Positions 1 to 64,000 of a DNA stretch of 64,000 nt are shown here, piece after piece (position 1 is the stretch's first letter; every line of letters begins with the position of its first letter). This stretch comes from Methanobacteriota archaeon. Lineage in GTDB: Archaea > Thermoplasmatota > Thermoplasmata > SG8-5 > JACRNV01. Made by a program: the position numbers and the translations under genes. A model generated the notes under the pieces. The model worked only from the letters and a program-made list of their open reading frames with translations. It did no database searches and was not told the DNA's origin. Where the stretch lies: assembly GCA_016214785.1 (NCBI GenBank), contig JACRNV010000005.1:1-64000 (forward strand). The letters are read 5' to 3'.

Positions 1-267
1 GCACCACATGGTACTGGCAACATCCATAGGCATGGCTAAATGACCACTGGTCTTGCATATGATTTGACTCCTGGCGGGGCCAACGCGCGCCGCTTCGCGG
101 CGCGCACCGCCGAGACGCCATTGCCATAGACACCTAAAAACATAGCCCGGTTGGCCGGTGCCCGCTCGCCCTACATCCCCAACCTAAAAGGATGGGGAAT
201 TAGGGCGCGGCAATCATATTAATATAATAGATAATAAGGAAAAGGAGGAAAGGTTTTGGGCATTCGC
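1..267. other. Gene-free left edge with a GC-rich hairpin
   Basis: No convincing coding region is seen here. Positions 85-93 and 97-105 form a perfect 9-bp GC stem (GCGCGCCGC / GCGGCGCGC) around a TTC loop. Around 177-197 a smaller stem-loop (CCCC, AACCTAAAAGGAT, GGGG) carries the 12-mer AACCTAAAAGGA, which recurs near the CRISPR leader. The segment lies downstream of the minus-strand paralogue array, so it could hold its terminator or an unassigned structured RNA. I could not match it to RNase P, SRP or any riboswitch by eye. Confidence 0.4.
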
Positions 268-2481
268 CTATGTCTCGGGGGTTATGGAGTACGTCACAGT
301 CCCGGAATACGAGTCCTCGGCCTTCCCGAGCGGCACGCTGCACCGCATTACGACCCCGTTCCCTCCATTGGGCGCGTTCCATGTGTTGTTCGAAATCCCT
401 GTATTGCCCGGTTGTCCGTACGCGATAGGCACGCTCGCGCCTATCAGCCATATTGCATTCGCCTCGTTCGAGCCGTTCAGCGGCTGATAGGCCGCCCACT
501 GCCCTCCGAGGACGCTCAGGTTCAGGGCCGGTATCACGCCGTTCGCTGGTATCGACGCAAAGAGGTCTGTCGACCACATCCTCAGGTCGTAGTTGCAGTT
601 CGCGTTGAAGGTCACGTTCTGGTTCGCCGAGGGCTGCAGAATCACCATCTGTCCGGGGGCGCCGCTCCCCGATAGGAGGCCGCCGCCCGGCAGGGACGCG
701 CCAGTACCGAGATAGACGAACCTGGCGATGCCGAACTCGTCGAACGCCGAGCTCGTGGCGTTGGATGTGGTGTTCATGACGACGACCTTGATGTCCCATG
801 TGTATGCGTCGTCCAGAGCCATGGCGTTGCTCAGCTGGTCCTCGTACCCGTCGTCGATCATGTACCTGGATGGGGGGACGCCCGCGATGCCTGCGCTCCA
901 TACCCCGTCGCCGCTCGCGTTCCTTATCTGCTGGTTGAGCCTGAACGCGAAGCTGTAATTGAAATTCGGCAGTGGAGCGGCCTCCACCGTGGCGGAGCTG
1001 TGGACGGCCATGCAGTCCGACTCCCCCGTCAAGGGAAAGACCGTGGTGAAGCCCCCGCCCTTGGTCCAGCGGTAGTGCGCGCCCAGGTTGGGCCATCCAG
1101 AATCCACGGCTCCCGATGCGTCCGCGCCCGTCGTCCCGTTGTCATGCCAGAGGTAGACGTCCACGAGGTCGATGGCGTCGGCGCCGCCGGCCGCGCCCGG
1201 GAAGTACCCGCTGACATTGAGCCTGTACCAGTTCGAATCGTCGCCTGGGTTGACGTCGGCCATGGAGTTCAGCACTGAAGTCCCGTTGTTGTTTTTAGCG
1301 TACATGTCGATGTAGTTGATGTGCGGATAGACAGTGTTCACCACGACGATGCCTGGCGAGTTCAGGTAGGAGTACTTGAACGCGCTCCCGGCTATTACCG
1401 CCATCGGCACTCCGCCGCCCCTTATCGCAATGGAGCGGAACTTCTCACCAGCGTAGATGGCGGACTGGTCGCTCTGCAACGATACGTGGAGCTTGCTGCT
1501 CCCGTCGTACCAGATGCGGTAAATGCAGGCGTGGGTCGTATTGTAGCCTACGGCCAATGCCGTGGTGTCCGTGAGGTTCGTATGCCCTGCGTCTATGGCG
1601 GTCAGGCTCGTCTCGTCAGGTATCTCTGCGCTCAGCGGAGCCAGGACCGTGAAATTGGCGCCGGTCGCGCTCCACAGAGCTGGCCGGGAGGCCCTGTTCG
1701 CAGCCGTGATGAGCATCCGCGGCCCGAATATGTAGTAGTGTATCCCCGTGAAATTGAGCCCCGGGACGCTGGCTATGGTATTGAGATAGCCAGAAGCGTA
1801 CGTGAAGTTGTGGTAGATCCCCATCGGTGTGGTCGTGGAACTGATTAGATAGAGTTCGCCGCCCGGCACCGATTCCGCCCCGTTGAACTGCTGATCGGGC
1901 GCTCCGCCGTGGTAGAGCTCCCACCACGTCGCGTTCGTGGTAGAGTATTCGTACATGTACGCGCCATTTGGCGCGGTGTCGGAGCCCAGCGCGACCAGGT
2001 GCACGTTATTCGTATCGAAATACAGGTCGTTGCAGTTGAACATCGACAGGCTGGCATCAGTGTATTCGTAAACCTTCCCGTTCGTCGAGGCGAAATACCA
2101 GTAGCCAGGGATGAGGCAGTCCCCGAGGACTATGAAGCCATTCCCGCCTGTTTGGTTCCAGACTATCGCCTTGAACCTGGTGACTGCCGGCACTCCCGGG
2201 ACGAAATTCGGATGGAACCACGCCCCAGAACCGGTCGCGTCCGAGCTGTACCAGTAGATGTCCCCGCGGCCGGTCGTCGTGTTCTCCCCGACGAACACCG
2301 CCCACGGCCCCGCGAATGCTACGTCGTAGAACTTCATGTCCGACGGCGCGAACGGTATCGCCGTCAGCATCTCGTCCTCCACGTCTGCCGCTTTTACTTC
2401 GCTCACTATCTGCACACACAAGGCGAGCATCATCGCCCCGATGCAGAGCGCTAAAAGCGCCCTTCCGTGTTTCATGTTCAT
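268..2481 (-). CDS. Large secreted propeller-like surface protein, paralogue 1
   Basis: A protein of about 737 residues, last of four tandem minus-strand paralogues. The chosen start (MNMKHGRALL...) has a GGAAAGG ribosome-binding site just upstream and leads straight into a signal peptide ending near VKA; an in-frame ATG at 2517 is less likely. The N-terminal half has repeated short strands with FVGEN, ITAANR and VGYN motifs, suggesting a beta-propeller. The C-terminal half is strongly shared with the other copies: a VNTVYPHI segment, SVLNSM..VNPGD..NWY, DEFGIARFVYLGTGASLPGG and an end of LGKAEDSYSGTVTYSI. Many N-glycosylation sequons and no C-terminal membrane anchor are visible. Function is unknown; a secreted or cell-surface role is inferred from the signal peptide and beta-rich composition. 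I do not recognise a named family. Confidence 0.8.
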   Translation of the reverse strand: MNMKHGRALLALCIGAMMLALCVQIVSEVKAADVEDEMLTAIPFAPSDMKFYDVAFAGPWAVFVGENTTTGRGDIYWYSSDATGSGAWFHPNFVPGVPAVTRFKAIVWNQTGGNGFIVLGDCLIPGYWYFASTNGKVYEYTDASLSMFNCNDLYFDTNNVHLVALGSDTAPNGAYMYEYSTTNATWWELYHGGAPDQQFNGAESVPGGELYLISSTTTPMGIYHNFTYASGYLNTIASVPGLNFTGIHYYIFGPRMLITAANRASRPALWSATGANFTVLAPLSAEIPDETSLTAIDAGHTNLTDTTALAVGYNTTHACIYRIWYDGSSKLHVSLQSDQSAIYAGEKFRSIAIRGGGVPMAVIAGSAFKYSYLNSPGIVVVNTVYPHINYIDMYAKNNNGTSVLNSMADVNPGDDSNWYRLNVSGYFPGAAGGADAIDLVDVYLWHDNGTTGADASGAVDSGWPNLGAHYRWTKGGGFTTVFPLTGESDCMAVHSSATVEAAPLPNFNYSFAFRLNQQIRNASGDGVWSAGIAGVPPSRYMIDDGYEDQLSNAMALDDAYTWDIKVVVMNTTSNATSSAFDEFGIARFVYLGTGASLPGGGLLSGSGAPGQMVILQPSANQNVTFNANCNYDLRMWSTDLFASIPANGVIPALNLSVLGGQWAAYQPLNGSNEANAIWLIGASVPIAYGQPGNTGISNNTWNAPNGGNGVVMRCSVPLGKAEDSYSGTVTYSITPET

Positions 2482-2520
2482 TACCTTTCCTTTTTCATTT
2501 GCTCCCTTCAATCTCATTTC

Positions 2521-4695
2521 CTACACCACCGGTCTTATCGAGTATGTTATGGTCCCAACGTACGAATCTTCGGCCTTGCCGAGCGGTATGCTGCACGTCC
2601 AGTAGACTGAGAATCCGCCGTCAACAGCGTTCCATGTGTTGTTACTCGTCCCCGTACTCCCCGGCACTCCATAGCCTCCAGGACCCAAACTGCCTATTAG
2701 CCAGATGGCGTTCGGCTCGCCGCTTCCGCCCAGTGCCTGTAGTCCTGCCCATTGGCCCCCGGCAACGCTGAGATTGGCAGCGGGGATGACCCCATTCGCC
2801 GGTATGATGGCGGAGAGGTCCGTCGACCAAGTCCTCAGGTCGTAGTTGCAGTTGGCATTGAAGGTCACGTTCTGGTTCACAGAAGGCTGGAGCGTCACCG
2901 TCTGGCCGGGCGCGCCGCTCCCCGAAAGGAGGCCACCGCCCGGCAGGGACGCGCCAGTACCGAGATAGACGAACCTGGCGATGCCGAACTCGTCGAAGGC
3001 GGAGATGGATGCGCTGTGCACAGTATCGGTGACCGCGGCCTTTATGTCCCAGCTCCATGCGTCGTCAAGCGCGGCGACCGTCGTTTGGTCGTCCACGCCG
3101 TCGTCGCTCCTCCACCTGTTCGGAGGGGTGTTCAGGCCGGCGTCCCATGTGCCGTCCCCGCTGGCGTTCCATGCCTGCTGGTTCATCCTGAAGGCGAAGG
3201 AGAAGGTGTAGTTCGGCCCGGGCGCGACATCAATCTGAGTTGTGCCCCAGAGGAATTCGCTCTCCCCGCTCAGCGGGAAGACCATGCTGAAGCCGCCGGC
3301 CTTCGTCCATTGCATGTGCAGGCCGCGGTTCGGCCAGCCCGTGTCCACGAGGCCTGAGAAGTCGCCGTTCGCCCCACCGTCCCACCAGAGATAGACTGAG
3401 ACATTGTCGATGGCGTCCGCGCCCCCCGCTACCGACGAGTAATTGCCCGTGACGTTTATCCTGTACCAGTTCGAGCCGTCGCCGGGGTTCACGTTGACCA
3501 TCGAGTTCAGGACCGACGCGCTGTCGTTCTGGTAGTACATCTCCATGTTCCAGATATGCGGGTAGACTGTGTTGACGATGATGCTGCTGTCAGAGTTGAT
3601 GAAGTTGTACTTGAATGCACTGCCAGTGATGAGGGCCATCGGTATGCCCCGTTGTCTGATAGCCACCGAAGTGAAGTTCTCGTTGGCGAACATGGCCGAG
3701 TTGTTGCTCTTGAGGGTGAGCCCAATATTGTCGATGTCGTAGACCACGCCACGGTTGGACGATGTGTTGTAGCCGACAATTATCCCGCGGACGTCATTGC
3801 CATCGATGGCCTGCAGGTTGTCCGTCCACCATACGTTGCCGCCCATGGGGACGAGGGCGTTGAAGAGCGGCCCAGAGGCTGAATATATCGCCACCATATC
3901 CCCTGGCGCCCTGTTGCCACAGACGAATATCGCCCGGTCGTTGCCGCTGTCGTACACGATGTCGTTGGGGGTCTTCACCATCCCCCAGCCGTAGCCGTTC
4001 TGCCCCGTCGAGTAGTTGTACCTGTAATGGGCTCCCACACCGTTGAAGGAGTTGACGCCGGCGATTATCAGCGACGGATCGCTGCCTCCGCCTACGGCGA
4101 CTGCCGTCATGACATTGTAAGAGCTGTTCAGATCGTTCGTCAGCATGCTCCATGACGAGTTCGCCAGGTCGTATGCATAACAGTATGCCCCGGCGGCAGT
4201 CTTGTTGCCGACGACTACCATCGAGCCATAGGCACTCCCCCTGTATGGATTGTACACGATGTCCGTGGCGTTGAAGTGCGCCAGCGGACCCGCGCTCCCC
4301 TCGTTCGTGTTCTCCGCGGGGCTCCTGACCCAGTACCAGTACCCGGCGACCGTAGAGATGCCCACTATGAAGAAGTGCGGGCCGAGCAGGCTCTGGGGCG
4401 CGTACTTCACCGCCGTCAGGTTCGGCGAGTTTATGACTCCGCCGATCAGCCACCACGTGCTGTTCTCCGGGTAGTACCAGTAGGCGACACCTCCGCCTAC
4501 ATTCCGGCCCACGAAGATAGCATAGCTTCCGTCGGGAGACCATGCCACGTCGTTGAAGGTCACCCCGCCGGGAGCTCCCAAGCTCACAAGCCACTGGCTC
4601 TCCACGTGGCCGGCTCTTGCCGACGGGACTGCGAGCCCCGCCGTGAGAATGGGCACGCACATTCCTATCACTATCGTCATGTTCATCTTTTTCAT
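2521..4695 (-). CDS. Large secreted propeller-like surface protein, paralogue 2
   Basis: A 724-residue protein starting MKKMNMTIVIGMCVPILTAG, a clear signal peptide with a likely cleavage after SARAG. A GGTGAGAAA element precedes the start. It has the same architecture as its neighbours: about 370 N-terminal residues of repeated strands (for example DVAWSPDGSYAIFVGRN, ALITGSAFKY) then the conserved beta-sandwich-like C-terminal half ending LGKAEDSYVGTITYSI. It is the closest relative of paralogue 1, which begins about 40 bp downstream, so the two are probably cotranscribed. A 71-bp stretch at 2927-2997 matches paralogue 1 at 674-744 with a single difference. Function is unknown. Confidence 0.8.
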   Translation of the reverse strand: MKKMNMTIVIGMCVPILTAGLAVPSARAGHVESQWLVSLGAPGGVTFNDVAWSPDGSYAIFVGRNVGGGVAYWYYPENSTWWLIGGVINSPNLTAVKYAPQSLLGPHFFIVGISTVAGYWYWVRSPAENTNEGSAGPLAHFNATDIVYNPYRGSAYGSMVVVGNKTAAGAYCYAYDLANSSWSMLTNDLNSSYNVMTAVAVGGGSDPSLIIAGVNSFNGVGAHYRYNYSTGQNGYGWGMVKTPNDIVYDSGNDRAIFVCGNRAPGDMVAIYSASGPLFNALVPMGGNVWWTDNLQAIDGNDVRGIIVGYNTSSNRGVVYDIDNIGLTLKSNNSAMFANENFTSVAIRQRGIPMALITGSAFKYNFINSDSSIIVNTVYPHIWNMEMYYQNDSASVLNSMVNVNPGDGSNWYRINVTGNYSSVAGGADAIDNVSVYLWWDGGANGDFSGLVDTGWPNRGLHMQWTKAGGFSMVFPLSGESEFLWGTTQIDVAPGPNYTFSFAFRMNQQAWNASGDGTWDAGLNTPPNRWRSDDGVDDQTTVAALDDAWSWDIKAAVTDTVHSASISAFDEFGIARFVYLGTGASLPGGGLLSGSGAPGQTVTLQPSVNQNVTFNANCNYDLRTWSTDLSAIIPANGVIPAANLSVAGGQWAGLQALGGSGEPNAIWLIGSLGPGGYGVPGSTGTSNNTWNAVDGGFSVYWTCSIPLGKAEDSYVGTITYSIRPVV

Positions 4696-4921
4696 TTTCT
4701 CACCCCTTGATCAAGGCCGTTTGCCAGCCCGCATCTGTGCGGGCTCAGTGCCTGGGCATCGGGCGTGAAATCGGTGGGAGCAAGGAGGTTGACCACCGGT
4801 TTCCACTGCTCTATGCCTGGCATCGCTCCCCTGGCCGGCTCTCCGGCAGGGAGCCTCGTAAGCCCGTTGGTTCGGGCTGGCTCTGGCCTCGCGAATCGCA
4901 TTCTTTAGTTCCTCCGTATGT
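4696..4921. other. Structured spacer between paralogues 2 and 3
   Basis: This 226-bp gap differs in character from the flanking genes. Hairpins are visible at 4727-4744 (GCCCGCA / TGCGGGC, 4-nt loop) and near 4861-4878 (AGCCCG / CGGGCT). A 69-residue minus-strand reading frame (4692-4901) crosses it and runs into the start of paralogue 2; it has no recognisable domain and could be chance or a decayed gene. It may be a leftover of a small mobile element or a structured leader for paralogue 2. Neither is proven. Confidence 0.3.
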
Positions 4922-7177
4922 CTAGGCCTCTGGCGCTATTGCATACGTCAGAGTCCCGGAGTAGGAGTCCTCGGCCTTGCCGAGCGGTATGCTGCACGTC
5001 CAGACTACGGAGTTGCCGGTTCCCGGGGCGTTGTACGTGTTGTTCGTTACACCCGTTGGCCCCGGATTGCCGTAGGCCAGCGTGCTGCTGCCGCCGATCA
5101 GCCAGACGGAGTTCGCCTCGCCTGTGCCATTGAGCGCCTGGAGCGCTAACCACTGCCCCCCGCCGACGCTGAGGTTCAGCGCGGGGATGACACCATTCGC
5201 CGGGATGCTGGCCAGCAGGTCGGTCACGGCCCAGACCTTCAGGTCGTAGATGCAGTTCGCGCTGAAGGTCACGTTCTGGAACGTCGACGGCTGCAGAGTC
5301 ACGTTTGCGCCTGGAGCACCGCTCCCTGCGATGGTGCCGCTCCCGGGCAGCGCCGCCCCCGTTCCGAGGTAGACGTACCTGTTGACGCCGAACTCGTCGT
5401 ACGCTGACGCGGCCGAGCTCGAGGTCGTGTTTGTCACCTCGACCTTGATGTCCCAGCTGAATGCATCGTCCAGCGCGGCCACGGAGTCCTGGTCTTCGAC
5501 GCCGTCCGGTGTCAAGCCACCCCAGTACCGGTTCGGCGCACCACCCGGATTAAGGCCTGCGCTCCATGCACCGTCCCCGCTGGCGTTCCTGAACTGCTGG
5601 TTGGGCGAGAAGGCGAAGCTCAGGTTGAAATTCGGCAGCCCTCCGGCCTCCATGCTCTCCGTGCAGTCGCCTGCAAGCAGGATCGCCTCCCCGCTGGTCG
5701 GATATACTATGTTGAATCCAAACGCCGGGGTCCAGTTCAGATGCAGCCCGAGGTTCTGCGGCCCGCCGTCGACGGCACCGGAGCCGTCCGCGCCAGTGGA
5801 CCCATTGTCGAACCACATGAAGACCTCGACGAAGTCTATGCCCTGCGCCCCGCCGCCGGCGCTCGGGAAGTACCCGCTGACGTTCAGCCTGTACCAGTTG
5901 GAGCCGTCCCCGGGGTTGACGTTGTTCATGCCGTTGAGGACCGACGTCATATAGTCGTTCCTGTAGTACATGTCAACAAAGTTGATGTGCGGGTAGAGGG
6001 TGTTGACCACGACGTTGCTGTTGGCGTTCGTGAACGAGTACTTGAACGCGCTGCCTGCGACGAGGGCCATCTGGATTCCCTGCGGCCTTATCGCCACGGC
6101 CGAGAGGTTGTGGTTCGTGAAGGGAATGCTCGCGTTGCTCTGCAGGGCGATGTAGGCGTTGCCCCCCGAGCGCCAGAGGCTGTACACGGCCGCGTCCCCC
6201 GACGATGCGTTCTGCCCGACTGCGATAGCTTGCCCCGATGGGTCCACGGCAATCCCGTTCAGGCTTACCTCAGGCCGTACCGCACCGACAGGCTGCAGGT
6301 TGTCGAAGAATGAGCCGCCCCAGGAGGCCTGGTAGATTGCAGTTGTGCTCAATGCCCTCCTGTTCGCTCCGGTGATGAGCATCTTTCCGTTGTTGTGATC
6401 ATAACTTATATCCGTGAACTCGCCTTGGTAGGAATCGTCGATCAAGATTGTGCTCGCACCGCCGTTCCAACACTCGAAGAGGCCACTCCTCAGTCCTCCG
6501 TTGTTCCATGACCCTGCGAAGTAGAACTGCGGCAGTGACGCGTTGACCTCCACGCCGTACCAGACGCAGTTGGCGCCTGCGTGCGCGTCGCCGTTCACTA
6601 GCGGCGACCAGTCCAAGGCGGCGCAGTCATAGGTGTACGACACTGCCTCGCCGACGCCGGGGTTCTCCCCCACGGCGACGATGTTGTTGGAGCCCTCGAT
6701 CATCTCGACATCGTAGAGCCACATGCCGCTGAGGTCCAGGTCGATGCCCGTCTGCGCGACAGCGTCGATGTCCCGCAGATAATACCACGAGCCCGTGGAC
6801 ATGGCGTCGATGCACACCATCACGTAGCGATCGTTCCTGAGCTCGTCCCAAGCAGTGCTGGTCACGTTGATGTTGTTCATTCCGACGCAGGAGACATCCG
6901 CCCATGCCGAAGCATCGAAAATCTCCGGGTTGTACCGGTAGGCGCATCCGTTGCCACTGGCCCAGTTCCAGCCGACGAACAGGGCTTCCCTTCCGTCGGG
7001 ACGCCAGCAGACGTCATTGAACCAAATTTCCCCCCACGCACCAGAGTACGGTTCAGGGAGTTCCTTGAACCATGCGTTCTCCACATCCCCCGCCTTGACG
7101 GTCGGGGGGAAAGCCGCTCCGCTAACAAGCAGGGCTATGACTAGCCCTAAGGCTATGCCAATCCTCGGCACATTCAT
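4922..7177 (-). CDS. Large secreted propeller-like surface protein, paralogue 3
   Basis: A 751-residue protein with an N-terminal signal peptide (MNVPRIGIALGLVIALLVSG, cleavage near VKAG) and a GAGGGGACG ribosome-binding site before the ATG. The N-terminal half has propeller-like repeats (WFNDVCWRPDGREALFVGWN, ISYDHNNGKMLITGANR, AVAIRPQGIQMALVAGSAFKY). The C-terminal half carries the shared VNTLYPHI, NVNPGDGSNWY, YDEFGVNRYVYLGTGAALPG and LGKAEDSYSGTLTYAI elements. It is more diverged than copies 1 and 2 are from each other. The upstream spacer holds a 14-bp perfect inverted repeat, so it may be transcribed separately from paralogue 4. Function is unknown. Confidence 0.8.
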   Translation of the reverse strand: MNVPRIGIALGLVIALLVSGAAFPPTVKAGDVENAWFKELPEPYSGAWGEIWFNDVCWRPDGREALFVGWNWASGNGCAYRYNPEIFDASAWADVSCVGMNNINVTSTAWDELRNDRYVMVCIDAMSTGSWYYLRDIDAVAQTGIDLDLSGMWLYDVEMIEGSNNIVAVGENPGVGEAVSYTYDCAALDWSPLVNGDAHAGANCVWYGVEVNASLPQFYFAGSWNNGGLRSGLFECWNGGASTILIDDSYQGEFTDISYDHNNGKMLITGANRRALSTTAIYQASWGGSFFDNLQPVGAVRPEVSLNGIAVDPSGQAIAVGQNASSGDAAVYSLWRSGGNAYIALQSNASIPFTNHNLSAVAIRPQGIQMALVAGSAFKYSFTNANSNVVVNTLYPHINFVDMYYRNDYMTSVLNGMNNVNPGDGSNWYRLNVSGYFPSAGGGAQGIDFVEVFMWFDNGSTGADGSGAVDGGPQNLGLHLNWTPAFGFNIVYPTSGEAILLAGDCTESMEAGGLPNFNLSFAFSPNQQFRNASGDGAWSAGLNPGGAPNRYWGGLTPDGVEDQDSVAALDDAFSWDIKVEVTNTTSSSAASAYDEFGVNRYVYLGTGAALPGSGTIAGSGAPGANVTLQPSTFQNVTFSANCIYDLKVWAVTDLLASIPANGVIPALNLSVGGGQWLALQALNGTGEANSVWLIGGSSTLAYGNPGPTGVTNNTYNAPGTGNSVVWTCSIPLGKAEDSYSGTLTYAIAPEA

Positions 7178-7268
7178 ATGACGTCCCCTCCTGAATCAGA
7201 CTGGTAGGCATGCATGGCCCTGATAGTTATTAAAATTAGTTGCAACAAGTATAAAAACCACCACTAAT

Positions 7269-7306
7269 TAGGGGCGCATAATAACCTATAGCATTATGCG
7301 CCCCTA
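7269..7306 (-). terminator. 14-bp perfect hairpin between paralogues 4 and 3
   Basis: TAGGGGCGCATAAT at 7269-7282 and its exact complement at 7293-7306 flank a 10-nt loop. It lies in the AT-rich 203-bp spacer after the stop codon of paralogue 4 and upstream of paralogue 3, so it could be a terminator, an RNA-processing site or an operator for paralogue 3. Near 7200-7260 the spacer also has AT-rich stretches suitable for a TATA box for paralogue 3. Confidence 0.45.
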
Positions 7307-7380
7307 AGGATTATTATTATAGCAGTGCGCAGATATAATTAGTAAAAGGAAAGGGTTTGTGAAAGGTTTTGGCGCTTGGC

Positions 7381-9603
7381 CTACGGGTTGGTGGTTATCG
7401 AATATGTCATCACGCCAGTGTAGGTGTCCTCGGCCTTGCCCAGCGGGATGTCGCACGTCATGACGAAGAAGGCACCGCCGCCCGTGGCAGTCATCGTGGT
7501 CGTCTGTGTCCCCGCGTTCAGCATCGGCTCCCAAACACCTCCGCCAGCACCGCCCAGAAGGTAGAGCGCATTCGGCTCCCCGGCTCCCGCAATGGGGGTC
7601 GGAACACCGAGTTGCCCGCCCTGCACGTTTAGGTTGTCGGCGGTGATAGGCCCGTTCACGGGAACACCTGGCGCGAGGTCGGTGGACCATACCCTCAGGT
7701 CGAACCAGCAGTTCGAGTTGAAGACGACCACTTCGGTCGCGGATGGCGCCAAGGTCACGGTCTGTCCAGGTGCGCCGCTGCCCGCAAGCTGGCCTCCGCC
7801 GGGAAGCGAGGCGCCGTTCCCGAGGAAGACGAACCTCGATATGCCGAATTCGTCGTAGGCGCTCGCAGATGCTGCGGATGTGTTGTCGGCGACCACGAAC
7901 TTGATGTCCCAGCTGAACGCGTCATCAAGGGCCGTCGCCGGGTTGCCCTGATCTTCTACGCCGTCGCTGTCCCAGAACCTTCCGGGCGCTCCGCCGGGGT
8001 TGATGCCCGCGCTCCAGGCACCGTCTCCGGTCCCGTTCCTCACCTGCTGGTTGGGCCGGAAGAAGAAGCTGACCGAGAAGTTCGTTCCCAGCCCTCCGCC
8101 CTCCCTGTCGATGGCCCCTCCAGCTCCAATCAACGTCCATTCACCTGTCGTCGGGTAGTCCATGAAGAAGGTTGTACCATCGGACCACATGTGCAATCCG
8201 ACGTTCTCTCCCGCAACGCCAACGGAGCCTGAATTGTCAGCTCCGGTCGCTCCGCCATCGTGCCAAAGGGACAGCTCGAAATAATCGAGGGCGCCCGAAG
8301 CGCCCGCGGCCGCCGGCATGAAACCCTGCACCGATATGTTGTACCAGTTGGAGTTGTCGCCGGGGTCGACGTTCACGTTGGAGTTGAGGACCGAAACCAG
8401 GTTCGTCGTGTGAACCATCTCAAGCTCCCTAATGTGCGGGTATATCGTGTTGACGATTATGTTTCCGTTCGAGTTGATGTAGGAGTACTTGAACGCGCTG
8501 CCGGAGAGCATCGCCATCGGGATTCCCTGGGGCCTTATGGCCACTCCCGTGAAGTTCTTGCCGACGAATGGTGCCGATGTGTTGCTCTGACGGAACATAT
8601 TGATGCTGGTTCCGGATGCCACGACATCGTACACTATCCCGTTGCCGCTCGTCGTGTTATTGCCAACCGCAATGGCGCGGCCGTTCGTCATGTCGATGCC
8701 CCACAGGTCCTCCATCCTGCTGATGTTGTAGCCTACCGGATGGAGGTTCTGGAAACCTGCGGCTTTGTCAACGGCGTACAATCCCGGCCCAGTTAAGTCG
8801 CCACCCCTCATTGCAGTCGTTATTATCGCCCTGTAATTCAGAGAATCATATGTGATATCCGTGAGCGCAGCCTGCAGACCGGGGGAGCTCTTGTTCAAGG
8901 TCATTCCGGTGGTAAAGTTCACGATGTTGTATAGGTTATTGCTGTTGAACTTGTTGGCACCGACCAGAGCAACGTCAGGTACGTCGTTGTTCGCGATTAT
9001 CGCAGCATCATACCATATCATGTTTAGAGAGGCGTTTCCATTGGTGTTGACAGCGGTCCATGCGGCAGTGGTATAGTTGTATGCCACGGCGTACGCTCCG
9101 ACTGTCGTTTTCGTACCTGCGACTATCACGCGGCGCCACATGGAATCCACGCAAGAGCCGTAGATTTCAGTGTTTATCAACGAGGGATTATTGCTCCAGT
9201 AGATGGTATTATTGAACTGCGGCTGCAGGCTGTAAAAGTCGCCTGCGCTTCCGGACGAGCCGAACATCAGGAACATCGGGCCATTGAAGGAGCTGGGCAG
9301 GTATTCAATGGTCCGGAAGAGCGCTGTGGACGGATTGACAAGGGTGTTGTCAGATTTGTACCAGGTGTTGTTCTCAGGGAAGTACAGGTACGTTATCGCA
9401 TTCATGCCCTCATACCCTGCGAACACGGCGACCTGGCCGTCGTCCGACCATGCCACGTCCATGAACGTGGCTGTGGGCGGAGCGCCCGGTATCTCTATGA
9501 GCCACTGGTTCTCGACGTCCGCTGCCTTGACGCTCTGGACGGCGAAGCCCGCGAGGAGCATCGCCGCGCACAATCCAATTGCCAAACCTACTTTTGCGTT
9601 CAT
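7381..9603 (-). CDS. Large secreted propeller-like surface protein, paralogue 4
   Basis: A 740-residue protein, first of the four in transcription order. The start MNAKVGLAIGLCAAMLLAG follows a GGGAGGG ribosome-binding site and forms a signal peptide with a probable cut after VKA. It has the same two-part build: propeller-like N-terminal repeats (FMDVAWSDDGQVAVFAGYE, VAIRPQGIPMAMLSGSAFKY) and the conserved C-terminal half (VNTIYPHI, SVLNSNVNVDPGDNSNWY, YDEFGISRFVFLGNGASLPGG, LGKAEDTYTGVMTYSI). It is the most diverged copy. Its promoter is shared divergently with the zinc-ribbon gene at 9731. Function is unknown; surface location is inferred. Confidence 0.8.
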   Translation of the reverse strand: MNAKVGLAIGLCAAMLLAGFAVQSVKAADVENQWLIEIPGAPPTATFMDVAWSDDGQVAVFAGYEGMNAITYLYFPENNTWYKSDNTLVNPSTALFRTIEYLPSSFNGPMFLMFGSSGSAGDFYSLQPQFNNTIYWSNNPSLINTEIYGSCVDSMWRRVIVAGTKTTVGAYAVAYNYTTAAWTAVNTNGNASLNMIWYDAAIIANNDVPDVALVGANKFNSNNLYNIVNFTTGMTLNKSSPGLQAALTDITYDSLNYRAIITTAMRGGDLTGPGLYAVDKAAGFQNLHPVGYNISRMEDLWGIDMTNGRAIAVGNNTTSGNGIVYDVVASGTSINMFRQSNTSAPFVGKNFTGVAIRPQGIPMAMLSGSAFKYSYINSNGNIIVNTIYPHIRELEMVHTTNLVSVLNSNVNVDPGDNSNWYNISVQGFMPAAAGASGALDYFELSLWHDGGATGADNSGSVGVAGENVGLHMWSDGTTFFMDYPTTGEWTLIGAGGAIDREGGGLGTNFSVSFFFRPNQQVRNGTGDGAWSAGINPGGAPGRFWDSDGVEDQGNPATALDDAFSWDIKFVVADNTSAASASAYDEFGISRFVFLGNGASLPGGGQLAGSGAPGQTVTLAPSATEVVVFNSNCWFDLRVWSTDLAPGVPVNGPITADNLNVQGGQLGVPTPIAGAGEPNALYLLGGAGGGVWEPMLNAGTQTTTMTATGGGAFFVMTCDIPLGKAEDTYTGVMTYSITTNP

Positions 9604-9730
9604 CTATACCCTCCCTTTTCGGATTGCCGATTATATGCGCATCACCCTATATATGGCTTTCGTTCGCCAGCATATATTTTACTTCGCCCAAAAGGCTTTT
9701 AACCCCGCTCCCAATCCTCGCCCGGTTCCA
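9604..9730. promoter_or_regulatory. Divergent promoter region
   Basis: The gap separates paralogue 4 (minus) from the zinc-ribbon gene (plus). TATA-like CTATATATGG near 9641-9650 is suitably placed for the minus-strand gene, and CTTTTAACC near 9692-9700 lies about 30 bp upstream of the plus-strand ATG, which fits a near-leaderless transcript. Confidence 0.45.
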
Positions 9731-9898
9731 ATGACCGACGAACAGAGGTGCAACTCCTGCGGCGTCAGGCTGACGATGAAGCACTCCACGGAGTTCCCGT
9801 GCCCGAAGTGCGGCGAGACCAAGATAGGCCGGTGCGCGCAGTGCCGCGACCAGAGCGTCGCCTACAAGTGCGAGGCGTGCGGGTACAAGGGGCCGTGA
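9731..9898 (+). CDS. Small zinc-ribbon RNA-binding protein
   Basis: A 55-residue protein with four CxxC knuckles (CNSCG, CPKCG, CAQCR, CEACG), so it can bind two zinc ions. This matches the small archaeal zinc-ribbon proteins annotated as RNA-binding proteins involved in translation. The ATG at 9731 was chosen because the coding similarity starts there and a TATA-like element lies about 30 bp upstream; a longer reading frame extends backward only through the neighbouring gene and promoter. It sits 4 bp before the aEF-1beta gene, a typical archaeal pairing that supports a translation role. Confidence 0.85.
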   Translation: MTDEQRCNSCGVRLTMKHSTEFPCPKCGETKIGRCAQCRDQSVAYKCEACGYKGP

Positions 9899-9902
9899 TG
9901 CA

Positions 9903-10169
9903 ATGGGAGACGTAGCCGTCACGTTCAGAGTGATGCCCAACGACACAAACGTCGACCTTGCCAAATTGACAAAGGACCTCTCCGCCATCGGCGCGAAGGT
10001 CGGGAAGGTCGCGGGCGTCGAGGAGACGCCGATCGCCTTCGGGCTCAAGGCCGTGCACATCAGGATAATCATGAAGGACGCAGAGGGCATGATCGACAAA
10101 ATCGAAGGCGACATCTCCGCCCTCCCGACGGTCCAAAGCATCGAGACCGTCGACATGAGCCTAATCTAG
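9903..10169 (+). CDS. ef1b: Elongation factor 1-beta (aEF-1beta)
   Basis: An 88-residue protein matching the usual length of archaeal aEF-1beta, the guanine-nucleotide exchange factor that recycles aEF-1alpha from the GDP to the GTP form. Recognisable features are the opening VAVTFRVMPND strand, the central FGLKAVHIRIIMKD strand and the C-terminal VQSIETVDMSLI end. It follows the zinc-ribbon gene by 4 bp and is probably cotranscribed. Its stop overlaps the stop of the convergent gene at 10166 by 4 bp, so transcription from the two sides meets here. Confidence 0.93.
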   Translation: MGDVAVTFRVMPNDTNVDLAKLTKDLSAIGAKVGKVAGVEETPIAFGLKAVHIRIIMKDAEGMIDKIEGDISALPTVQSIETVDMSLI

Positions 10170-12481
10170 GGCCGCTTCCCGCAGGCGGACAACACTCGCG
10201 ACGCCCTTTCGATGTCAGGCCTTCTGCAGAACCTCCGCGCGAGCGGCAGCGCCCTCAGCGCCTTCACCTCCGCCTCGCGCCTCTGGCCGAGCGCGAGGTG
10301 CGCCTCCGAGCATGTCAGCAGCGCCGAGCCCTTCAGGGGGAGCCAGCCATTCCTGGACGCGTCCGATATGACGGCCATCGCGATGCGCAGGGCCTCTTCC
10401 GCGCGTCCCGTGAAAAGCATCGTCCGCGCGAGCGAACCCTCCGCCAGGGCGCGGTCGTACGGCGGCAGCACCCCCGATACATACTCACGCGCGGCCGAAA
10501 GGTGCGCCTGCGAGTCCCTCCCCCTCCCGCGCCTGTGCATGGTGCGGGACATGAGCATCTCGAACTCCGCAGCGAGCCTTCCGCCTGAGCCTCCAGCGAG
10601 CCTCAGGCCTTCGGACCCGCACCTCGACAATCCCGCGACATCATTCGATTGTTCGAGGGCGACGGCCATGGCAAGGAGCGACGCCAGGTGCCATTCGCTG
10701 TCCGATTTCGATAGCGCGGCCAGCGCCCTGCTTGACTCGGCCAGAGCCTCGCCCCGTTCCCCCATCTCGACGTGCAGCAGCGCCGCGAGGGCGCGCGCCC
10801 TCGATTGCGCCGCTCCCTTCAGTCCGCCGATCGCCTCGCGGCAGAGCCTGAGGGACGTTGGGAAATCGCCCGAGAGCATCAGCGCCCGCGCCTTCAGCAG
10901 GAGCCACCTCAGCCTGTCCCCCCCGCGCGCGGCGCCGGCGAACCCGCGCGCCTGGTCGACGGCATCTGAGAACGGCCCGTGGGCGCCCTCCGCCACGAGC
11001 CTGGCCGAGAGCCCCTCGAGCATGTCCAGGGCGAGCCCGTGCCGCCGGGCGAACGATGCGTGGTAGACTGCCTCCAGCCCCACGAGCGGCAGCTTGCTTG
11101 ACATATAAAGCCTGGCCAGCGCCGAATGGCCGGCCCTGACCTGCGCGGGCTTCATCGCTGTCAGGACCATGCTCCTAACAACGCCGTGCGCCTCCCATAG
11201 GTCCCCCTCGCCCTCGATGGCCATCCCCTTCTCCCGCAGCGACGCGAGCGCCCTGTCGGGCGGCTGGCCTCGCGCGGTCAGGTAGCGCCTGGGCAGGGGC
11301 TTCCGCGCGACCGCCATCAATCGCAGCACGGCCATCTCGTCCTCCTGGACGATGTCCGAGACGGCGTCGGCCCTGCCGGCCGGCAGCGCCATCGATGCGA
11401 TCGAGAGCAGGAGCGGATGGCCCTGCGTCGCGCGGTAGACGTCCTGGAAGCGCTCCTCGGGGACGGCCGTGTGCCGGACCATGTTCCACGCGGCCTCGAA
11501 GTCGAGCCCTTTGAGGGGCATCGCGCTGCCAGCGAGCGGCCCCATCCATCCCTGCATGCCCCTCGTCAGCAGAAGGAGCTTTGAACCCGAAGGGCCAGCG
11601 CCATGCGCTATGCCCAGGACGAGCGGCGCGCAGCCCGGCTCGAGCAGCTGCGCGTCGTCGATGACGAAGAGCGCCGAGACTGCGCCAGCATCTTTGCGCA
11701 CGGCCTCGCGCAGCCTCGCGGGCTGCAGGTCGCTCTCGCCCAGCGCGCGCGAGAGCCTGTAGCAGCCGAGCCTCTCCAGGTAGGCCGAGAGGCGCTGCGC
11801 CAGCCGCTGCGGGCTCCTGCACTCGCCGCATCGCACCCAGACGGCGTCGCGCTCCTTGCCGAGCGCGTCCACTGCCGCGACCGCGAGCGCGGTCTTGCCG
11901 ATGCCCGACGGCCCGGTAATGACCAGCGCCGGATCGTCGGGGCTCGCCAGCCACGATGTTATTGATTTAATCTCGGCCTTGCGGCCGTATATCCTGCCCT
12001 GCACGGGCATCTCGGCCAGGTCCCTCGCCGCGCCCGACGAGCGGAAGGCGGCGCGCACGTCGTTCTCCCTGACGCTGCCGTCGCCGCCGAGCAGCGACGC
12101 CACGAGCGCGAGGTCGTTGGGCGTGCCGAGGACGGAGCCGACGCCCCCGAGCCTCACCATAGTGCGTCTGCCGTCGGCGCGAACGAGCGATACGTCGAGC
12201 CCGGCCATGACCCGCCGGGCCGATTGAGAGGCGGCGTGGCCGGCTTCCGTCAGGTAGTAAGCCCTGCACCGCTGCCTCTGGCCCTTGATGTGCGCCATGC
12301 GCCATTCCAGGAGCCCCTCGGACCCGAGGGCGGTGAGCGCGCACGACGCGGTGTTCTGCCGCGCGTTTATGCCCTGCGCGATGCCTTCCTGCGTGCGCTC
12401 CAGCGGGGCGTCGAACTCCCCCCTGCGGTCGGGCTGGCCGGAGAGATAGACCAGCACGCGCTCGCGGGCATTGACTTTCAC
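10166..12481 (-). CDS. STAND-type ATPase regulator with winged-helix N-terminus
   Basis: A 771-residue multidomain protein. Residues about 1-90 look like a winged helix-turn-helix (RTQEGIAQGINARQNTAS recognition region). Residues about 165-400 are an AAA/STAND NTPase with Walker A GPSGIGKT at 190-197 and a Walker B-like ALFVIDDAQ. The C-terminal half is alpha-helical and alanine- and leucine-rich, like the TPR region of MalT/LuxR-type regulators (ARALALLH, ALAESSRALAAL). The order suggests a signal-sensing, nucleotide-dependent transcription regulator. No neighbour reveals its target. It is divergent from rnp4 and convergent with ef1b. The family assignment is confident only at the STAND level; the ligand is unknown. 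Confidence 0.75.
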   Translation of the reverse strand: MKVNARERVLVYLSGQPDRRGEFDAPLERTQEGIAQGINARQNTASCALTALGSEGLLEWRMAHIKGQRQRCRAYYLTEAGHAASQSARRVMAGLDVSLVRADGRRTMVRLGGVGSVLGTPNDLALVASLLGGDGSVRENDVRAAFRSSGAARDLAEMPVQGRIYGRKAEIKSITSWLASPDDPALVITGPSGIGKTALAVAAVDALGKERDAVWVRCGECRSPQRLAQRLSAYLERLGCYRLSRALGESDLQPARLREAVRKDAGAVSALFVIDDAQLLEPGCAPLVLGIAHGAGPSGSKLLLLTRGMQGWMGPLAGSAMPLKGLDFEAAWNMVRHTAVPEERFQDVYRATQGHPLLLSIASMALPAGRADAVSDIVQEDEMAVLRLMAVARKPLPRRYLTARGQPPDRALASLREKGMAIEGEGDLWEAHGVVRSMVLTAMKPAQVRAGHSALARLYMSSKLPLVGLEAVYHASFARRHGLALDMLEGLSARLVAEGAHGPFSDAVDQARGFAGAARGGDRLRWLLLKARALMLSGDFPTSLRLCREAIGGLKGAAQSRARALAALLHVEMGERGEALAESSRALAALSKSDSEWHLASLLAMAVALEQSNDVAGLSRCGSEGLRLAGGSGGRLAAEFEMLMSRTMHRRGRGRDSQAHLSAAREYVSGVLPPYDRALAEGSLARTMLFTGRAEEALRIAMAVISDASRNGWLPLKGSALLTCSEAHLALGQRREAEVKALRALPLARRFCRRPDIERASRVLSACGKRP

Positions 12482-12589
12482 GGCATGGAATCGCCCTCGT
12501 TGTACTTAAATTTGATACGTCCTGCGCATTATAATATACCACCTGGCGCAATCGCGCGTTTTAAATACGGGCGGCCGCATCGCGCGGCG
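12482..12589. promoter_or_regulatory. Divergent promoter region upstream of rnp4
   Basis: The gap contains TATA-like TTTTAAATAC near 12559-12568, about 25 bp upstream of the rnp4 ATG, giving a nearly leaderless transcript. ATTATAATATACC near 12529-12541 and ACTTAAATTTG near 12505-12515 could serve the minus-strand STAND gene. Confidence 0.5.
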
Positions 12590-12940
12590 ATGGCGAAGCG
12601 CAGGTTCGAGCGGGACAAGAGGGAGCGCCGCACGATAGCGCGCGAGCGCATCGGCATCCTCATGGGCCTGGCCGAGCGCGCCTCGCTCGGCGGCAAGGGC
12701 GCCAGGGCCGACAGGTACGCGCGCCTCGCCAAGAGCATCGGCACGCGCTACAACGCCCGGCTCTCCCGAGACGTACGAATGCGCATATGCAAGGGCTGCG
12801 GCGCCTACCTCGCGCCGGGCAGGACGGCGCGAGTGCGCACGTCGAGGAAGATGCTCTGCGTGACATGCACGGCATGCGGGCGCGTGTGGCGCATGCCGCT
12901 GAAGTCTAAAGGTGGTAAGAATGAGACGGGACAACGTTGA
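12590..12940 (+). CDS. rnp4: RNase P protein component 4 (Rpr2/Rpp21)
   Basis: A 116-residue basic protein of the archaeal RNase P protein 4 family, which works with RNase P RNA to remove tRNA 5' leaders. The N-terminal half is helical and basic (RRTIARERIGILMGLAE, RYARLAKSIGTRYN). The zinc ribbon is CKGC...CVTCTACG, with the pair at CKGCG and the second set near residue 90. The start was chosen at the ATG after the TATA box at about 12560. Its end overlaps the next gene, a CRM-domain protein, and the pair precedes PolD DP2, a familiar archaeal informational cluster. Confidence 0.88.
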   Translation: MAKRRFERDKRERRTIARERIGILMGLAERASLGGKGARADRYARLAKSIGTRYNARLSRDVRMRICKGCGAYLAPGRTARVRTSRKMLCVTCTACGRVWRMPLKSKGGKNETGQR

Positions 12941-13163
12941 CATGAACACGCTCGAGGCGACGCTGCACGTCGGAAAATCAGGAGTCACCGACGCCATCGT
13001 GCAGGAGTTCAGGAAGCAGATCGATGTCCGCGATGCCGTCAAGGTGAAGTTCATCGAGCGCGACAGGGAGCTCGTGCGCTCGATGGCCGCGGAGCTGGCG
13101 CAAAAGGCGCCGGCGAAGCTGGCCGGGATGCGCGGGCACACGGCAGTCTATCGCAAGCCTTAA
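12921..13163 (+). CDS. CRM-domain RNA-binding protein (YhbY-like)
   Basis: An 80-residue protein with the CRM/YhbY fold signature: a GxxG-type loop in HVGKSGVTDAIVQEF, the DAVKVKFIERDREL middle section and a GHTAVYRKP end. Bacterial YhbY binds pre-50S ribosomes; archaeal single-domain CRM proteins are thought to act in ribosome or RNase P-related RNA metabolism. The ATG at 12921 was chosen because AAGGTGGT lies just upstream; a GTG at 12912 and an ATG at 12942 are alternatives. It overlaps the rnp4 end by 20 bp, indicating translational coupling. Confidence 0.85.
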   Translation: MRRDNVDMNTLEATLHVGKSGVTDAIVQEFRKQIDVRDAVKVKFIERDRELVRSMAAELAQKAPAKLAGMRGHTAVYRKP

Positions 13164-13222
13164 TAGTCCGCGGGATATCATGGTGCCCACCGCACTTCCG
13201 CGTGCGAGGGGATGGGCGCTAG

Positions 13223-16200
13223 ATGGGGTCTGACGACGCTGCGACTCATGCGATGCTTTCTTATTTCCGCAGCCTGGAGAAGGGGCTGGACGCCGCCTAT
13301 TCGGTCGCTGGCAAGGCGCGGGCGAAGGGGCTGGACCCCGAGCTTTTCGTGGAGGTCCGCAGGACCAGCGACATGGCCGAGAGGGTCGAGTACCTGCTGG
13401 AGATAGAGGGCATCGCGGAGGACATACGCGAGCTCGCGCAGCAGATGGGGCGCGAAGAGCTTTCCATCGAGATCGCCAAGCGCATCGCGAAGCGCTCGAA
13501 GGGGCATCTCGACCGCGCGCTCGAGAAGGCCGTGCGCGCGGGGCTTGCGATTTTGACGGAAGGAATATTGGTCGCGCCAATTGAAGGAATCGCGAAGGCT
13601 GCAGTGGGGAAGAACGCCGACGGCAGTTCCTACGCTTCCGTGTTTTTCGCCGGGCCGATTCGCTCCGCCGGCGGCACGGGGCAGGCGATGAGCGTCCTGC
13701 TGGCGGATGTAGTGCGCAGGGAGCTCGGTATCGGCAAATACATTCCAACAAATGAGGAGATAGAGCGATGGAAGGAGGAGATACCGCTCTACAAGCAGTG
13801 CCAGCACCTGCAGTACATCCCGTCGAACCGCGAGATCGAGATGATAGTGAGCGGCTGCCCCGTTTGCGTGGATGGCGAGGGGACCGAGGACGCAGAGGTC
13901 GCAGGCTACAGGAACCTGCCGAGGGTGCAGGACAACAGGGTGCGCGGGGGCGCGTGCCTCATCATAGCCGAGGGGCTTTCGCAGAAGGCCGCGAAGATAC
14001 AGGCGCACGTCAAGAGGCTCGGCATCGACGGCTGGAGCTTCATAGACGACCTCCTGAGCCTCAAGCGCGGCTCGGCGGAGAAGTGGAGCGGCATCAAGCC
14101 CCAGGACAAGTACCTCCACGACCTGATAGCTGGCAGGCCGGTGCTCTCCTACCCGAGCCGCAAGGGCGGCTTCAGGCTCAGGTACGGCAAGTCGCGCACC
14201 AACGGGTTGGCGGGGCTTGCCGTGCACCCGTCGCTGATGAAGCTGCTGAACGGCGCCATCGCCATCGGCACTCAAATCAAAATCGAGCGCCCGGGCAAGG
14301 CTGGCGTGGTGACGCCCTGCGATACCATCGAGCCGCCGATCGTGCTCACCGAGCGCGGCGACCTGGTCGAGGCGGACGAGTACATGCGCGCAGGGGGCCC
14401 CACCGACGGGGCGCGCGTCGTCGACCTCGGCGAGATACTGATACCCATCGGCGAGTTCCTGGAGAACAACCACCCGCTCGTCCCCGCGGCATATTCCATC
14501 GAGAGGTACGGCGCGGAGCTGTGCGCCAAGGGCTTCGCGCCCGACGGCCCGCTGGATGCGATGGGCTTCGATGAGTCGCTGTCCGTCTCGAGGAAATACG
14601 GCGTCCCGCTGCATCCCATGTACAACCTCTTCTGGCACGACGTCAGGGCGGACGACATGGCCGCGCTCTCCGACTTCATCCTCGCTAACGGGAGGCTCTC
14701 GGAAGGGAGGCTCGTACTTCCGAGGGACGAAGGGATGAAGAAGATACTCGTCTCGCTGGGGGCGCTTCACAGAATCGACGGCGATTCGGTCTCGCTCGAC
14801 AGGTACGCTCTTTCCTTGATACACTGCCTCGGGCTGAAGGCGGAGGGTGGAAAAATTTCGCGCGCCGTCGAAATGCCGCCGGGCGTCACAGATTCCATGA
14901 AGCTCGTCAATGCCCTGGCAGGCATGCGCGTCATGCCGCGCGGCAAGACGAGGATCGGCGCGCGGATGGCCAGGCCGGAGAAGGCCAGCGAGAGGAAGAT
15001 GAAGCCCCCGGTCCATGTGCTCTTCCCGATCGCCGGCTCGGGCGGGCCCCAGAGGCTCGTGAACGAGTCCGCGAAGCGCGGGAGGCCCGTGAGGGCCGAG
15101 GTCGAGAACCGCTACTGCCGGAAATGCTACCTGCACACCTTCTCGCACTCCTGCGCGCAGTGCGGGGCGCACACCGAGTCTCTGCGCAGGATGATGGACG
15201 ACACGCTCCAAGTCAACGCAATCTTCGACGCCGCGCGCAAGCGCGTGGGCGCCGACCCCGCCGTGAAGGTCAAGGGCGTCAAGGGTCTCTCCTCGCGCAA
15301 CAAGAGCGTCGAGCCGCTGGAGAAGGGGATGGTCCGCGCGCGCCACGGCGTCTTCATCTACAAGGACGGCACGTCGCGGTTCGACCTCACGGACGCCCCG
15401 CTCACGCACTTCAAGCCGCGCGAGATAGGCATCACCGCGGCGAAGGCGCGCGAACTCGGTTACGCGCTCGACATCTGCGGCAGGCCCCTGACTTCCGACG
15501 ACCAGATGCTCGAGCTGAGGCCGCAGGACCTGATAATAAGCAAGGCGGGGGGCGAATACCTCGTGCGCACGACGCAGTTCGTCGACGACCTGCTCTCGTC
15601 TTTCTACAAGCTCGAGCCGTACTACGAAATGTCGGAGCCGTCGGAGCTCATCGGGACGCTCCTGCTGGGGCTCTCGCCCCACACGTCGGTGGGCGTGCTG
15701 TGCAGGCTCATAGGCTACACGGACGCGGCGGTGTGCTACGCGCACCCCTACTACCATGCCGCGAAGCGCAGGAACTGCGACGGGGACGAGGACTGCGTCA
15801 TGCTCCTCATGGACGCGCTGCTCAACTTCTCCAAGGCATACCTGCCCGAGAAGCGCGGCGGGCACATGGACGCGCCGCTCATCCTATCTCCGAGGATAGA
15901 CCCGCTCGAGATAGACAAGGAGGCGCTGAACATCGACGCCTACTCCTCGATACCTCTCGAGGTGTACGAGGCCTCGGACAGGCTGGAGAGCGCGAAGAGC
16001 GTCGAGAAGTGCATCGACAACGCCAAGCGGCGCGTGGGGAGCCTCCTGCAGTACGAGGGGTTCGGCTTCACCCATGACACCACCGACATATCTGCCGGGG
16101 AGACGGTCTCGGCATACAAGACCCTCGACGACATGGAGGAGATGACGGAGATGCAGATGCGCCTCGCGGAGCGCATCGACGCGGTCGACGAGAACGACGT

Positions 16201-16594
16201 GGCGAACCGCGTCGTGAGCCAGCACCTGCTCCCCGACATGATAGGCAACATGGGCGCCTTCGCCACCCAGTCCTTCAGGTGCACGGCCTGCGGGGCGAAG
16301 TACAGGCGCATCCCCCTCACCGGGAAGTGCAAGTGCGGTAAGGACGTGATAATGACCGTCCACAAGGGGAACATCATGAAGTACCTGAGCCTTTGCAAGC
16401 GCCTCGCCGGCAAGTACAGGCTCTCCCCCTACACCCTGCAGAGGCTCGAGCTGATAGAGGGCGCCGTGAGGATGTCCTTCAGCGAGGAGGATGCGCCCTC
16501 ACTGAGCAGGTACTGCGCCGAGCCGCCCGCCGAGCCCGAACCTGACGAAGGGCATGAGGAAGAGCCGGAGGAGCTGGCGCAAGGGGACGAGTAA
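13223..16594 (+). CDS. polC: D-family DNA polymerase large subunit DP2
   Basis: A 1123-residue catalytic subunit of the archaeal replicative polymerase PolD, which partners with the small exonuclease subunit DP1 (not in this window). The active-site motif NCDGDED lies at residues 851-857 and supplies the metal-binding aspartates. Two zinc-binding cysteine clusters are visible, CRKC...CAQCG near residue 633 and CTACG...CKCG near residue 1020. The N-terminal SVFFAGPIRSAGGTGQAMSVL block is typical of the family. No intein interrupts the NCDGDED site, a common intein position in other archaea. The C-terminus is an acidic tail (EPEPDEGHEEEPEEL). The length is close to the family norm. It follows rnp4 and the CRM gene by about 60 bp. 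Confidence 0.95.
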   Translation: MGSDDAATHAMLSYFRSLEKGLDAAYSVAGKARAKGLDPELFVEVRRTSDMAERVEYLLEIEGIAEDIRELAQQMGREELSIEIAKRIAKRSKGHLDRALEKAVRAGLAILTEGILVAPIEGIAKAAVGKNADGSSYASVFFAGPIRSAGGTGQAMSVLLADVVRRELGIGKYIPTNEEIERWKEEIPLYKQCQHLQYIPSNREIEMIVSGCPVCVDGEGTEDAEVAGYRNLPRVQDNRVRGGACLIIAEGLSQKAAKIQAHVKRLGIDGWSFIDDLLSLKRGSAEKWSGIKPQDKYLHDLIAGRPVLSYPSRKGGFRLRYGKSRTNGLAGLAVHPSLMKLLNGAIAIGTQIKIERPGKAGVVTPCDTIEPPIVLTERGDLVEADEYMRAGGPTDGARVVDLGEILIPIGEFLENNHPLVPAAYSIERYGAELCAKGFAPDGPLDAMGFDESLSVSRKYGVPLHPMYNLFWHDVRADDMAALSDFILANGRLSEGRLVLPRDEGMKKILVSLGALHRIDGDSVSLDRYALSLIHCLGLKAEGGKISRAVEMPPGVTDSMKLVNALAGMRVMPRGKTRIGARMARPEKASERKMKPPVHVLFPIAGSGGPQRLVNESAKRGRPVRAEVENRYCRKCYLHTFSHSCAQCGAHTESLRRMMDDTLQVNAIFDAARKRVGADPAVKVKGVKGLSSRNKSVEPLEKGMVRARHGVFIYKDGTSRFDLTDAPLTHFKPREIGITAAKARELGYALDICGRPLTSDDQMLELRPQDLIISKAGGEYLVRTTQFVDDLLSSFYKLEPYYEMSEPSELIGTLLLGLSPHTSVGVLCRLIGYTDAAVCYAHPYYHAAKRRNCDGDEDCVMLLMDALLNFSKAYLPEKRGGHMDAPLILSPRIDPLEIDKEALNIDAYSSIPLEVYEASDRLESAKSVEKCIDNAKRRVGSLLQYEGFGFTHDTTDISAGETVSAYKTLDDMEEMTEMQMRLAERIDAVDENDVANRVVSQHLLPDMIGNMGAFATQSFRCTACGAKYRRIPLTGKCKCGKDVIMTVHKGNIMKYLSLCKRLAGKYRLSPYTLQRLELIEGAVRMSFSEEDAPSLSRYCAEPPAEPEPDEGHEEEPEELAQGDE

Positions 16595-16624
16595 TTCTTT
16601 ATTCTTTCTTTATTATCTCAAGAA

Positions 16625-16662
16625 CGATTAAATAGTACATACTTCTATGAATAATATAGGAA
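16625..16662 (+). promoter_or_regulatory. Probable promoter of the secreted thioredoxin-fold gene
   Basis: The gap after PolD is AT-rich. GATTAAATAG at 16626-16635 and ATAATATAGG at 16651-16660 are both TATA-like. The second would place transcription start about 35 nt before the chosen ATG at 16718, leaving room for the GGAGCGGAG ribosome-binding site. Confidence 0.4.
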
Positions 16663-16717
16663 TGCAACTGCATAGGGCACAGCAGATATGTCGGTTGCAG
16701 AGAGTGGAGCGGAGAAA

Positions 16718-19700
16718 ATGAAGGTAAATACAGTATTGGCGGCAACGGTCGCTATAATGATGCTAGTGAGTGGGCTCGGGATATTGGCCATCGGAAGGGA
16801 CTCCGGGAACGCGGACATCACGCCGAGCTCCCAGCCCGCGCCCCCGCAGACTACGGCATTTACTAAGGTCAACAAAGTGGCCATGTGGGAGGACTTCACG
16901 CAGTGGAACTGCGCGCCGTGCGCAGCGTACAACCCGTACCTGGCTGCGGCGACGAACACCTATCCAGGCGGTTGGCTGACCAACGTAGCCCCGACCTTTC
17001 TCCATGTCTGGTGGCCGACTACCGACAACGACCCGATGCACAACAGCCCCTACCCGGACACGCACTGGTACATCCACAACAAGGTCAGCTACTACGGGGT
17101 CGGTTGGGTCCCGCAGACGTTCATAGGCGGGATAGACTACCCCGAGACGTCAAACGAAGCGACGATCGAAACCTACTTCGACCAGGTCAGGGCTGGAGGT
17201 TCGAATATCTCCATCAGCTCGTGGGGGTACCTCAACACAGCGGCGAACACCGGCTATGTCAAGATACACGCCGAGTGCGTGGCCCCTCAATCGTATAGCG
17301 ACCTCAGGCTCTACTGCCATTTGTGGGAGAGCAACATCACCCGCCTTGGCAGCGGAACGAACGGGGAGACCAGTTTCGATTGGGTTCTCTGGCAAGTGCT
17401 CCCGACCGCGAACGGAACCAGCGTGAGCATGAACAACCCCGGAGACTACATCGACATACAGTACAACTTCACCTACGACGCAGCATGGGTGGACTCCAAC
17501 ATCGGCGCATCGATATTCTTCCAGGACATACCCACGAAGAAGATCGAACAGGCGAAGACCGAGCTCTTCCAGAAGCCGTCAGTATCCCTGACATCGCCGG
17601 CCCCGCGCACGGGCAACCAGATATTGAGCGGCACTGTGCCGGTAAGCTGGAGCACAATCGACACGCAAAGCGGGACCAATGTGCAGATCTCCCTGGACTA
17701 TTCGACCAATGATGGGAGCACTTGGACCAACATCGTTACCGGCCTCGCCAACACGCCGCCCTACAACTGGAACACCGCCTCCATCGGGGACAGCCCCTCG
17801 CTCAAGCTCCGAGTCACCGCTACTGACCCGAACACAATGACAAACAGCGACTCCAGCTGGGAGTTCTTCTCGGTGGACAACACCGCTGACGAGCGCTGGT
17901 ACCTCCAGGTGCAGAACGCCAACCTGGCGGGGCATCTTGACCTTGACATGAAACCGTGCGAGAGGACGTCCTTTGACGGTTTTAATCAGACCCTCCGGGG
18001 ACCCTACACATCGTTGCTGGTTCCGGCCATGGGGGACTATGTCGTCCAGTCCTTCGCCAGCGCCTACACAGCGTCATCCACGATGGATCTTGCAGGGCAG
18101 TGGAACTTCTCTATGTATGGCAAGGCTGACAACTGCACGCCTCAGACTCAGGGCAACCTGTTCGCAAGGGTGTACGGCGACAATGGCGCGGCGCAAAGGC
18201 TTCTATTCGAGACGGGGCTGGCCGCTGACGACGTTGGCTCTTACCTGGCAGACCATGCCTTCAACTGGAGCTTCGCGGTACCGAGCGGAACGACCATCGA
18301 CTCGGGCGAGCATGTGATGGTCGAGATACTGTACCGCTCGACGTCAGGCACGCCGACCGCGACATACAACCGCCCTGCGAGGCTCGACAAACCGAACTAT
18401 GGCACGGTGACCAATAACTACACGCGCACATTTATCAGCGATAACCAGTACGAGACCATACAGGAAGTCCTCATCAATCCTGCGGCATACCTGGTAAGTG
18501 AGAATTTCACATCGACAACGTTCCCGCCGACGGGATGGGGGCAGTCTGGTACCGCAACCAATCCGGCGATATGGTCACGGTCGGTCTCGACGGCGGCGGG
18601 CGGCAGTCCGCCGGCCGAGGCCAAGCTCACATACGTCAACCAAAACAACGTCGCGGGCTGGAGGCTATACTGCGGGCCGATAAACACCGTAGGAATGACA
18701 TCATTGGACCTGAAATGGAGGTCGTTCATAGACGATTACGCAGCCGGATACACCCTCCGCGTACAGACAGCGACGGCGTCTGCAGGCCCGTGGACCAACT
18801 CGCCGTGGAGCTACACGGGCGGCAGCGGCAACCGCGGTCCGATGCTCGAGACGACGACGCTGACGGCAAATGTCGGCTCCGCCACATTGTACTTCTGCTT
18901 CTGGTTAACGGGCAACTGCTATAATATAGACTACTGGTACGTAGACGACGTGACGCTTCAGCAGACGCAATCGACCTCGGCCTTGGAGCACAAGTGGACG
19001 ATTGATGTCTTCGGTGGAGAGGATCCCTATACGTTCTCCGTCGAAGCGAACAGGCCAGCCAGCGCGGACAACGACGACTTCACATTCGCCTATTCTACAG
19101 ATGATTCGACATACACGGACATGGTGACAGTCTCAGCAACGACAGACACGACGTACACGTATGTCCTCCCGGCATCCCTCTCCGGAACCGTCTACATCCG
19201 TGTGAGGGACACAATCAGGACGAACGGGCAGACGACACTATCCACTGTCAACATAGACCAGATGCGCATCATATCCACCGACCCTCCCAAAGTCATACTA
19301 ATCTACGATAGCTATGGTGACGGATCGTATGTGGAGCCTAAGCTTGGCCCGGCCAGCAGCTACGTGCCCTGGATTAATATAACGGTGGTGGCTGGCTGGA
19401 ACCTGATATCGGTGCCATACAACGGACCGACAGCTCTACCGGGCGCACTCACCGACATGGTCAATGGCGGCGCAGGGTTCGTCGTCTGGGACCGTGTGCA
19501 AGTATACAGCCCAGCCACACCGACTAACCTCTGGAAACAATACTACACAGGCTGGGGCGCGTCCTTGAACGACCTCAGCGCGGTCGACAACATGATGGGC
19601 GTCTGGATATACGTGACGACGGTCGGCGACGGCCAGATTTGCCTCGGCGGAGCTGGGTACAGCAATGCAACGAGCACGGTCACACAGATAAAGACGGGCT

Positions 19701-19903
19701 GGAACCTCGTCGGCTTCCCAAGCGACGACTCGGCCTACACCGTTGCCATGCTCAAAGCGGACACCGGGGCGACCATTGTCGAGGGCTGGGTCAACACGCC
19801 ACCGTACTACACGACCGGGCTGGCGGACCCGACGCCCCTGGCAATGGGCAAGGCATACTGGATATACTGCCCGTCCGACACCAGCTGGACCAAGGCTTGG
19901 TAG
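16718..19903 (+). CDS. Large secreted protein with N-terminal thioredoxin-like domain
   Basis: A 1061-residue exported protein. The ATG at 16718 was preferred because GGAGCGGAG precedes it and it starts directly with a signal peptide (MKVNTVLAATVAIMMLVSG). Residues about 50-200 resemble a thioredoxin fold: WEDFTQWNCAPCAAY contains a CxxC pair at residues 65 and 68, followed by a VPQTFIGG segment with the cis-proline region. An Ig/fibronectin-like domain follows (SVSLTSPAPRTG onward), then extracellular beta-sandwich regions, and two C-terminal AGWNLISVPYN / TGWNLVGFPSD repeats. No membrane anchor is seen. It opens a run of exported genes that includes thiol-redox membrane proteins, suggesting a role in disulphide chemistry outside the membrane. 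The exact substrate is unknown. Confidence 0.8.
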   Translation: MKVNTVLAATVAIMMLVSGLGILAIGRDSGNADITPSSQPAPPQTTAFTKVNKVAMWEDFTQWNCAPCAAYNPYLAAATNTYPGGWLTNVAPTFLHVWWPTTDNDPMHNSPYPDTHWYIHNKVSYYGVGWVPQTFIGGIDYPETSNEATIETYFDQVRAGGSNISISSWGYLNTAANTGYVKIHAECVAPQSYSDLRLYCHLWESNITRLGSGTNGETSFDWVLWQVLPTANGTSVSMNNPGDYIDIQYNFTYDAAWVDSNIGASIFFQDIPTKKIEQAKTELFQKPSVSLTSPAPRTGNQILSGTVPVSWSTIDTQSGTNVQISLDYSTNDGSTWTNIVTGLANTPPYNWNTASIGDSPSLKLRVTATDPNTMTNSDSSWEFFSVDNTADERWYLQVQNANLAGHLDLDMKPCERTSFDGFNQTLRGPYTSLLVPAMGDYVVQSFASAYTASSTMDLAGQWNFSMYGKADNCTPQTQGNLFARVYGDNGAAQRLLFETGLAADDVGSYLADHAFNWSFAVPSGTTIDSGEHVMVEILYRSTSGTPTATYNRPARLDKPNYGTVTNNYTRTFISDNQYETIQEVLINPAAYLVSENFTSTTFPPTGWGQSGTATNPAIWSRSVSTAAGGSPPAEAKLTYVNQNNVAGWRLYCGPINTVGMTSLDLKWRSFIDDYAAGYTLRVQTATASAGPWTNSPWSYTGGSGNRGPMLETTTLTANVGSATLYFCFWLTGNCYNIDYWYVDDVTLQQTQSTSALEHKWTIDVFGGEDPYTFSVEANRPASADNDDFTFAYSTDDSTYTDMVTVSATTDTTYTYVLPASLSGTVYIRVRDTIRTNGQTTLSTVNIDQMRIISTDPPKVILIYDSYGDGSYVEPKLGPASSYVPWINITVVAGWNLISVPYNGPTALPGALTDMVNGGAGFVVWDRVQVYSPATPTNLWKQYYTGWGASLNDLSAVDNMMGVWIYVTTVGDGQICLGGAGYSNATSTVTQIKTGWNLVGFPSDDSAYTVAMLKADTGATIVEGWVNTPPYYTTGLADPTPLAMGKAYWIYCPSDTSWTKAW

Positions 19904-19914
19904 AAACTGTAAAA

Positions 19915-19932
19915 GGGGGGCGCAAGCCCTCC
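19915..19932 (+). terminator. GC hairpin with GCAA loop followed by T-rich tract
   Basis: GGGGGGC at 19915-19921 pairs with GCCCTCC at 19926-19932 (one G-T pair) around a GCAA tetraloop. It starts 12 bp after the stop codon of the secreted thioredoxin-like gene and is followed by a T-rich stretch (TTTCTTTATTCATTG), so it is a good terminator candidate. Confidence 0.6.
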
Positions 19933-20015
19933 CCTTCCCAAATTTCTTTATTCATTGTTAATATGATGGAAAGGGAATTAATATCGGATGAGCATAGGCT
20001 TGAGAGGTCGTTAGA

Positions 20016-22610
20016 ATGATTCGAGGGTCCGCATTCGTGCTCGCGGTTGCGATTCTATCAACCAGTTTTATAGTTTTCCTGACGCCCACTGATGCTGGCG
20101 CGCCCATTTCACTAGGTTCTCAAATAGAAGCATATACCTTTCCCAGAAATCCTATCGGTACGGACTTTTATAATCCAACGATACTTGGAGACATGGTCAC
20201 GGTTTTCGCCGATGTCACTGGCCTGCCAGGAACCATTGTCACAGTCGATATAACATACGGGTTCTGCGACCCTCATTACGCTGGAACTGCTTGCTCCATG
20301 CCTGCAATTGCCCCAATGGTCAAGGTCGCAGGTTCGCTCTATTCGTTCCAGCTTCCGGGAGCCATTGCGACGAAATCCAGAGGGGGCGGGGGCGGTGGGC
20401 CTGTTCCCGCACCGGGCGGAACCTACTGGGCGGAGAACAAGGTCGATTACTCGATTGCAGCAACCGACTCACTAAGTAATACGATATCGACCTCCACTAT
20501 TGAATTCTACCCTTACTGGCCGCGCCCTTGGGCCACCGTTTTTTCTAATCTTTCCGCGTCAACGACGTACCCTGGGGCGCAATTTTGGGTGAACGGCAGC
20601 TCGTTCTTCAATGATACGGACCCGTACTACGACCCGGTGCAGGGATTGCCCCTCGACTACGTTTTCCCAGCTGAAACTTGTGACGTTTCGGTCACGCTTA
20701 CCCCAGGGGGGACGACATTCACCGGAAAGACAAGCGGCGATGGTGGATACTCGATAGCTATGACAGCGCCAGCAAGTCCCGGGCAATACACCGTATCAAC
20801 GACCGTGTCTAACTCATCCGACAACAGGAACGTTCCCGGCGCCAATGACACGGCGATCGGCGTCATCGCTCTGCCGCAAATATCCAGCGTCTCCGTTAAC
20901 CTCTCCAAGAGCTCCACATTCCCCTCCGAGCCCATATGGGTGAACGGCACTGCGCGATATGACAACGGCTCCGCGGCCAATCTCTGCGACGTGAATGTCA
21001 CCGTCCTCGGCACCACGATATACAACAACTCAAAGACACTGGGCAACGGGAACTACAGCATGAAATTCACGGCACCTGCGGCCTTCAACACCTACACAGT
21101 CCGGGTGACAGTAAGCAACGCCACGTACCCGCCACCGAAGCAGAACCAGACCGCGCTGCTGGTCAGGCAGCCGAAGATAAACGTCGCAATGGGGGGGCTC
21201 AGCGCCACCACGATGCTGCCGCTCGCGGAGCTGTGGATCAACGGGACGGCCGTCTATGATACTGGGCTGACGGTCCAGAACGGCGTCGTCAACCTCTCCG
21301 TGCCTAGGGCCGCGATAGGCGCGAACGGGACGACCAATGGTACTGGCGAATTCACCATTCACATCGTTGGCCCGGCCGTCCCCGGGAGCTACGCCCTGAA
21401 CGTCTCGGTATGGGGAGCGCTGTACGACAATTCGGGGAACGCCAGCGAAACCATCACGGTCGTGGCGACGCCCTTACCTGATCTGACCGTCTCGTCCAGC
21501 AGCATCACGTTCTTCTCACCGTCCGGGCTCTTCCTCGAAGGGAAGGAGATTTTCATCACGGCCAGGGTAAAGAACGCTGGCATCCTTGCCGCGGCGGACG
21601 TGCCCGTCAGCTTCTCGCTGGCCGGCGGCAGCCATCCCATCGCCTGGGCCAACGTCACCGCCAGCATCGGGAAGACCTCGACCGCGAACGTCAGCTGGAC
21701 CGCGCTGCCAGGGGCTCACACCGTCCAGGTCAGCGTCGACCCGGACAACGTCACTGAGGAATCGGTGGAGACGAACAACAATGCCACAAGAGACCTGTTC
21801 ATCGACAATATCCGCGACATAGCGATAACAGCCAGCGACATCTCTTTTTCCTCCCCGGACAGCGCCTTCGTCAACGGTCGCATCATCACCGTGAGCGCGT
21901 TCGTCAAGAACATCGGCTCTGTCGACCTGAACGGCACCTCCGTCGCCATTGGATTTGCCGGGGACCCTGCCTGGTACATCGCGGATGTCCTGGTGGACGT
22001 CCCCGCGCACGGCAGCGCGGTCGCGCAAGCCACCTGGAAGGCGGGATACGGCAACCACACGTTCATCGTCGTCCTAGACAGGGAGAATGCAGTGAACGAG
22101 ACCGACGAAACGAACAATGCAGCATCCAAGACCCTCTTCATCGACGTCATCCGAGACCTGAGCGTCTCCGCGGGGGACATCATGGTCGTCCCCCGGGACG
22201 GCAGGTTTGCCGCCGGGCGGAAGGTCACGATATTCGCCCTGGTCAGGAACTCGGGCTCGACCGCCCTCGACGGCGTGCAGGTGCTCTTCGCGGTCGATGG
22301 CAACATCGTCGCAGGGGTCGCCCGCGTCACAATCCCAGTTGGAGGGGCGGCCTTCGCGCAGGCGACCTGGACCGCCACGAAGGGGGACCATACCTTTGGC
22401 GTGAGCGTGGACCCTGAGAACGAAATCGCGGAGGTGAACGAGGCCAACAACCAGGCTTCCAGGTCGCTGACGTTCGACGGCTCCTCCGCGGCCGGAGGGG
22501 CCAACGCCCTGCCCCCGGAAGACGCGTTCGCGAATGCCGTCCTCGTCGGCGCCATCGCCATCGCCGCCCTGATTTCCACGCTCCTGGCGCTCGCGGCGAG
22601 CAAGAGGTGA
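20016..22610 (+). CDS. Surface protein with CARDB repeats and C-terminal anchor
   Basis: An 864-residue protein with a signal peptide (MIRGSAFVLAVAILSTSFIVFL) and a C-terminal membrane helix followed by a basic end (VLVGAIAIAALISTLLALAASKR). Between these are Ig-like domains with repeated FPSEPIWVNGTARYDNG-type openings (about residues 170-480). Three CARDB-like repeats follow, with openings at about 488, 600 and 715 (DLTVSSSSITF, DIAITASDISF, DLSVSAGDIMV), each ending in E.NETNN-like motifs (EESVETNNNAT, NETDETNNAAS, AEVNEANNQAS). Many sequons suggest glycosylation. It probably displays binding or adhesion domains on the outer face. It precedes the ferredoxin-thioredoxin fusion by 21 bp and may be cotranscribed with it. 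The ligand is unknown. Confidence 0.82.
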   Translation: MIRGSAFVLAVAILSTSFIVFLTPTDAGAPISLGSQIEAYTFPRNPIGTDFYNPTILGDMVTVFADVTGLPGTIVTVDITYGFCDPHYAGTACSMPAIAPMVKVAGSLYSFQLPGAIATKSRGGGGGGPVPAPGGTYWAENKVDYSIAATDSLSNTISTSTIEFYPYWPRPWATVFSNLSASTTYPGAQFWVNGSSFFNDTDPYYDPVQGLPLDYVFPAETCDVSVTLTPGGTTFTGKTSGDGGYSIAMTAPASPGQYTVSTTVSNSSDNRNVPGANDTAIGVIALPQISSVSVNLSKSSTFPSEPIWVNGTARYDNGSAANLCDVNVTVLGTTIYNNSKTLGNGNYSMKFTAPAAFNTYTVRVTVSNATYPPPKQNQTALLVRQPKINVAMGGLSATTMLPLAELWINGTAVYDTGLTVQNGVVNLSVPRAAIGANGTTNGTGEFTIHIVGPAVPGSYALNVSVWGALYDNSGNASETITVVATPLPDLTVSSSSITFFSPSGLFLEGKEIFITARVKNAGILAAADVPVSFSLAGGSHPIAWANVTASIGKTSTANVSWTALPGAHTVQVSVDPDNVTEESVETNNNATRDLFIDNIRDIAITASDISFSSPDSAFVNGRIITVSAFVKNIGSVDLNGTSVAIGFAGDPAWYIADVLVDVPAHGSAVAQATWKAGYGNHTFIVVLDRENAVNETDETNNAASKTLFIDVIRDLSVSAGDIMVVPRDGRFAAGRKVTIFALVRNSGSTALDGVQVLFAVDGNIVAGVARVTIPVGGAAFAQATWTATKGDHTFGVSVDPENEIAEVNEANNQASRSLTFDGSSAAGGANALPPEDAFANAVLVGAIAIAALISTLLALAASKR

Positions 22611-22631
22611 GGCGGACAGGATGGGGCCAAG

Positions 22632-25424
22632 ATGAGGTTAAGGACGTATCGGAGGACGGCGCAGGTAGCTTTCGTGGCTTTGACCGTCACCGGGCTCTTC
22701 GGCGTGGCCACGACCGGGATAGTCTACCCCTACTTCTTCTGCTACGCCTGCCCCTTCGACGTGGGCACGTGCCCGCTCGGCATACTCGAGCACGCGACGG
22801 TAGACATGCGCCTCATCGGGCTCATGGAGGGGACGATGCTCCTCCTCTACCTTTTCGGCTTCCTGGCGCTCATGGGCGTGCTCTTCGGAAGGGCCTTCTG
22901 CGGGTGGGCCTGCCCGGTCGGCTTCGTCCAGGACGTCTTCGGCAAGACCAAGGCGCACAGGAAGATTGCCGGCGAGATCGCCCCGAACGGGGTGAGTCCG
23001 AGGCTGAAGTACGTCAAGTATGTCGTTCTCATCTTCATACCGATACTCTCCGTTGCCTTCCTGGACCTGGTCTACACGCGCTTCTGCCCCGTCGGCGGGA
23101 TCACCGGCACGCTGCCGGCGCTCCTCTTCTTCCCCGACGACTGGGCGCCCTCGACGTGGTTCGCCGTGAAGGTCGTCTCCATGGCCCTCTTCTTCGCGCT
23201 GATCATAGCTGTGGGCAGGGGGTGGTGCAAGTACCTCTGCCCCCTTGGCGCGTTCCTGTCCCCCTGGAACAAGGTCTCCGGTACCGGCATCACGAGGAAG
23301 GACGAGAAGTGCTCGGACTGCGGCCTCTGCGAGAGGCACTGCCCGATGAACATCAAGGACATCGGCGTCAGGCCCGAGCTGGAATGCATCCAGTGCGGCC
23401 GTTGCGTGGAGGAGTGCAGGAGCAAGTCCCTGAAGTTCGGCCCTCGCTTCAGGCTCTCCGACCTGAGGAGCGTGGGGGTGTGGGCGACCGCCACGGTCAT
23501 CGCGGCGTCGCTGCTTGTCGTCGGCCTGGTCGGCGGCGGCTACGGCAGGACTGACGAGATAAACGCCATCCCGTGCCTTGGATGCCTCGCCCTCGACCCG
23601 AAGGGGGACTCGAGCTTCAGGTTCCTCGGCGACGTGCCGCAGCCCGACTTCATCACGGCCAGCCTCTCGTGCGGGCCGCTCCTCCTGCACTACCGGACCG
23701 ACGTCTGCTCTGCATGCGACGAGATGGAGCCTACCATCAAGGAGCTGGAGGCCAATAACGGAACGGGCATCAAATTCGTCCACATCAACCTCGACCACGC
23801 CACCGATGAGCAGGACAGGTCCTACGACATCTACGACGTGAAAGGGTCGCCGGACACCAGGACCGGTGTGCCTATGCTCGTCCTCCTTACGATAAGCAAG
23901 GAGGACGGCGTGGCGAAGCCGTACTTTGCCACGTTCTACGGCATCCAGCCAAGGGACAAGCTCGCCGGGGCGATAGAGCTGTCTAAGTCCCTCTATGCCC
24001 AGGCCGGCGCGAGCGCCGCGCCCAGCAGCTCCAAGTTTCTCGTCGAGCTCTTCGTCGACCAGCAGTGCACATACTGCCTCTATTCCGAGGACGCGCTGGT
24101 CGAGCTGTCGAACAAGGGGAACGTGCGATTCATGACCTACGTCACCGACGCCCCGGGGGAGTCCGGGGCGTTCGCCAAGTGGAGGGAGGCGTCGTACCAG
24201 GCGTCCCTCAGCGCCGGAGGCGCGCACCCGTGGGCCGTCTTCTCCGGCGGGCTGGACGACCAGCTCGGCGGCACCACAACAGTTAAGAATACTTACTCCT
24301 CGATAATCAACGGCTCGAACTTCCAGCCGCTCAACATATCGGTATCGGGCACAATCTCGGACGCGGGCTCCGCGGCGCGGCTCGAACTCAGCATCGGGAG
24401 CGCCGAGAGCTCGAGCGCTCCCGTCCTGCTCGAAGCGGCTATGGTCGAGAGGACCTCGCGCTGGGACAACGTCCGCGACGAGCCGATACCCAGCGCATTC
24501 CTGGGCATGGCCATGAACGAATCCATCTCGGTGCCGGCCGGCGGCTGGTACAACAGGACGGCCTCCTGGAGCGGCACGGACGCCCTGCCTTACTCGTCGA
24601 TGCGCCTCGGCAACCTGGCAGTCGTTGTGACAGCGTGGCAGGGCGATAGGATAGTCTATTCGGACGTCATCCTCTCCCCGGCCAGCGACGGCATTGAGAT
24701 TGCCTCGAAGGTCGAGCCCACGCCGGTCCTCCCCAACGGCACAGCCTCCATTCAGCTGACCCTGCGGAACTTCAAGAACGCTGCAGTGGACGTCGCACTT
24801 AACCCCACCCCAGTGGCCAACTGGAGCTCTTCCGTCTCCGCGCGGGCCATCTCAATTCCCGCTAACGGCACGGCGACGGTGACATTCGACTTCGCCGGGA
24901 CCAACACCAGCGCCGGCGACAGCGCAACGTTCGAGGTCGCCGCGCGCGGCGTTGGCGACCCGACGCTCTACGCCACGGCGAGCCCGCGCGCGGTGGTCCG
25001 GAACGATGTCCTGCCGCCGATCGTCACGCAGCCCTCCTCCCCGCAAACCGCTCGCGCCGACGAGGGCGTGCGGATAGGCGTCGTGGTCGGCGACAACACC
25101 GCCGTGAGGTCGGTCAAGCTCTCGTACTTCTCTTGCAACGATAACCAGTGCTCGGCTACCTACACGGTGAACATGACGCTCGAGGGGAACGAGTACATAG
25201 CCAACGTCACGCCGCTCGGCCTTGACCACAACATCATGCACTACAAGATAACGGCCGACGACTACGAGGACAACGCTAACGTCACCGACTGGTACGACGT
25301 CGAACTTGAGCCCGTGCTCGTGGAGACAGAGGAAGCGCCCATCACGACCTACGTCATTATCGCGATGTTCTCCGCGGCCATCGTCGTCGCCGCCGGCGTC
25401 ATACTAGCGAATAGAAGGCGCTGA
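22632..25424 (+). CDS. NapH-like ferredoxin membrane protein fused to two thioredoxin-like domains
   Basis: A 930-residue fusion. Residues 1-290 are a NapH/CcoG-like polytopic protein with membrane-embedded cysteine motifs (FCGWACPVG, RFCPVGG, WCKYLCPLG) and two [4Fe-4S] ferredoxin motifs at C227xxCxxCxxxC237 and C252xxCxxCxxxC262. A membrane helix follows, then a CLGC segment. A thioredoxin-like domain carries C359SAC362 and a second carries C479TYC482. Beta-sandwich regions fill about 560-890, and a final membrane helix ends NRRR. The likely role is moving electrons across the membrane from iron-sulphur clusters to extracytoplasmic thiols; this is inference from the domain order. Its 3' end overlaps the convergent CcdA-like gene by 26 bp. 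An ATG with upstream GGGGCC was used. Confidence 0.82.
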   Translation: MRLRTYRRTAQVAFVALTVTGLFGVATTGIVYPYFFCYACPFDVGTCPLGILEHATVDMRLIGLMEGTMLLLYLFGFLALMGVLFGRAFCGWACPVGFVQDVFGKTKAHRKIAGEIAPNGVSPRLKYVKYVVLIFIPILSVAFLDLVYTRFCPVGGITGTLPALLFFPDDWAPSTWFAVKVVSMALFFALIIAVGRGWCKYLCPLGAFLSPWNKVSGTGITRKDEKCSDCGLCERHCPMNIKDIGVRPELECIQCGRCVEECRSKSLKFGPRFRLSDLRSVGVWATATVIAASLLVVGLVGGGYGRTDEINAIPCLGCLALDPKGDSSFRFLGDVPQPDFITASLSCGPLLLHYRTDVCSACDEMEPTIKELEANNGTGIKFVHINLDHATDEQDRSYDIYDVKGSPDTRTGVPMLVLLTISKEDGVAKPYFATFYGIQPRDKLAGAIELSKSLYAQAGASAAPSSSKFLVELFVDQQCTYCLYSEDALVELSNKGNVRFMTYVTDAPGESGAFAKWREASYQASLSAGGAHPWAVFSGGLDDQLGGTTTVKNTYSSIINGSNFQPLNISVSGTISDAGSAARLELSIGSAESSSAPVLLEAAMVERTSRWDNVRDEPIPSAFLGMAMNESISVPAGGWYNRTASWSGTDALPYSSMRLGNLAVVVTAWQGDRIVYSDVILSPASDGIEIASKVEPTPVLPNGTASIQLTLRNFKNAAVDVALNPTPVANWSSSVSARAISIPANGTATVTFDFAGTNTSAGDSATFEVAARGVGDPTLYATASPRAVVRNDVLPPIVTQPSSPQTARADEGVRIGVVVGDNTAVRSVKLSYFSCNDNQCSATYTVNMTLEGNEYIANVTPLGLDHNIMHYKITADDYEDNANVTDWYDVELEPVLVETEEAPITTYVIIAMFSAAIVVAAGVILANRRR

Positions 25425-26160
25425 CGAGGAAGAGCGCCCCGAAGACCATCATTAGGATGGCCGCTGCCTGCTCTATCCGGAGAAGGACGCGCTCGCGCTT
25501 CTCTCTCTCGGCCAGCGCGCTGCCGAGCGAGGCTATTGCGAGCGACGGCGTCGACGCGCCGAGCGAGAAGAGGAAGAAGGCGCCGCCTCCGAGCAGCGCG
25601 GCCACGAGCCAGTCCGCGCCCGAGCCCGCGCCGACCATGCCTATGAGGATGCCCTCGAGGGCGAGCGCCGTCTCGCCGACGCATGCGATGCTCACGATCG
25701 CGCCCCAGAGGACGAGGCCGGACTTTGTCGTCGGTGATGCCATTTTCAGGCGCGATAGGAACGGGTGCTTCGTCTCCGCGCACTCCGCCCCCTTTCCTTC
25801 CTCGATGTCCTCGAACCGCTCCGTGGCTTTCGCGAATGTGTAGAGGCCGTAGCCGAGCATCATCGAGCCCGCTGCTGCATAACCTATCGACCATATCGGC
25901 GCCCACGCGACGACTTGCTGGAGGGCGCCCCTGGCGACATAGCCCGACGCGCCTATAGCGACTCCGAGGGCCGTGAGCGCGAGGATGCGCGGCGCGTTGA
26001 AGGCGAGCGCGACCTTCAGGCCCTTGAGCCACCCGCCCTCGCGCACCAGCGTCGGGAAGATTGAAGGGAGGCATAGCGCCACGCAGACGCTCGCTCCTTT
26101 CCTGAGGCCGTAGCCGAAGCTGTAGAGAAGGAGGACGAGCAGCGCGGCGGTCTCGAGCAT
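25399..26160 (-). CDS. CcdA/DsbD-like transmembrane thiol transporter
   Basis: A 253-residue membrane protein with about six helices. A cysteine pair lies in the first hydrophobic region (ASVCVALCLPSIFP) and another cysteine in the middle helix (VSIACVGETALALEG), the positions where CcdA/DsbD-type proteins carry their redox cysteines. LSLGASTPSL-like glycine/proline helices later in the protein also fit. Such proteins pass electrons from cytoplasmic thioredoxin to extracytoplasmic partners. It converges on the NapH-thioredoxin fusion with overlapping ends, and that fusion has the thioredoxin-like modules that could receive the electrons. Annotation as a distant CcdA member is moderate; a general cation or metal transporter fold is the alternative. 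Confidence 0.65.
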   Translation of the reverse strand: MLETAALLVLLLYSFGYGLRKGASVCVALCLPSIFPTLVREGGWLKGLKVALAFNAPRILALTALGVAIGASGYVARGALQQVVAWAPIWSIGYAAAGSMMLGYGLYTFAKATERFEDIEEGKGAECAETKHPFLSRLKMASPTTKSGLVLWGAIVSIACVGETALALEGILIGMVGAGSGADWLVAALLGGGAFFLFSLGASTPSLAIASLGSALAEREKRERVLLRIEQAAAILMMVFGALFLVSAFYSLV

Positions 26161-26208
26161 CGGGCGGGCTAGCGCGAGCGGATATAATGGCTTTTCGACA
26201 GAAGGGGC

Positions 26209-26754
26209 TCACTCCGGCTTGCAGATTATCTCGTGTATCCTCAGTTCCAGGAACCTGTTCGACGTCGACGGCGTGAGGACCAGCGCCGTGTCCGCGCCCT
26301 CCCCCGTGCCGCCGACCGCCACCATCATCGAGCCGCTCAGCAGGCCCCCGTCCGAGGCTATGATCGCGACCTCGACGCACACCTTCGTCCCCTGGCCGAA
26401 GAGGCGCAGGGTCTCGGCCACTATCTGCGTCGGGTAGACGCCCTTGAACTGGCTGTTGAACGAGCGCTCTATGCCGCTCAGGACGTGCGTGCCCGTGTGG
26501 ACGAATGCGCCCCTGGAAATCAGGTCGCGGTAGACGTCGTTGGGCATCTCGTTCTTCCACGGCTCCGAGAAGCCCGAGTGGCGGGTGACGACGATGACCT
26601 TCCCGCCCTTGAAGGCGTCGAGCGCCGCCCGCGCCACGCGCCCGGTGTTGCTGGCGACCACGAGCTCCTTGATGCCCAGCTCCCTGGCCCTCTGCGCGGC
26701 CAGCTTCACTGCCTCGGCGGTGTTCTGCGGGCCGGGCTTGTCGAATACCTTCAT
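26209..26754 (-). CDS. Stand-alone pyruvate kinase alpha/beta (C-terminal) domain protein
   Basis: A 181-residue protein matching the pyruvate kinase C-terminal alpha/beta domain as a free-standing archaeal family, not the catalytic barrel. Visible elements are the opening NTAEAVKLAAQRARELGIK, the VVASNTGRVARAAL nucleotide-like loop, VIVVTRHSGF and the end LELRIHEIICKPE. In pyruvate kinase this domain holds allosteric sites; the role of free-standing forms is not established. The ATG at 26754 was chosen because domain similarity starts there. It lies 8 bp downstream of glnA in the same direction and is likely cotranscribed, so a metabolic sensing role near glutamine synthesis is possible. Confidence 0.8.
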   Translation of the reverse strand: MKVFDKPGPQNTAEAVKLAAQRARELGIKELVVASNTGRVARAALDAFKGGKVIVVTRHSGFSEPWKNEMPNDVYRDLISRGAFVHTGTHVLSGIERSFNSQFKGVYPTQIVAETLRLFGQGTKVCVEVAIIASDGGLLSGSMMVAVGGTGEGADTALVLTPSTSNRFLELRIHEIICKPE

Positions 26755-26762
26755 ACAGTCCT

Positions 26763-28091
26763 TCACAGGTTTATCATGCGCTCTATTTCCCACGGCGTGA
26801 CCTGCGCCCGGTAGTCGTCCCACTCCTTGTTCTTGACGTACAGGAAGTGCTGGAAGATGTGCTTGCCCAGCACGTCCTGCATGACCTTGCTCTCCTCGAG
26901 GCAGGCGAGCGCGTGCCCCAGGCTGGTAGGGAGCCCCTCGATGCCGAGCTTCTCCCGTTCCTTGTCGGGGATGTGGTAGATGTCCCGCTCGACCGGCTCG
27001 GGGGCCTCGAGCCTGTCCTCGATGCCCTTCAGGCCGGCGCCGAGCATGACGGCGAACTGGAGGTAGGGATTGCCGGCGGAGTCGGGGTTGCGCATCTCGA
27101 GCCTCGTGCTCACGCCACGGCCAGCAGGGACGCGGATGAGCGCGCTTCGGTTCCTGTTCGCCCACGAGATGTAGACAGGGGCTTCATAACCCGGGACAAG
27201 GCGCTTGTACGAGTTCACCCACGAGGCGAGGATGGCGCACATCTCCTTCGAGTACTTCAGCAGCCCGGCCAGGTACTGGTACGCGGTCCTGCTGAGCTCG
27301 AACTTGCCGTCGGGCTTGTGGAAGATATTCTCCCCCTTCTCGTTGAACAGTGACTGGTGGACGTGCATGCCGCTCCCCGCCCGGCCGTACGCTGGCTTGG
27401 GCATGAACGTGGCGTGCAGGTCGTGGTGCCTGGCGGCGGTCTTGATGGCGTCCTTGAGCATGAAGACGCGGTCGGCGGAGTTCATGGCGTCGGAATAATG
27501 CAGGTCTATCTCGTGCTGGCCCGGGGCCACCTCGTGATGGCTCGCCTCGGCGTCGATGCCGACGTTGATGAGGTAGTTGACCACGTCCTTGCGCACGAGC
27601 TCGCCGCTGTCCAGGGGCATCAGGTCGAAGTACCCGCCGCCGTCGTTGGGGATCGTCGTGGGGGCGCAGTCCCTCTCCATCTTGAACAGGAAGAACTCGT
27701 ACTCCGGGCCGGTGTAGAAGCGCATGTCCTGCTCCGCGGCCCTCTTCACGAGCCTCTCGAGCACGAGGCGCGGGTCCCCCTCGAACCTCTTGCCCGTAGA
27801 ATCGTGGATGTTGCAGATGAAGCGCGCGGTCTTGCGCTCGTACGCCTCCCACGGCAAGATGTTGAACGTGTCCAGGACCGGGTGCATGCGCATGTCGCTC
27901 TCCTCGATCGTGGCGTAGCCCACTATCGAAGAGCCGTCGAACACGACCCCCTCCGCGAGCGCGTGCTCGAGCTTCGTCGACGGCACGGAGACCATCTTCG
28001 GGATGCCGAGGATGTCCATGAATGCGAACTGCACGAAGCGGACGTTCTCCTGCTTGACCCTCTTGAGTATCTCCTCCTTTTGATGAAGCAT
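26763..28091 (-). CDS. glnA: Glutamine synthetase type I
   Basis: A 442-residue enzyme that makes glutamine from glutamate, ammonia and ATP. Family motifs are visible: VVFDGSSIVGY in the N-terminal beta-grasp domain, PEYEFFLF with a metal-binding glutamate pair, the ATP-binding stretch MPKPAYGRAGSGMHVHQSL, and RVPAGRGVSTRLEMRNPDSAGNPYL in the active site. The start at 28091 was chosen over an in-frame ATG at 28130 because the TATA-like element at about 28115 lies between them and because GlnA proteins usually start near MLHQKEEIL. It forms a likely two-gene unit with the downstream pyruvate kinase-domain gene. It is the last host-like gene before the AT-rich defence island. Confidence 0.95.
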   Translation of the reverse strand: MLHQKEEILKRVKQENVRFVQFAFMDILGIPKMVSVPSTKLEHALAEGVVFDGSSIVGYATIEESDMRMHPVLDTFNILPWEAYERKTARFICNIHDSTGKRFEGDPRLVLERLVKRAAEQDMRFYTGPEYEFFLFKMERDCAPTTIPNDGGGYFDLMPLDSGELVRKDVVNYLINVGIDAEASHHEVAPGQHEIDLHYSDAMNSADRVFMLKDAIKTAARHHDLHATFMPKPAYGRAGSGMHVHQSLFNEKGENIFHKPDGKFELSRTAYQYLAGLLKYSKEMCAILASWVNSYKRLVPGYEAPVYISWANRNRSALIRVPAGRGVSTRLEMRNPDSAGNPYLQFAVMLGAGLKGIEDRLEAPEPVERDIYHIPDKEREKLGIEGLPTSLGHALACLEESKVMQDVLGKHIFQHFLYVKNKEWDDYRAQVTPWEIERMINL

Positions 28092-28111
28092 GCGCTCTGA
28101 AAATACGGGGA

Positions 28112-28126
28112 GACTAATTAAGCTTC
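28112..28126 (-). promoter_or_regulatory. TATA box of glnA
   Basis: On the minus strand AGCTTAATTAGT lies about 25-30 bp upstream of the ATG at 28091, which fits a leaderless archaeal transcript and decides the start codon. Confidence 0.5.
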
Positions 28127-28130
28127 GCAT

Positions 28131-28363
28131 AACGTCTCGCGGCTATCCGGCTTCACTCCCTTCGGTCGCATCACCCAAATTCCCATTCGGGGAACATCAG
28201 ATAGCTGCGTGTTGGCCTACCTGGGGCGAAACCGAAAGCGCATCTGATAGCATATCAGGAAAATAATGGAACAAATAGACCCCTCAGCTTTGGCATGAAA
28301 ATGGGAGATGGATGGCTCAATTCCAATGCGTAAAGAAAAAAGTTCAAAAATTAACATGATTTG
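28131..28363. other. Island boundary spacer
   Basis: This gap separates the glnA promoter from the end of the restriction-modification operon. The base composition shifts from GC-rich to AT-rich along it. I see no convincing gene, tRNA or att-like repeat; it contains only short A-rich runs. Confidence 0.4.
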
Positions 28364-28468
28364 CTATAACAAGTCGATCTCTTCTTCTATTCTCTTGACT
28401 TTTGGCTGCTTGCCTGCATTGGATAAGTAATCGGATTCTTTTGTGATGGAGAGGATTTGGTTATTCAT
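28364..28468 (-). CDS. Possible small protein at the end of the RM operon
   Basis: A 34-residue reading frame (MNNQILSITKESDYL...RIEEEIDLL) starts inside the last codons of the DinD-like gene, overlapping it by 8 bp, as the other genes of this operon do. It is hydrophilic and has no recognisable domain. It could be a real coupled small protein or a chance frame. Confidence 0.3.
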   Translation of the reverse strand: MNNQILSITKESDYLSNAGKQPKVKRIEEEIDLL

Positions 28469-29306
28469 CTTTTTTTAGTCTCCTTTTCTTTTCTTTCTCT
28501 GGAATGTCCAAATAATTTTCAGAAGTGGTTACGAGTTGACGGCTTCTATTTTCCAGCTCTTTTCGTGCAACTCCGGCGACGTTTCCGCCTTCTGTTGCGG
28601 CTTTTCTGTTTTCTACGAAGCCTTTTGCATCCTTGTTTCTTGCGATTCTGGTTGTGGACGCTTCTCCAAGCATCGTAAAGATAAGCTCCAGGTCGTTCAT
28701 GTGGTCTCTGAGGTTCTCTTTCTTCAACCCTTTTAATTCCTTATATTCGCTGGGCGTCATTCCAAACGTGGCTTTCGAGATTTCAGCGGTCAATATGGCA
28801 TATTCCCGCTCTGTTGTTACTTCTCTCTTCTTCCACTCATCGGTCAATTCATCTCTTACCGCTATTCCCCTGACCCTCTTCTCGACCCAGTCATCGGAAT
28901 ATCCTTTCGCCCTGTATATCTCCTTCATGCGCGCTTGGGCCAGTTCAGGGTTCTGTATCTCCTCGACCCGTTCATAGCCAACCTGTGCCAGCCACTGCTT
29001 GAAAGGTTCTGCTCGGGGAGATGGAATTGACTGGATAATTCTGAACATATTTTTTGTATTGGCGCAATCGGTAAGCCTTAACTTGCCATCTTCCGCTGGA
29101 AGTTTCAACTGTCCGATTTTTTCGGACACTTCAAATCCCTCATCTGTAAGCTTGGTTTTCAGGTCTGCCCAGTATTTTCTTGCTCTGTGACTTTCTGTCA
29201 ATGCTTCAACAACATCCACTACCGAAAACCACCACTCATCGTTGAACCAGGTTCTTCTTATTTTCCTGTCCTGAAAGACCACCAGCGATTTTTCATCAGT
29301 TCCCAT
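28461..29306 (-). CDS. DinD/Bro-N family protein in the restriction-modification operon
   Basis: A 281-residue protein. Residues about 8-110 form a Bro-N-like domain (WWFSVVDVVEALTES, YWADLKTKL). The C-terminal half resembles the DinD family end (LKGLKKENLRDHM, ELIFTMLGEASTTRIA, EGGNVAGVARKELE). E. coli DinD is DNA-damage inducible and disrupts RecA filaments; whether archaeal members act on RadA is unknown. The start codon overlaps the end of the upstream XRE-like fragment by 11 bp, so it is translationally coupled within the hsd operon. It is about 70% identical by eye, without gaps over about 220 residues, to the protein encoded inside the cas operon at 59463. Its codons are AT-rich like the rest of the island. 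Confidence 0.75.
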   Translation of the reverse strand: MGTDEKSLVVFQDRKIRRTWFNDEWWFSVVDVVEALTESHRARKYWADLKTKLTDEGFEVSEKIGQLKLPAEDGKLRLTDCANTKNMFRIIQSIPSPRAEPFKQWLAQVGYERVEEIQNPELAQARMKEIYRAKGYSDDWVEKRVRGIAVRDELTDEWKKREVTTEREYAILTAEISKATFGMTPSEYKELKGLKKENLRDHMNDLELIFTMLGEASTTRIARNKDAKGFVENRKAATEGGNVAGVARKELENRSRQLVTTSENYLDIPEKEKKRRLKKDE

Positions 29307-29436
29307 TGTTGAACCCCTCCACTACCTCGACGCTGGTCTTCAGCCTCTTGCTGACATCTTCAACAAACCAGCCAGAGCTTTCCCTGAGCCATTTGAAGAC
29401 TGCAGGGTTGACTTCGGCGGATATTGAACGGGGCAT
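29296..29436 (-). pseudogene. XRE/IrrE-type regulator N-terminal fragment
   Basis: A 46-residue frame starting MPRSISAEVNPAVFKWLRES and containing WFVEDVSKRLKTSVEVVEGF resembles the helix-turn-helix opening of XRE regulators fused to ImmA/IrrE-type metalloproteases (COG2856-like). It ends right after the recognition helix, where the rest of the HTH and the protease domain would follow. It starts 1 bp after the hsdR stop and overlaps the DinD-like gene. It is either a remnant or a truncated mini-HTH still expressed as part of the operon. Confidence 0.5.
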
Positions 29437-29437
29437 A

Positions 29438-32395
29438 TTATGAGTCCCTACCATTAGGTTCTTTCTCTTGTGCATCTGTTTCTTTTTTGTTCTGATTCCG
29501 CTTTTTCTTATATTCATAATAAATCAGGTCGAATAAATTGCTTTTCACTCTTGTTCTCAATTTATCGTTATCCACCATCTTCTTGTAGAAATTCATATTC
29601 CCATTCAATAGTTTCGTGATTTCCTCATCGAAATAATTATCGAAAATCGCAAGAACATTCTGTCTGGAATTGTGCTCGATTTTATCGATAAGATCCGGAT
29701 TGTTCATCAAATTGTCCTTGAGTCTTCCCAGGAACACCTTATCATCATCTGTAAAATCCGTACCGAAAGCGTCATTCAGTTCCTGAACGATCTTTGATAA
29801 CTTCTCGTATGTTTCTGGTTTATAGACACCAGCAGTGTCCGATATTGGCTTCAACTCGCCATCGGGATTGAGGATAATCTCCTTTTTTCCTTTCTTGACA
29901 ATCTTGTAAGAATCCATATCAACATCTTGAAGGACATTGAAAGGTAGTGGATTGTTTATCGTCGGAAGTTTCTTCATCAGGAATTTATTGAAGATGGACA
30001 TCTTTTCAAGCCGAATATCGGAAAACGGAATAAGCTGGGATAGGAACGAGTAAATGTTTTGATATCTGCGGAGCGTCTTCTTGAATTCGATCTGGTCCTC
30101 CTTTTTCTTTGCTTTAAACTCGTTCACAATGGGGCTCAAAATGCTGTGCAATTTTGATTGGGGCACATCTTTCTTGTAATTCTTGACAAAAATATCTATA
30201 TCGTTTTCTTCGAATATCTGGAAATCCAGGAGTTTGTCCATCAATTCATAGAGTTTATGCGGATCGGTTCCTTCGCTCAAGAAGGTGGATTCATAGTAAG
30301 GTTTAAACGCCTTTTCAATTACGTCGGTCGGATTTGCGAAATCAAGAACAAGGGTATCATTCTTGTTCGGATAAATTCGATTGGCTCTGCTGAGTGTCTG
30401 GACCGCTGCGACTCCGTTCAATCTCTTGTCAATATACATGGTGTGCAACAACGGCTGGTCAAACCCAGTCTGGAATTTATTGGCGACAATCAGTATCTTG
30501 TATTCATCCTCGTTAAAGGCATTCGTGATTGTTTTTCTCGGCGGCAGATCGTTCATCTTGCTTTCAGTGTATTCTTGCTCATCGTGAATTACTGTACCGG
30601 TAAATGCAACCAGCGTTTTAATCTTGTAACCTTCTTCTCTGATATACTTGTCGAATGCCTTTTTGTACAGCACAGCGTGAAGTCTTGACCTTGTGACAAC
30701 CATCGCCTTTGCCGTATCTCTAATCTTGTGAATGGTCGAGTTCATGAAATGGTCTAACATTATTTCCGTCTTTCTTCCAATAGCTACGGGATGCTTTTCC
30801 ACGAAATTTCTGAGGAGTTTTTTCGCCTTGGATTCGTCATATTCGGGGTCATCCTCGATCTTTTTAATCAGTTTGAAATATGTTTCATAAGGTAGGTAAT
30901 GCTTTAGTACATCCAGAATAAAGCCCTCCTCGATGGCCTGTTTCATTGAATACAGGTGGTAAGGATGGTACTGGCCGTGCTGGTCTATTATTCCGAACAT
31001 CTCCAGCGTCTTGTTCTTTGGGGTGGCAGTGAAGGCGAAGAAGCTCACATTCGGCAGTTTTTTTGAGGCTTCGATTTCTCTCAATATCTCCTCGTCAATC
31101 TCATCCATCCCTTCACTATCCAGCGCTTCTGCTTCTTCAAGGCTGCTTGTGGCCAGAACTTGCTTTAGTTTCTTTGCCATTGAACCGGATTGGGACGAAT
31201 GAGCTTCATCGATAATTACTGCGTATTTCCTTTGGGGGAATTCCCCCATTCCCTCGAGAATGAACGGAAATTTCTGAATTGTCGTAACGATGATGTTGCT
31301 ACCGGACACCATTGCTCGTAGAAGCTGATCGGAGTCCTTTTCGATCACATCGACTATACCCTTGACCTTCTCGATTCCTTTTATTTGGTCCTGTAGTTGT
31401 TTGTCTATAACCCGTCTGTCCGATACGACTATTACGACATTATACAACCGTTCATCGTGTGCATCGAAGCGGTTTATCAGTCCATGCGAGAGCCAGGCTA
31501 TCGTTTTGGTCTTACCGGAACCGGCACTGTGCTGTATCAGGAAGTTCGTCCCCGGTTGGCAGTCCTTGAGAAGGGAATTGACACAGTCGAGTTGATGGAA
31601 CCTCGGAAAAATCGGGTGTTCGGATTTCGCATCGGGGTCTTTCTCCATGAAAATGAAGTTTGAAACAAGCTTCGAAAGCTGGTTAATTTGAAGGATGTCC
31701 TGATGCACATATGAAGTTTTGTAGTCGCCTTCGTTCGTTGGCTCGGGATTTTCCAATCCTTTGTTGAATGGAAGGAATTTCGTTTTTTCTTTTTCTAAGC
31801 GTGTGGCCATGTATATCTTTTCATCGCTCATGGCAAAATGGACAAGACATCTGTTGAATATCGGTTCTCCTGGGTTCCTGTCCTTCTTATACTGCTCGAT
31901 TGCCTTTTCCACGCCCTGGGAGAACGTATCCTTCAACTCTATGGTAAGGATTGGAAGACCATTAATGAAAATAACGAGGTCTAAACGGTTGCCTTTTTCC
32001 CGTTCCTCGTATTCTAATTCATCTATAACCGAGAAGATGTTCTTCTCGAATTTCTCGAACAGGTCCGGATTCTTGTTGTTGTTGGGTTTGGGATAGAACA
32101 GGGCGAAATCGCAGCCCACATCCTTGAACCCGTTCCTGAGAACGTGGATAGTGCCCTTCCGGTCGATCTCCTTGACTAATCGAACCAGGAATTTCTCGTC
32201 TGCCTGGTCCTTGTACATCCTCACGAATTTTTGCCATTCCTTGCTTTGCGTTTCCTTAACAAACTTCAGGGTCAGTTCCGGGTCCAGACAGCCTGACTTG
32301 TTGTAATTCTCGGTCGTTCTTCTCACATAGCCAGTGGAGGTCAGATGGGAGATTATGTCGTTCTGGAATGCTTTCTCGGAAGTGTCGGTTGTCAT
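29438..32395 (-). CDS. hsdR: Type I restriction enzyme, endonuclease/translocase subunit HsdR
   Basis: A 985-residue subunit that translocates and cuts unmodified DNA with HsdM and HsdS. The PD-(D/E)xK nuclease site is in the N-terminal domain: D139 in NRLDLVIF and ELK at 153-155. The helicase part has Walker A GSGKT at 292-296, the DEAH box at 396-399, and a later FTATPKN motif III-like segment and QTLSRANR motif VI. The length fits the family. Its start codon overlaps the hsdS stop (TAATG). No frameshift is visible, so the enzyme appears intact. Confidence 0.93.
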   Translation of the reverse strand: MTTDTSEKAFQNDIISHLTSTGYVRRTTENYNKSGCLDPELTLKFVKETQSKEWQKFVRMYKDQADEKFLVRLVKEIDRKGTIHVLRNGFKDVGCDFALFYPKPNNNKNPDLFEKFEKNIFSVIDELEYEEREKGNRLDLVIFINGLPILTIELKDTFSQGVEKAIEQYKKDRNPGEPIFNRCLVHFAMSDEKIYMATRLEKEKTKFLPFNKGLENPEPTNEGDYKTSYVHQDILQINQLSKLVSNFIFMEKDPDAKSEHPIFPRFHQLDCVNSLLKDCQPGTNFLIQHSAGSGKTKTIAWLSHGLINRFDAHDERLYNVVIVVSDRRVIDKQLQDQIKGIEKVKGIVDVIEKDSDQLLRAMVSGSNIIVTTIQKFPFILEGMGEFPQRKYAVIIDEAHSSQSGSMAKKLKQVLATSSLEEAEALDSEGMDEIDEEILREIEASKKLPNVSFFAFTATPKNKTLEMFGIIDQHGQYHPYHLYSMKQAIEEGFILDVLKHYLPYETYFKLIKKIEDDPEYDESKAKKLLRNFVEKHPVAIGRKTEIMLDHFMNSTIHKIRDTAKAMVVTRSRLHAVLYKKAFDKYIREEGYKIKTLVAFTGTVIHDEQEYTESKMNDLPPRKTITNAFNEDEYKILIVANKFQTGFDQPLLHTMYIDKRLNGVAAVQTLSRANRIYPNKNDTLVLDFANPTDVIEKAFKPYYESTFLSEGTDPHKLYELMDKLLDFQIFEENDIDIFVKNYKKDVPQSKLHSILSPIVNEFKAKKKEDQIEFKKTLRRYQNIYSFLSQLIPFSDIRLEKMSIFNKFLMKKLPTINNPLPFNVLQDVDMDSYKIVKKGKKEIILNPDGELKPISDTAGVYKPETYEKLSKIVQELNDAFGTDFTDDDKVFLGRLKDNLMNNPDLIDKIEHNSRQNVLAIFDNYFDEEITKLLNGNMNFYKKMVDNDKLRTRVKSNLFDLIYYEYKKKRNQNKKETDAQEKEPNGRDS

Positions 32396-33072
32396 TACGC
32401 TTCAACCCCTCTTACATCTACCTTACCAGTAACAACATGATGAATAAGCGATTTCCGGTATTCCTCTATAAGCCAGATCTTCCTCTCCACAAGCCCGATT
32501 TCATTATCTATTCGGGCTGTCTTGCGGTCGAGGAAGGATGCGATGGCGGATTGGTCTGGAGGGGGAGGAGAAATACATCGAATTTCTTTCAATTTTTCTC
32601 TTGTAAGATGTGCAATACTTACTCTATTAACAATAGAATTGAATAAGCCATTTTTTCCGTATGCCTCAAATAGATACAGATAATATCTTGAAATCAATGA
32701 TGAATTAATAGTAACTTTATGAACAGAATTTTGAATATAGCACTCATCCAATTCATCATTCCAAATTGCAGTTCTTCCAACTTCTCCTCCTTCTGAAACA
32801 AGAAGGTCATTCTTTTGTAATTTAAAACTGATTATCTCTCCTAATGAAAACCACATTTCATTAATATCGGTTGAGTCGACTTGTTCCCATAAAATGTTCT
32901 GAGCCCTAAGGTAAGGTTTTAAAAAATTACCTCCATCATCTTCATTTTTTAACATTTTTCCAAGTACAATATTTGAAATGAATTTTAACTTATGTACTTC
33001 CCATCCTTCCGGTATCTCCCCGATCCACTCCACGCCGGAGTCCTTGTAAGAGGGATATGGTTTGAGGTTCAT
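32395..33072 (-). CDS. hsdS: Half-size type I specificity subunit HsdS
   Basis: A 225-residue protein with a single target-recognition domain (opening YPSYKDSGVEWIGEIPEGWE, later SEGGEVGRTAIWND) and one conserved helical spacer (PPPPDQSAIASFLDRKTARID). Full HsdS proteins are near 400 residues with two such halves. A half-size subunit can work as a homodimer and then recognises a palindromic-type bipartite site. The start overlaps the upstream DUF3800-like gene stop (ATGA). It is AT-rich. It could also be a truncated form of a larger gene, but the clean operon overlaps argue against recent decay. Confidence 0.85.
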   Translation of the reverse strand: MNLKPYPSYKDSGVEWIGEIPEGWEVHKLKFISNIVLGKMLKNEDDGGNFLKPYLRAQNILWEQVDSTDINEMWFSLGEIISFKLQKNDLLVSEGGEVGRTAIWNDELDECYIQNSVHKVTINSSLISRYYLYLFEAYGKNGLFNSIVNRVSIAHLTREKLKEIRCISPPPPDQSAIASFLDRKTARIDNEIGLVERKIWLIEEYRKSLIHHVVTGKVDVRGVEA

Positions 33073-34043
33073 CGTAGATATGCCTCCAAGGTATTGTTTT
33101 GCTCTGGCATCACAAAACGAAATGCATCCAGATAATAATACGCATCATTTCGATAGTACGTTTTTTCATTGTTCAAATCAGTCATCTGTTTAATTTTATT
33201 TTTTGGAAAGAAACTGATTCTGAGGATTTTTGAATCGTAGTAATTCGCTCTTAATTTGTTTAGTTGCGACCTTATGTTTCGTGCTACTTCTGATTTTTTC
33301 TGAGATTGCGAAGTCATAAAAATATTGTGCCTTATGCTCCCTATGATTAAATCGATAAATTGAATAAATTGAGCATTGTTTGGAGATGTGCCTTTTACTC
33401 TATGGTCCGAGTTAATAAACAGTATCCGATTGCTAAAAGTGATTTTTTCAGAAGACTCATATGATATTTTGTCCAGATTTTTAGTATTAAAGAAGTAATG
33501 CCTTTCTAACTCATTTTTCTCATCATAATATATATCCCTAATTTGCACACGTGTATAGATTGAAAAGAAGGATTTTATTCCATAATTGATAAGTGTTCTA
33601 AAAAATTTGTTGTATATATTTACATTCGTTGTGTCATTACCAAAAAAAGATTTATCCAGTTTATTTAAATCGACACAAAGAACATTAATAAATATCTCTT
33701 TGCCTTTACAAAAAGTATTCAACCATGATTTAGAGATGTTTATCAAAGAACGATTGACTCTGCCATCTCGAATATCTGAAAAATGAATTTCGCAGTTGTT
33801 CATATCGTGCCAGTCTCTTCTGCAATTCGCTTTATTGGGGCAATCTTCATACGAGGTGTTCCAATGCTTATTTCCTTCATTCTGGCATCTGATATTCAAC
33901 AATTGAACCAATAGATTATCTTTCTTGTTGCATGGAATAAACAATGCTCCCAGAGTAATAAAGTTACAATCATCTTCAGGTTCGATTTCATCGACATAGA
34001 TATCTAATTCGATTATGCTTTCTTTGGCGAATTCAAATTCCAT
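33069..34043 (-). CDS. DUF3800-like protein between hsdM and hsdS
   Basis: A 324-residue, AT-rich protein. The opening DIYVDEIE matches the first acidic strand of DUF3800 (RNase H-like fold), and FIQFIDLIIGSIRHN matches the family's conserved Q-ADLIAG-like helix, so I assign it tentatively there. CxxC-type and cysteine-rich spots near residues 68-82 (CPNKANCRRDW) might bind metal. It overlaps hsdM upstream (TAATG) and hsdS downstream (ATGA), so it is a built-in member of the restriction-modification operon. A nuclease or RNA-sensing accessory role is inferred only from the fold and context. Confidence 0.55.
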   Translation of the reverse strand: MEFEFAKESIIELDIYVDEIEPEDDCNFITLGALFIPCNKKDNLLVQLLNIRCQNEGNKHWNTSYEDCPNKANCRRDWHDMNNCEIHFSDIRDGRVNRSLINISKSWLNTFCKGKEIFINVLCVDLNKLDKSFFGNDTTNVNIYNKFFRTLINYGIKSFFSIYTRVQIRDIYYDEKNELERHYFFNTKNLDKISYESSEKITFSNRILFINSDHRVKGTSPNNAQFIQFIDLIIGSIRHNIFMTSQSQKKSEVARNIRSQLNKLRANYYDSKILRISFFPKNKIKQMTDLNNEKTYYRNDAYYYLDAFRFVMPEQNNTLEAYLR

Positions 34044-36055
34044 TATAACTCCTCTTTTTCGAGTTCTAGTATTTCCTTTGTAACTGCCTGAATGTCTGCC
34101 TCGATATCTTCCAGCGGTCTCGGTGGCTGGTATTTGTAGAAGTACTGGGTAAAGTTAATCTCGTAGCCAATCTTATCATTGTTTCTGTCCATCCAGGCAT
34201 CGGGATAATAGGGCTTTACCTCTCGCTTGAAATATTCCTCTATATCTTCGCCCAGCTTGATCTTTTCGCTGTCCCGAAGGTTGCTGTCAGGTTGCTTCTT
34301 TCCTTTATTGTCCAGCACGTATTCTGCGGTATCATCGTGTTCGGATAATGCCAAGACGATATTCTTGATGAAGTTGGGTCTCAGGTCGAATTTTTTCAAG
34401 ACGGTCATGACCCTCTTTTCAAATTCGTCCCAGTTCTTGTAAAGGTCTGGCCCTATAACCTTCAATGCATGAATTATATCTTCTTGTGTTTTCTTGCCTT
34501 TCTCCTCCTCGGCCAACTTTTCCTCTATATCCTTTTTATTGCTATCGGCCAGTTTCTTGAAATCGTTCACGGAATAGAGATTTTCCAGCCGTTCTTCCGA
34601 GCAGGTATAGTTCAAGCGCATCGGTCTTTCAACCGTTACCTTGGTGAAACCGAATTCTTCCTTGGGGAATATCTTGCAGTATTCGTTCTTTTTAAACTTT
34701 GAATAGAGTTCGGTAATCTTCTTGATATCCTCGTCGCTCAGGTGATTTCTCTTGTTGCCAAGGCTCTTTCTCATCTTTTTGTAGAACGATGTGGCATTCA
34801 CCAGTTGTATCTTTCCAACCCTTTCCGGGGGCTTCTCGTTGGTCAGTATCCAGACGTATGTATTGATTCCGGTATTGTAGAATAGCTGATCGGGCAGGGC
34901 AATAATGGCTTCAATATAATCGTTGTCCATCATCCATTTTCGTATGTTGCTCTCTCCGCCTCCGGCATCGCCTGTGAACAACGGGGAGCCGTTCGTAATT
35001 CCTGCGGTCCTCGATTTCTCGCCATTGACCTTCATCTTTGATATCATGTGCTGAAGGAAAAGAAGCTGTCCGTCGTTTATTCTCGGAGTGCCAGCGCCGA
35101 ACCTTCCGGCAAAACCCCTCTCGGCTTCGGCCTCAACTGTCTCCTTATCTTTTTCCCATTTGGTTCCATAGGGGGGATTAGAAATGATGTAATCGAACTT
35201 CATATCCAGAAATTTGTCGTTGGAAAGAGTACTGAATGGCCCCTTGATGTTATCTGCCTGTTCGCCCTTCATCAGCATATCGGCTTTGCATACGGCGTAA
35301 ATCTCCTCGTTGAGTTCCTGGCCGAAAAGAACAACAGTTCCCGAAGGATTGACCTCCTTGATGTAGTTCTTTGCGCTTGTCAGCATACCGCCAGTTCCAC
35401 ATGCAGGATCGTAAACGGTTCTGATGATATTCTTTTCCTTCAAACTACCGTTGAGAACGAACATCAACTGGGTCATCAGCCTAACGACTTCCCTCGGTGT
35501 GAAGTGTTCACCAGCCTCCTCGTTGGACTGTTCCGAAAATTTTCTAATCAGTTCCTCGAATATCATACCCATTTCGTGGTTGGAAACCTTGTCTGGATGA
35601 AGATCCACTCTTGTTTCGGAGAATTTCTTAACCAGAAGGTAGAGAAGTTCGGCTTTTGCTAGTCGTGCGATATGACTTTTGATATTGAAATTCTCGAAGA
35701 TATCTTGAACGTTTGTGCTGAAGCTGTCGATGAAATGGAGCATATTCTGTTCTATATGTTCCGGGTCTTCAAGCAAAGTCTTGAAATCGTATTTAGAATA
35801 ATTGTAAAAACCGAGTTGCCTGCCACCCTTATCTTTGGCAGCGGATTTTATAACGAGGTCAAGATTGTCGAATTGGCCCTTGTATTTACTGTACGTTTTC
35901 AAAACGATTTCTTTGCTATCGGCCAGTACGGAATCAAAACGCTTCAATACTGTGAATGGAAGAATTACCTTCTGGTATTCATTTCGTTTATAGGTTCCCC
36001 GTAAAAGGTTTGCAAGATCCCAAATGAAGCTTACCTTGTCTTGAAAATTGTTCAT
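34043..36055 (-). CDS. hsdM: Type I DNA methyltransferase subunit HsdM
   Basis: A 670-residue N6-adenine methyltransferase subunit. The SAM-binding motif DPACGTGG is at residues 216-223 and the catalytic NPPYG at 293-297, the order seen in gamma-type type I enzymes. The HsdM N-terminal helical domain is visible (FIWDLANLLRG, ILPFTVLKRFD). The start at MNNFQDKV was chosen because it has GAAAAGAA upstream and overlaps the stop of the small RHH gene (ATGA); a longer frame extends upstream through that gene. The C-terminal part is helical and acidic, as expected for HsdS contact. Confidence 0.93.
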   Translation of the reverse strand: MNNFQDKVSFIWDLANLLRGTYKRNEYQKVILPFTVLKRFDSVLADSKEIVLKTYSKYKGQFDNLDLVIKSAAKDKGGRQLGFYNYSKYDFKTLLEDPEHIEQNMLHFIDSFSTNVQDIFENFNIKSHIARLAKAELLYLLVKKFSETRVDLHPDKVSNHEMGMIFEELIRKFSEQSNEEAGEHFTPREVVRLMTQLMFVLNGSLKEKNIIRTVYDPACGTGGMLTSAKNYIKEVNPSGTVVLFGQELNEEIYAVCKADMLMKGEQADNIKGPFSTLSNDKFLDMKFDYIISNPPYGTKWEKDKETVEAEAERGFAGRFGAGTPRINDGQLLFLQHMISKMKVNGEKSRTAGITNGSPLFTGDAGGGESNIRKWMMDNDYIEAIIALPDQLFYNTGINTYVWILTNEKPPERVGKIQLVNATSFYKKMRKSLGNKRNHLSDEDIKKITELYSKFKKNEYCKIFPKEEFGFTKVTVERPMRLNYTCSEERLENLYSVNDFKKLADSNKKDIEEKLAEEEKGKKTQEDIIHALKVIGPDLYKNWDEFEKRVMTVLKKFDLRPNFIKNIVLALSEHDDTAEYVLDNKGKKQPDSNLRDSEKIKLGEDIEEYFKREVKPYYPDAWMDRNNDKIGYEINFTQYFYKYQPPRPLEDIEADIQAVTKEILELEKEEL

Positions 36056-36192
36056 TTCTTTTCTTCTCCCATCTGTTCTTCCATCATGATTTCGAACTGT
36101 CGGGATATTATCCAGCCCTTCTTCTTGCAAAAATCTCTGTATTTGTCGTAAAGGCCTTCATCGACATTCAAGGTAACGTTTTTCGATGGCAT
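36052..36192 (-). CDS. Small ribbon-helix-helix protein heading the hsd operon
   Basis: A 46-residue protein: a beta-strand (KNVTLNVDEGLYDKYRDF) followed by a helix-turn-helix pair (KKKGWIISRQFEIMMEEQM), the ribbon-helix-helix pattern of CopG/Arc-type DNA-binding dimers. It overlaps the hsdM start with ATGA, so it is translationally coupled, and it is the first gene after the promoter. It most likely represses its own operon, as many RHH proteins of restriction-modification or toxin-antitoxin loci do; this is inference. Confidence 0.6.
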   Translation of the reverse strand: MPSKNVTLNVDEGLYDKYRDFCKKKGWIISRQFEIMMEEQMGEEKK

Positions 36193-36468
36193 ATCAATCA
36201 CACTCAAACCCACATATTATCAAAGATATTTATTTGTATCGTTCGAAGCTCTCCTTCACCGTGGTTATTGAAATTTTGGGTCTTCACGGAGTGATTCTGT
36301 TTAACCGATGTTATGCCGGAATGCGCAGCAATCTGGCTCATGTTTTTTCCTCCGTCATGGTTAAGCGAAGCCCGTCCTGTGGTTCAGGTTTCTTCTGCTT
36401 TGTGAAGGAGAATTAGAAATATTGGCTAATCGGGATTAATTGAGGGGGAAATGGCGCAAATCGACGCG
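36193..36468. promoter_or_regulatory. Promoter region of the RHH-hsd operon and spacer to the ATPase operon
   Basis: On the minus strand ACAAATAAATATC at about 36224-36236 lies about 35 bp upstream of the RHH start codon and looks like a TATA box. A 45-residue frame starts on the minus strand near 36341 and overlaps this promoter; it has no recognisable domain and I do not call it a gene. The remainder up to the atpD stop shows a shift from AT-rich to GC-rich sequence, marking the island's right edge. Confidence 0.45.
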
Positions 36469-37089
36469 CTACGCCTCGCCCTTCAGGAGCTTTAGGCGGA
36501 AGATGTTCTCGCGCTCCATCTCCTCGAGGCGCTGGCGTATCATGCCCTCGCTGAGCTCAAGCCCGGGGATGATGCGGAACTCGAGCGCGTTGACCCTGCG
36601 CTTCGTCCCCTCTATCTCGTCCATGATGTGGCGCAGGGCGGTCTCGGCTTCCGCTGTCTTGACTATCTCCTCGACGAGGTCCTCGAAGCACTCCGCTGCC
36701 TCGTCGATGTGCTCTGACGTGCCTATGACGCCGTACCCACGCTCGTCGAGCCTCTTCCGGACCCCCTTGGCCTTTATCTCGGACACGCGCACGCCCATGA
36801 CCGCCTTCACCCTGACATCGAGCTCGGGCTGCTTCGTCAGCGCGAATGCCGCCGAGCGCACGCCCAGAACCCCTTCCACGCTCTTCGCCACCGCGAGCTT
36901 CTTGGACGCGACCTTGTACCTCTCCACGAGCCGGGCGCGGGCCTTGCGCGCCTCGTCCATGACGCGGAAGAGCTCGATCACGAGGCCGTCGCGCTTCATC
37001 TTCAGTATCTTGTGCCCCTTCCTGGAGAACTTGATGCGCTTCCTGACCTCCAGGAGCGCGGAGCGCGTGGGCTTGAACTCAGTCTGCAG
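36469..37089 (-). CDS. atpD: A-type ATP synthase subunit D
   Basis: A subunit of about 206 residues that forms the central stalk of the A1 motor. The first ATG in frame (36999) would cut off the conserved N-terminal [13 protein letters not shown] coiled coil, so the real start must lie upstream. No ATG or GTG is available there; a CTG at 37089 directly after GGGGGGCGCCC would give [15 protein letters not shown]. The coiled-coil C-terminal half ([14 protein letters not shown]) is typical. It overlaps atpB by 11 bp and is the last gene of the operon. The non-ATG start is inferred from homology and spacing. Confidence 0.85.
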
Positions 37090-38470
37090 GGGCGCCCCCC
37101 CTGTACCTCGGGTGGTAGGTGTCGATGGTCCTGCGGTCTATCTTGGTGAGCGAGTCCTCGGGGAGGTTGGCCAGGAGGCCCCAGCACGCGTCCAGGGTAT
37201 CGTGGATGCCGCGGTTCTCGTCGCGCCCCTGGCGCACGAGCGTCTTCTCGAAGCCGTCGGCGAACTCGAGGAAGAGGCGGTCCCTCTCGGACAGCGATTC
37301 CTTCCCGATGATGGCCACGAGCCCCCGAAGGTCGCGCCCTTCCGCATATGCGGCGTAGCACTGGTCCGAGACCTGCTTGTGGTCGGCGCGCGTCATCTTC
37401 GGACCTATCCCCGCGTCCATGAGCCTGGAGAGCGAGCCGCCGATATCTATTGGCGGGTAGATGCCCCCGCGCTGCAGGTCCCTGGAGACGATGAGCTGCC
37501 CCTCGGTGATGTAGGCCGTGAGGTCGGGTATCGGGTGGTTGATGTCGTCGTCGGGCATCGTCAGGATGGGTATCTGCGTGATGGACCCGCGCTTGCCGTG
37601 AATCCTGCCAGCCCTCTCGTATATCGAGGCAAGGTCTGTGTACATGTATCCCGGATACCCGCGCCTGCCCGGCACTTCCTCCCTGGCCGAGCCTATCTGG
37701 CGCAGGGCCTCGCAGTAGTTCGTTATATCGGTCAGGATGACTAGCACGTGCATCTCCTTCTCGAACGCCAGGTACTCCGCCGCTGTCAGCGCCATCCGCG
37801 GCGTGACCATGCGCTCCACGACGGGGTCGTTGGCGAGGTTGAGGAAGAGCACTGCCCTTTTCAAAGCACCGGTGCGCTCGAAGTCGGCCGTGAACTCCTG
37901 CGCCTCCTCGTGGGTGATGCCCATCGCGCCGAAGACGACGGCGAAGTCCTCAGCGCCTGCGAGGACGCGCGCCTGCCGCGCTATCTGGAGCGCGACCTGG
38001 TTGTGGCTCAGGCCCGAGCCCGAGAAGATGGGCAGCTTCTGCCCCCTGACGAGGGTGTTCATACCGTCTATGGTCGAGATGCCGGTCTGAATGAACTCGC
38101 TGGGCCTCACCCTCGCGTACGGGTTGATCGCGCTGCCCAGGATGTCCAGCTCCTTCTCCGGCACTATCGGCGGGCCGTTGTCCCGCACGTCGCCCGAGCC
38201 GGAGAAGACCCGCCCGACCATCTCCCCCGAGACGCCGAGGCGTATCGTCTTCCCCAGGAAACGAACCCTGGAATTGAAGTCTATTCCGGAGGAGCCCTCG
38301 AAGACCTGGACGACCACGATGTCCTTCGAGGAATCGAGGACCTGCCCGCGCTTTACGGTGCCGTCGGGGAGCATGAACTGGACGAGCTCGCCGAACGCCA
38401 CGTTGCCCACGCCCTCGACGAAGACGAGCGGCCCCGCTATCCTGGAGATCGTCCTGTACTCCTTCCTCAC
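37079..38470 (-). CDS. atpB: A-type ATP synthase subunit B
   Basis: A 463-residue non-catalytic subunit that alternates with subunit A in the A3B3 head and regulates nucleotide binding. The start is a GTG (reading [20 protein letters not shown] next) inside a GTGA overlap with the atpA stop. Family blocks are visible: [44 protein letters not shown], and the later [11 protein letters not shown]. The classical P-loop is altered, as expected for subunit B ([10 protein letters not shown]). A longer upstream frame is only the overlapping atpA region. Confidence 0.95.
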
Positions 38471-40203
38471 TGGATCACCTCCATCTTGCGGAACTCGTCC
38501 TCCATCTGCGCGACCGTCCTGGCGATCTCGTCGTCGGCGTCCTTCTCGTACTTGGCCTTGGACAGCCGCTCGCGCGACTGGAGCGACGACACCTGCTGCA
38601 CGGGGACGCCGAGCTTCACGGCCTTCTCCCCCAGTCCCCCGAATCGCCTGATGGCGTTCAGGAGCGCGTACTGGCGCTGCATGGGGCAGAATGTGTCCAC
38701 ATCGTGATAGGCGTTCTGCTGCAGGAAGTACTCGCGTATCATCCTCGCCACGACCAGCAGGAGCCGCTGCTCTTCGGGCAGGGCATCGGAGCCGACGAGC
38801 TGCACGACCTCCTGCAATTCCGCTTCGCGCTGCAGCACCCCCATCGCCCACGCCGAGAGGGCGCGCCAATCAGATTTAACGTTCTTGGTGAACCAGTCCT
38901 CGAGCTTGTCCGCGTAGAGGCTGTAGCTCGTGAGCCAGTTGATCGACGGGAAGTGCCTGCGCTCCCTGAGCTTCGTGTCCAGCGCCCAGAAGACCTTGAC
39001 GAACCTGAGAGTGCCCTGGGTGACTGGCTCCGAGAAGTCTCCGCCGGGCGGCGAGACGGCGCCGATGGTGGAAATCGAGCCCTCCTTGCCCGAGAGAGCC
39101 TTGACGCGCCCGGCCCTCTCATAGAATTCCGCAAGCCTGGACGACAGGTAGGCGGGATAGCCCTCCTCGCCGGGCATCTCCTCGAGCCTGGAGGATATCT
39201 CGCGCATGGCCTCGGCCCATCTGGACGTGCTGTCGGCCATGAGCGCGACGTCGTAGCCCATGTCCCTGAAATATTCCGCGATCGTGATTCCGGTATAGAC
39301 AGACGCCTCCCGCGCTGCGACGGGCATGTTGGACGTGTTCGCGATGAGCACCGTGCGCTGCATCAGCGGAGCGCCAGTCCTCGGGTCCAGGAGTCTGGGA
39401 AATGCCTCGAGGACTTCCGTCATCTCATTTCCCCTCTCGCCGCATCCGACGTAGACGACGACGTCCGCGTCGCTCCACTTGGCGAGCTGGTGCTGGGTGA
39501 CGGTCTTGCCAGTCCCGAAACCGCCCGGGATGGCCGCGGTGCCCCCCTTGGCGAGCGGGAAGAACGTGTCGAGCACCCTCTGGCCCGTGACCATCGGGAA
39601 CTCGGGCGGCAGCTTGTCCCGCACCGGGCGCGGGACGCGCACGGGCCATCGCTGCATCATGGAGATCGTGGAGCCGCCCTCTAATATGCACACGACGGCC
39701 TCGACGTTGAACGTCCCCTCGCGGATGTCCGCGACCTTTCCCGATATCCCCGCTGGGACGAGTATCCTGTGCGAGAAGTGCTTCGTTTCTTGGACGGACC
39801 CGATGACGGCGCCGGGCGCGACCGCGTCCCCCCTCTTCAGCGTCGGGACAAAGTGCCACTGCGCGCTCCTGCTGAGGCCGGGGGCGGTCAGGCCCCTCGA
39901 AATGTACTCGCCGGACTTCTCTACAAGGACTGGGAGAGGCCTCTGAACGCCGTCATATATGGAGGAAAGCAATCCCGGGCCAAGCTCCACTGCGAGCGGC
40001 GCCCCCGTCTCCTCGACGGGCTCGCCGGGGCGCAGCCCGATGGTCTCCTCGTACACCTGGACGACCGTGCGCTCCCCCTCTATCCTGATGACCTCGCCCA
40101 TGAGGCGCTCGTTCCCGACTAGGACGACGTCGTTCATCCTCGGCCTTATGCCCGTCGCGGTCACCACTGGACCGGCAATCCTGAAAATCTGCCCGGTTGC
40201 CAT
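38467..40203 (-). CDS. atpA: A-type ATP synthase catalytic subunit A
   Basis: A 578-residue catalytic subunit with the Walker A motif GGFGTGKT at residues 227-234, the GERGNEM block and the [18 protein letters not shown] Walker B-like region. The A-type non-homologous insertion region follows the N-terminal barrel. It starts directly after the atpF stop. No intein is present at the P-loop, which is an intein site in some archaeal atpA genes. It works in ATP synthesis or proton/sodium pumping at the cytoplasmic membrane. Confidence 0.96.
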
Positions 40204-40515
40204 TCAACCACCCCTGTCCGAACTGAACAAATCGACGCCGACGACGCTCCTGACCCTCTCTCTCAGCGACGGGTCCTCCTCCGCGCTGACGGCGACTATG
40301 ACCGGCCTCACGCTCTCCGCGGCCTTCTGCCTTGTCTCCTGGCTCAGGCCGGCGAGCGCGTCGCCGCTGAGTATTATGATGCCCAGTGCGTCGTCCTTCA
40401 GGGCGTCGGCCACCGCGCGCTCGAGCGTCTCTCCCGGGGCCTCGCGCACCGAGACGCCGGCGAGCCTGAACCCGAGCGTGAAGGACTCCGAGCCTATGGC
40501 GAGCATCCTGGTCAT
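40204..40515 (-). CDS. atpF: A-type ATP synthase subunit F
   Basis: A 103-residue subunit of the central stalk. MLAIGSESFTLGFRLAGV is the typical opening, followed by IIILSGDALAGL and RPVIVAV, a small alpha/beta fold. The start ATG at 40515 was chosen because it overlaps the atpC stop with ATGA; a longer frame runs back into atpC. It is between atpC and atpA in the usual archaeal order. Confidence 0.93.
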   Translation of the reverse strand: MTRMLAIGSESFTLGFRLAGVSVREAPGETLERAVADALKDDALGIIILSGDALAGLSQETRQKAAESVRPVIVAVSAEEDPSLRERVRSVVGVDLFSSDRGG

Positions 40516-41573
40516 ATCACGAGCAACTCCATTATCTCGTCGCGGTCGAGGCCGCTCTCCTTCCCCCTCGATACGATGCGCAGGTTCTCGACCTCCCTGC
40601 GCTTGGCCATTAGATAGTGCAACACTGGCAAGCTTGAGAGCGGGTGCAGGTGCGAGAGCTTGGACGACTGCCTCATCAGGTACCTCTCGCACGCCCTTAT
40701 CATCGGGCCGGCCTCGCCCAACGCCTCCATAGCCTGCGCGCCCCCCGATATCTCCTCGTAGAACGACAGCTCCTTGATGGCCTCGAGGAACCTCGGAGGG
40801 GACATGGAGGCGAGCTCGGCGAACCTCTTGATCGTAATCTCCCTCCCGGCGTCCAGCGCGAACCGCTCCGGCTCGGGGGGCATTTCATGCGCGTGCAGCT
40901 CCTCGCGCTTGAGCTTGAGCAGTGTCATGACGTTCAGCACGTCAATCTCCCTGTGGACGTACTGCCTGAAGAAGAAGTGCGCCTTGTCGTGCTGGGCGAT
41001 GTTCCTCAGCAGGTTCGCGTAATAGGTTTTGTCCAGGGCGTTCTCCAACGGCATCAGGTTCCCGTCGCCGTGGGCGTCGAGTGCGTCCTTCAGCGGCGAA
41101 TGCATCTCAGTGCCTTTCAGCCCTTCGACTACATCGGACACGCCCTGCTGCGCGGCCTCGATGAGCCCTTCGAGCTGAAGCAAGCCGCCCGGTATCGTCT
41201 CCTTCCTCAGCTCGTCCTTCGAGGCCTTGTGGGACGCGCCCCTGAGGATCGTCTTGACGTTCCATAAATCGATCCTGCGCACGTATGTGTAGACGACGTC
41301 CCTCAGCTCCCCCTGGCAGAAGCCAAGGACCTTCTTGTATGTGGCGGCAAGGTTCCCGTATGTCGCCCTCTCGACTAGCTCCGCGCCCGAGAACCTGGTC
41401 GCCAGGGACTCGACCTCCTGCCTGTACTGCGAGTGGCCGATGAACTCCCCGACCTCGGGCAGGCTCATCGTGGCCAGCTTCAGGTAGTCGTCCCTCTTCA
41501 GCAGGTTCGCTCCCCTGGCCTTCACCCTCGCGCAGGCGTAGGCGTAGTTCCCCGCGCCGCTGAACATCCTCAC
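40512..41573 (-). CDS. atpC: A-type ATP synthase subunit C
   Basis: A 353-residue helical subunit that connects the central stalk to the rotor ring. Three repeated helical modules of the V-type AC39/VMA6 family are seen (ANLLRNIAQHDKAHFFFRQYVHREIDVLN). The start is a GTG at 41573 in a GTGA overlap with atpE, or an ATG at 41567; both are compatible with the conserved FSGAGNYAYACARVKA opening. It is transcribed with its neighbours. Confidence 0.93.
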   Translation of the reverse strand: MRMFSGAGNYAYACARVKARGANLLKRDDYLKLATMSLPEVGEFIGHSQYRQEVESLATRFSGAELVERATYGNLAATYKKVLGFCQGELRDVVYTYVRRIDLWNVKTILRGASHKASKDELRKETIPGGLLQLEGLIEAAQQGVSDVVEGLKGTEMHSPLKDALDAHGDGNLMPLENALDKTYYANLLRNIAQHDKAHFFFRQYVHREIDVLNVMTLLKLKREELHAHEMPPEPERFALDAGREITIKRFAELASMSPPRFLEAIKELSFYEEISGGAQAMEALGEAGPMIRACERYLMRQSSKLSHLHPLSSLPVLHYLMAKRREVENLRIVSRGKESGLDRDEIMELLVI

Positions 41574-42130
41574 AGGCCCAGCTCCCGCGCCACCTTGGGC
41601 AGGCTGCCGGCCCAGGCGTCCTCGAGCATCGCCTCGTATGTCATGGTCAGGCTCACCTTGCCGTCATGGCTCTCGAGCACGACGCCGCCTGCGCCGTCCA
41701 GGTCGGCGACGACCTGCGCGCCCTTGGAGCGCGCCCGCACGAGAGCCTCGTCGGCCTTGACGCACCGGATGCGCGCGCCAGGCAGCTCCCTGAGCCCCTT
41801 CTCGATGAGGAGCGAGAGCATCCGCTCCCTGTGCTGCCCCTGCGTCCCGGCCAGCTGCCTCAGGGAGCGCTCCCTGACCTGGTCGTGGAGCCTGCGCTTC
41901 GCGTCCATGACGAGCTTGTTCCCCTCGGTCTCGGCCGCTGCCATCTCCGTCTCCCTGAGCCTCTGGGCGTCCGACTCGGCCCGCGCCCGCTCCTTCTCGA
42001 TGAGCGCTTTCGCCTCCGCGTCCGCCTCGCTCAGGATGTGGAGGGCCTCCTTGCCCCCTTTCTTGGCGATGGCATCGGCCTTCTGCTGGCCCTCGCGCCG
42101 CACTTCCTCTATCACTTCCTCCAGGGTCAT
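41570..42130 (-). CDS. atpE: A-type ATP synthase subunit E
   Basis: A 186-residue peripheral-stalk subunit. The N-terminal two thirds is a long charged coiled coil (EEVRREGQQKADAIAKKGGKEA, IEKERARAESDAQRLRE) that pairs with subunit H. The C-terminal domain carries GGVVLESHDGKVSLTMTYEA, which contacts the head. Length and order fit the family. Its end overlaps the atpC start. Confidence 0.92.
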   Translation of the reverse strand: MTLEEVIEEVRREGQQKADAIAKKGGKEALHILSEADAEAKALIEKERARAESDAQRLRETEMAAAETEGNKLVMDAKRRLHDQVRERSLRQLAGTQGQHRERMLSLLIEKGLRELPGARIRCVKADEALVRARSKGAQVVADLDGAGGVVLESHDGKVSLTMTYEAMLEDAWAGSLPKVARELGL

Positions 42131-42137
42131 CTCTCAC

Positions 42138-42353
42138 CTAGATCTTGAAGTACAGCAGGAAGGCCAGCGCGAGCCCGAATATCAAGATCGTCTCCGGCAG
42201 GGCGAAGAAGAATATCCCCCTGCCCATGAACTTCTTGTCCTCGGCCACGACGCCTACCACCGCTGCGCCTATGTTCCCCTGCGCGATGCCCGTTCCCAGC
42301 GCGGCCAGCCCCAATGCGATGCCGGCCCCGATTGCTACCAATCCAGCTTCCAT
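42138..42353 (-). CDS. atpK: A-type ATP synthase proteolipid (c) subunit
   Basis: A 71-residue, two-helix rotor subunit. The helices are glycine- and alanine-rich (VAIGAGIALGLAALGTGIAQG and FFFALPETILIFGLALAFLLY), with the ion-binding glutamate at residue 54 in PETILIFG. It is the single-hairpin type, not the duplicated or triplicated form of some archaea. The spacing to its neighbours is 7 and 13 bp. Confidence 0.95.
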   Translation of the reverse strand: MEAGLVAIGAGIALGLAALGTGIAQGNIGAAVVGVVAEDKKFMGRGIFFFALPETILIFGLALAFLLYFKI

Positions 42354-42366
42354 TTTCTTACCTCCT

Positions 42367-44343
42367 TCATTCCTTCGTGTACCTCCTGCTTCCCGCGAAT
42401 GGGACGAAGGCGGTCCCCCCGCCCTCGTAGAACTTCTGGAAGAACTCGACGTAGTTCAGCCTGAGCGCCTGGATGCCCGACGACAGCGCGCCCAGCAGCA
42501 GGAGGAAGACGTGCGCCCCCGCGAAGAGGGCGATGCCGATAGGCACCATGTACCACACGCCCCCGAGCACCATCGGGAGAATCATCAGGTTAAACGCGAA
42601 TGCGATTGCGGCTTTGGCCACGCCTATCGCCGCGAGACGGATGTACGACATGATGCTCGACAGCATCGAGATCATCTCAAGAAGGGCGGTGTAGCCTTCG
42701 GTGATGACGAGCACGATGGCTCCGATGACCAGCAAAGGGGGTGTGAGGTACGGGATCTGAATGCCGAAGACGGGGAATGCGCTCGACTGTATATTGAACA
42801 TGAACGTGCCGGTGAGCCAGCCCCCGAGGTCGTTCTTCTCGGCCATCTTCATGACGAGGAGGAAGAAGCCGATCATCGTGAGCATCCATCCGGCCTTGGC
42901 TGCGACGTGCTTGGCCTCGTGCCTCTGGTTGTAGGCGCCTATGACAAGGCCGAGCCCCATGTGGACGACGCCCGCGAAGATGGAGAATATCATGAGGTGG
43001 ATGACGCCGCCGGCCTCGAGCTTGTGGACATAGGATGTTATCGGGATCTGTACCCCGAAGATCCCCGACCACGAGTATTCGTCGGGATGGAGCGGCGGAG
43101 GGTTGAACGGTATGCCCAGGGCATCCCCGAAGAGGAATAGACCGAAAATCGTCGCGAAAATGCCGCCGGTCATGATTATCTCCCCCACGGCCTTGCCGCC
43201 GATGCCGAAGAGCGTGCGCTTCCTCAGGAGCCATCCGAGCGTGATGAGCAGCAGGCCGTACCCGAAGTCCCCGATCATCAGGCCGAAGAAGATCGAGAAG
43301 GTGATTGCCAGGATGACAGTCGGATCGATCTCCTTTGCCAGCGGGACCGAGTACATCTTCTGCAAGAATTCAAACTGATATATCGGCCGAGGGGTGTTCA
43401 TGACCACGGGAGGCTCATCTGCCACTCCGGGCTCGAGTATCTCGACGTGCGTCGGCACTCCGGGGATGCTACCGAGCGCGGCCTTCACCCTCTCGGCGTC
43501 CTTCCACCTGACCCACCCCTCGATGACGGTGAAGTGGTCGGTCGTCCCGAATCTCAGCGGCGCCTGGAGCTTCTCGAGGCGCAAAGCCAGCACTTCCTCG
43601 GCAGCGAGGAGCTTCATGCTCCACTTGCCGCAGAGCTCCTTGGCCTGGGCGTCAAGCTCCCCGAGCCTCTTCCTCGCCTTCGGCAGCTCGGCGCGCAGGT
43701 GCCTCATGCGCTCGCCGAGCGCGCCCTTGAATGGCGGGACCTCGATGGGCTTGAAGTTCAGCGCTGTTAGAATCTCGCGCAGGCGCGCTTCGCGCCTTTT
43801 GTCGATGAGAAATGCAAACGCCCATCCACCCTTGACCTTGGCCTTGGAGACCTCGGCCCTTAGCTCGCGCAGCACAAGGGCCTCGGTGTTCTTCCTTCCG
43901 ATGCCCGCAAGCGTGACTGCATTCTCCAGGTCGAACCTGATGCCCGCCGGCAGGGCTTCCAGGGGCTCGAGCAGCGCCAGCTCGCCCTCCATGTCGTCAG
44001 TCCTGGACTCCAGTTCCCCGCGTTCCTTCGAATAGGCCGAGACGACAGAATCGACCGAGGGCATCTCGTCCCTGAGCCATGCATCGACGTCCGGATCGCT
44101 GACAACGGCCGTCGGCTCCGCTTGCTCCACGCCCAACGCCTTGAGCATTCCCCTTATCTTGACGAGCTGGCGCGACGTCTCGTCGGCGCCACGGAGGGGC
44201 GTCCCGATCCTGAAGGGCCCGTCGTTCTCCTTGAAATCTATGAGCTGCACGCATCCCAGCTTGTGAATGGCCTCTGTGGTCTGTTGCAGTTCCCGGCGCG
44301 GGAGGGCGACCCTGGCCTTCCAGAGCTTATTTGCCTTGCTCAT
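42367..44343 (-). CDS. atpI: A-type ATP synthase membrane subunit I (a subunit)
   Basis: A 658-residue subunit with a cytoplasmic N-terminal half (about 1-330, with coiled coils such as LPKARKRLGELDAQAKEL) and a C-terminal half of about seven or eight membrane helices. The ion-translocating arginine helix region is visible in SIMSYIRLAAIGVAKAAIAFAFN. The FSIFFGLMIGDFGYGLL segment is typical. It overlaps atpH by 17 bp. Confidence 0.95.
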   Translation of the reverse strand: MSKANKLWKARVALPRRELQQTTEAIHKLGCVQLIDFKENDGPFRIGTPLRGADETSRQLVKIRGMLKALGVEQAEPTAVVSDPDVDAWLRDEMPSVDSVVSAYSKERGELESRTDDMEGELALLEPLEALPAGIRFDLENAVTLAGIGRKNTEALVLRELRAEVSKAKVKGGWAFAFLIDKRREARLREILTALNFKPIEVPPFKGALGERMRHLRAELPKARKRLGELDAQAKELCGKWSMKLLAAEEVLALRLEKLQAPLRFGTTDHFTVIEGWVRWKDAERVKAALGSIPGVPTHVEILEPGVADEPPVVMNTPRPIYQFEFLQKMYSVPLAKEIDPTVILAITFSIFFGLMIGDFGYGLLLITLGWLLRKRTLFGIGGKAVGEIIMTGGIFATIFGLFLFGDALGIPFNPPPLHPDEYSWSGIFGVQIPITSYVHKLEAGGVIHLMIFSIFAGVVHMGLGLVIGAYNQRHEAKHVAAKAGWMLTMIGFFLLVMKMAEKNDLGGWLTGTFMFNIQSSAFPVFGIQIPYLTPPLLVIGAIVLVITEGYTALLEMISMLSSIMSYIRLAAIGVAKAAIAFAFNLMILPMVLGGVWYMVPIGIALFAGAHVFLLLLGALSSGIQALRLNYVEFFQKFYEGGGTAFVPFAGSRRYTKE

Positions 44344-44659
44344 TGACCAGCCCCTCCATCTCCTGCATGAGGGCCGCGACCGCGCGAGCGACCTTCTGCT
44401 CCGAGCCCTGGGTCAGCTCGTCCGCCCTCCTCTTCGCGCGCTCGACGACGGCGGCGCGCTCCTGCGCTATCCTCTTCCGCTCCAGGCCCAGGCGGGCGGC
44501 CAAGGCCTCGGCGGCCTGCCTCTGCGCGGCCTCGAGCTTGCGCATCGCGTCCCGCTTCGCCTCGCGCGTCTGCTGCTCGACCTTCTCCTCTGCAGCGCGG
44601 ATCGCCGCCGCTGTCTCCCTCTCCGCCTTGGCCAGCCGCTCGTAGACGTCCCCGTCCAT
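44327..44659 (-). CDS. atpH: A-type ATP synthase subunit H
   Basis: A 110-residue, almost wholly coiled-coil protein rich in alanine, arginine and glutamate (AEEKVEQQTREAKRDAMRK). It is the partner of subunit E in the peripheral stalk. The ATG at 44659 (MDGDVYERL) is chosen because the coiled coil begins there; an ATG at 44710 would add a proline- and glycine-rich stretch. It is first in the operon. AT-rich elements such as CTATTTTTTATG near 44708-44722 could be its promoter. Confidence 0.85.
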   Translation of the reverse strand: MDGDVYERLAKAERETAAAIRAAEEKVEQQTREAKRDAMRKLEAAQRQAAEALAARLGLERKRIAQERAAVVERAKRRADELTQGSEQKVARAVAALMQEMEGLVNEQGK

Positions 44660-44894
44660 GCCGAACCTCTCGCTCCCGGGCAGCCCGGGTAAACCCCAGA
44701 ATACTTCCACCCATAAAAAATAGTACGCAATGACGGCGCCCGATACCTCTTGAAAATGGCAGTGAAAAAGTATAATTATAACTAGGCGTATCCATATTTG
44801 GAAGGAGTTTTAAAAAACGCACCTAAGGAGCTAACTGGCTGCTAAAAAATTTTGGTTTTGGTATTCCTCTTTTTTATTTGTGTTAGAGCCGGGA
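44660..44894. promoter_or_regulatory. Upstream region of the ATPase operon
   Basis: This gap holds AT-rich TATA-like stretches on the minus strand (TATAATTATACTTTTT near 44768-44783, TACTATTTTTTATGG near 44711-44725) and a CCCGGG-CTG-CCCGGG hairpin near 44677-44691 in the likely leader of atpH. I see no gene in it. Confidence 0.4.
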
Positions 44895-45125
44895 GTCTTT
44901 TGTTCTGTTCTAACATTGACAAAAACACGAGGATTCGGGCCACTTGGTTATCTGTCCCATTGGTCAGCCGTGCGGTGGCCCCATCCATTCCCCTCTGCAT
45001 CTATTCTAGAGCATCTAGTCGTTTGTTCGGTTTCTACACTGACGGATGCACAAACGAGGATTCGGGCCACTTGGTTATCTGCCCCATTGGTCAACCGTGC
45101 GGTGGCCCCATCCATTCCCCTCTGC
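44895..45125. repeat. Two direct repeats of about 100 bp, with a 71-bp near-identical core
   Basis: The cores 44928-44998 and 45055-45125 match over 71 bp with two differences (T/C and G/A). Similarity extends leftward less well, through TTTGTTC.GTTCTA-type sequence. Each core contains GGGCCAC and, 30 nt later, GTGGCCC, so each can form a hairpin. They lie between the ATPase operon and the initiator tRNA. A short frame crossing them is not convincing. They may be tandem copies of a small structured RNA or terminator. Confidence 0.75.
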
Positions 45126-45140
45126 TTAAAAAATACTGTA

Positions 45141-45250
45141 TAGCGGGGAATGGATTTGAACCATTGATCTACGGGTTATGAGCCCGTCGGGATTTTAGGC
45201 AAAGGTTGGGGAAGAACCCCACCCTCGTTTCCTAGCTACCCCACCCCGCT
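45141..45250 (-). tRNA. Initiator tRNA-Met (CAT) with an insertion in the D loop
   Basis: On the minus strand the 7-bp acceptor stem AGCGGGG/CCCCGCT, the D arm GGGGTAGC...TCCC, the anticodon arm CGGG-CTCATAA-CCCG (anticodon CAT) and the T arm AATGG-TTCAAAT-CCATT are all present. Three consecutive G-C pairs in the anticodon stem mark the initiator form. Between the D loop (after AGCTAGGA) and TCCC are about 34 extra bases that fold into a hairpin (AGGGTGGGG, TTCTT, CCCCAACCT). This looks like a non-canonically placed archaeal tRNA intron. CCA is not encoded. Confidence 0.85.
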
Positions 45251-45311
45251 ATTTTGTACTGGTGGGCCAGGGTAATTGCGCGTCGGCACTAATAAACCTA
45301 TCGCACCCGAT

Positions 45312-45323
45312 GGCTATATATCT
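45312..45323 (+). promoter_or_regulatory. TATA box of the ThiF-like gene
   Basis: GGCTATATATCT lies about 25-30 bp upstream of the ATG at 45345, which indicates a leaderless transcript and rules out the upstream in-frame ATG at 45276. Confidence 0.6.
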
Positions 45324-45344
45324 CCGCTGCGGGATTCCGTGCCC

Positions 45345-46136
45345 ATGCCCTCGGGGACCGTGCGCGTGGGGGCGCACGACGACGACATGCACGACCGCGC
45401 GAGGCGCATCGCGTGGCTAGACTTCCCTGCGATAGAGAAGGCCAGGGTTCTCGTCGTCGGCGCCGGCGCCATCGGCAACGAGACCCTGAAGAACCTCGCG
45501 CTCGCCGGCTACCGGAATATCACCATCGTAGACATGGACCACATCGTGAAATCGAACCTCAGCAGGTGCGTGCTCTTCACTGAGATGGACGCGGGCGAGA
45601 GGCGGTTGAAGGCGGAGGTCGCCGCGGAGCGCCTGCGCGCGATGGCGCCGGGCGTCAATGCCATCGCGCACACTTCGAAGATACAAGAGATGCCGGACAC
45701 GTTCATCCGCGATCACGACATCGTGCTAGGCTGCCTGGACAACCTCGAGACGCGCCTGCACGTCAACGCGCACTGCTACGCGGCAAAGGTTCCGTACATC
45801 GATGCCGCCACGGACGGCTTCGTGGGCAAGGTCCTGGCCGTGAGCCCGCCCGGCGCGTGCCTGGAGTGCGGGACGAACCGCACCCATTCCAAGATTGTCC
45901 AGATGAGGTTCAGCTGCACGGGCGCCGACGTCTCGTTCCACGCCCCCAAGATGGCGGCGGAAATAACTACGACGAGCGTTGTATCCGCTGTACAAGTAAG
46001 GGAGGCGCTGAAATTCACTTCCGGGAAGCGCGAGGCGGTGATGTCAAACATGTTCTATTACGACGGCCTCAGGAACGTCTCGGACGTCCTGGAGGTGCCG
46101 CTCAATCCGGCGTGCCCGAACCATCCACCTTCCTGA
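45345..46136 (+). CDS. ThiF/MoeB/UbaA-family E1-like adenylyltransferase
   Basis: A 263-residue member of the E1-like superfamily that adenylates the C-terminus of ubiquitin-like or sulphur-carrier proteins. The nucleotide-binding loop VLVVGAGAIGNE is followed by IVDMDHIVKSNLSRC, a family hallmark with the aspartate and arginine contacts. CLDNLETRLHVN and IDAATDGFVGKV follow. A CLECG pair suggests half of the usual zinc site; the partner cysteines may be in NPACPNHP at the end. In archaea such proteins serve tRNA thiolation, molybdopterin or thiamine synthesis, or SAMP conjugation; the pathway cannot be told from the sequence. The 3' end overlaps nadC convergently by 35 bp. Confidence 0.85.
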   Translation: MPSGTVRVGAHDDDMHDRARRIAWLDFPAIEKARVLVVGAGAIGNETLKNLALAGYRNITIVDMDHIVKSNLSRCVLFTEMDAGERRLKAEVAAERLRAMAPGVNAIAHTSKIQEMPDTFIRDHDIVLGCLDNLETRLHVNAHCYAAKVPYIDAATDGFVGKVLAVSPPGACLECGTNRTHSKIVQMRFSCTGADVSFHAPKMAAEITTTSVVSAVQVREALKFTSGKREAVMSNMFYYDGLRNVSDVLEVPLNPACPNHPPS

Positions 46137-46944
46137 TGTCCATCGAGAAATCTATTGATTTATAGGAATGTGTCAGCGCCCCCAGCGATATGGCGTTCGC
46201 CCAGCGCGCGTACTTCGGCGCGCTCTCGGGCGTGATGCCGCCCGATGCCTCTATCTCGACCTTCGGATTGATTTTCCTCGCCTCCGAGGCGATGCGCTCC
46301 CCCTCTTCGGGCGGGACATTGTCGAGCATTATTACGTCCACATTCCCCTCCGCGGCCAGGAGCGCGTCCTGTAGGTTCGTGACCTCTATCTCCACCTTGG
46401 CGGGGGGCGGGCGCTCCTTGAGCCGGGAGAGAGCTTCCTTTACCCCGCCGCACATCACGATGTGATTGTCCTTCACGAGGGCCATGTCGTAGAGCCCCGA
46501 CCTGTGCGGGACGCCTCCGCCGAGGGCGACGGCCTTCTTCTCGTAGGCGCGGAAGCCTGGCGTCGTCTTTCTCGTCGCTGCGATTTTGATTTCGGGATTG
46601 ACGGCCCTGCAGGAATCGACTATCCCCCTAGTCAGCGTGGCGATGCCGCTCATGCGCATGACGAAGTTGAGCGCGAGCCTCTCCCCCGAGAGGACGGCGG
46701 ACGCGCCACCCACGGCCGTCAGCGCCGCGTCCCCCTTCGGCACGGCGTCCCCGTCGGCGTAGTGGATCTCGGGAACGGCGCCGAGGCTCTCGAAGACCTG
46801 GCACGCCTCCTCGAGGCCAGCGACGACGCAGTCCTCCCTGGCGACCATCACACCCTCGGCCTTCTCGCCGCGCAGCACCGCGCTGGACGTGATGTCCCCC
46901 GCCTCGCCGAGGTCCTCGTCCAGGAACCTGTCGATGTCGCCCAT
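46102..46944 (-). CDS. nadC: Nicotinate-nucleotide pyrophosphorylase (carboxylating)
   Basis: A 280-residue enzyme that converts quinolinate and PRPP to nicotinate mononucleotide in NAD synthesis. Key blocks are LNFVMRMSGIATLT, the PRPP- and quinolinate-binding ATRKTTPGFR with basic residues, GGGVPHRSGLYDMALVKDNHI, the EIEVTNLQDAL acidic strand, DVIMLDN and EASGGITPE. The start ATG at 46944 has a TATA-like GATTATAAACG about 28 bp upstream, so it is probably leaderless. nadA and nadB are not in the window. Confidence 0.95.
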   Translation of the reverse strand: MGDIDRFLDEDLGEAGDITSSAVLRGEKAEGVMVAREDCVVAGLEEACQVFESLGAVPEIHYADGDAVPKGDAALTAVGGASAVLSGERLALNFVMRMSGIATLTRGIVDSCRAVNPEIKIAATRKTTPGFRAYEKKAVALGGGVPHRSGLYDMALVKDNHIVMCGGVKEALSRLKERPPPAKVEIEVTNLQDALLAAEGNVDVIMLDNVPPEEGERIASEARKINPKVEIEASGGITPESAPKYARWANAISLGALTHSYKSIDFSMDIRKVDGSGTPD

Positions 46945-47056
46945 GCAGATGTATAGGGGAATGTGCGTTTATAATCCTTTCCTGGGCAGGGGAAGAGGGA
47001 CGCACCGCCGGGCAGCCATCCATAAGTTTTTCTATCCCAGGGGCTTCCTGAGGCCG

Positions 47057-47767
47057 ATGGCAAAGAAACGCCGCGAGACCGATGACGAGGACGATGAGGA
47101 GGAGTTCAAGATCCCCGAGTTCGACAAGGAGGCCTACCTGCGCGAGGAGGTCAGGGACTCGAAGGCCATCCTCGTTTCGTGCCTGCTGGCCGTCCCGCTC
47201 GGCGTCGTCGCGGTGGCTCTCACCATCTACGTCCATTTCACAGCGGGCCTCCTGGTCGGCCTCGCCGGCTTCGGGCTCATGAAGCCCGTCTGGGCGCTTG
47301 CAAAGATAGACCTGACGGGCTTCGACTGGAAGAAGTGGCTCTTCAACATCGGCAGCTACTTCTTCACCTTCCTCGTCGTCTGGATACTGCTGCTCAACCC
47401 CCCGGTGATGGATGTCTCGCCCCCCGTCATACACAGCGTGCAGGTGGCGCCCTTCGCCATCGGAGACCCCCTGGAAGGCGTGAACTGGACGAACGTCCCG
47501 GGGCCAAACCTCCCGGTCAGCATGACGAACGGGACGGGATGGGTCGTAAGGGCCGTCGTCTCGGACAACGTGAGGCTAGGCAAAGACCCCGTCATCTACG
47601 TCGGCAGCCTTTCCACGCCGCCTATCACCATGACGTACCATGCGGCATCCGGCACGTGGTACTATGCCAGCCCGGACGCCCGCCCGCTGGGGCAGTACAT
47701 AACATTGATGGCCTGGGACATGGACAGCAGGGAGACCAGGTATGAGTTCTCCCTGACCAGCGGCTAG
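47057..47767 (+). CDS. Membrane protein of unknown function
   Basis: A 236-residue protein. The N-terminus is very acidic (TDDEDDEEEFKIPEFDKEAY), followed by two or three membrane helices (ILVSCLLAVPLGVVAVALTI, AGLLVGLAGFGLM, SYFFTFLVVWILLL). The C-terminal 110 residues, beginning with a SPPVIHSVQVAPF stretch, look like an extracellular Ig-type beta domain. The ATG at 47057 was chosen with CATAAGTTTTTC about 30 bp upstream as TATA. Its stop overlaps the convergent cca gene by 4 bp. I do not recognise the family. Confidence 0.7.
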   Translation: MAKKRRETDDEDDEEEFKIPEFDKEAYLREEVRDSKAILVSCLLAVPLGVVAVALTIYVHFTAGLLVGLAGFGLMKPVWALAKIDLTGFDWKKWLFNIGSYFFTFLVVWILLLNPPVMDVSPPVIHSVQVAPFAIGDPLEGVNWTNVPGPNLPVSMTNGTGWVVRAVVSDNVRLGKDPVIYVGSLSTPPITMTYHAASGTWYYASPDARPLGQYITLMAWDMDSRETRYEFSLTSG

Positions 47768-49113
47768 ATCTCCCACGGCAGGCGCTTGTCGAGCAGCGCG
47801 CTCAGAAGCGTGCCGTGGCCTCCGCCGAGGAGCTGCGCGTGGTCAAGGACCTTCCCGTCCTTCCTTATCGGGCCGTTGAGGTTCTTCCCAAGGTCGAGCG
47901 ACGACAGGACCGAAGAGAGGAGCTTGACCGGCTCGCGGTACTTGCGCTGTATCTCCACATACCATCGGCCCTCGTGCAGGAACGGCGGCGATATCGTCCC
48001 GCGGCTGGCGCGCCACTTGCCCACGAAGTCCTGCGAGTTCTCGTTCGCGGCCGGGGGGCCGTCGTGCCTCAGCACGGGGGGGAGCGAGCCGCTCTCCAGC
48101 TCGAATACGATGCCCACGCTCTCGTCTATGAAGAGCTCGTGGTCGATGACCCGGAAATCGTACTGCCCGAGGATTGAGGCAATGCGCCTCTCGCCCTTCC
48201 TGGCCTGGGGCCACAGGACGTCCTCGGTCAGGTGGGGCGCGGGGAAGACCAGCGCCATCAGGTACGTCCCCCTCCTCTTCGCGAGGTCCCTCAGCTCCTC
48301 GTGGGACAGCGGCTTCCGCGGATTGGGGAAGAAGAACTTCCTCGCCGGCTTCGCGATGTAGTCGTGCGCGGCCTGGATGAGCTCGCCCATGCGCTGCGCG
48401 GAGACGGCCGAGGCCACGTTCCGGCCCGCGTCCACGGGGTCTATGACGACGAGAGGCTCGTTGAATGCCGTGCCCTTCTTCTCGGTGAGGGTGATGCGTT
48501 CGCCGTGCTGCCAGCCCTTCGCTGCCCCGAGGACGCCTCTGAAGCTTCCGTATTTCAGCACAAGGAGCTCGACGAGGTATCCGGAGAAGCCCTGGTAGCG
48601 CGCCTCCGCGCCGTAGACGCCCACTCCCTTCATGAAGCGCTTGAGGAGCCTGACCTCGTCCCTCTGGGGTTCGGTGATGCGCCCCTTGACGAAGGCGGTG
48701 TGGAACGGCGTGCGGTCGACGGCCGTCATCTTCGAGTCCGGCGAATCTATCTTGTAAGAGGGGACTATGTCCACCTCAAGCCCCTCGTGGGTGCCATGCA
48801 GGTAAGGGTGCTCGGCGTAGCGCTCCTCGCCGTGCATGACGGCCCTCGCGAGCCTGAGGCCCGTTGTCTCCAGGTCCGCGCGCGAAGTCTCCGGAGGAAA
48901 GAGTATGAACATGTCTATGTCCGGGTCCAGGAGGTGCGTGCCCTTGGCGATGGAGCCGACGAGTATCGTCTCGGCCCTGAGGCGCTCGCGCTCGATCTCT
49001 TTGCGGAGCGCGGCCTCCAGCGACGCGACGGCCCTGTCTATCGCCCGCTGTTCCTTCGCGCCCGGCCTGACCTCTGCCAGGACGTCCTCCTCCAGCCTGC
49101 TCCTGCCGCTCAT
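47764..49113 (-). CDS. cca: CCA-adding tRNA nucleotidyltransferase, archaeal class I
   Basis: A 449-residue enzyme that adds CCA to tRNA 3' ends, needed here because the tRNA in this window does not encode CCA. The nucleotidyltransferase core is ILVGSIAKGTHLLDPDIDMFILFP with the GS and DxD catalytic residues, and the third aspartate lies in LEVDIVPSY. The archaeal tail domains follow (FSGYLVELLVLKYGSF). MSGRSRLEEDVLAEV at 49113 fits the family N-terminus; ATGs at 49143 and 49152 would extend it. It lies just downstream of the metallopeptidase gene in the same direction. Confidence 0.93.
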   Translation of the reverse strand: MSGRSRLEEDVLAEVRPGAKEQRAIDRAVASLEAALRKEIERERLRAETILVGSIAKGTHLLDPDIDMFILFPPETSRADLETTGLRLARAVMHGEERYAEHPYLHGTHEGLEVDIVPSYKIDSPDSKMTAVDRTPFHTAFVKGRITEPQRDEVRLLKRFMKGVGVYGAEARYQGFSGYLVELLVLKYGSFRGVLGAAKGWQHGERITLTEKKGTAFNEPLVVIDPVDAGRNVASAVSAQRMGELIQAAHDYIAKPARKFFFPNPRKPLSHEELRDLAKRRGTYLMALVFPAPHLTEDVLWPQARKGERRIASILGQYDFRVIDHELFIDESVGIVFELESGSLPPVLRHDGPPAANENSQDFVGKWRASRGTISPPFLHEGRWYVEIQRKYREPVKLLSSVLSSLDLGKNLNGPIRKDGKVLDHAQLLGGGHGTLLSALLDKRLPWEI

Positions 49114-49159
49114 CGGCTCGTAAGTGCGCGAAGGGCTTATCATCTTTTCCATTGGGCGC

Positions 49160-50221
49160 TCATCTGAAATATTCGCCGATGCCGGGCGCGGCGTCCAGGC
49201 GCTCGTCCGCCGACCATCTCGCCCTCGCGCGGTTCTTGGCCCTGTGCCTTGAGACCGCCTCGCGCATGTCCCGGACGAAATCGCCCCACCTGAACCGCTC
49301 GGGCTCTGCGCACCAGAGCCTGAAGAGCTCGGCCCTGTCCTTTTCGGGCATGGAGTTGAAGACGAGCCAGAAATCATAGAGCTCCAGGAAGGCGCTCCGC
49401 TCCGGCGCCCCCTTCCCATCGAGGCGCGCGGCGGCCCACATCGCCATCCCCTCCTCGACCCACTCGCAGCGCGGGTGCGCCCTGGAGGAGTCCTTGCGCT
49501 CGTGGACGTAGGCATGCGCGTGCTCGTGTGCCTCATGAAAGTCTCCCGCTCGCTCGTGGAGCGTCACCCCCTCTTGTATTGGCGTTCCGTCGGGCATTAT
49601 CGCCGCGTACGGCAGGAAGAAGCCGCTGAAGGCGATGAAGGCGACCGGCGGCGGCCCGACGGTGTCGAAGAGCTTGCATTCGGCGCAGTTGTCCCTCGGA
49701 GGGGTTTCTGGGCTATCCATTCCAAGCCACGCCGGGTACTCGGCCAGGTGGGCGTAGAAGGTGTCTGATATCGTCTTGCCGAGGTCGTTCCACACCCTGG
49801 CGAAGGCCAGCGCCCTCTGGAAGTCCCTCAGGTCGTCCGGCTCGTAAGATTCGAGGAGCGCGATGAACGCCCCCATGCGCCCGAAGCCGTCGCGCATGAG
49901 GGCGCGGAACTCCGGCCTGTGGCAGTTCGTCCCCTCCTTCCCCTCGTGGCCGAGGACGCAGTCCTTCCAGGCATCGACATACTCCTTCGTCCGCGCGAGG
50001 ATGGCCAGCATCTCGCCGTGCTTGCCGAAGACGCGCCTGTAGACGGCTATCCTGAACATGACGTCTGCGGGGGCGCGCTGCGACGGGAACGGGACGTACT
50101 CGCCCAGGCCGAGGGCGCCCTCCAGCTCCCTTCTGCGCCTGAAATCGGCGGGGCGCGACGGGCGCTGGTTCTTGATTTCCTGGGCGCCGTCGCAAAGTAT
50201 AGCTCTTTCATCCGGTGCCAT
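49160..50221 (-). CDS. Putative zinc metallopeptidase (HExxH)
   Basis: A 353-residue cytoplasmic-looking protein. HEHAH at residues 232-236, followed 20-odd residues later by EWVEEGMAMW, gives the HExxH plus glutamate arrangement of gluzincin metallopeptidases. A CAECK pair precedes it. The rest shows no recognised domain. The start at 50221 was chosen; an ATG at 50257 is possible. It precedes cca by about 46 bp and may be cotranscribed with it, and it is divergent from sepF. Substrate and pathway are unknown. Confidence 0.6.
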   Translation of the reverse strand: MAPDERAILCDGAQEIKNQRPSRPADFRRRRELEGALGLGEYVPFPSQRAPADVMFRIAVYRRVFGKHGEMLAILARTKEYVDAWKDCVLGHEGKEGTNCHRPEFRALMRDGFGRMGAFIALLESYEPDDLRDFQRALAFARVWNDLGKTISDTFYAHLAEYPAWLGMDSPETPPRDNCAECKLFDTVGPPPVAFIAFSGFFLPYAAIMPDGTPIQEGVTLHERAGDFHEAHEHAHAYVHERKDSSRAHPRCEWVEEGMAMWAAARLDGKGAPERSAFLELYDFWLVFNSMPEKDRAELFRLWCAEPERFRWGDFVRDMREAVSRHRAKNRARARWSADERLDAAPGIGEYFR

Positions 50222-50265
50222 TGCGAAAATGCGTATGGTGGAGGGGGTTATGAACATTGCCGCAC

Positions 50266-50292
50266 AAGGGGATTTCTTCGGAAATCTCCCTT
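50266..50292. promoter_or_regulatory. UUCG-capped hairpin in the divergent intergenic region
   Basis: GATTTC and GAAATC at 50271-50286 form a 6-bp stem closed by a TTCG tetraloop and extended by GGG/TCC. It lies just upstream of the minus-strand metallopeptidase start and may be in its leader. Confidence 0.4.
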
Positions 50293-50316
50293 GACCCCCA
50301 AATCCTTTATCGGGGT

Positions 50317-50366
50317 CCTAGGGGAATTCGGCTCACATTAATGTAAAAACGAAGAATGCCCCTAGG
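50317..50366. promoter_or_regulatory. 13-bp inverted repeat upstream of sepF promoter
   Basis: CCTAGGGGAATTC at 50317-50329 and GAATGCCCCTAGG at 50354-50366 are complementary except for one position, with 24 nt between. A TATA-like TTTTATATTC at 50377-50386 follows directly, about 40 bp before the sepF ATG. The placement fits an operator or a regulator's paired half-sites. Confidence 0.4.
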
Positions 50367-50422
50367 TTCAAGTAAGTTTTATATTCTGCGCCGCAGTTAA
50401 CCTATGAAAGGAGCGATTCGAG

Positions 50423-50809
50423 ATGACGGGAAGTTTCATCAAGAGGAAGCCGTTCAGGCGCACGAAGGAAGGCGGTGCCGAAGAGCAGTACATCGACCTC
50501 GGCGAGATGGCGTTCGAAGACGAGGCCGGCGCGGCCGGGCCCGGCGGCGCGGCCGTCGTCAGGATTGCGGAGGTTTACCGGTACGAGGACCTGTCCAACA
50601 TCACGCAGAACCTCTACGCCGGGAACGTCCTCATCGTCGACTATTCGGCCATCTCCACGGACGAGCTCGCGTTCAAGCGCATGGTCAACGACCTCAAGTC
50701 CATAGCCAAGGACACCGGCGGCGACGTGGCCGGCCTGGGCAAGGAGATGCTCATCGCCACGCCTGGCGGCATGAGGGTCGACAGGAACAAGATAAAGGGC
50801 GCGTTCTAG
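50423..50809 (+). CDS. sepF: Cell division protein SepF (archaeal)
   Basis: A 128-residue archaeal SepF, the membrane anchor of the FtsZ ring. The N-terminus is basic (MTGSFIKRKPFRR) where the amphipathic membrane-binding helix would be. The core has the SepF fold pattern: RIAEVYRYEDLSNITQNLYAG, NVLIVDYSAIS, a helix (DELAFKRMVNDLKSIAK) and GKEMLIATPGGMRVD. AAAGGAGCG precedes the ATG. It is followed after 8 bp by the DUF531 gene, so they likely form an operon. FtsZ itself is outside this window. Confidence 0.9.
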   Translation: MTGSFIKRKPFRRTKEGGAEEQYIDLGEMAFEDEAGAAGPGGAAVVRIAEVYRYEDLSNITQNLYAGNVLIVDYSAISTDELAFKRMVNDLKSIAKDTGGDVAGLGKEMLIATPGGMRVDRNKIKGAF

Positions 50810-50817
50810 GCCCGGCC

Positions 50818-51357
50818 ATGCGAGGCCGCGCGACGATAGGGATCTACAATTCGTACGACCCGAGGAAGCTCCACGAGGCGCACCGCAGGGCGCTCGCGCG
50901 CGCTGGCCCGATTGCGCAGGCGTACGACTTCAACGTCGCAACCTTCGGTTTTCCGTACGGCGCCGATATGCGCACGCCCGCGCAAATCGTCGAATGGATA
51001 TCCGGCTCGACGACGATCGGCGAGGACGGGCAGTACCTCGTCGACCTGGCGCAGAAGGGCCGGTTCCAGACCTTTGATTTTCCAAAGGGTGGCTTCCCGC
51101 CGCAGCTCGGCTTGTCTGTCCTCACGACGTGCCGCCCCTGGCCCGACCAGCGCATGAACCTGCGCGAGGCATGCGAGACCCTGGGCAACGGCCAGTCCAT
51201 TTTACTGGTCTATGGCTTGGGCCCCAGGGGCGTGCCCGACGACGTTTTTAAAATCTGCGAGCGCCACCTGGACATCACCGACAAGGGCCTGTCCCTGGAG
51301 ACGTGCACGGCGATGGGCGCGGTGCCGGCGGCGATATGGGCGAGGCTCAGGCACTGA
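50818..51357 (+). CDS. DUF531-family archaeal protein
   Basis: A 179-residue protein of the archaeal DUF531 family. ATIGIYNSYDPRKLHEAHRRAL opens it, and TFGFPYGADMRTP, GLSVLTTCRP, ILLVYGLGPRGVPD and SLETCTAMGAVPAAIW follow. The knotted GLGPRG region suggests a SPOUT-like methyltransferase fold; this is inference. It is cotranscribed with sepF and is the last host-type gene before the cas locus. Confidence 0.8.
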   Translation: MRGRATIGIYNSYDPRKLHEAHRRALARAGPIAQAYDFNVATFGFPYGADMRTPAQIVEWISGSTTIGEDGQYLVDLAQKGRFQTFDFPKGGFPPQLGLSVLTTCRPWPDQRMNLREACETLGNGQSILLVYGLGPRGVPDDVFKICERHLDITDKGLSLETCTAMGAVPAAIWARLRH

Positions 51358-51399
51358 AGCGGCCCCTCGACGAGCAACTAGTTTCGGCGACCTCCTTGA

Positions 51400-51430
51400 A
51401 ACGTTTATATCTTACCATTATATTCTCATT
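51400..51430 (+). promoter_or_regulatory. Probable promoter of the cas operon
   Basis: ACGTTTATATCTTACC at 51401-51416 and ATTATATTCTC at 51417-51427 are TATA-like, with the first about 70 bp upstream of the cas3 ATG at 51479. GGGGGAGAGCGGG upstream of that ATG can serve as ribosome-binding site. Confidence 0.5.
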
Positions 51431-51478
51431 TCGCTCTCAAACAAACAGGATGCAAAAGGGGGAGAGCGGGAAAGCGCG

Positions 51479-54340
51479 ATGAGCGAACGGGAAATAGAAG
51501 GCGTGACTGTCGGGAGAGACACAGAGAAACGATATTCCCAGTTTTTCAGCGTTGCAACAAATGGTTCCGAACCGTACCCATATCAAGAGTGGCTCGCCCT
51601 CTCCGACGCGCTCCCGCAGCTCGTGGACATTCCGACAGGCTGCGGCAAGACGGCGGCGGTCGTGCTGGCGTGGCTGTGGAGGAGGAGGTTCGCGAGCGAG
51701 GACGTGAAGAAGAAGACGCCGAGACGGCTGGTGTACTGCCTGCCGATGCGGGTGCTGGTGGAGCAGACGCGAGACAATATTGGCAAATGGCTTGAGAATC
51801 TGAGTATGCTGGCCAAGACACCAGCCGACGGCAAAACCCCGCAGGACGATGCGACCCCCGTAGACGGCTGGGCGGCAATGCATGGGGACACGGGCAAGCG
51901 CATCGCCGTGACAATACTCATGGGCGGCGAGGACAAAGACGAATGGGATCTGTACCCAGAGAGAGACGCCATCATCATTGGAACCCAGGACATGCTGCTG
52001 TCGAGGGCACTAAACCGCGGTTATGGCATGAGTCGCTACAGGTGGCCGATGCACTTCGGGTTGCTGAATAACGATTGCCTTTGGGTAATGGACGAAGTGC
52101 AGTTGATGGGACCTGCTGTTGAAACCACACTGCAATTGGAAGCGTTTCGACAACATCGGTGGGGAACATATGGCTCTATCGCAAGTATCTGGATGAGCGC
52201 AACGCTCTCAAAAGAAATGTGCCAGACAGTTGATCGAAAAGCAATCGAAGAGAAATTAGGCAAGCCACTCGCGGCTAATACACTTTCCTTTGATAAAGAT
52301 TGTGAAAAGATGCAAAATATATTAGAGGCGCAAAAGAAAGTAACCGTTATTTCGTCCCCCCCCAAAACCGAGGATATTCTCAAAGACCATGTGCAAGGTA
52401 GCTTATCGTTAGTGATTTTGAATACGGTGCAAGAGGCACGCGAATTGTATGAATCTTTTGAAAGTACAAGCGCTGAATCGTTGAAAAGTGAGGTCGAGAA
52501 ATTACGTTGCGAAATCAAACATCCAGAGTCATGGGCAAAAGTCAGGAAAGACAGAACGCTGAAGAGTACAGACCTCAAAAAAATCGAAAAGAAAAAAACA
52601 GAACTTAACGAGAAAGAACTGAAACTGAAAAAGTTGGAAGCAATACCACCAGTAATCCTTTTGCACTCACAATTCCGTCCAGATGACCGCAAAAAACGGG
52701 TTGAAGAACTATTAGACTTTGAGCGGAAAAGGAAAGAAAATGCATGTGCGAAGAAAGAAGGAATGTCAGCACCCAACGATTTAGGTCATGGCTTAATTGT
52801 GATAACTACGCAGGTTGTCGAAGCAGGCGTTGATATCTCTTCGGAAAGGCTCTGGAGCGAAGTGGCACCTTGGGCGTCTATCGTCCAGAGGTTGGGTCGG
52901 CTGAATCGTGATGGAAAAGCAGATGGCGCGAAAGCCAATATCTGGATGCCTGAAGGTGAAAAGAAATTAGAACACATTGGACCGTATCTCAGTCAAGACT
53001 TGGAATCTGCCAAAGAACAATTAAAGAGGTTAGCTCAGGATTCTCGCAACTGCACTCCAAAGTTCGGCGAAGCGCTACGTGAGATTCCAATTGTAAGAAA
53101 GCCCGAGACCGTGATACGTCCGATTGACATCTATGAGCTCTTTTCAACCGACCCGGATTTGCACGGTGGCTTTACCGATATCTCTCGCTATGTTCGCTCA
53201 GTTGACCGAGAAATCACTGCGCAGGTACTCTGGCGCGATTTCGATCCAACAAAGAAGGACGACCCTTCGGAGTTACCTGCTCCTCTTCGCAAGGAACTGT
53301 GCCCAGTCCCATTCTACGACCTAGCTAAGTTCGTGGAAGAAGCGAAATGTGCTGCGTGGCTCTATTCGCCTGATGACTCCGAGGAGAAATGGCAGAGAAT
53401 TGTGCATCGCGACATTCGCCCGGGAATGACAATTCTTTTATCAAAATATATTGGAGGATACAATGAAAAAACCGGTTGGACAGGAATAAAAGAAGATCTA
53501 CCAGAAACTGTCTATGCTGGCATAGCAGATGACGATTTACGTGAAGACCGTTATTCTCGAGGTAAAATATGGCAAACTATTGCTCAACACACCGATGATT
53601 CCTATTCCATCCTCCAACTTTTACTTGAAACCATCCAGGCATTACCTGAGGGGGAACGTAAAACTATTCTCCAATCCATGCGTTGGCATGACGCTGGAAA
53701 AGCCCACTCTCAATGGCAGAATGCTATTGTACCATCTCCAAAAAATCCGCCGCCAAAGAGCGACGGGCTATGGGGAAAATTCGTAATGGATGGAAGATTC
53801 CGGCCAAACCTCCGCCACGAATTGGCGAGCGCTTTGAGACTCCGTCGCGAGTGGATTAATAATCCTACAAACGGGCATTCAGCGCTTGCAGTTTATCTCG
53901 CTGCCGCCCACCACGGCATCGTGAGATGCGAACTTCGTTCTAACATTAAGCCGACAGAATGGGACGAAGCATCCTTTGCTGTTCGAAACGCGTTCGGTGT
54001 GTTCGAAAAGGATAATAAAGGAAAACCGATTGAACTACCTGAGACAGACTTAGGTGATGGTGTCAAAGTACCGAGATTCAGCCTTTTGGATGAGTTGGAG
54101 TGCATGGAAGTCGGTCTTATCGAGAAAGGCGGTCACGAAGAGCCAAGTTGGGTCCAGATGGTCAGCGACATATTGGGGCCGTGCGAGGCGGGAATCGTGT
54201 ATCCGAGCGTTCCTACGGCGGAATTCAGAAAGGGTGAACATAGCGAGGTCCATAAACTCGGACCGTTTAAGTTAGCTTATCTGGAGACGTTGGTTCGTGT
54301 TTCTGACTGGCGTGCGAGCAAAGCCGGAGGAATGCCATGA
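51479..54340 (+). CDS. cas3: CRISPR-associated helicase-nuclease Cas3, type I-G
   Basis: A 953-residue protein in which the helicase precedes the HD nuclease, the domain order characteristic of type I-G (I-U). Walker A TGCGKT is at 53-58 and the DEVQ box at 205-208. A later helicase block is TQVVEAGVDISSE. The HD nuclease motif is at H737-D738 in RWHDAGKAH, followed by RHELASAL and AAHHGIVR metal-binding positions. The first 100 codons are GC-rich like the host while the rest is AT-rich, a visible shift near 51800-52080. A long upstream extension of the frame is the overlapping DUF531 region. The stop overlaps the next gene by 4 bp. Confidence 0.92.
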   Translation: MSEREIEGVTVGRDTEKRYSQFFSVATNGSEPYPYQEWLALSDALPQLVDIPTGCGKTAAVVLAWLWRRRFASEDVKKKTPRRLVYCLPMRVLVEQTRDNIGKWLENLSMLAKTPADGKTPQDDATPVDGWAAMHGDTGKRIAVTILMGGEDKDEWDLYPERDAIIIGTQDMLLSRALNRGYGMSRYRWPMHFGLLNNDCLWVMDEVQLMGPAVETTLQLEAFRQHRWGTYGSIASIWMSATLSKEMCQTVDRKAIEEKLGKPLAANTLSFDKDCEKMQNILEAQKKVTVISSPPKTEDILKDHVQGSLSLVILNTVQEARELYESFESTSAESLKSEVEKLRCEIKHPESWAKVRKDRTLKSTDLKKIEKKKTELNEKELKLKKLEAIPPVILLHSQFRPDDRKKRVEELLDFERKRKENACAKKEGMSAPNDLGHGLIVITTQVVEAGVDISSERLWSEVAPWASIVQRLGRLNRDGKADGAKANIWMPEGEKKLEHIGPYLSQDLESAKEQLKRLAQDSRNCTPKFGEALREIPIVRKPETVIRPIDIYELFSTDPDLHGGFTDISRYVRSVDREITAQVLWRDFDPTKKDDPSELPAPLRKELCPVPFYDLAKFVEEAKCAAWLYSPDDSEEKWQRIVHRDIRPGMTILLSKYIGGYNEKTGWTGIKEDLPETVYAGIADDDLREDRYSRGKIWQTIAQHTDDSYSILQLLLETIQALPEGERKTILQSMRWHDAGKAHSQWQNAIVPSPKNPPPKSDGLWGKFVMDGRFRPNLRHELASALRLRREWINNPTNGHSALAVYLAAAHHGIVRCELRSNIKPTEWDEASFAVRNAFGVFEKDNKGKPIELPETDLGDGVKVPRFSLLDELECMEVGLIEKGGHEEPSWVQMVSDILGPCEAGIVYPSVPTAEFRKGEHSEVHKLGPFKLAYLETLVRVSDWRASKAGGMP

Positions 54341-56646
54341 ATGAGATTCCGATTCCTTTGCTGGGGCTCACGCCAACGCCACTGGGTAATTATTTAGCGG
54401 CTCTCGGGGTGTTAAAAGCGGTATCTAAGAAATGGCCGGAAGCACGTGGATTCTGGCGAGACGATATATTCCATTTGCGCGGGCCGTTTGGGGTAGATGA
54501 CATAGTAAAGTACCTAGCTGAAGAGTGGGAGCCGACGCCGTTTATCCGACCATGGAATCCAGATGAAGTCGAGGATAAAAAAACTCTTGATAGCGTTCCA
54601 TCAAAGTTCGAGACTACAAGAAATGGGCTTCGTTTTAGTATCGATCAAATCGCTCAATCAGAAAAATTGAAAACTGCCAAAAATAAGTTAAAAGAGAGAA
54701 AGGACTTTTTGAATGAAAAAGGCGGTTCGAAAAGAGAGAAACAAATGCGTATAAAGGCTGATGAAACAATCTCCAAGCTTAACCTTTCTATCAAGGAAAT
54801 TGAGAAATCATTTAGTCCTAACTTGCACCGTGATAAATCCCCCGAAGCAACCGTTTCAGTCATAGATGCAACACTTCAGACATTAACTGAAACGAAGCAA
54901 GACCGGATTAACGCCCCACTCTTAGGGACGGGTGGTAACGATGGTAAACGTGACTTTATGCGTGTTTGGATGATCCAGATACAGGCGATTTATTCGCCGG
55001 GCCAGATAGAGCAATCAAAGAATTGGTTAGCTCACGCATTAGGGGTGGAAATGAATATATGCTCCCCTCTTTCAGAGATATCTGGAAATTCGTGGTTTCC
55101 AGATGCCATTAAAATACACAACAGTGGGCAGCAGGGATACTATACTGAGCACCCTTCAAATCCATGGCTCTATGTGCTTGCATGTGAAGGAGTATGTATT
55201 CTCTCAGGTAGTTCATCTAGACGATTAGGAGTGCATGCACAACCTAGCGCAATATTCCCCTTTGTGACCAATCCAGAATCTCCATATAATAAAGCGACGG
55301 TTGGTCATGTTTCTGCTGAATTTTGGGCACCGATATGGCACAAACCTGTTACTCTTACCGAGATTGCTGGCGTTTTTCGACGTGGACGCGCATCATTTTC
55401 AGGCCGATCTGCAACCTATCCACATCGCATGGCAGAAGCAATAATTGCGCAAGGAACTGAACATGGCGTGATGGCTTTTGAAAGGCACTCGCTTTCCCAA
55501 ACAACAAGTGCAAACACTTTTGAGGCATTGCCTACAGGTCGATTCAAAGTGCGTCAAGATATGGTGGGTGCATCTCAATGTTTGGCAGAACTCACGACGT
55601 GGGAAGATAAACTACCGAGAGATAGTGCCAAGATTGTTTTGGGACTACGCCGTGCATTTGAAGATGCTGTACTCTCTGTAACCGCTGAACCTGATGATTA
55701 TGTTACTTGGCAACATCTCCTTATTACCTGCGCCGAGATACACAGGCGGGTTGACCAAAACAAAGATTTCCGTAAATCTTGCCGTCCCGTACCTCCGCTC
55801 TCCCTTCGTTGGCTGAAATTCCTTGACGATGGTTCGGAGGAATTCGAACTGGCTGCGGCGGTCGCATCCATACGAGGTAATCGTAATGGAGAAGAGGGCT
55901 GCGGCCCACTACGCGGGAACATCTTTAGCGTGGATATTTTTGAACGTGCCCAATTTGCACCCGGCCAGCCAGATAATTCTTGGGCAAGTTTCACCAAGAG
56001 CCCTTCTAACCGAGTTGTTTGGTCTGGGATGAATCTAATACACGACATGAACGAAGTCTTACGCCGCCGGTCCGTAGATTCTCCTCTGACATCATCGTTG
56101 GCACTTGGCGGGCGAGTTATGTGTTCCCCTTCCTCCCTTGCGTTGTTCCTTGACGGGCAGTTGGATGATGCACGAATTTCTAAACTCATTCCAGCCATCT
56201 CACTATTGAATTGGAACGACCAGAGAGTCGAACCGTATAATTTGATGGCAGAACGGCGTGGTTCTCATAATAATGAGCGAAACGCCCTATACACGTTGCC
56301 ACGCCCATATCTTCTCATGAAACTCCTATTCCAGCCATACAATTTCATCACGCGGAAATATGATGGCCTCAAAGTAAGGGCGTTTGGAGGAAACCGCAAA
56401 TTCCCCCCGAGGGCTCCACAGGCATTGGCGGCACTGATGGCCGGAGATTTGAACCGTGCCGTGTCCGAGGTCACAACTCGCTTGCGTGCATGCGGTTTGT
56501 CTCCGGTGAAAATGGAAATCCCGACGCAATCAAGCGATTATTGCGAAAGAATAGCGGCTGCATTACTTGTGCCGCTTTCCACGTTCTACATGTCCCAGTC
56601 AATTGATATGATATGCAACCCAAAGATGGAGGATAAAAACAAATAA
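54337..56646 (+). CDS. csx17: Cas8u2/Csx17, large subunit of the type I-G effector
   Basis: A 769-residue protein with the family's N-terminal signature LLGLTPTPLGNYLAALGVLKAV. It is the Cas8-like large subunit of the type I-G Cascade, expected to recognise the PAM and recruit Cas3. A charged coiled-coil stretch lies at about residues 108-170. The SLSQTTSANTFEALPTGRF and ALGGRVMCSPSSLALFLDG segments are typical. It overlaps cas3 by 4 bp (ATGA) and precedes csb1 by 13 bp. It is AT-rich relative to the chromosome. Confidence 0.92.
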   Translation: MNEIPIPLLGLTPTPLGNYLAALGVLKAVSKKWPEARGFWRDDIFHLRGPFGVDDIVKYLAEEWEPTPFIRPWNPDEVEDKKTLDSVPSKFETTRNGLRFSIDQIAQSEKLKTAKNKLKERKDFLNEKGGSKREKQMRIKADETISKLNLSIKEIEKSFSPNLHRDKSPEATVSVIDATLQTLTETKQDRINAPLLGTGGNDGKRDFMRVWMIQIQAIYSPGQIEQSKNWLAHALGVEMNICSPLSEISGNSWFPDAIKIHNSGQQGYYTEHPSNPWLYVLACEGVCILSGSSSRRLGVHAQPSAIFPFVTNPESPYNKATVGHVSAEFWAPIWHKPVTLTEIAGVFRRGRASFSGRSATYPHRMAEAIIAQGTEHGVMAFERHSLSQTTSANTFEALPTGRFKVRQDMVGASQCLAELTTWEDKLPRDSAKIVLGLRRAFEDAVLSVTAEPDDYVTWQHLLITCAEIHRRVDQNKDFRKSCRPVPPLSLRWLKFLDDGSEEFELAAAVASIRGNRNGEEGCGPLRGNIFSVDIFERAQFAPGQPDNSWASFTKSPSNRVVWSGMNLIHDMNEVLRRRSVDSPLTSSLALGGRVMCSPSSLALFLDGQLDDARISKLIPAISLLNWNDQRVEPYNLMAERRGSHNNERNALYTLPRPYLLMKLLFQPYNFITRKYDGLKVRAFGGNRKFPPRAPQALAALMAGDLNRAVSEVTTRLRACGLSPVKMEIPTQSSDYCERIAAALLVPLSTFYMSQSIDMICNPKMEDKNK

Positions 56647-56659
56647 GGAAGGTGAAAAT

Positions 56660-57835
56660 ATGGAGACAACGAAAAAAAAGGATGAACAAAAAGACGAATT
56701 GGACAAGTTGCTGGCAGACAAGAACACACACCGGTTAGTCATCAAGGCCCGCCTGCAACCGGTTGGATACAACCCCGATACCGGCGAATGTGCGAGATTC
56801 CAGCCTGCTGGATTTCCGGAAATAGGGCACGTGATATACGACGCGCCAATTGTCAAGAAAGATAAAGATGGTAAGCTGATGCTGGATGATGAAAAACAAC
56901 CCATACATGCGACACAAAAAATATGCATCATCGATTCCGCCGCTTCGATGGCAAACCACCTGGAAAAGGTCATGTGGGATGAGACCGCTTGCGAACTCCA
57001 ACCGGATCTGGCGCATCTACCATACATCCGATTAGAATTGACTGAAGATGGAAAAGAAGCCATATTCGCAACATCCAGTATATTGCAGGATCATCGAATC
57101 GCGTCATCTTATTTCCTTGATGCAATGTGCAAGGAACCTGAGGGGAAGAAGTTCATAGATTATCTTTTCGAACAAGGTAAATTCGAAGCTACCGCGGGTA
57201 GATCGTTTATCCCCCCAACAAAACGCAAGGATATATTGAACACGCTGTTCAATCATGATCCCAACTCATTACTACATGGTGTGTTCTTCCCTCAGAAAAA
57301 GCTGGGGAATTTCAAACTTGCAAGGATGCTGACTGCATCTTTGGAAGCCATAGGCGCAGATAGAGTGTCAAGTGCTGGTGTAAAGTTTGACCCCATCGGA
57401 AAGAAACATGCCAAAGACACAAACTATGGACAATCCATATTCCAAAAAGAGGATGACGTGGCCACGAACATCGTAGCGACCTTCGTAATAGACCTTGATT
57501 TGCTTCGTTCTTTTGGTCTGGACCCAAACAAAAATAGACTACTTGTAGAACTTGCCGCGTGGAAGATCCGAAGGCTCCTGGCGCACCCGAAGTTGCGAAC
57601 TAGCTGTTTCTTGTCATTGAAGAAACTATGGCTTCATGCCAACGATGAGGAAAAACAGAGTGATTTAATCGAGACATGGGCAAACTCTGTCAGCAAGGAC
57701 ATCAAAGAAGTATTCCCGCATGGAAAGGCATTTGTCGTCACCTCTCTTAAAAAAGAGGTGCTCGATAGTGCTGGCCAAGATGATGAAGAAGACGAGGAAA
57801 AAGCAACCACCCCTGCGCCGGAAGGAACACCATGA
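56660..57835 (+). CDS. csb1: Csb1, Cas7-type backbone subunit of type I-G
   Basis: A 391-residue protein of the Csb1 (GSU0053) RAMP family, which forms the crRNA-binding filament of the effector. Family segments are HRLVIKARLQPVG, ARFQPAGFPEIGHVIYDAP, CIIDSAASMANHLEK and AVSSAGVKFDPIG-like ADRVSSAGVKFDP. The end is acidic and low-complexity (DDEEDEEKATTPAPEG). GGAAGGTGAAAAT precedes the start. It overlaps csb2 by 4 bp. Confidence 0.93.
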   Translation: METTKKKDEQKDELDKLLADKNTHRLVIKARLQPVGYNPDTGECARFQPAGFPEIGHVIYDAPIVKKDKDGKLMLDDEKQPIHATQKICIIDSAASMANHLEKVMWDETACELQPDLAHLPYIRLELTEDGKEAIFATSSILQDHRIASSYFLDAMCKEPEGKKFIDYLFEQGKFEATAGRSFIPPTKRKDILNTLFNHDPNSLLHGVFFPQKKLGNFKLARMLTASLEAIGADRVSSAGVKFDPIGKKHAKDTNYGQSIFQKEDDVATNIVATFVIDLDLLRSFGLDPNKNRLLVELAAWKIRRLLAHPKLRTSCFLSLKKLWLHANDEEKQSDLIETWANSVSKDIKEVFPHGKAFVVTSLKKEVLDSAGQDDEEDEEKATTPAPEGTP

Positions 57836-59466
57836 GTGTTTACATCAAACAAACATTCCCCCTCGGTCGTTTCCATGCAACACGCTGGGCTGAGAACCCA
57901 CCTGCCGACCCGTTCGGTGAGTGGCCGCCGAGTCCGTGGCGATTGCTGAGAGCGTTAGCGGCAGCGTGGTTCAACAGTGGACACACCGACGGGATTTCTG
58001 GTGACACGGTGAAATCGGTGTTGACTAAGCTCGCAAGTTCTCCACCAGATTTTCATCTACCAGAATCAGCACGACGAAGTGGCCCCCTCAAATTCTATCA
58101 ACCCAAGGGCAAACATGCACCAGCACTCAACAAGCAAGATACGACCCTCGTAGAAGACCATTTCATAGCACTGCCGCCTGACGAACCCGTTTGGTGGATA
58201 TGGAACCTACCGAAAGATACCCCTTTGTTACCAGAAGAAATCACCGCCCTCCGAAAGCTCTGTCTTCGAATTAATTATTTTGGTCGTGCCGAGAGCATTT
58301 GCCATTTGGAACTGACAGAGACCTTGCCAAACGGGATCAAGGCAAATGCCACGGTCCAACTCAGTCGCGCCGCTGGCAGTCGCCCCGTCCTTTGTTCGAA
58401 CGCCAGCACTTTTCAACCGGAGCATCTGCTTGAAACTACAGAGAATATGCTGACTAAGCGTCGGAGTAAACTACCGGAAGGCGCTGAGTGGCGTTTCTAC
58501 AAGCTAGAGCATCAATTCCCACCATCTCCCCCAAAGTCGGCAAGAAAAAAGTATTCTTACCCCAAAGGGATACATCATTTGCAATTCGCCCTCGGTGGAC
58601 GCGTGTGGCCAACCGAAAAATTCATCGTATCCATTGCCGAGAGATTCCGGGGATCGGTACTGAGGCAATATGCAATAATCGTTACTGGCAATCGAGATGC
58701 ACGTTTCGAACCAGGGTTTCTTTCAAAGGAACAATGGAGCGAGAATCTTTCTGGCAAGCACTACAACGGCACTCTATGTACCGGGCACGAACATGCATTC
58801 TACCTTCCTTGGTTAGATGAGGGGAATATTACACGTCTTATTATTTGGTCATACAACGCACTGACCTCCGATGAGATCGAAGCTTGTATTCGGGTAGAGA
58901 AAATATATTGGGGCGACGGCAGGTATCCTTTACGTGTCATTCCGTTGCCAGTGAAAACGCCGTTGCTAGAGTGCATGAACAGAAAAACACAAAGCATGAC
59001 CTGGGTAGCAAGAACACCGTTCGTTCCGCCAAGGTTTTTCTTGAGAAGAAATGGGCAGATGAAGCCTGGACAATCGCCATCGGACCAGCTGAAATCGCTG
59101 CTGCCCATTGAAATGCAACCATTGATCGTGGGGGTCGAAGGTCTCGATCCAAAAGGCGATGGCATGAATGGAAAGCATCCTATCAATTGGGTCGGTGTTG
59201 ACGGGTCTGAATCAAGTGGGGACCAAGGGGCACAAAATTACAAGCCATGCCGCTTTGGAAGTATTCGGGTACACGCCAAAGAGACCGCACCGGATAATCG
59301 TCGGGCATTTTATCCGGTGATACTAAGATTTTCCAAGCCAGTGACGTTACCAATACCAGCTTACGGCCACTCGTCCCACTTCGGCCTCGGCCTCTTCGTC
59401 CCCACCGATGCCGCCCCCGGACCCGGGGCGAACAAGGGGGCCCAACCGGAAGGTGGTGAAAAGTGA
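57832..59466 (+). CDS. csb2: Csb2, Cas5-Cas6 fusion of type I-G
   Basis: A 544-residue protein of the Csb2 (GSU0054) family, in which a Cas5-like N-terminal half caps the crRNA 5' handle and a Cas6-like C-terminal half cleaves the precursor crRNA. The opening IKQTFPLGRFHATRWAENP and WPPSPWRLLRALAAAW are typical Cas5-like strands. The C-terminal glycine-rich end (YGHSSHFGLGLFVPT) matches the Cas6-type G-loop. Histidines near the end may act in catalysis. The stop overlaps the GTG start of the next gene. Confidence 0.93.
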   Translation: MSVYIKQTFPLGRFHATRWAENPPADPFGEWPPSPWRLLRALAAAWFNSGHTDGISGDTVKSVLTKLASSPPDFHLPESARRSGPLKFYQPKGKHAPALNKQDTTLVEDHFIALPPDEPVWWIWNLPKDTPLLPEEITALRKLCLRINYFGRAESICHLELTETLPNGIKANATVQLSRAAGSRPVLCSNASTFQPEHLLETTENMLTKRRSKLPEGAEWRFYKLEHQFPPSPPKSARKKYSYPKGIHHLQFALGGRVWPTEKFIVSIAERFRGSVLRQYAIIVTGNRDARFEPGFLSKEQWSENLSGKHYNGTLCTGHEHAFYLPWLDEGNITRLIIWSYNALTSDEIEACIRVEKIYWGDGRYPLRVIPLPVKTPLLECMNRKTQSMTWVARTPFVPPRFFLRRNGQMKPGQSPSDQLKSLLPIEMQPLIVGVEGLDPKGDGMNGKHPINWVGVDGSESSGDQGAQNYKPCRFGSIRVHAKETAPDNRRAFYPVILRFSKPVTLPIPAYGHSSHFGLGLFVPTDAAPGPGANKGAQPEGGEK

Positions 59467-60350
59467 CCGCCGAGAGCGCCATGGTGGTATTCCAGGGGAA
59501 GAACATCCGGCGCAAGTGGCACGAGGGGCAGTGGTACTTCTCGGTCGTCGATGTCGTCGCAGTATTGACTGAGAGCACGATACCCAGGCGATACTGGGCG
59601 GATCTGAAGGCTAAGCTGGACGAGGAAGGATTTGAACTGTACGAAAAAATCGTACAGTTGAAACTGATTGCCGAAGACGGAAAGCTGAGGGAGACAGATT
59701 GTGCCAACACAGAGTCCATGTTCCGCATAATCCAGTCAATCCCTTCCAAGAACGCCGAGCCGTTCAAGAGGTGGCTGGCGAGGGTAGGGTACGAGCGCAT
59801 CCAGGAGATAGATGACCCCGAGCTGGCGATGGGCCGCATGAAGGAGATCTACCGTGCCAAGGGTTATTCCGAGGACTGGATCGAGAAGCGGGCCAGGGGC
59901 ATCGCAGTCAGGAACGAGCTGACGGACGAATGGGAAAAGCGCGACATCGAAAGAGAAACGGAATTCGCCATCCTGACCGCGGAGATATCCAGGGCCACCT
60001 TCGGCATGACCCCGGGCGAGTACAGGCGCTTCAAGGGGCTCGAACGCGAGAACCTGCGGGACCACATGAACGACCTGGAGCTGATATTCACGATGCTCGG
60101 GGAGGCCGCCACGACCGAGATAGCCAGGGAGCGCGACGCCCTGGGATTCGGTGAGAACAGGGTGGCGGCGCGGGAGGGCGGGAGCGTCGCCGGCGACGCG
60201 AGGGCGAATCTAGAAAAGAAGACAGGGAAGCGCGTTTCCACCCCCGATAGCTACCTGGGCGCGCCCGAAAGGGCGAAGCGGCTGGAGCAAGGGCGCCGAA
60301 AAGCTAAGAAACGCGATGGAGAGGAGCCCGGCGGGGCGATATCAGAATGA
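59463..60350 (+). CDS. DinD/Bro-N family protein inside the cas operon
   Basis: A 295-residue protein. The Bro-N-like domain is at about residues 5-110 (WYFSVVDVVAVLTES, RYWADLKAKL) and the DinD-like C-terminal part follows (FKGLERENLRDHM, ELIFTMLGEAATTEIA, EGGSVAGDAR). It is not a standard type I-G gene. The GTG start overlaps the csb2 stop by 4 bp, with GGAAGGTGG as ribosome-binding site, and its stop overlaps the cas4-cas1 start (ATGA), so it is made as part of the operon. An internal ATG at 59481 is an alternative start. Its relative in the hsd operon at 28461 is about 70% identical by eye. A function linking CRISPR adaptation or interference to RadA-type recombinase filaments is possible but unproven. 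Confidence 0.78.
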   Translation: MTAESAMVVFQGKNIRRKWHEGQWYFSVVDVVAVLTESTIPRRYWADLKAKLDEEGFELYEKIVQLKLIAEDGKLRETDCANTESMFRIIQSIPSKNAEPFKRWLARVGYERIQEIDDPELAMGRMKEIYRAKGYSEDWIEKRARGIAVRNELTDEWEKRDIERETEFAILTAEISRATFGMTPGEYRRFKGLERENLRDHMNDLELIFTMLGEAATTEIARERDALGFGENRVAAREGGSVAGDARANLEKKTGKRVSTPDSYLGAPERAKRLEQGRRKAKKRDGEEPGGAISE

Positions 60351-62035
60351 AATATCAGGGCGCGTCTAGTGGAGGAGCGCCCAATCTCATCCCCGCCCGC
60401 ATGCTCAACGAGTTCGTTTACTGCCCGCGCCTCTTCTATATAGAATACGTCCAAGGAGAGTTCGAGGATTCCGCGGACACCGTGGAGGGGCATGCTGTCC
60501 ACCGCCGGGTGGAGAAGGAATCCGGAGAACTGCCATCGCCGGAAGAGTCGGAGGAGGACGAGCAAATCCACGCTAAGTCCGTCCTCCTTTCCAGCGGGAA
60601 GCACGGCATCATAGCGCGCATGGACCTCGTGGAGGGCGAGGGGAACGTAGTAACGCCGGTGGACTACAAGCGCGGCGAGAAGCCGGACATCCCCGAAGGC
60701 GCATGGCTTCCCGAGCGCGTGCAGATATGCGCCCAGGCACTCGTCCTGCGCGAGAACGGGTACGCATGCGCCGAAGGGGTCATCTACTATGCAAAATCGA
60801 AGGAGCGCGTGACGGTCCCGATAACAGACGAGCTGATTGCGCTCACGCTCGAAAGCCTTGAAAAGTGCCGAGAGCTTGCAGATTCCAAGACGCCGCCCCC
60901 TCCGCTACCGGACAGCCCGAAGTGCCCGCGATGTTCCCTTGCGGGGATATGCCTCCCAGATGAATTGAACGCTTTGGCCGCATCCGAGGAATCGTTGGAA
61001 ACCGAGATAAGGCGGCTGTATCCAGCCAGGGACGATGCCGTGCCTGCCTACGTGACCGATCAGAGGGCGCTCGTGTCCAAGCGCGGGGACGAACTGGAGG
61101 TCAAATCGCAAGGGGAAACCCTGGCAAGGGTCAGGCTAATGGAGATGTCGCATCTTGCCATCTTCGGCAACGCGCAGATCACCACGCAGGCGATTCGCGA
61201 ACTTTGCGCGAGGAACAAGTCAATCTGCTTCTTCTCGTCCGGTGGATGGTTCTATGGCATCATACGTGGCATGGATCACAAAAACGTCGAGCTTAGGCGG
61301 AAACAATATGCCGTGGCCGAAGACCCGTCGAAATCGGTGCAAATCGCCAGAAAGATCGTCGAGGGAAAGATACGCAATTGCAGAACGATGTTGCGGAGGA
61401 ATTGTACCGACGTTCCCGATGCGGCTTTGGAGGAGTTGGCTAAATGGGCCGGGCGTGCCTCCGGAGCCGAAACGCTGGGCGAGTTGCTCGGGATAGAAGG
61501 TTCGGCCGGGAGAGTCTATTTCATGCATTTCGGCGGTATGCTGAAGCGCGACAGCCCTGCTGGAACGTTCGATTTCGAATCGAGGAACCGCAGGCCGCCT
61601 AAAGACCCGGTGAACGCACTTCTATCATACGTCTACGCCATTACGGCAAAGGACGCGACCGTCACGCTCATGGCCGTCGGCTTCGATCCGTATCTCGGAT
61701 TCTTCCACAGACCTAGATACGGCAGACCATCCCTCGCCCTGGATTTGATGGAAGAGTTCAGGCCGATTGTCGGAGACTCGGTGGTCATAAGTCTCGTGAA
61801 CAACGATGAGATTTCCAAAAAGGATTTCGTAATCCGTGGGGGTGCGGCTTCGTTAACTGGAGTCGGTAAAAAAACCGTGATCCGGGCTTACGAAAGGAGG
61901 ATGGATTCCCAGATAATCCACCCCCTTTTTGGGTATACCGTCAGTTACAGGCGAATAATAGAGGTGCAGGCGCGGTTGCTCTCCCGATGTCTCTCTGGCG
62001 AACTGGCTGAGTACCCAATGTTCTGTACGAGGTAA
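60347..62035 (+). CDS. cas4-cas1: Cas4-Cas1 fusion
   Basis: A 562-residue fusion typical of type I-G. The Cas4 part (about 1-210) has FVYCPRLFY, H in VEGHAVHRRVE, the VDYKRGEK nuclease motif and the CPRCSLAGIC iron-sulphur cysteines. The Cas1 part (about 220-562) has RALVSKRGDEL at its start, RPPKDPVNALLSYVYAIT, and the active-site histidine H454 in FFHRPRYGRP with D466 in LALDLMEEF. Together they select PAM-matched pre-spacers and integrate them. The start overlaps the DinD-like gene stop (ATGA). The beginning of the gene is GC-rich, the rest mixed. Confidence 0.95.
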   Translation: MKYQGASSGGAPNLIPARMLNEFVYCPRLFYIEYVQGEFEDSADTVEGHAVHRRVEKESGELPSPEESEEDEQIHAKSVLLSSGKHGIIARMDLVEGEGNVVTPVDYKRGEKPDIPEGAWLPERVQICAQALVLRENGYACAEGVIYYAKSKERVTVPITDELIALTLESLEKCRELADSKTPPPPLPDSPKCPRCSLAGICLPDELNALAASEESLETEIRRLYPARDDAVPAYVTDQRALVSKRGDELEVKSQGETLARVRLMEMSHLAIFGNAQITTQAIRELCARNKSICFFSSGGWFYGIIRGMDHKNVELRRKQYAVAEDPSKSVQIARKIVEGKIRNCRTMLRRNCTDVPDAALEELAKWAGRASGAETLGELLGIEGSAGRVYFMHFGGMLKRDSPAGTFDFESRNRRPPKDPVNALLSYVYAITAKDATVTLMAVGFDPYLGFFHRPRYGRPSLALDLMEEFRPIVGDSVVISLVNNDEISKKDFVIRGGAASLTGVGKKTVIRAYERRMDSQIIHPLFGYTVSYRRIIEVQARLLSRCLSGELAEYPMFCTR

Positions 62036-62037
62036 CC

Positions 62038-62328
62038 ATGCGAAACAAATACTTAGTCGGTTACGACATATCGGACGACAAACGGCTTAACAAAGTCTTC
62101 ACAATCATGCAGGGATACGGAGAGCGACTTCAGTATTCCGTGTTCATATGCGACCTTTCGCCGAGAGAAAAGGCCACCCTCGAAGCGACCTTGACCGAGC
62201 ATATTAATCATACAGAAGATTGCATAATGATGGTTGACCTCGGCAGTGGCGAAGGCGCACTCGCAGAGAAGATTCAATTTATTGGCATACGAAAAACCAT
62301 TCCTGAACGGCGGGCGGTGATCGTGTGA
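62038..62328 (+). CDS. cas2: Cas2 spacer-integration subunit
   Basis: A 96-residue protein with the Cas2 ferredoxin-like fold: MRNKYLVGYDISDDKRLNKV with the conserved aspartate at residue 10, then QYSVFICDLSP, and the C-terminal strand ERRAVIV. It starts 2 bp after the cas4-cas1 stop and is the last cas gene before the array. Cas2 bridges two Cas1 dimers during spacer integration. Confidence 0.95.
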   Translation: MRNKYLVGYDISDDKRLNKVFTIMQGYGERLQYSVFICDLSPREKATLEATLTEHINHTEDCIMMVDLGSGEGALAEKIQFIGIRKTIPERRAVIV

Positions 62329-62663
62329 GAGCCAAACTCGCCCGTTCACGGCGCCGATGAAAACACCCTGCGACGGCAGGAACCTAAAAGGACCGCCCTC
62401 ATCGGTGTCGACAATAGTAAGGCCGTCTAGTTCGAGCGCCTACGTGGCGAAAGCGGTGCGGGTAGGCGCTCGAAGCCCTTTATGCCGTCGGGCAGAGATG
62501 TGACGCAGCAGAATCTTGCACCGTTTACGTCCTCAGGACACGCAGCTCTCGAAATATATATCATGAGAGTTCCATTAAATTTAATACAGGCATCGCCCAT
62601 ATCAACGACGCATAAGACCTCGCAAATCCGATGAAAAAGGTACAAATGCGGGTTTTTGAGGCC
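62329..62663 (+). promoter_or_regulatory. CRISPR leader with strongly structured 5' part
   Basis: The gap between cas2 and repeat 1. Its first half (62340-62475) can fold: CCGATGA/TCATCGG outer pairing, CCTGC-GACG-GCAGG, and a 13-bp perfect hairpin at 62431-62474. The second half is AT-rich with ATATATATC at 62554-62562 and the palindrome ATTAAATTTAAT at 62574-62585, suitable as TATA boxes for array transcription. The leader is on the side with intact repeats, agreeing with the orientation. Confidence 0.6.
62431..62474. other. 13-bp perfect hairpin between cas2 and the array
   Basis: TTCGAGCGCCTAC at 62431-62443 pairs exactly with GTAGGCGCTCGAA at 62462-62474, leaving an 18-nt loop. It lies just downstream of cas2 and upstream of the AT-rich leader proper. 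It may be a terminator for the cas operon or part of a structured RNA. Confidence 0.6.
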
Positions 62664-63570
62664 GTTTCCACGGATGAAAATCCGTGGCCCCATTGAAGCC
62701 CCGCTTCTTTTCGCTTTCCGTGCTGGTCGCCCTAGCGTTTCCACGGATGAAAATCCGTGGCCCCATTGAAGCAAACCCGTTCGGCTGTATTCGACCCTAA
62801 CACGGCGTGTTTCCACGGATGAAAATCCGTGGCCCCATTGAAGCCAGGGCACTGCCGCCGGCGCCGGCAATGTCACGTGCAGTTTCCACGGATGAAAATC
62901 CGTGGCCCCATTGAAGCCTTGAATTGGAAAGTCATAGTTGGGTAAATGCCATGGTTTCCACGGATGAAAATCCGTGGCCCCATTGAAGCCTGCGCCCCCG
63001 CCGACGAGGGCAGGGAGGAACTGCCCGTTTCCACGGATGAAAATCCGTGGCCCCATTGAAGCGGGCCATCGGCGGGGGCGAGCGCCAAGCCCGACCTGGT
63101 TTCCACGGATGAAAATCCGTGGCCCCATTGAAGCCTGCGGGACGACCAGTCCGCGAGCTTGTCTGGTCGCGTTTCCACGGATGAAAATCCGTGGCCCCAT
63201 TGAAGCTTTGGAAGGTGCCGCCCAACGCCGCCTCCAGGGATGGTTTCCACGGATGAAAATCCGTGGCCCCATTGAAGCACCGGGTTGATGAGCGCGACCG
63301 TCCACTTCAGGACTTCCGTTTCCACGGATGAAAATCCGTGGCCCCATTGAAGCATTATTCGAGGAATAAATATTTCGGCGTGAGATAAAAGTTTCCACGG
63401 ATGAAAATCCGTGGCCCCATTGAAGCTCAGATTGAAATAATCGCAAATGGAAATAAAACAAGTTTCCACGGATGAAAATCCGTGGCCCCATTGAAGCAGG
63501 TGGTAATGGCGGGCTCACTGGGAGCTACCGAGCCCGTTTCCACGGATGAAAATCCGTGGCCCCCATTGTG
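62664..63570 (+). CRISPR. CRISPR array, 13 repeats and 12 spacers
   Basis: The 36-bp repeat starts GTTTCCACGGAT and ends CCCCATTGAAGC. Repeat starts are 62664, 62737, 62809, 62882, 62954, 63027, 63099, 63171, 63243, 63318, 63391, 63462 and 63536. Spacers are 35-39 bp. Each repeat contains CCACGGAT-GAAA-ATCCGTGG, an 8-bp perfect stem with a GNRA loop. The final copy has an extra C and a changed end (CCCCCATTGTG), marking the trailer end, so the leader is on the cas2 side and transcription runs along the plus strand. Repeats 1-12 look identical. It serves the adjacent type I-G genes. Confidence 0.97.
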
Positions 63571-63586
63571 AATAGTTGTTTCTATC

Positions 63587-64000
63587 TCAAACAATGAACG
63601 GCCACGCCAGCAGCGCGACCCCCAGCCCGACGCAGTACGGCGCGAACCACCACATGCCGTTCCTCTTGGCGATGAACATCATAGCCTTGAGGCACAGGAA
63701 GCCGACGAGCGCGGCTGCGAGAGCGCCGACGGCCATCGGCAGCAGGTCCGCCCGGGCGAGGGCGCCGATGTCGAATATCTTCAGCGCCGCAGCGCCTATC
63801 ACCGCCGGTATCATCGCGAGGAACGAGAACTTCCCCGCGTCCTCGCGCGAGACGCCCATCAGCGCCGCCGCGCCCACGGTCAGGCCCGAGCGCGAGAGCG
63901 ACGAGAAGACCGAGAGCCCCTGGGCGGCGCCGACTGTTGCGGCCTCCGGCGCTCCCATCTGTCTTTCCTTCGGCTTCGCGAAATAGGTTGTCGCGAGGAA
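63587..64000 (-). CDS. uppP: Undecaprenyl-diphosphatase-like protein (UppP/BacA family), partial
   Basis: The C-terminal 137 residues of a membrane phosphatase family protein; the gene continues beyond the window's right edge. The conserved SSLSRSGLTVGAAALMGVSREDAGKFSFL block (second catalytic motif, with SRSG) and the following helices (VGALAAALVGFLCLKAMMF, WFAPYCVGLGVALLAWPF) are clear. Bacterial members recycle the undecaprenyl carrier; in archaea it probably acts on dolichyl or other polyprenyl diphosphates used in glycosylation. It converges on the CRISPR array trailer. Confidence 0.9.
   Translation of the reverse strand, partial: FLATTYFAKPKERQMGAPEAATVGAAQGLSVFSSLSRSGLTVGAAALMGVSREDAGKFSFLAMIPAVIGAAALKIFDIGALARADLLPMAVGALAAALVGFLCLKAMMFIAKRNGMWWFAPYCVGLGVALLAWPFIV

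Follow-up and report, generated by a model that had tools for sequence, protein, structure and literature searches.

Genomic organization of the type I-G operon

The window, i.e. the whole stretch of 64,000 nucleotides analysed here, carries a complete type I-G CRISPR system in which cas3g, csx17, csb1, csb2, dinD1, the fused cas4-cas1 gene and cas2 are followed by a CRISPR array (Table 1). The gene dinD1 is an open frame encoding 295 aa from a GTG start codon. Its location between csb2 and cas4-cas1, as described in an earlier note on this DNA, was confirmed, including the 4-bp overlaps with csb2 (GTGA, 59463-59466) and with cas4-cas1 (ATGA, 60347-60350). These joints leave no space for a promoter or terminator, and co-translation of csb2, dinD1 and cas4-cas1 is therefore the natural reading of the sequence; the placement of dinD1 in the CRISPR operon, in a frame apparently fit for translation together with its neighbours, was thus correctly recognized before. 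A paralogue, dinD2, which the earlier note does not mention, adjoins a type I restriction-modification (R-M) operon elsewhere in the window.

Table 1. Features of the type I-G CRISPR locus and the type I R-M locus in the window
Feature	Position	Strand	Remarks
cas3g	51473..54340	+	NCBIfam TIGR02621, 624 bits; likely start 51473, open frame from 51212
csx17/cas8g1	54337..56646	+	NCBIfam TIGR04113, 427 bits
csb1/cas7g	56660..57835	+	NCBIfam TIGR02570 (43 bits), Pfam PF09617
csb2	57832..59466	+	NCBIfam TIGR02165, 97 bits; final ~20 codons form a GC-rich tail past the conserved GLGxFxP end (alignment with 7 relatives)
dinD1	59463..60350	+	Bro-N and DinD-like C-terminal domain, PADLOC PDC-S13
cas4-cas1 fusion (Cas4g/Cas1g)	60347..62035	+	NCBIfam NF049935, 785 bits
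cas2	62038..62328	+	Pfam PF09827, NCBIfam TIGR01573
CRISPR array	62664..63575	not assigned (.)	13 repeats, the last degenerate
Type I R-M operon (hsdM - unknown 324-aa gene - hsdS - hsdR)	29438..36130	-	PADLOC MTase_I, Specificity_I and REase_I matches
hsdM	36130-34043	-	
324-aa gene between hsdM and hsdS	34043-33069	-	without PADLOC match
hsdS	33072-32395	-	225 aa, roughly half as long as usual
hsdR	32395-29438	-	
dinD2	28461..29306	-	paralogue, 69% identical to dinD1, directly downstream of hsdR

Domain composition and predicted fold

The sole Pfam domain found in the dinD1 protein is Bro-N (PF02498), which spans residues 14-106 (E 7e-10, 39.8 bits compared to a gathering score of 25.6). Residues 1-279 align with positions 1-281 of the 286 positions of PADLOC model PDLC04920 (E 2e-120), which assigns the protein to PDC-S13 (models PDLC04918-04920). 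In contrast to the operon-embedded dinD1, PDC-S13 is listed by PADLOC as a stand-alone candidate phage-defence single gene; in the open-access literature, we found neither PDC-S13 by name nor DinD/PDC-S13 within cas operons.

The C-terminal domain is shared with E. coli DinD, which PADLOC likewise places in PDC-S13 and which is counted among the RecA-filament regulators (PMC4457935). Residues 122-250 of E. coli DinD, i.e. its C-terminal half, match PDLC04920 (E 2e-16) and, conversely, the curated DinD model NF008573 weakly matches relatives of the dinD1 protein at the C-terminus, as exemplified by the relative at locus L154 with 25.6 bits for the C-terminal half only, compared to 488 bits for E. 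coli DinD. However, the dinD1 protein itself gave no match to NF008573 (cut-off 242 bits) in NCBIfam, its pairwise similarity to E. coli DinD is marginal (BLASTP E 0.008), and the two proteins correspond to different PDC-S13 models; furthermore, E. coli dinD is located outside any defence operon. In an hhalign comparison of the DinD-type C-terminal domain the KGL..DHM..EL motif was aligned, with a probability of only 28%. On the basis of the C-terminal matches in both directions and the lack of an NF008573 match, the protein is therefore DinD-like through its C-terminal domain, and the candidate assignment as a strict E. coli DinD orthologue was rejected. Of the domain signatures reported earlier, Bro-N and a DinD-like, albeit distant, C-terminus were thus recovered, but not DinD in the strict sense.

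An AlphaFold2 model calculated from 124 relatives (mean pLDDT 88) predicts an N-terminal Bro-N winged-helix domain and a helical DinD-like C-terminal domain. The significant PDB matches of this model in Foldseek comprise one group only, the two-domain DNA-damage protein DdrC of Deinococcus radiodurans, which is matched as a whole chain with a best E of 6.6e-6 and a probability of 1.0. The TM scores of 0.3-0.5 and the high rmsd are due to the different orientation of the two flexible domains. Sequence similarity to DdrC is not detectable: PDB sequence searches gave nothing, and the profile of the 124 relatives did not reach the DdrC chain. Because of these TM scores and the failure of sequence profiles to find DdrC, the likeness is considered a lead on the fold rather than proof of homology. 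DdrC has been reported from Deinococcaceae only, binds ssDNA and dsDNA, shields DNA against nucleases and anneals ssDNA strands (PMC5436757).

Occurrence in type I-G, type I-C and R-M loci

Among the 26 type I-G loci sampled, dinD was detected in that of the window alone. It was not detected in any of the 12 other type I-G cas4-cas1 loci above the cut-off in 250 genomes of the class (at least two of them on short contigs) nor, among the matches listed, on the contigs of any of the 13 type I-G loci in 297 Desulfobacterota genomes; in same-order genomes other than that of the window, no type I-G locus was found. A conserved type I-G subunit is ruled out by these 25 loci, and the gene can no longer be regarded as a conserved type I-G component. 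The absence of dinD from related type I-G loci had been named beforehand as one part of a possible refutation, and this part corresponds to what was observed.

A significant association of the dinD family with cas operons was found elsewhere, namely with type I-C systems in Desulfobacterota. Already among the best 80 relatives, taken without regard to context, four reside in type I-C operons, all from Desulfobacterota-like bacteria. In a context-blind Desulfobacterota sample with one genome per species and many drafts, a type I-C cas1 is found at a distance of no more than 12 kb from seven of the 31 full-length copies, compared to 0.1 expected when random placement in 3.3-Mb genomes is presumed (Poisson P about 2e-11). 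Related to the 65 Desulfobacterota genomes with a type I-C cas1, seven (about one in nine) contain dinD in or beside the cas locus, the centre genome, which had been picked for its match, being omitted; one more genome (G354, L245) retains a 74-residue dinD remnant between cas7 and cas4. Within type I-C operons, dinD is found in L126, L152, L154, L221, L224 and L228, arranged as cas7-dinD-cas4 (L154, L228), cas4-dinD-cas1 (L126, L152, L224 and, as a pseudogene, L120) or cas4-dinD-rhuM-cas4-cas1 (L221). In L205, L217, L225 and L227 dinD precedes all cas genes that were detected, at a distance from cas3 of up to 1.6 kb (L217), and these copies are candidate operon members. All intact cas-associated copies share the strand of the cas genes. 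For the window locus alone the association with cas genes could be chance; for the family it is not.

Type I R-M genes are neighbours of dinD2 in the window and of the copies in L122, L127, L193, L223 and L233, with the order hsdM-dinD-hsdS-hsdR in L223. A related arrangement is the DinD-HsdS fusion of Bibersteinia trehalosi, in which a DinD relative and the specificity subunit of a type I R-M system are physically linked (PMC4996451) and the N-terminal part of which is also contained in the PADLOC Specificity_I model PDLC03083; unlike dinD1, it concerns R-M rather than CRISPR and a DinD of the E. coli type. The repeated entry of the family into CRISPR and restriction operons of bacteria suggests that it works with DNA-cutting immune systems.

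On the other hand, neither cas nor hsd neighbours were detected for about 100 of the 124 aligned family members, and the protein can therefore do without a defence system; contexts were called by tblastn with few queries, by which distant hsd or cas genes may be overlooked, and the defence-linked share is a lower bound. The genes flanking 74 copies from archaea and candidate phyla are a mixture of housekeeping genes, which rules out a general defence-island gene and confines the defence link to some clades, and archaeal genomes contain up to six dinD copies each. In a same-order relative (L067, 2670-9365) dinD is accompanied by rhuM, by an AAA/DUF4143 gene and by a toxin gene of the AbiEii type, and in L075 AbiEii is likewise found upstream. 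Candidatus Methanoperedens BLZ2 (L083, 510-1996) carries dinD copies, complete and broken, in tandem. With respect to a phage origin, a pattern search of 2.9 million viral contigs detected no relative, and phage records gave four weak, partial-to-full matches; a phage-borne gene or an anti-CRISPR finds no support in either.

Phylogeny, base composition and probable insertion

In a tree of the 124 proteins, 15 Desulfobacterota sequences form a clade (SH-aLRT 95) which includes ten cas-linked and three R-M-linked members, and one bacterial lineage thus apparently moves between defence operons. The dinD1 protein is placed outside this bacterial cas-linked clade among lone archaeal genes (nearest L065 and L064) and is also separated from dinD2. 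The cas label changes at least seven times in the tree, which, together with the position of dinD1, rules out a single ancient gain in cas operons; the window case is therefore probably an independent entry. Between close pairs dN/dS is about 0.05, including L217/L225, which are both cas-linked, and the protein is thus under strong purifying selection in the bacterial relatives.

The GC content at third codon positions (GC3) is 0.43-0.51 from cas3 to csb2 (csb2 body 0.49), 0.78 in dinD1, 0.73 and 0.67 in the cas4 and cas1 halves of the fusion and 0.56 in cas2, compared to 0.48 in dinD2 and 0.54 in hsdM/hsdR. Since dinD1 is similar to cas4 and dinD2 to the hsd genes, each copy in the window resembles its own defence neighbour. 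The single GC3 change point of the cas operon is found at 59364 (log-likelihood gain 80.6, compared to a maximum of 8.8 in 300 shuffles), which coincides with the end of the conserved part of csb2 and not with the start of dinD1. The composition places dinD1 with cas4-cas1 and apart from the effector genes. The whole adaptation module may have been swapped in from a Cas8g2-type I-G locus; the nearest Cas4-Cas1 relatives by tree path, in a tree without resolution, belong to Cas8g2-type I-G loci or stand beside a csb2 of that type.

The 4-bp overlaps had been taken in the earlier note as strong evidence that dinD1 was not dropped in recently, an interpretation that the reading frames do not bear out. 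In relatives, the conserved GLGxFxP motif of csb2 is followed by 0 to about 10 residues, in contrast to 20 GC-rich codons in the window, which run up to a stop inside the dinD1 start. The dinD1 protein, in turn, has the longest C-terminal tail of the 124 aligned relatives, 30 residues past the conserved NYL motif compared to a median of 14, and this tail extends to a stop inside the cas4 start. Similarly, the tail of the type I-C dinD of Geobacter argillaceus (L126) extends to an ATGA overlap with cas1. In L058 and L059 the csb2 stop directly overlaps the cas4-cas1 start as ATGA. Long tails on both proteins are what an insertion between csb2 and its old stop would give, and both overlaps therefore look like by-products of an insertion where csb2 and cas4 were already coupled; they speak well for co-translation but do not indicate age. 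Transposon-type flanks were not found at dinD1, where inverted or direct repeats do not exceed short matches at chance level.

Functional implications

Type I CRISPR systems (Cas3) and type I R-M systems (HsdR) both use a DNA-translocating helicase-nuclease. To our knowledge, little is known about how the ssDNA and breaks produced by Cas3 and HsdR are handled and how phages that have been cut escape by recombination. We tentatively propose, with somewhat less than even confidence, that the dinD1 protein is a DNA-end- or ssDNA-binding accessory of DNA-cutting operons which restrains recombinase loading or end processing. The modelled DdrC-like fold suggests binding of DNA ends and renders a function on ssDNA or at such ends plausible, and restraint of a recombinase is suggested by analogy with E. 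coli DinD; the RecA/RadA link raised in the earlier note and any effect of dinD1 on CRISPR are likewise inferences. According to this scenario, dinD1 would have entered the type I-G operon where its effector genes meet the adaptation genes and would now be transcribed and translated with Cas4-Cas1. The same family has repeatedly entered joints of this kind in type I-C operons as well as that between hsdM and hsdS in type I R-M operons. Cas3 or HsdR, as the common factor of type I-C, type I-G and type I R-M, leaves ssDNA and DNA breaks, which a DdrC/DinD-like protein from the same transcript might reach first. By binding ssDNA or broken ends, it could limit recombinase loading or end processing there, such that cut invader DNA would not be rescued or cut host DNA would be held in check. 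The broader idea that DNA-translocating defence nucleases have a partner in common in PDC-S13/DinD, which joins type I CRISPR (I-C, I-G) and type I R-M, handles DNA ends or ssDNA and separates interference from recombination, is less likely than not.

The main rival to a DNA-end- or ssDNA-binding accessory is a passenger, i.e. a mobile or shuffled dinD which is tolerated at the joints of often-recombining defence loci, has a housekeeping or defence role of its own and does nothing for CRISPR. We regard this as a real, if minority, possibility, given that most relatives are lone genes next to miscellaneous genes, that a single archaeal genome can contain as many as six copies, that the read-through tails in the window point to insertion, that rhuM, fic and duplicated or truncated cas4 genes ride at the same joints, and that the pseudogene in Smithella (L120) and the remnant in G354 indicate that loss from cas operons is possible. 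However, the placement is far from random, every intact cas-associated copy is on the cas strand, and the supported clade of 15, with its ten cas-linked and three R-M-linked copies, passes from one defence operon to the next.

Alternatively, Bro-N might tune expression of the operon by binding its promoter or an RNA polymerase partner, in the manner of phage Bro-N/Ant antirepressors acting on lysogeny genes. The dinD1 protein indeed has Bro-N/antirepressor-like profile matches and viral repressor/antirepressor proteins as structural neighbours, but its phage-regulator matches are weak, its C-terminal domain is DinD/DdrC-like and not of the KilA-C or Ant-C type, and dinD is mostly found in the middle or at the end of operons and not at the front, which makes a regulator unlikely. 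An accessory of adaptation, which holds or anneals ssDNA or DNA ends for Cas4-Cas1-Cas2 and feeds prespacers, would agree with the cas4-cas1-like composition of dinD1, with the direct neighbourhood of dinD to cas4 or cas1, which is seen in L126, L152, L154, L221, L224 and L228 as well as in the window, and with the annealing of ssDNA by DdrC (PMC5436757). We nevertheless consider such a role very unlikely, as the copies in L205, L217, L225 and L227 precede the first cas gene and stand apart from the adaptation genes, and as the family also occurs in R-M operons, which lack adaptation. A family akin to RecA-filament regulators, with a DdrC-like fold and a repeated presence in Cas3 and HsdR operons, would provide a direct handle on the handling of cut DNA, and its role is testable, since there are cultured relatives with a type I-C dinD, such as Geobacter argillaceus.

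Other genes at the cas operon joints

The effector/adaptation joint of cas operons takes up accessory genes (dinD, rhuM, fic) which are also found in type I R-M operons. RhuM-like genes, another type I R-M-typical family in the same hotspot as dinD, are present at the cas7/cas4 or cas4/cas4 joint of type I-C operons in L126 (7686-8720) and L227 (14189-15220), in both cases between cas7 and cas4, and in L221 (9712-10125). Genes for RhuM have also been noted, without function, within the type II-C cas operon of B. fragilis (PMC5704556); as with dinD, a type I R-M-typical gene is found there between cas genes, but RhuM belongs to an unrelated family. The Smithella type I-C locus L120 (7675-9988) shows the order truncated cas4, fic, full cas4, dinD with premature stops and cas1, which looks like an insertion with partial cas4 duplication, and in L221 two cas4 genes similarly flank dinD and rhuM. 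In L120, the type I-C adaptation genes are also immediately preceded by a region (10-4434) which encodes a Cas12-like protein of 870 aa together with a separate set of cas4, cas1 and cas2. In Geobacter argillaceus (L126, 8732-9294), a small gene pair which by eye appears MazF-like and ribbon-helix-helix-like is located on the opposite (-) strand between rhuM and cas4.
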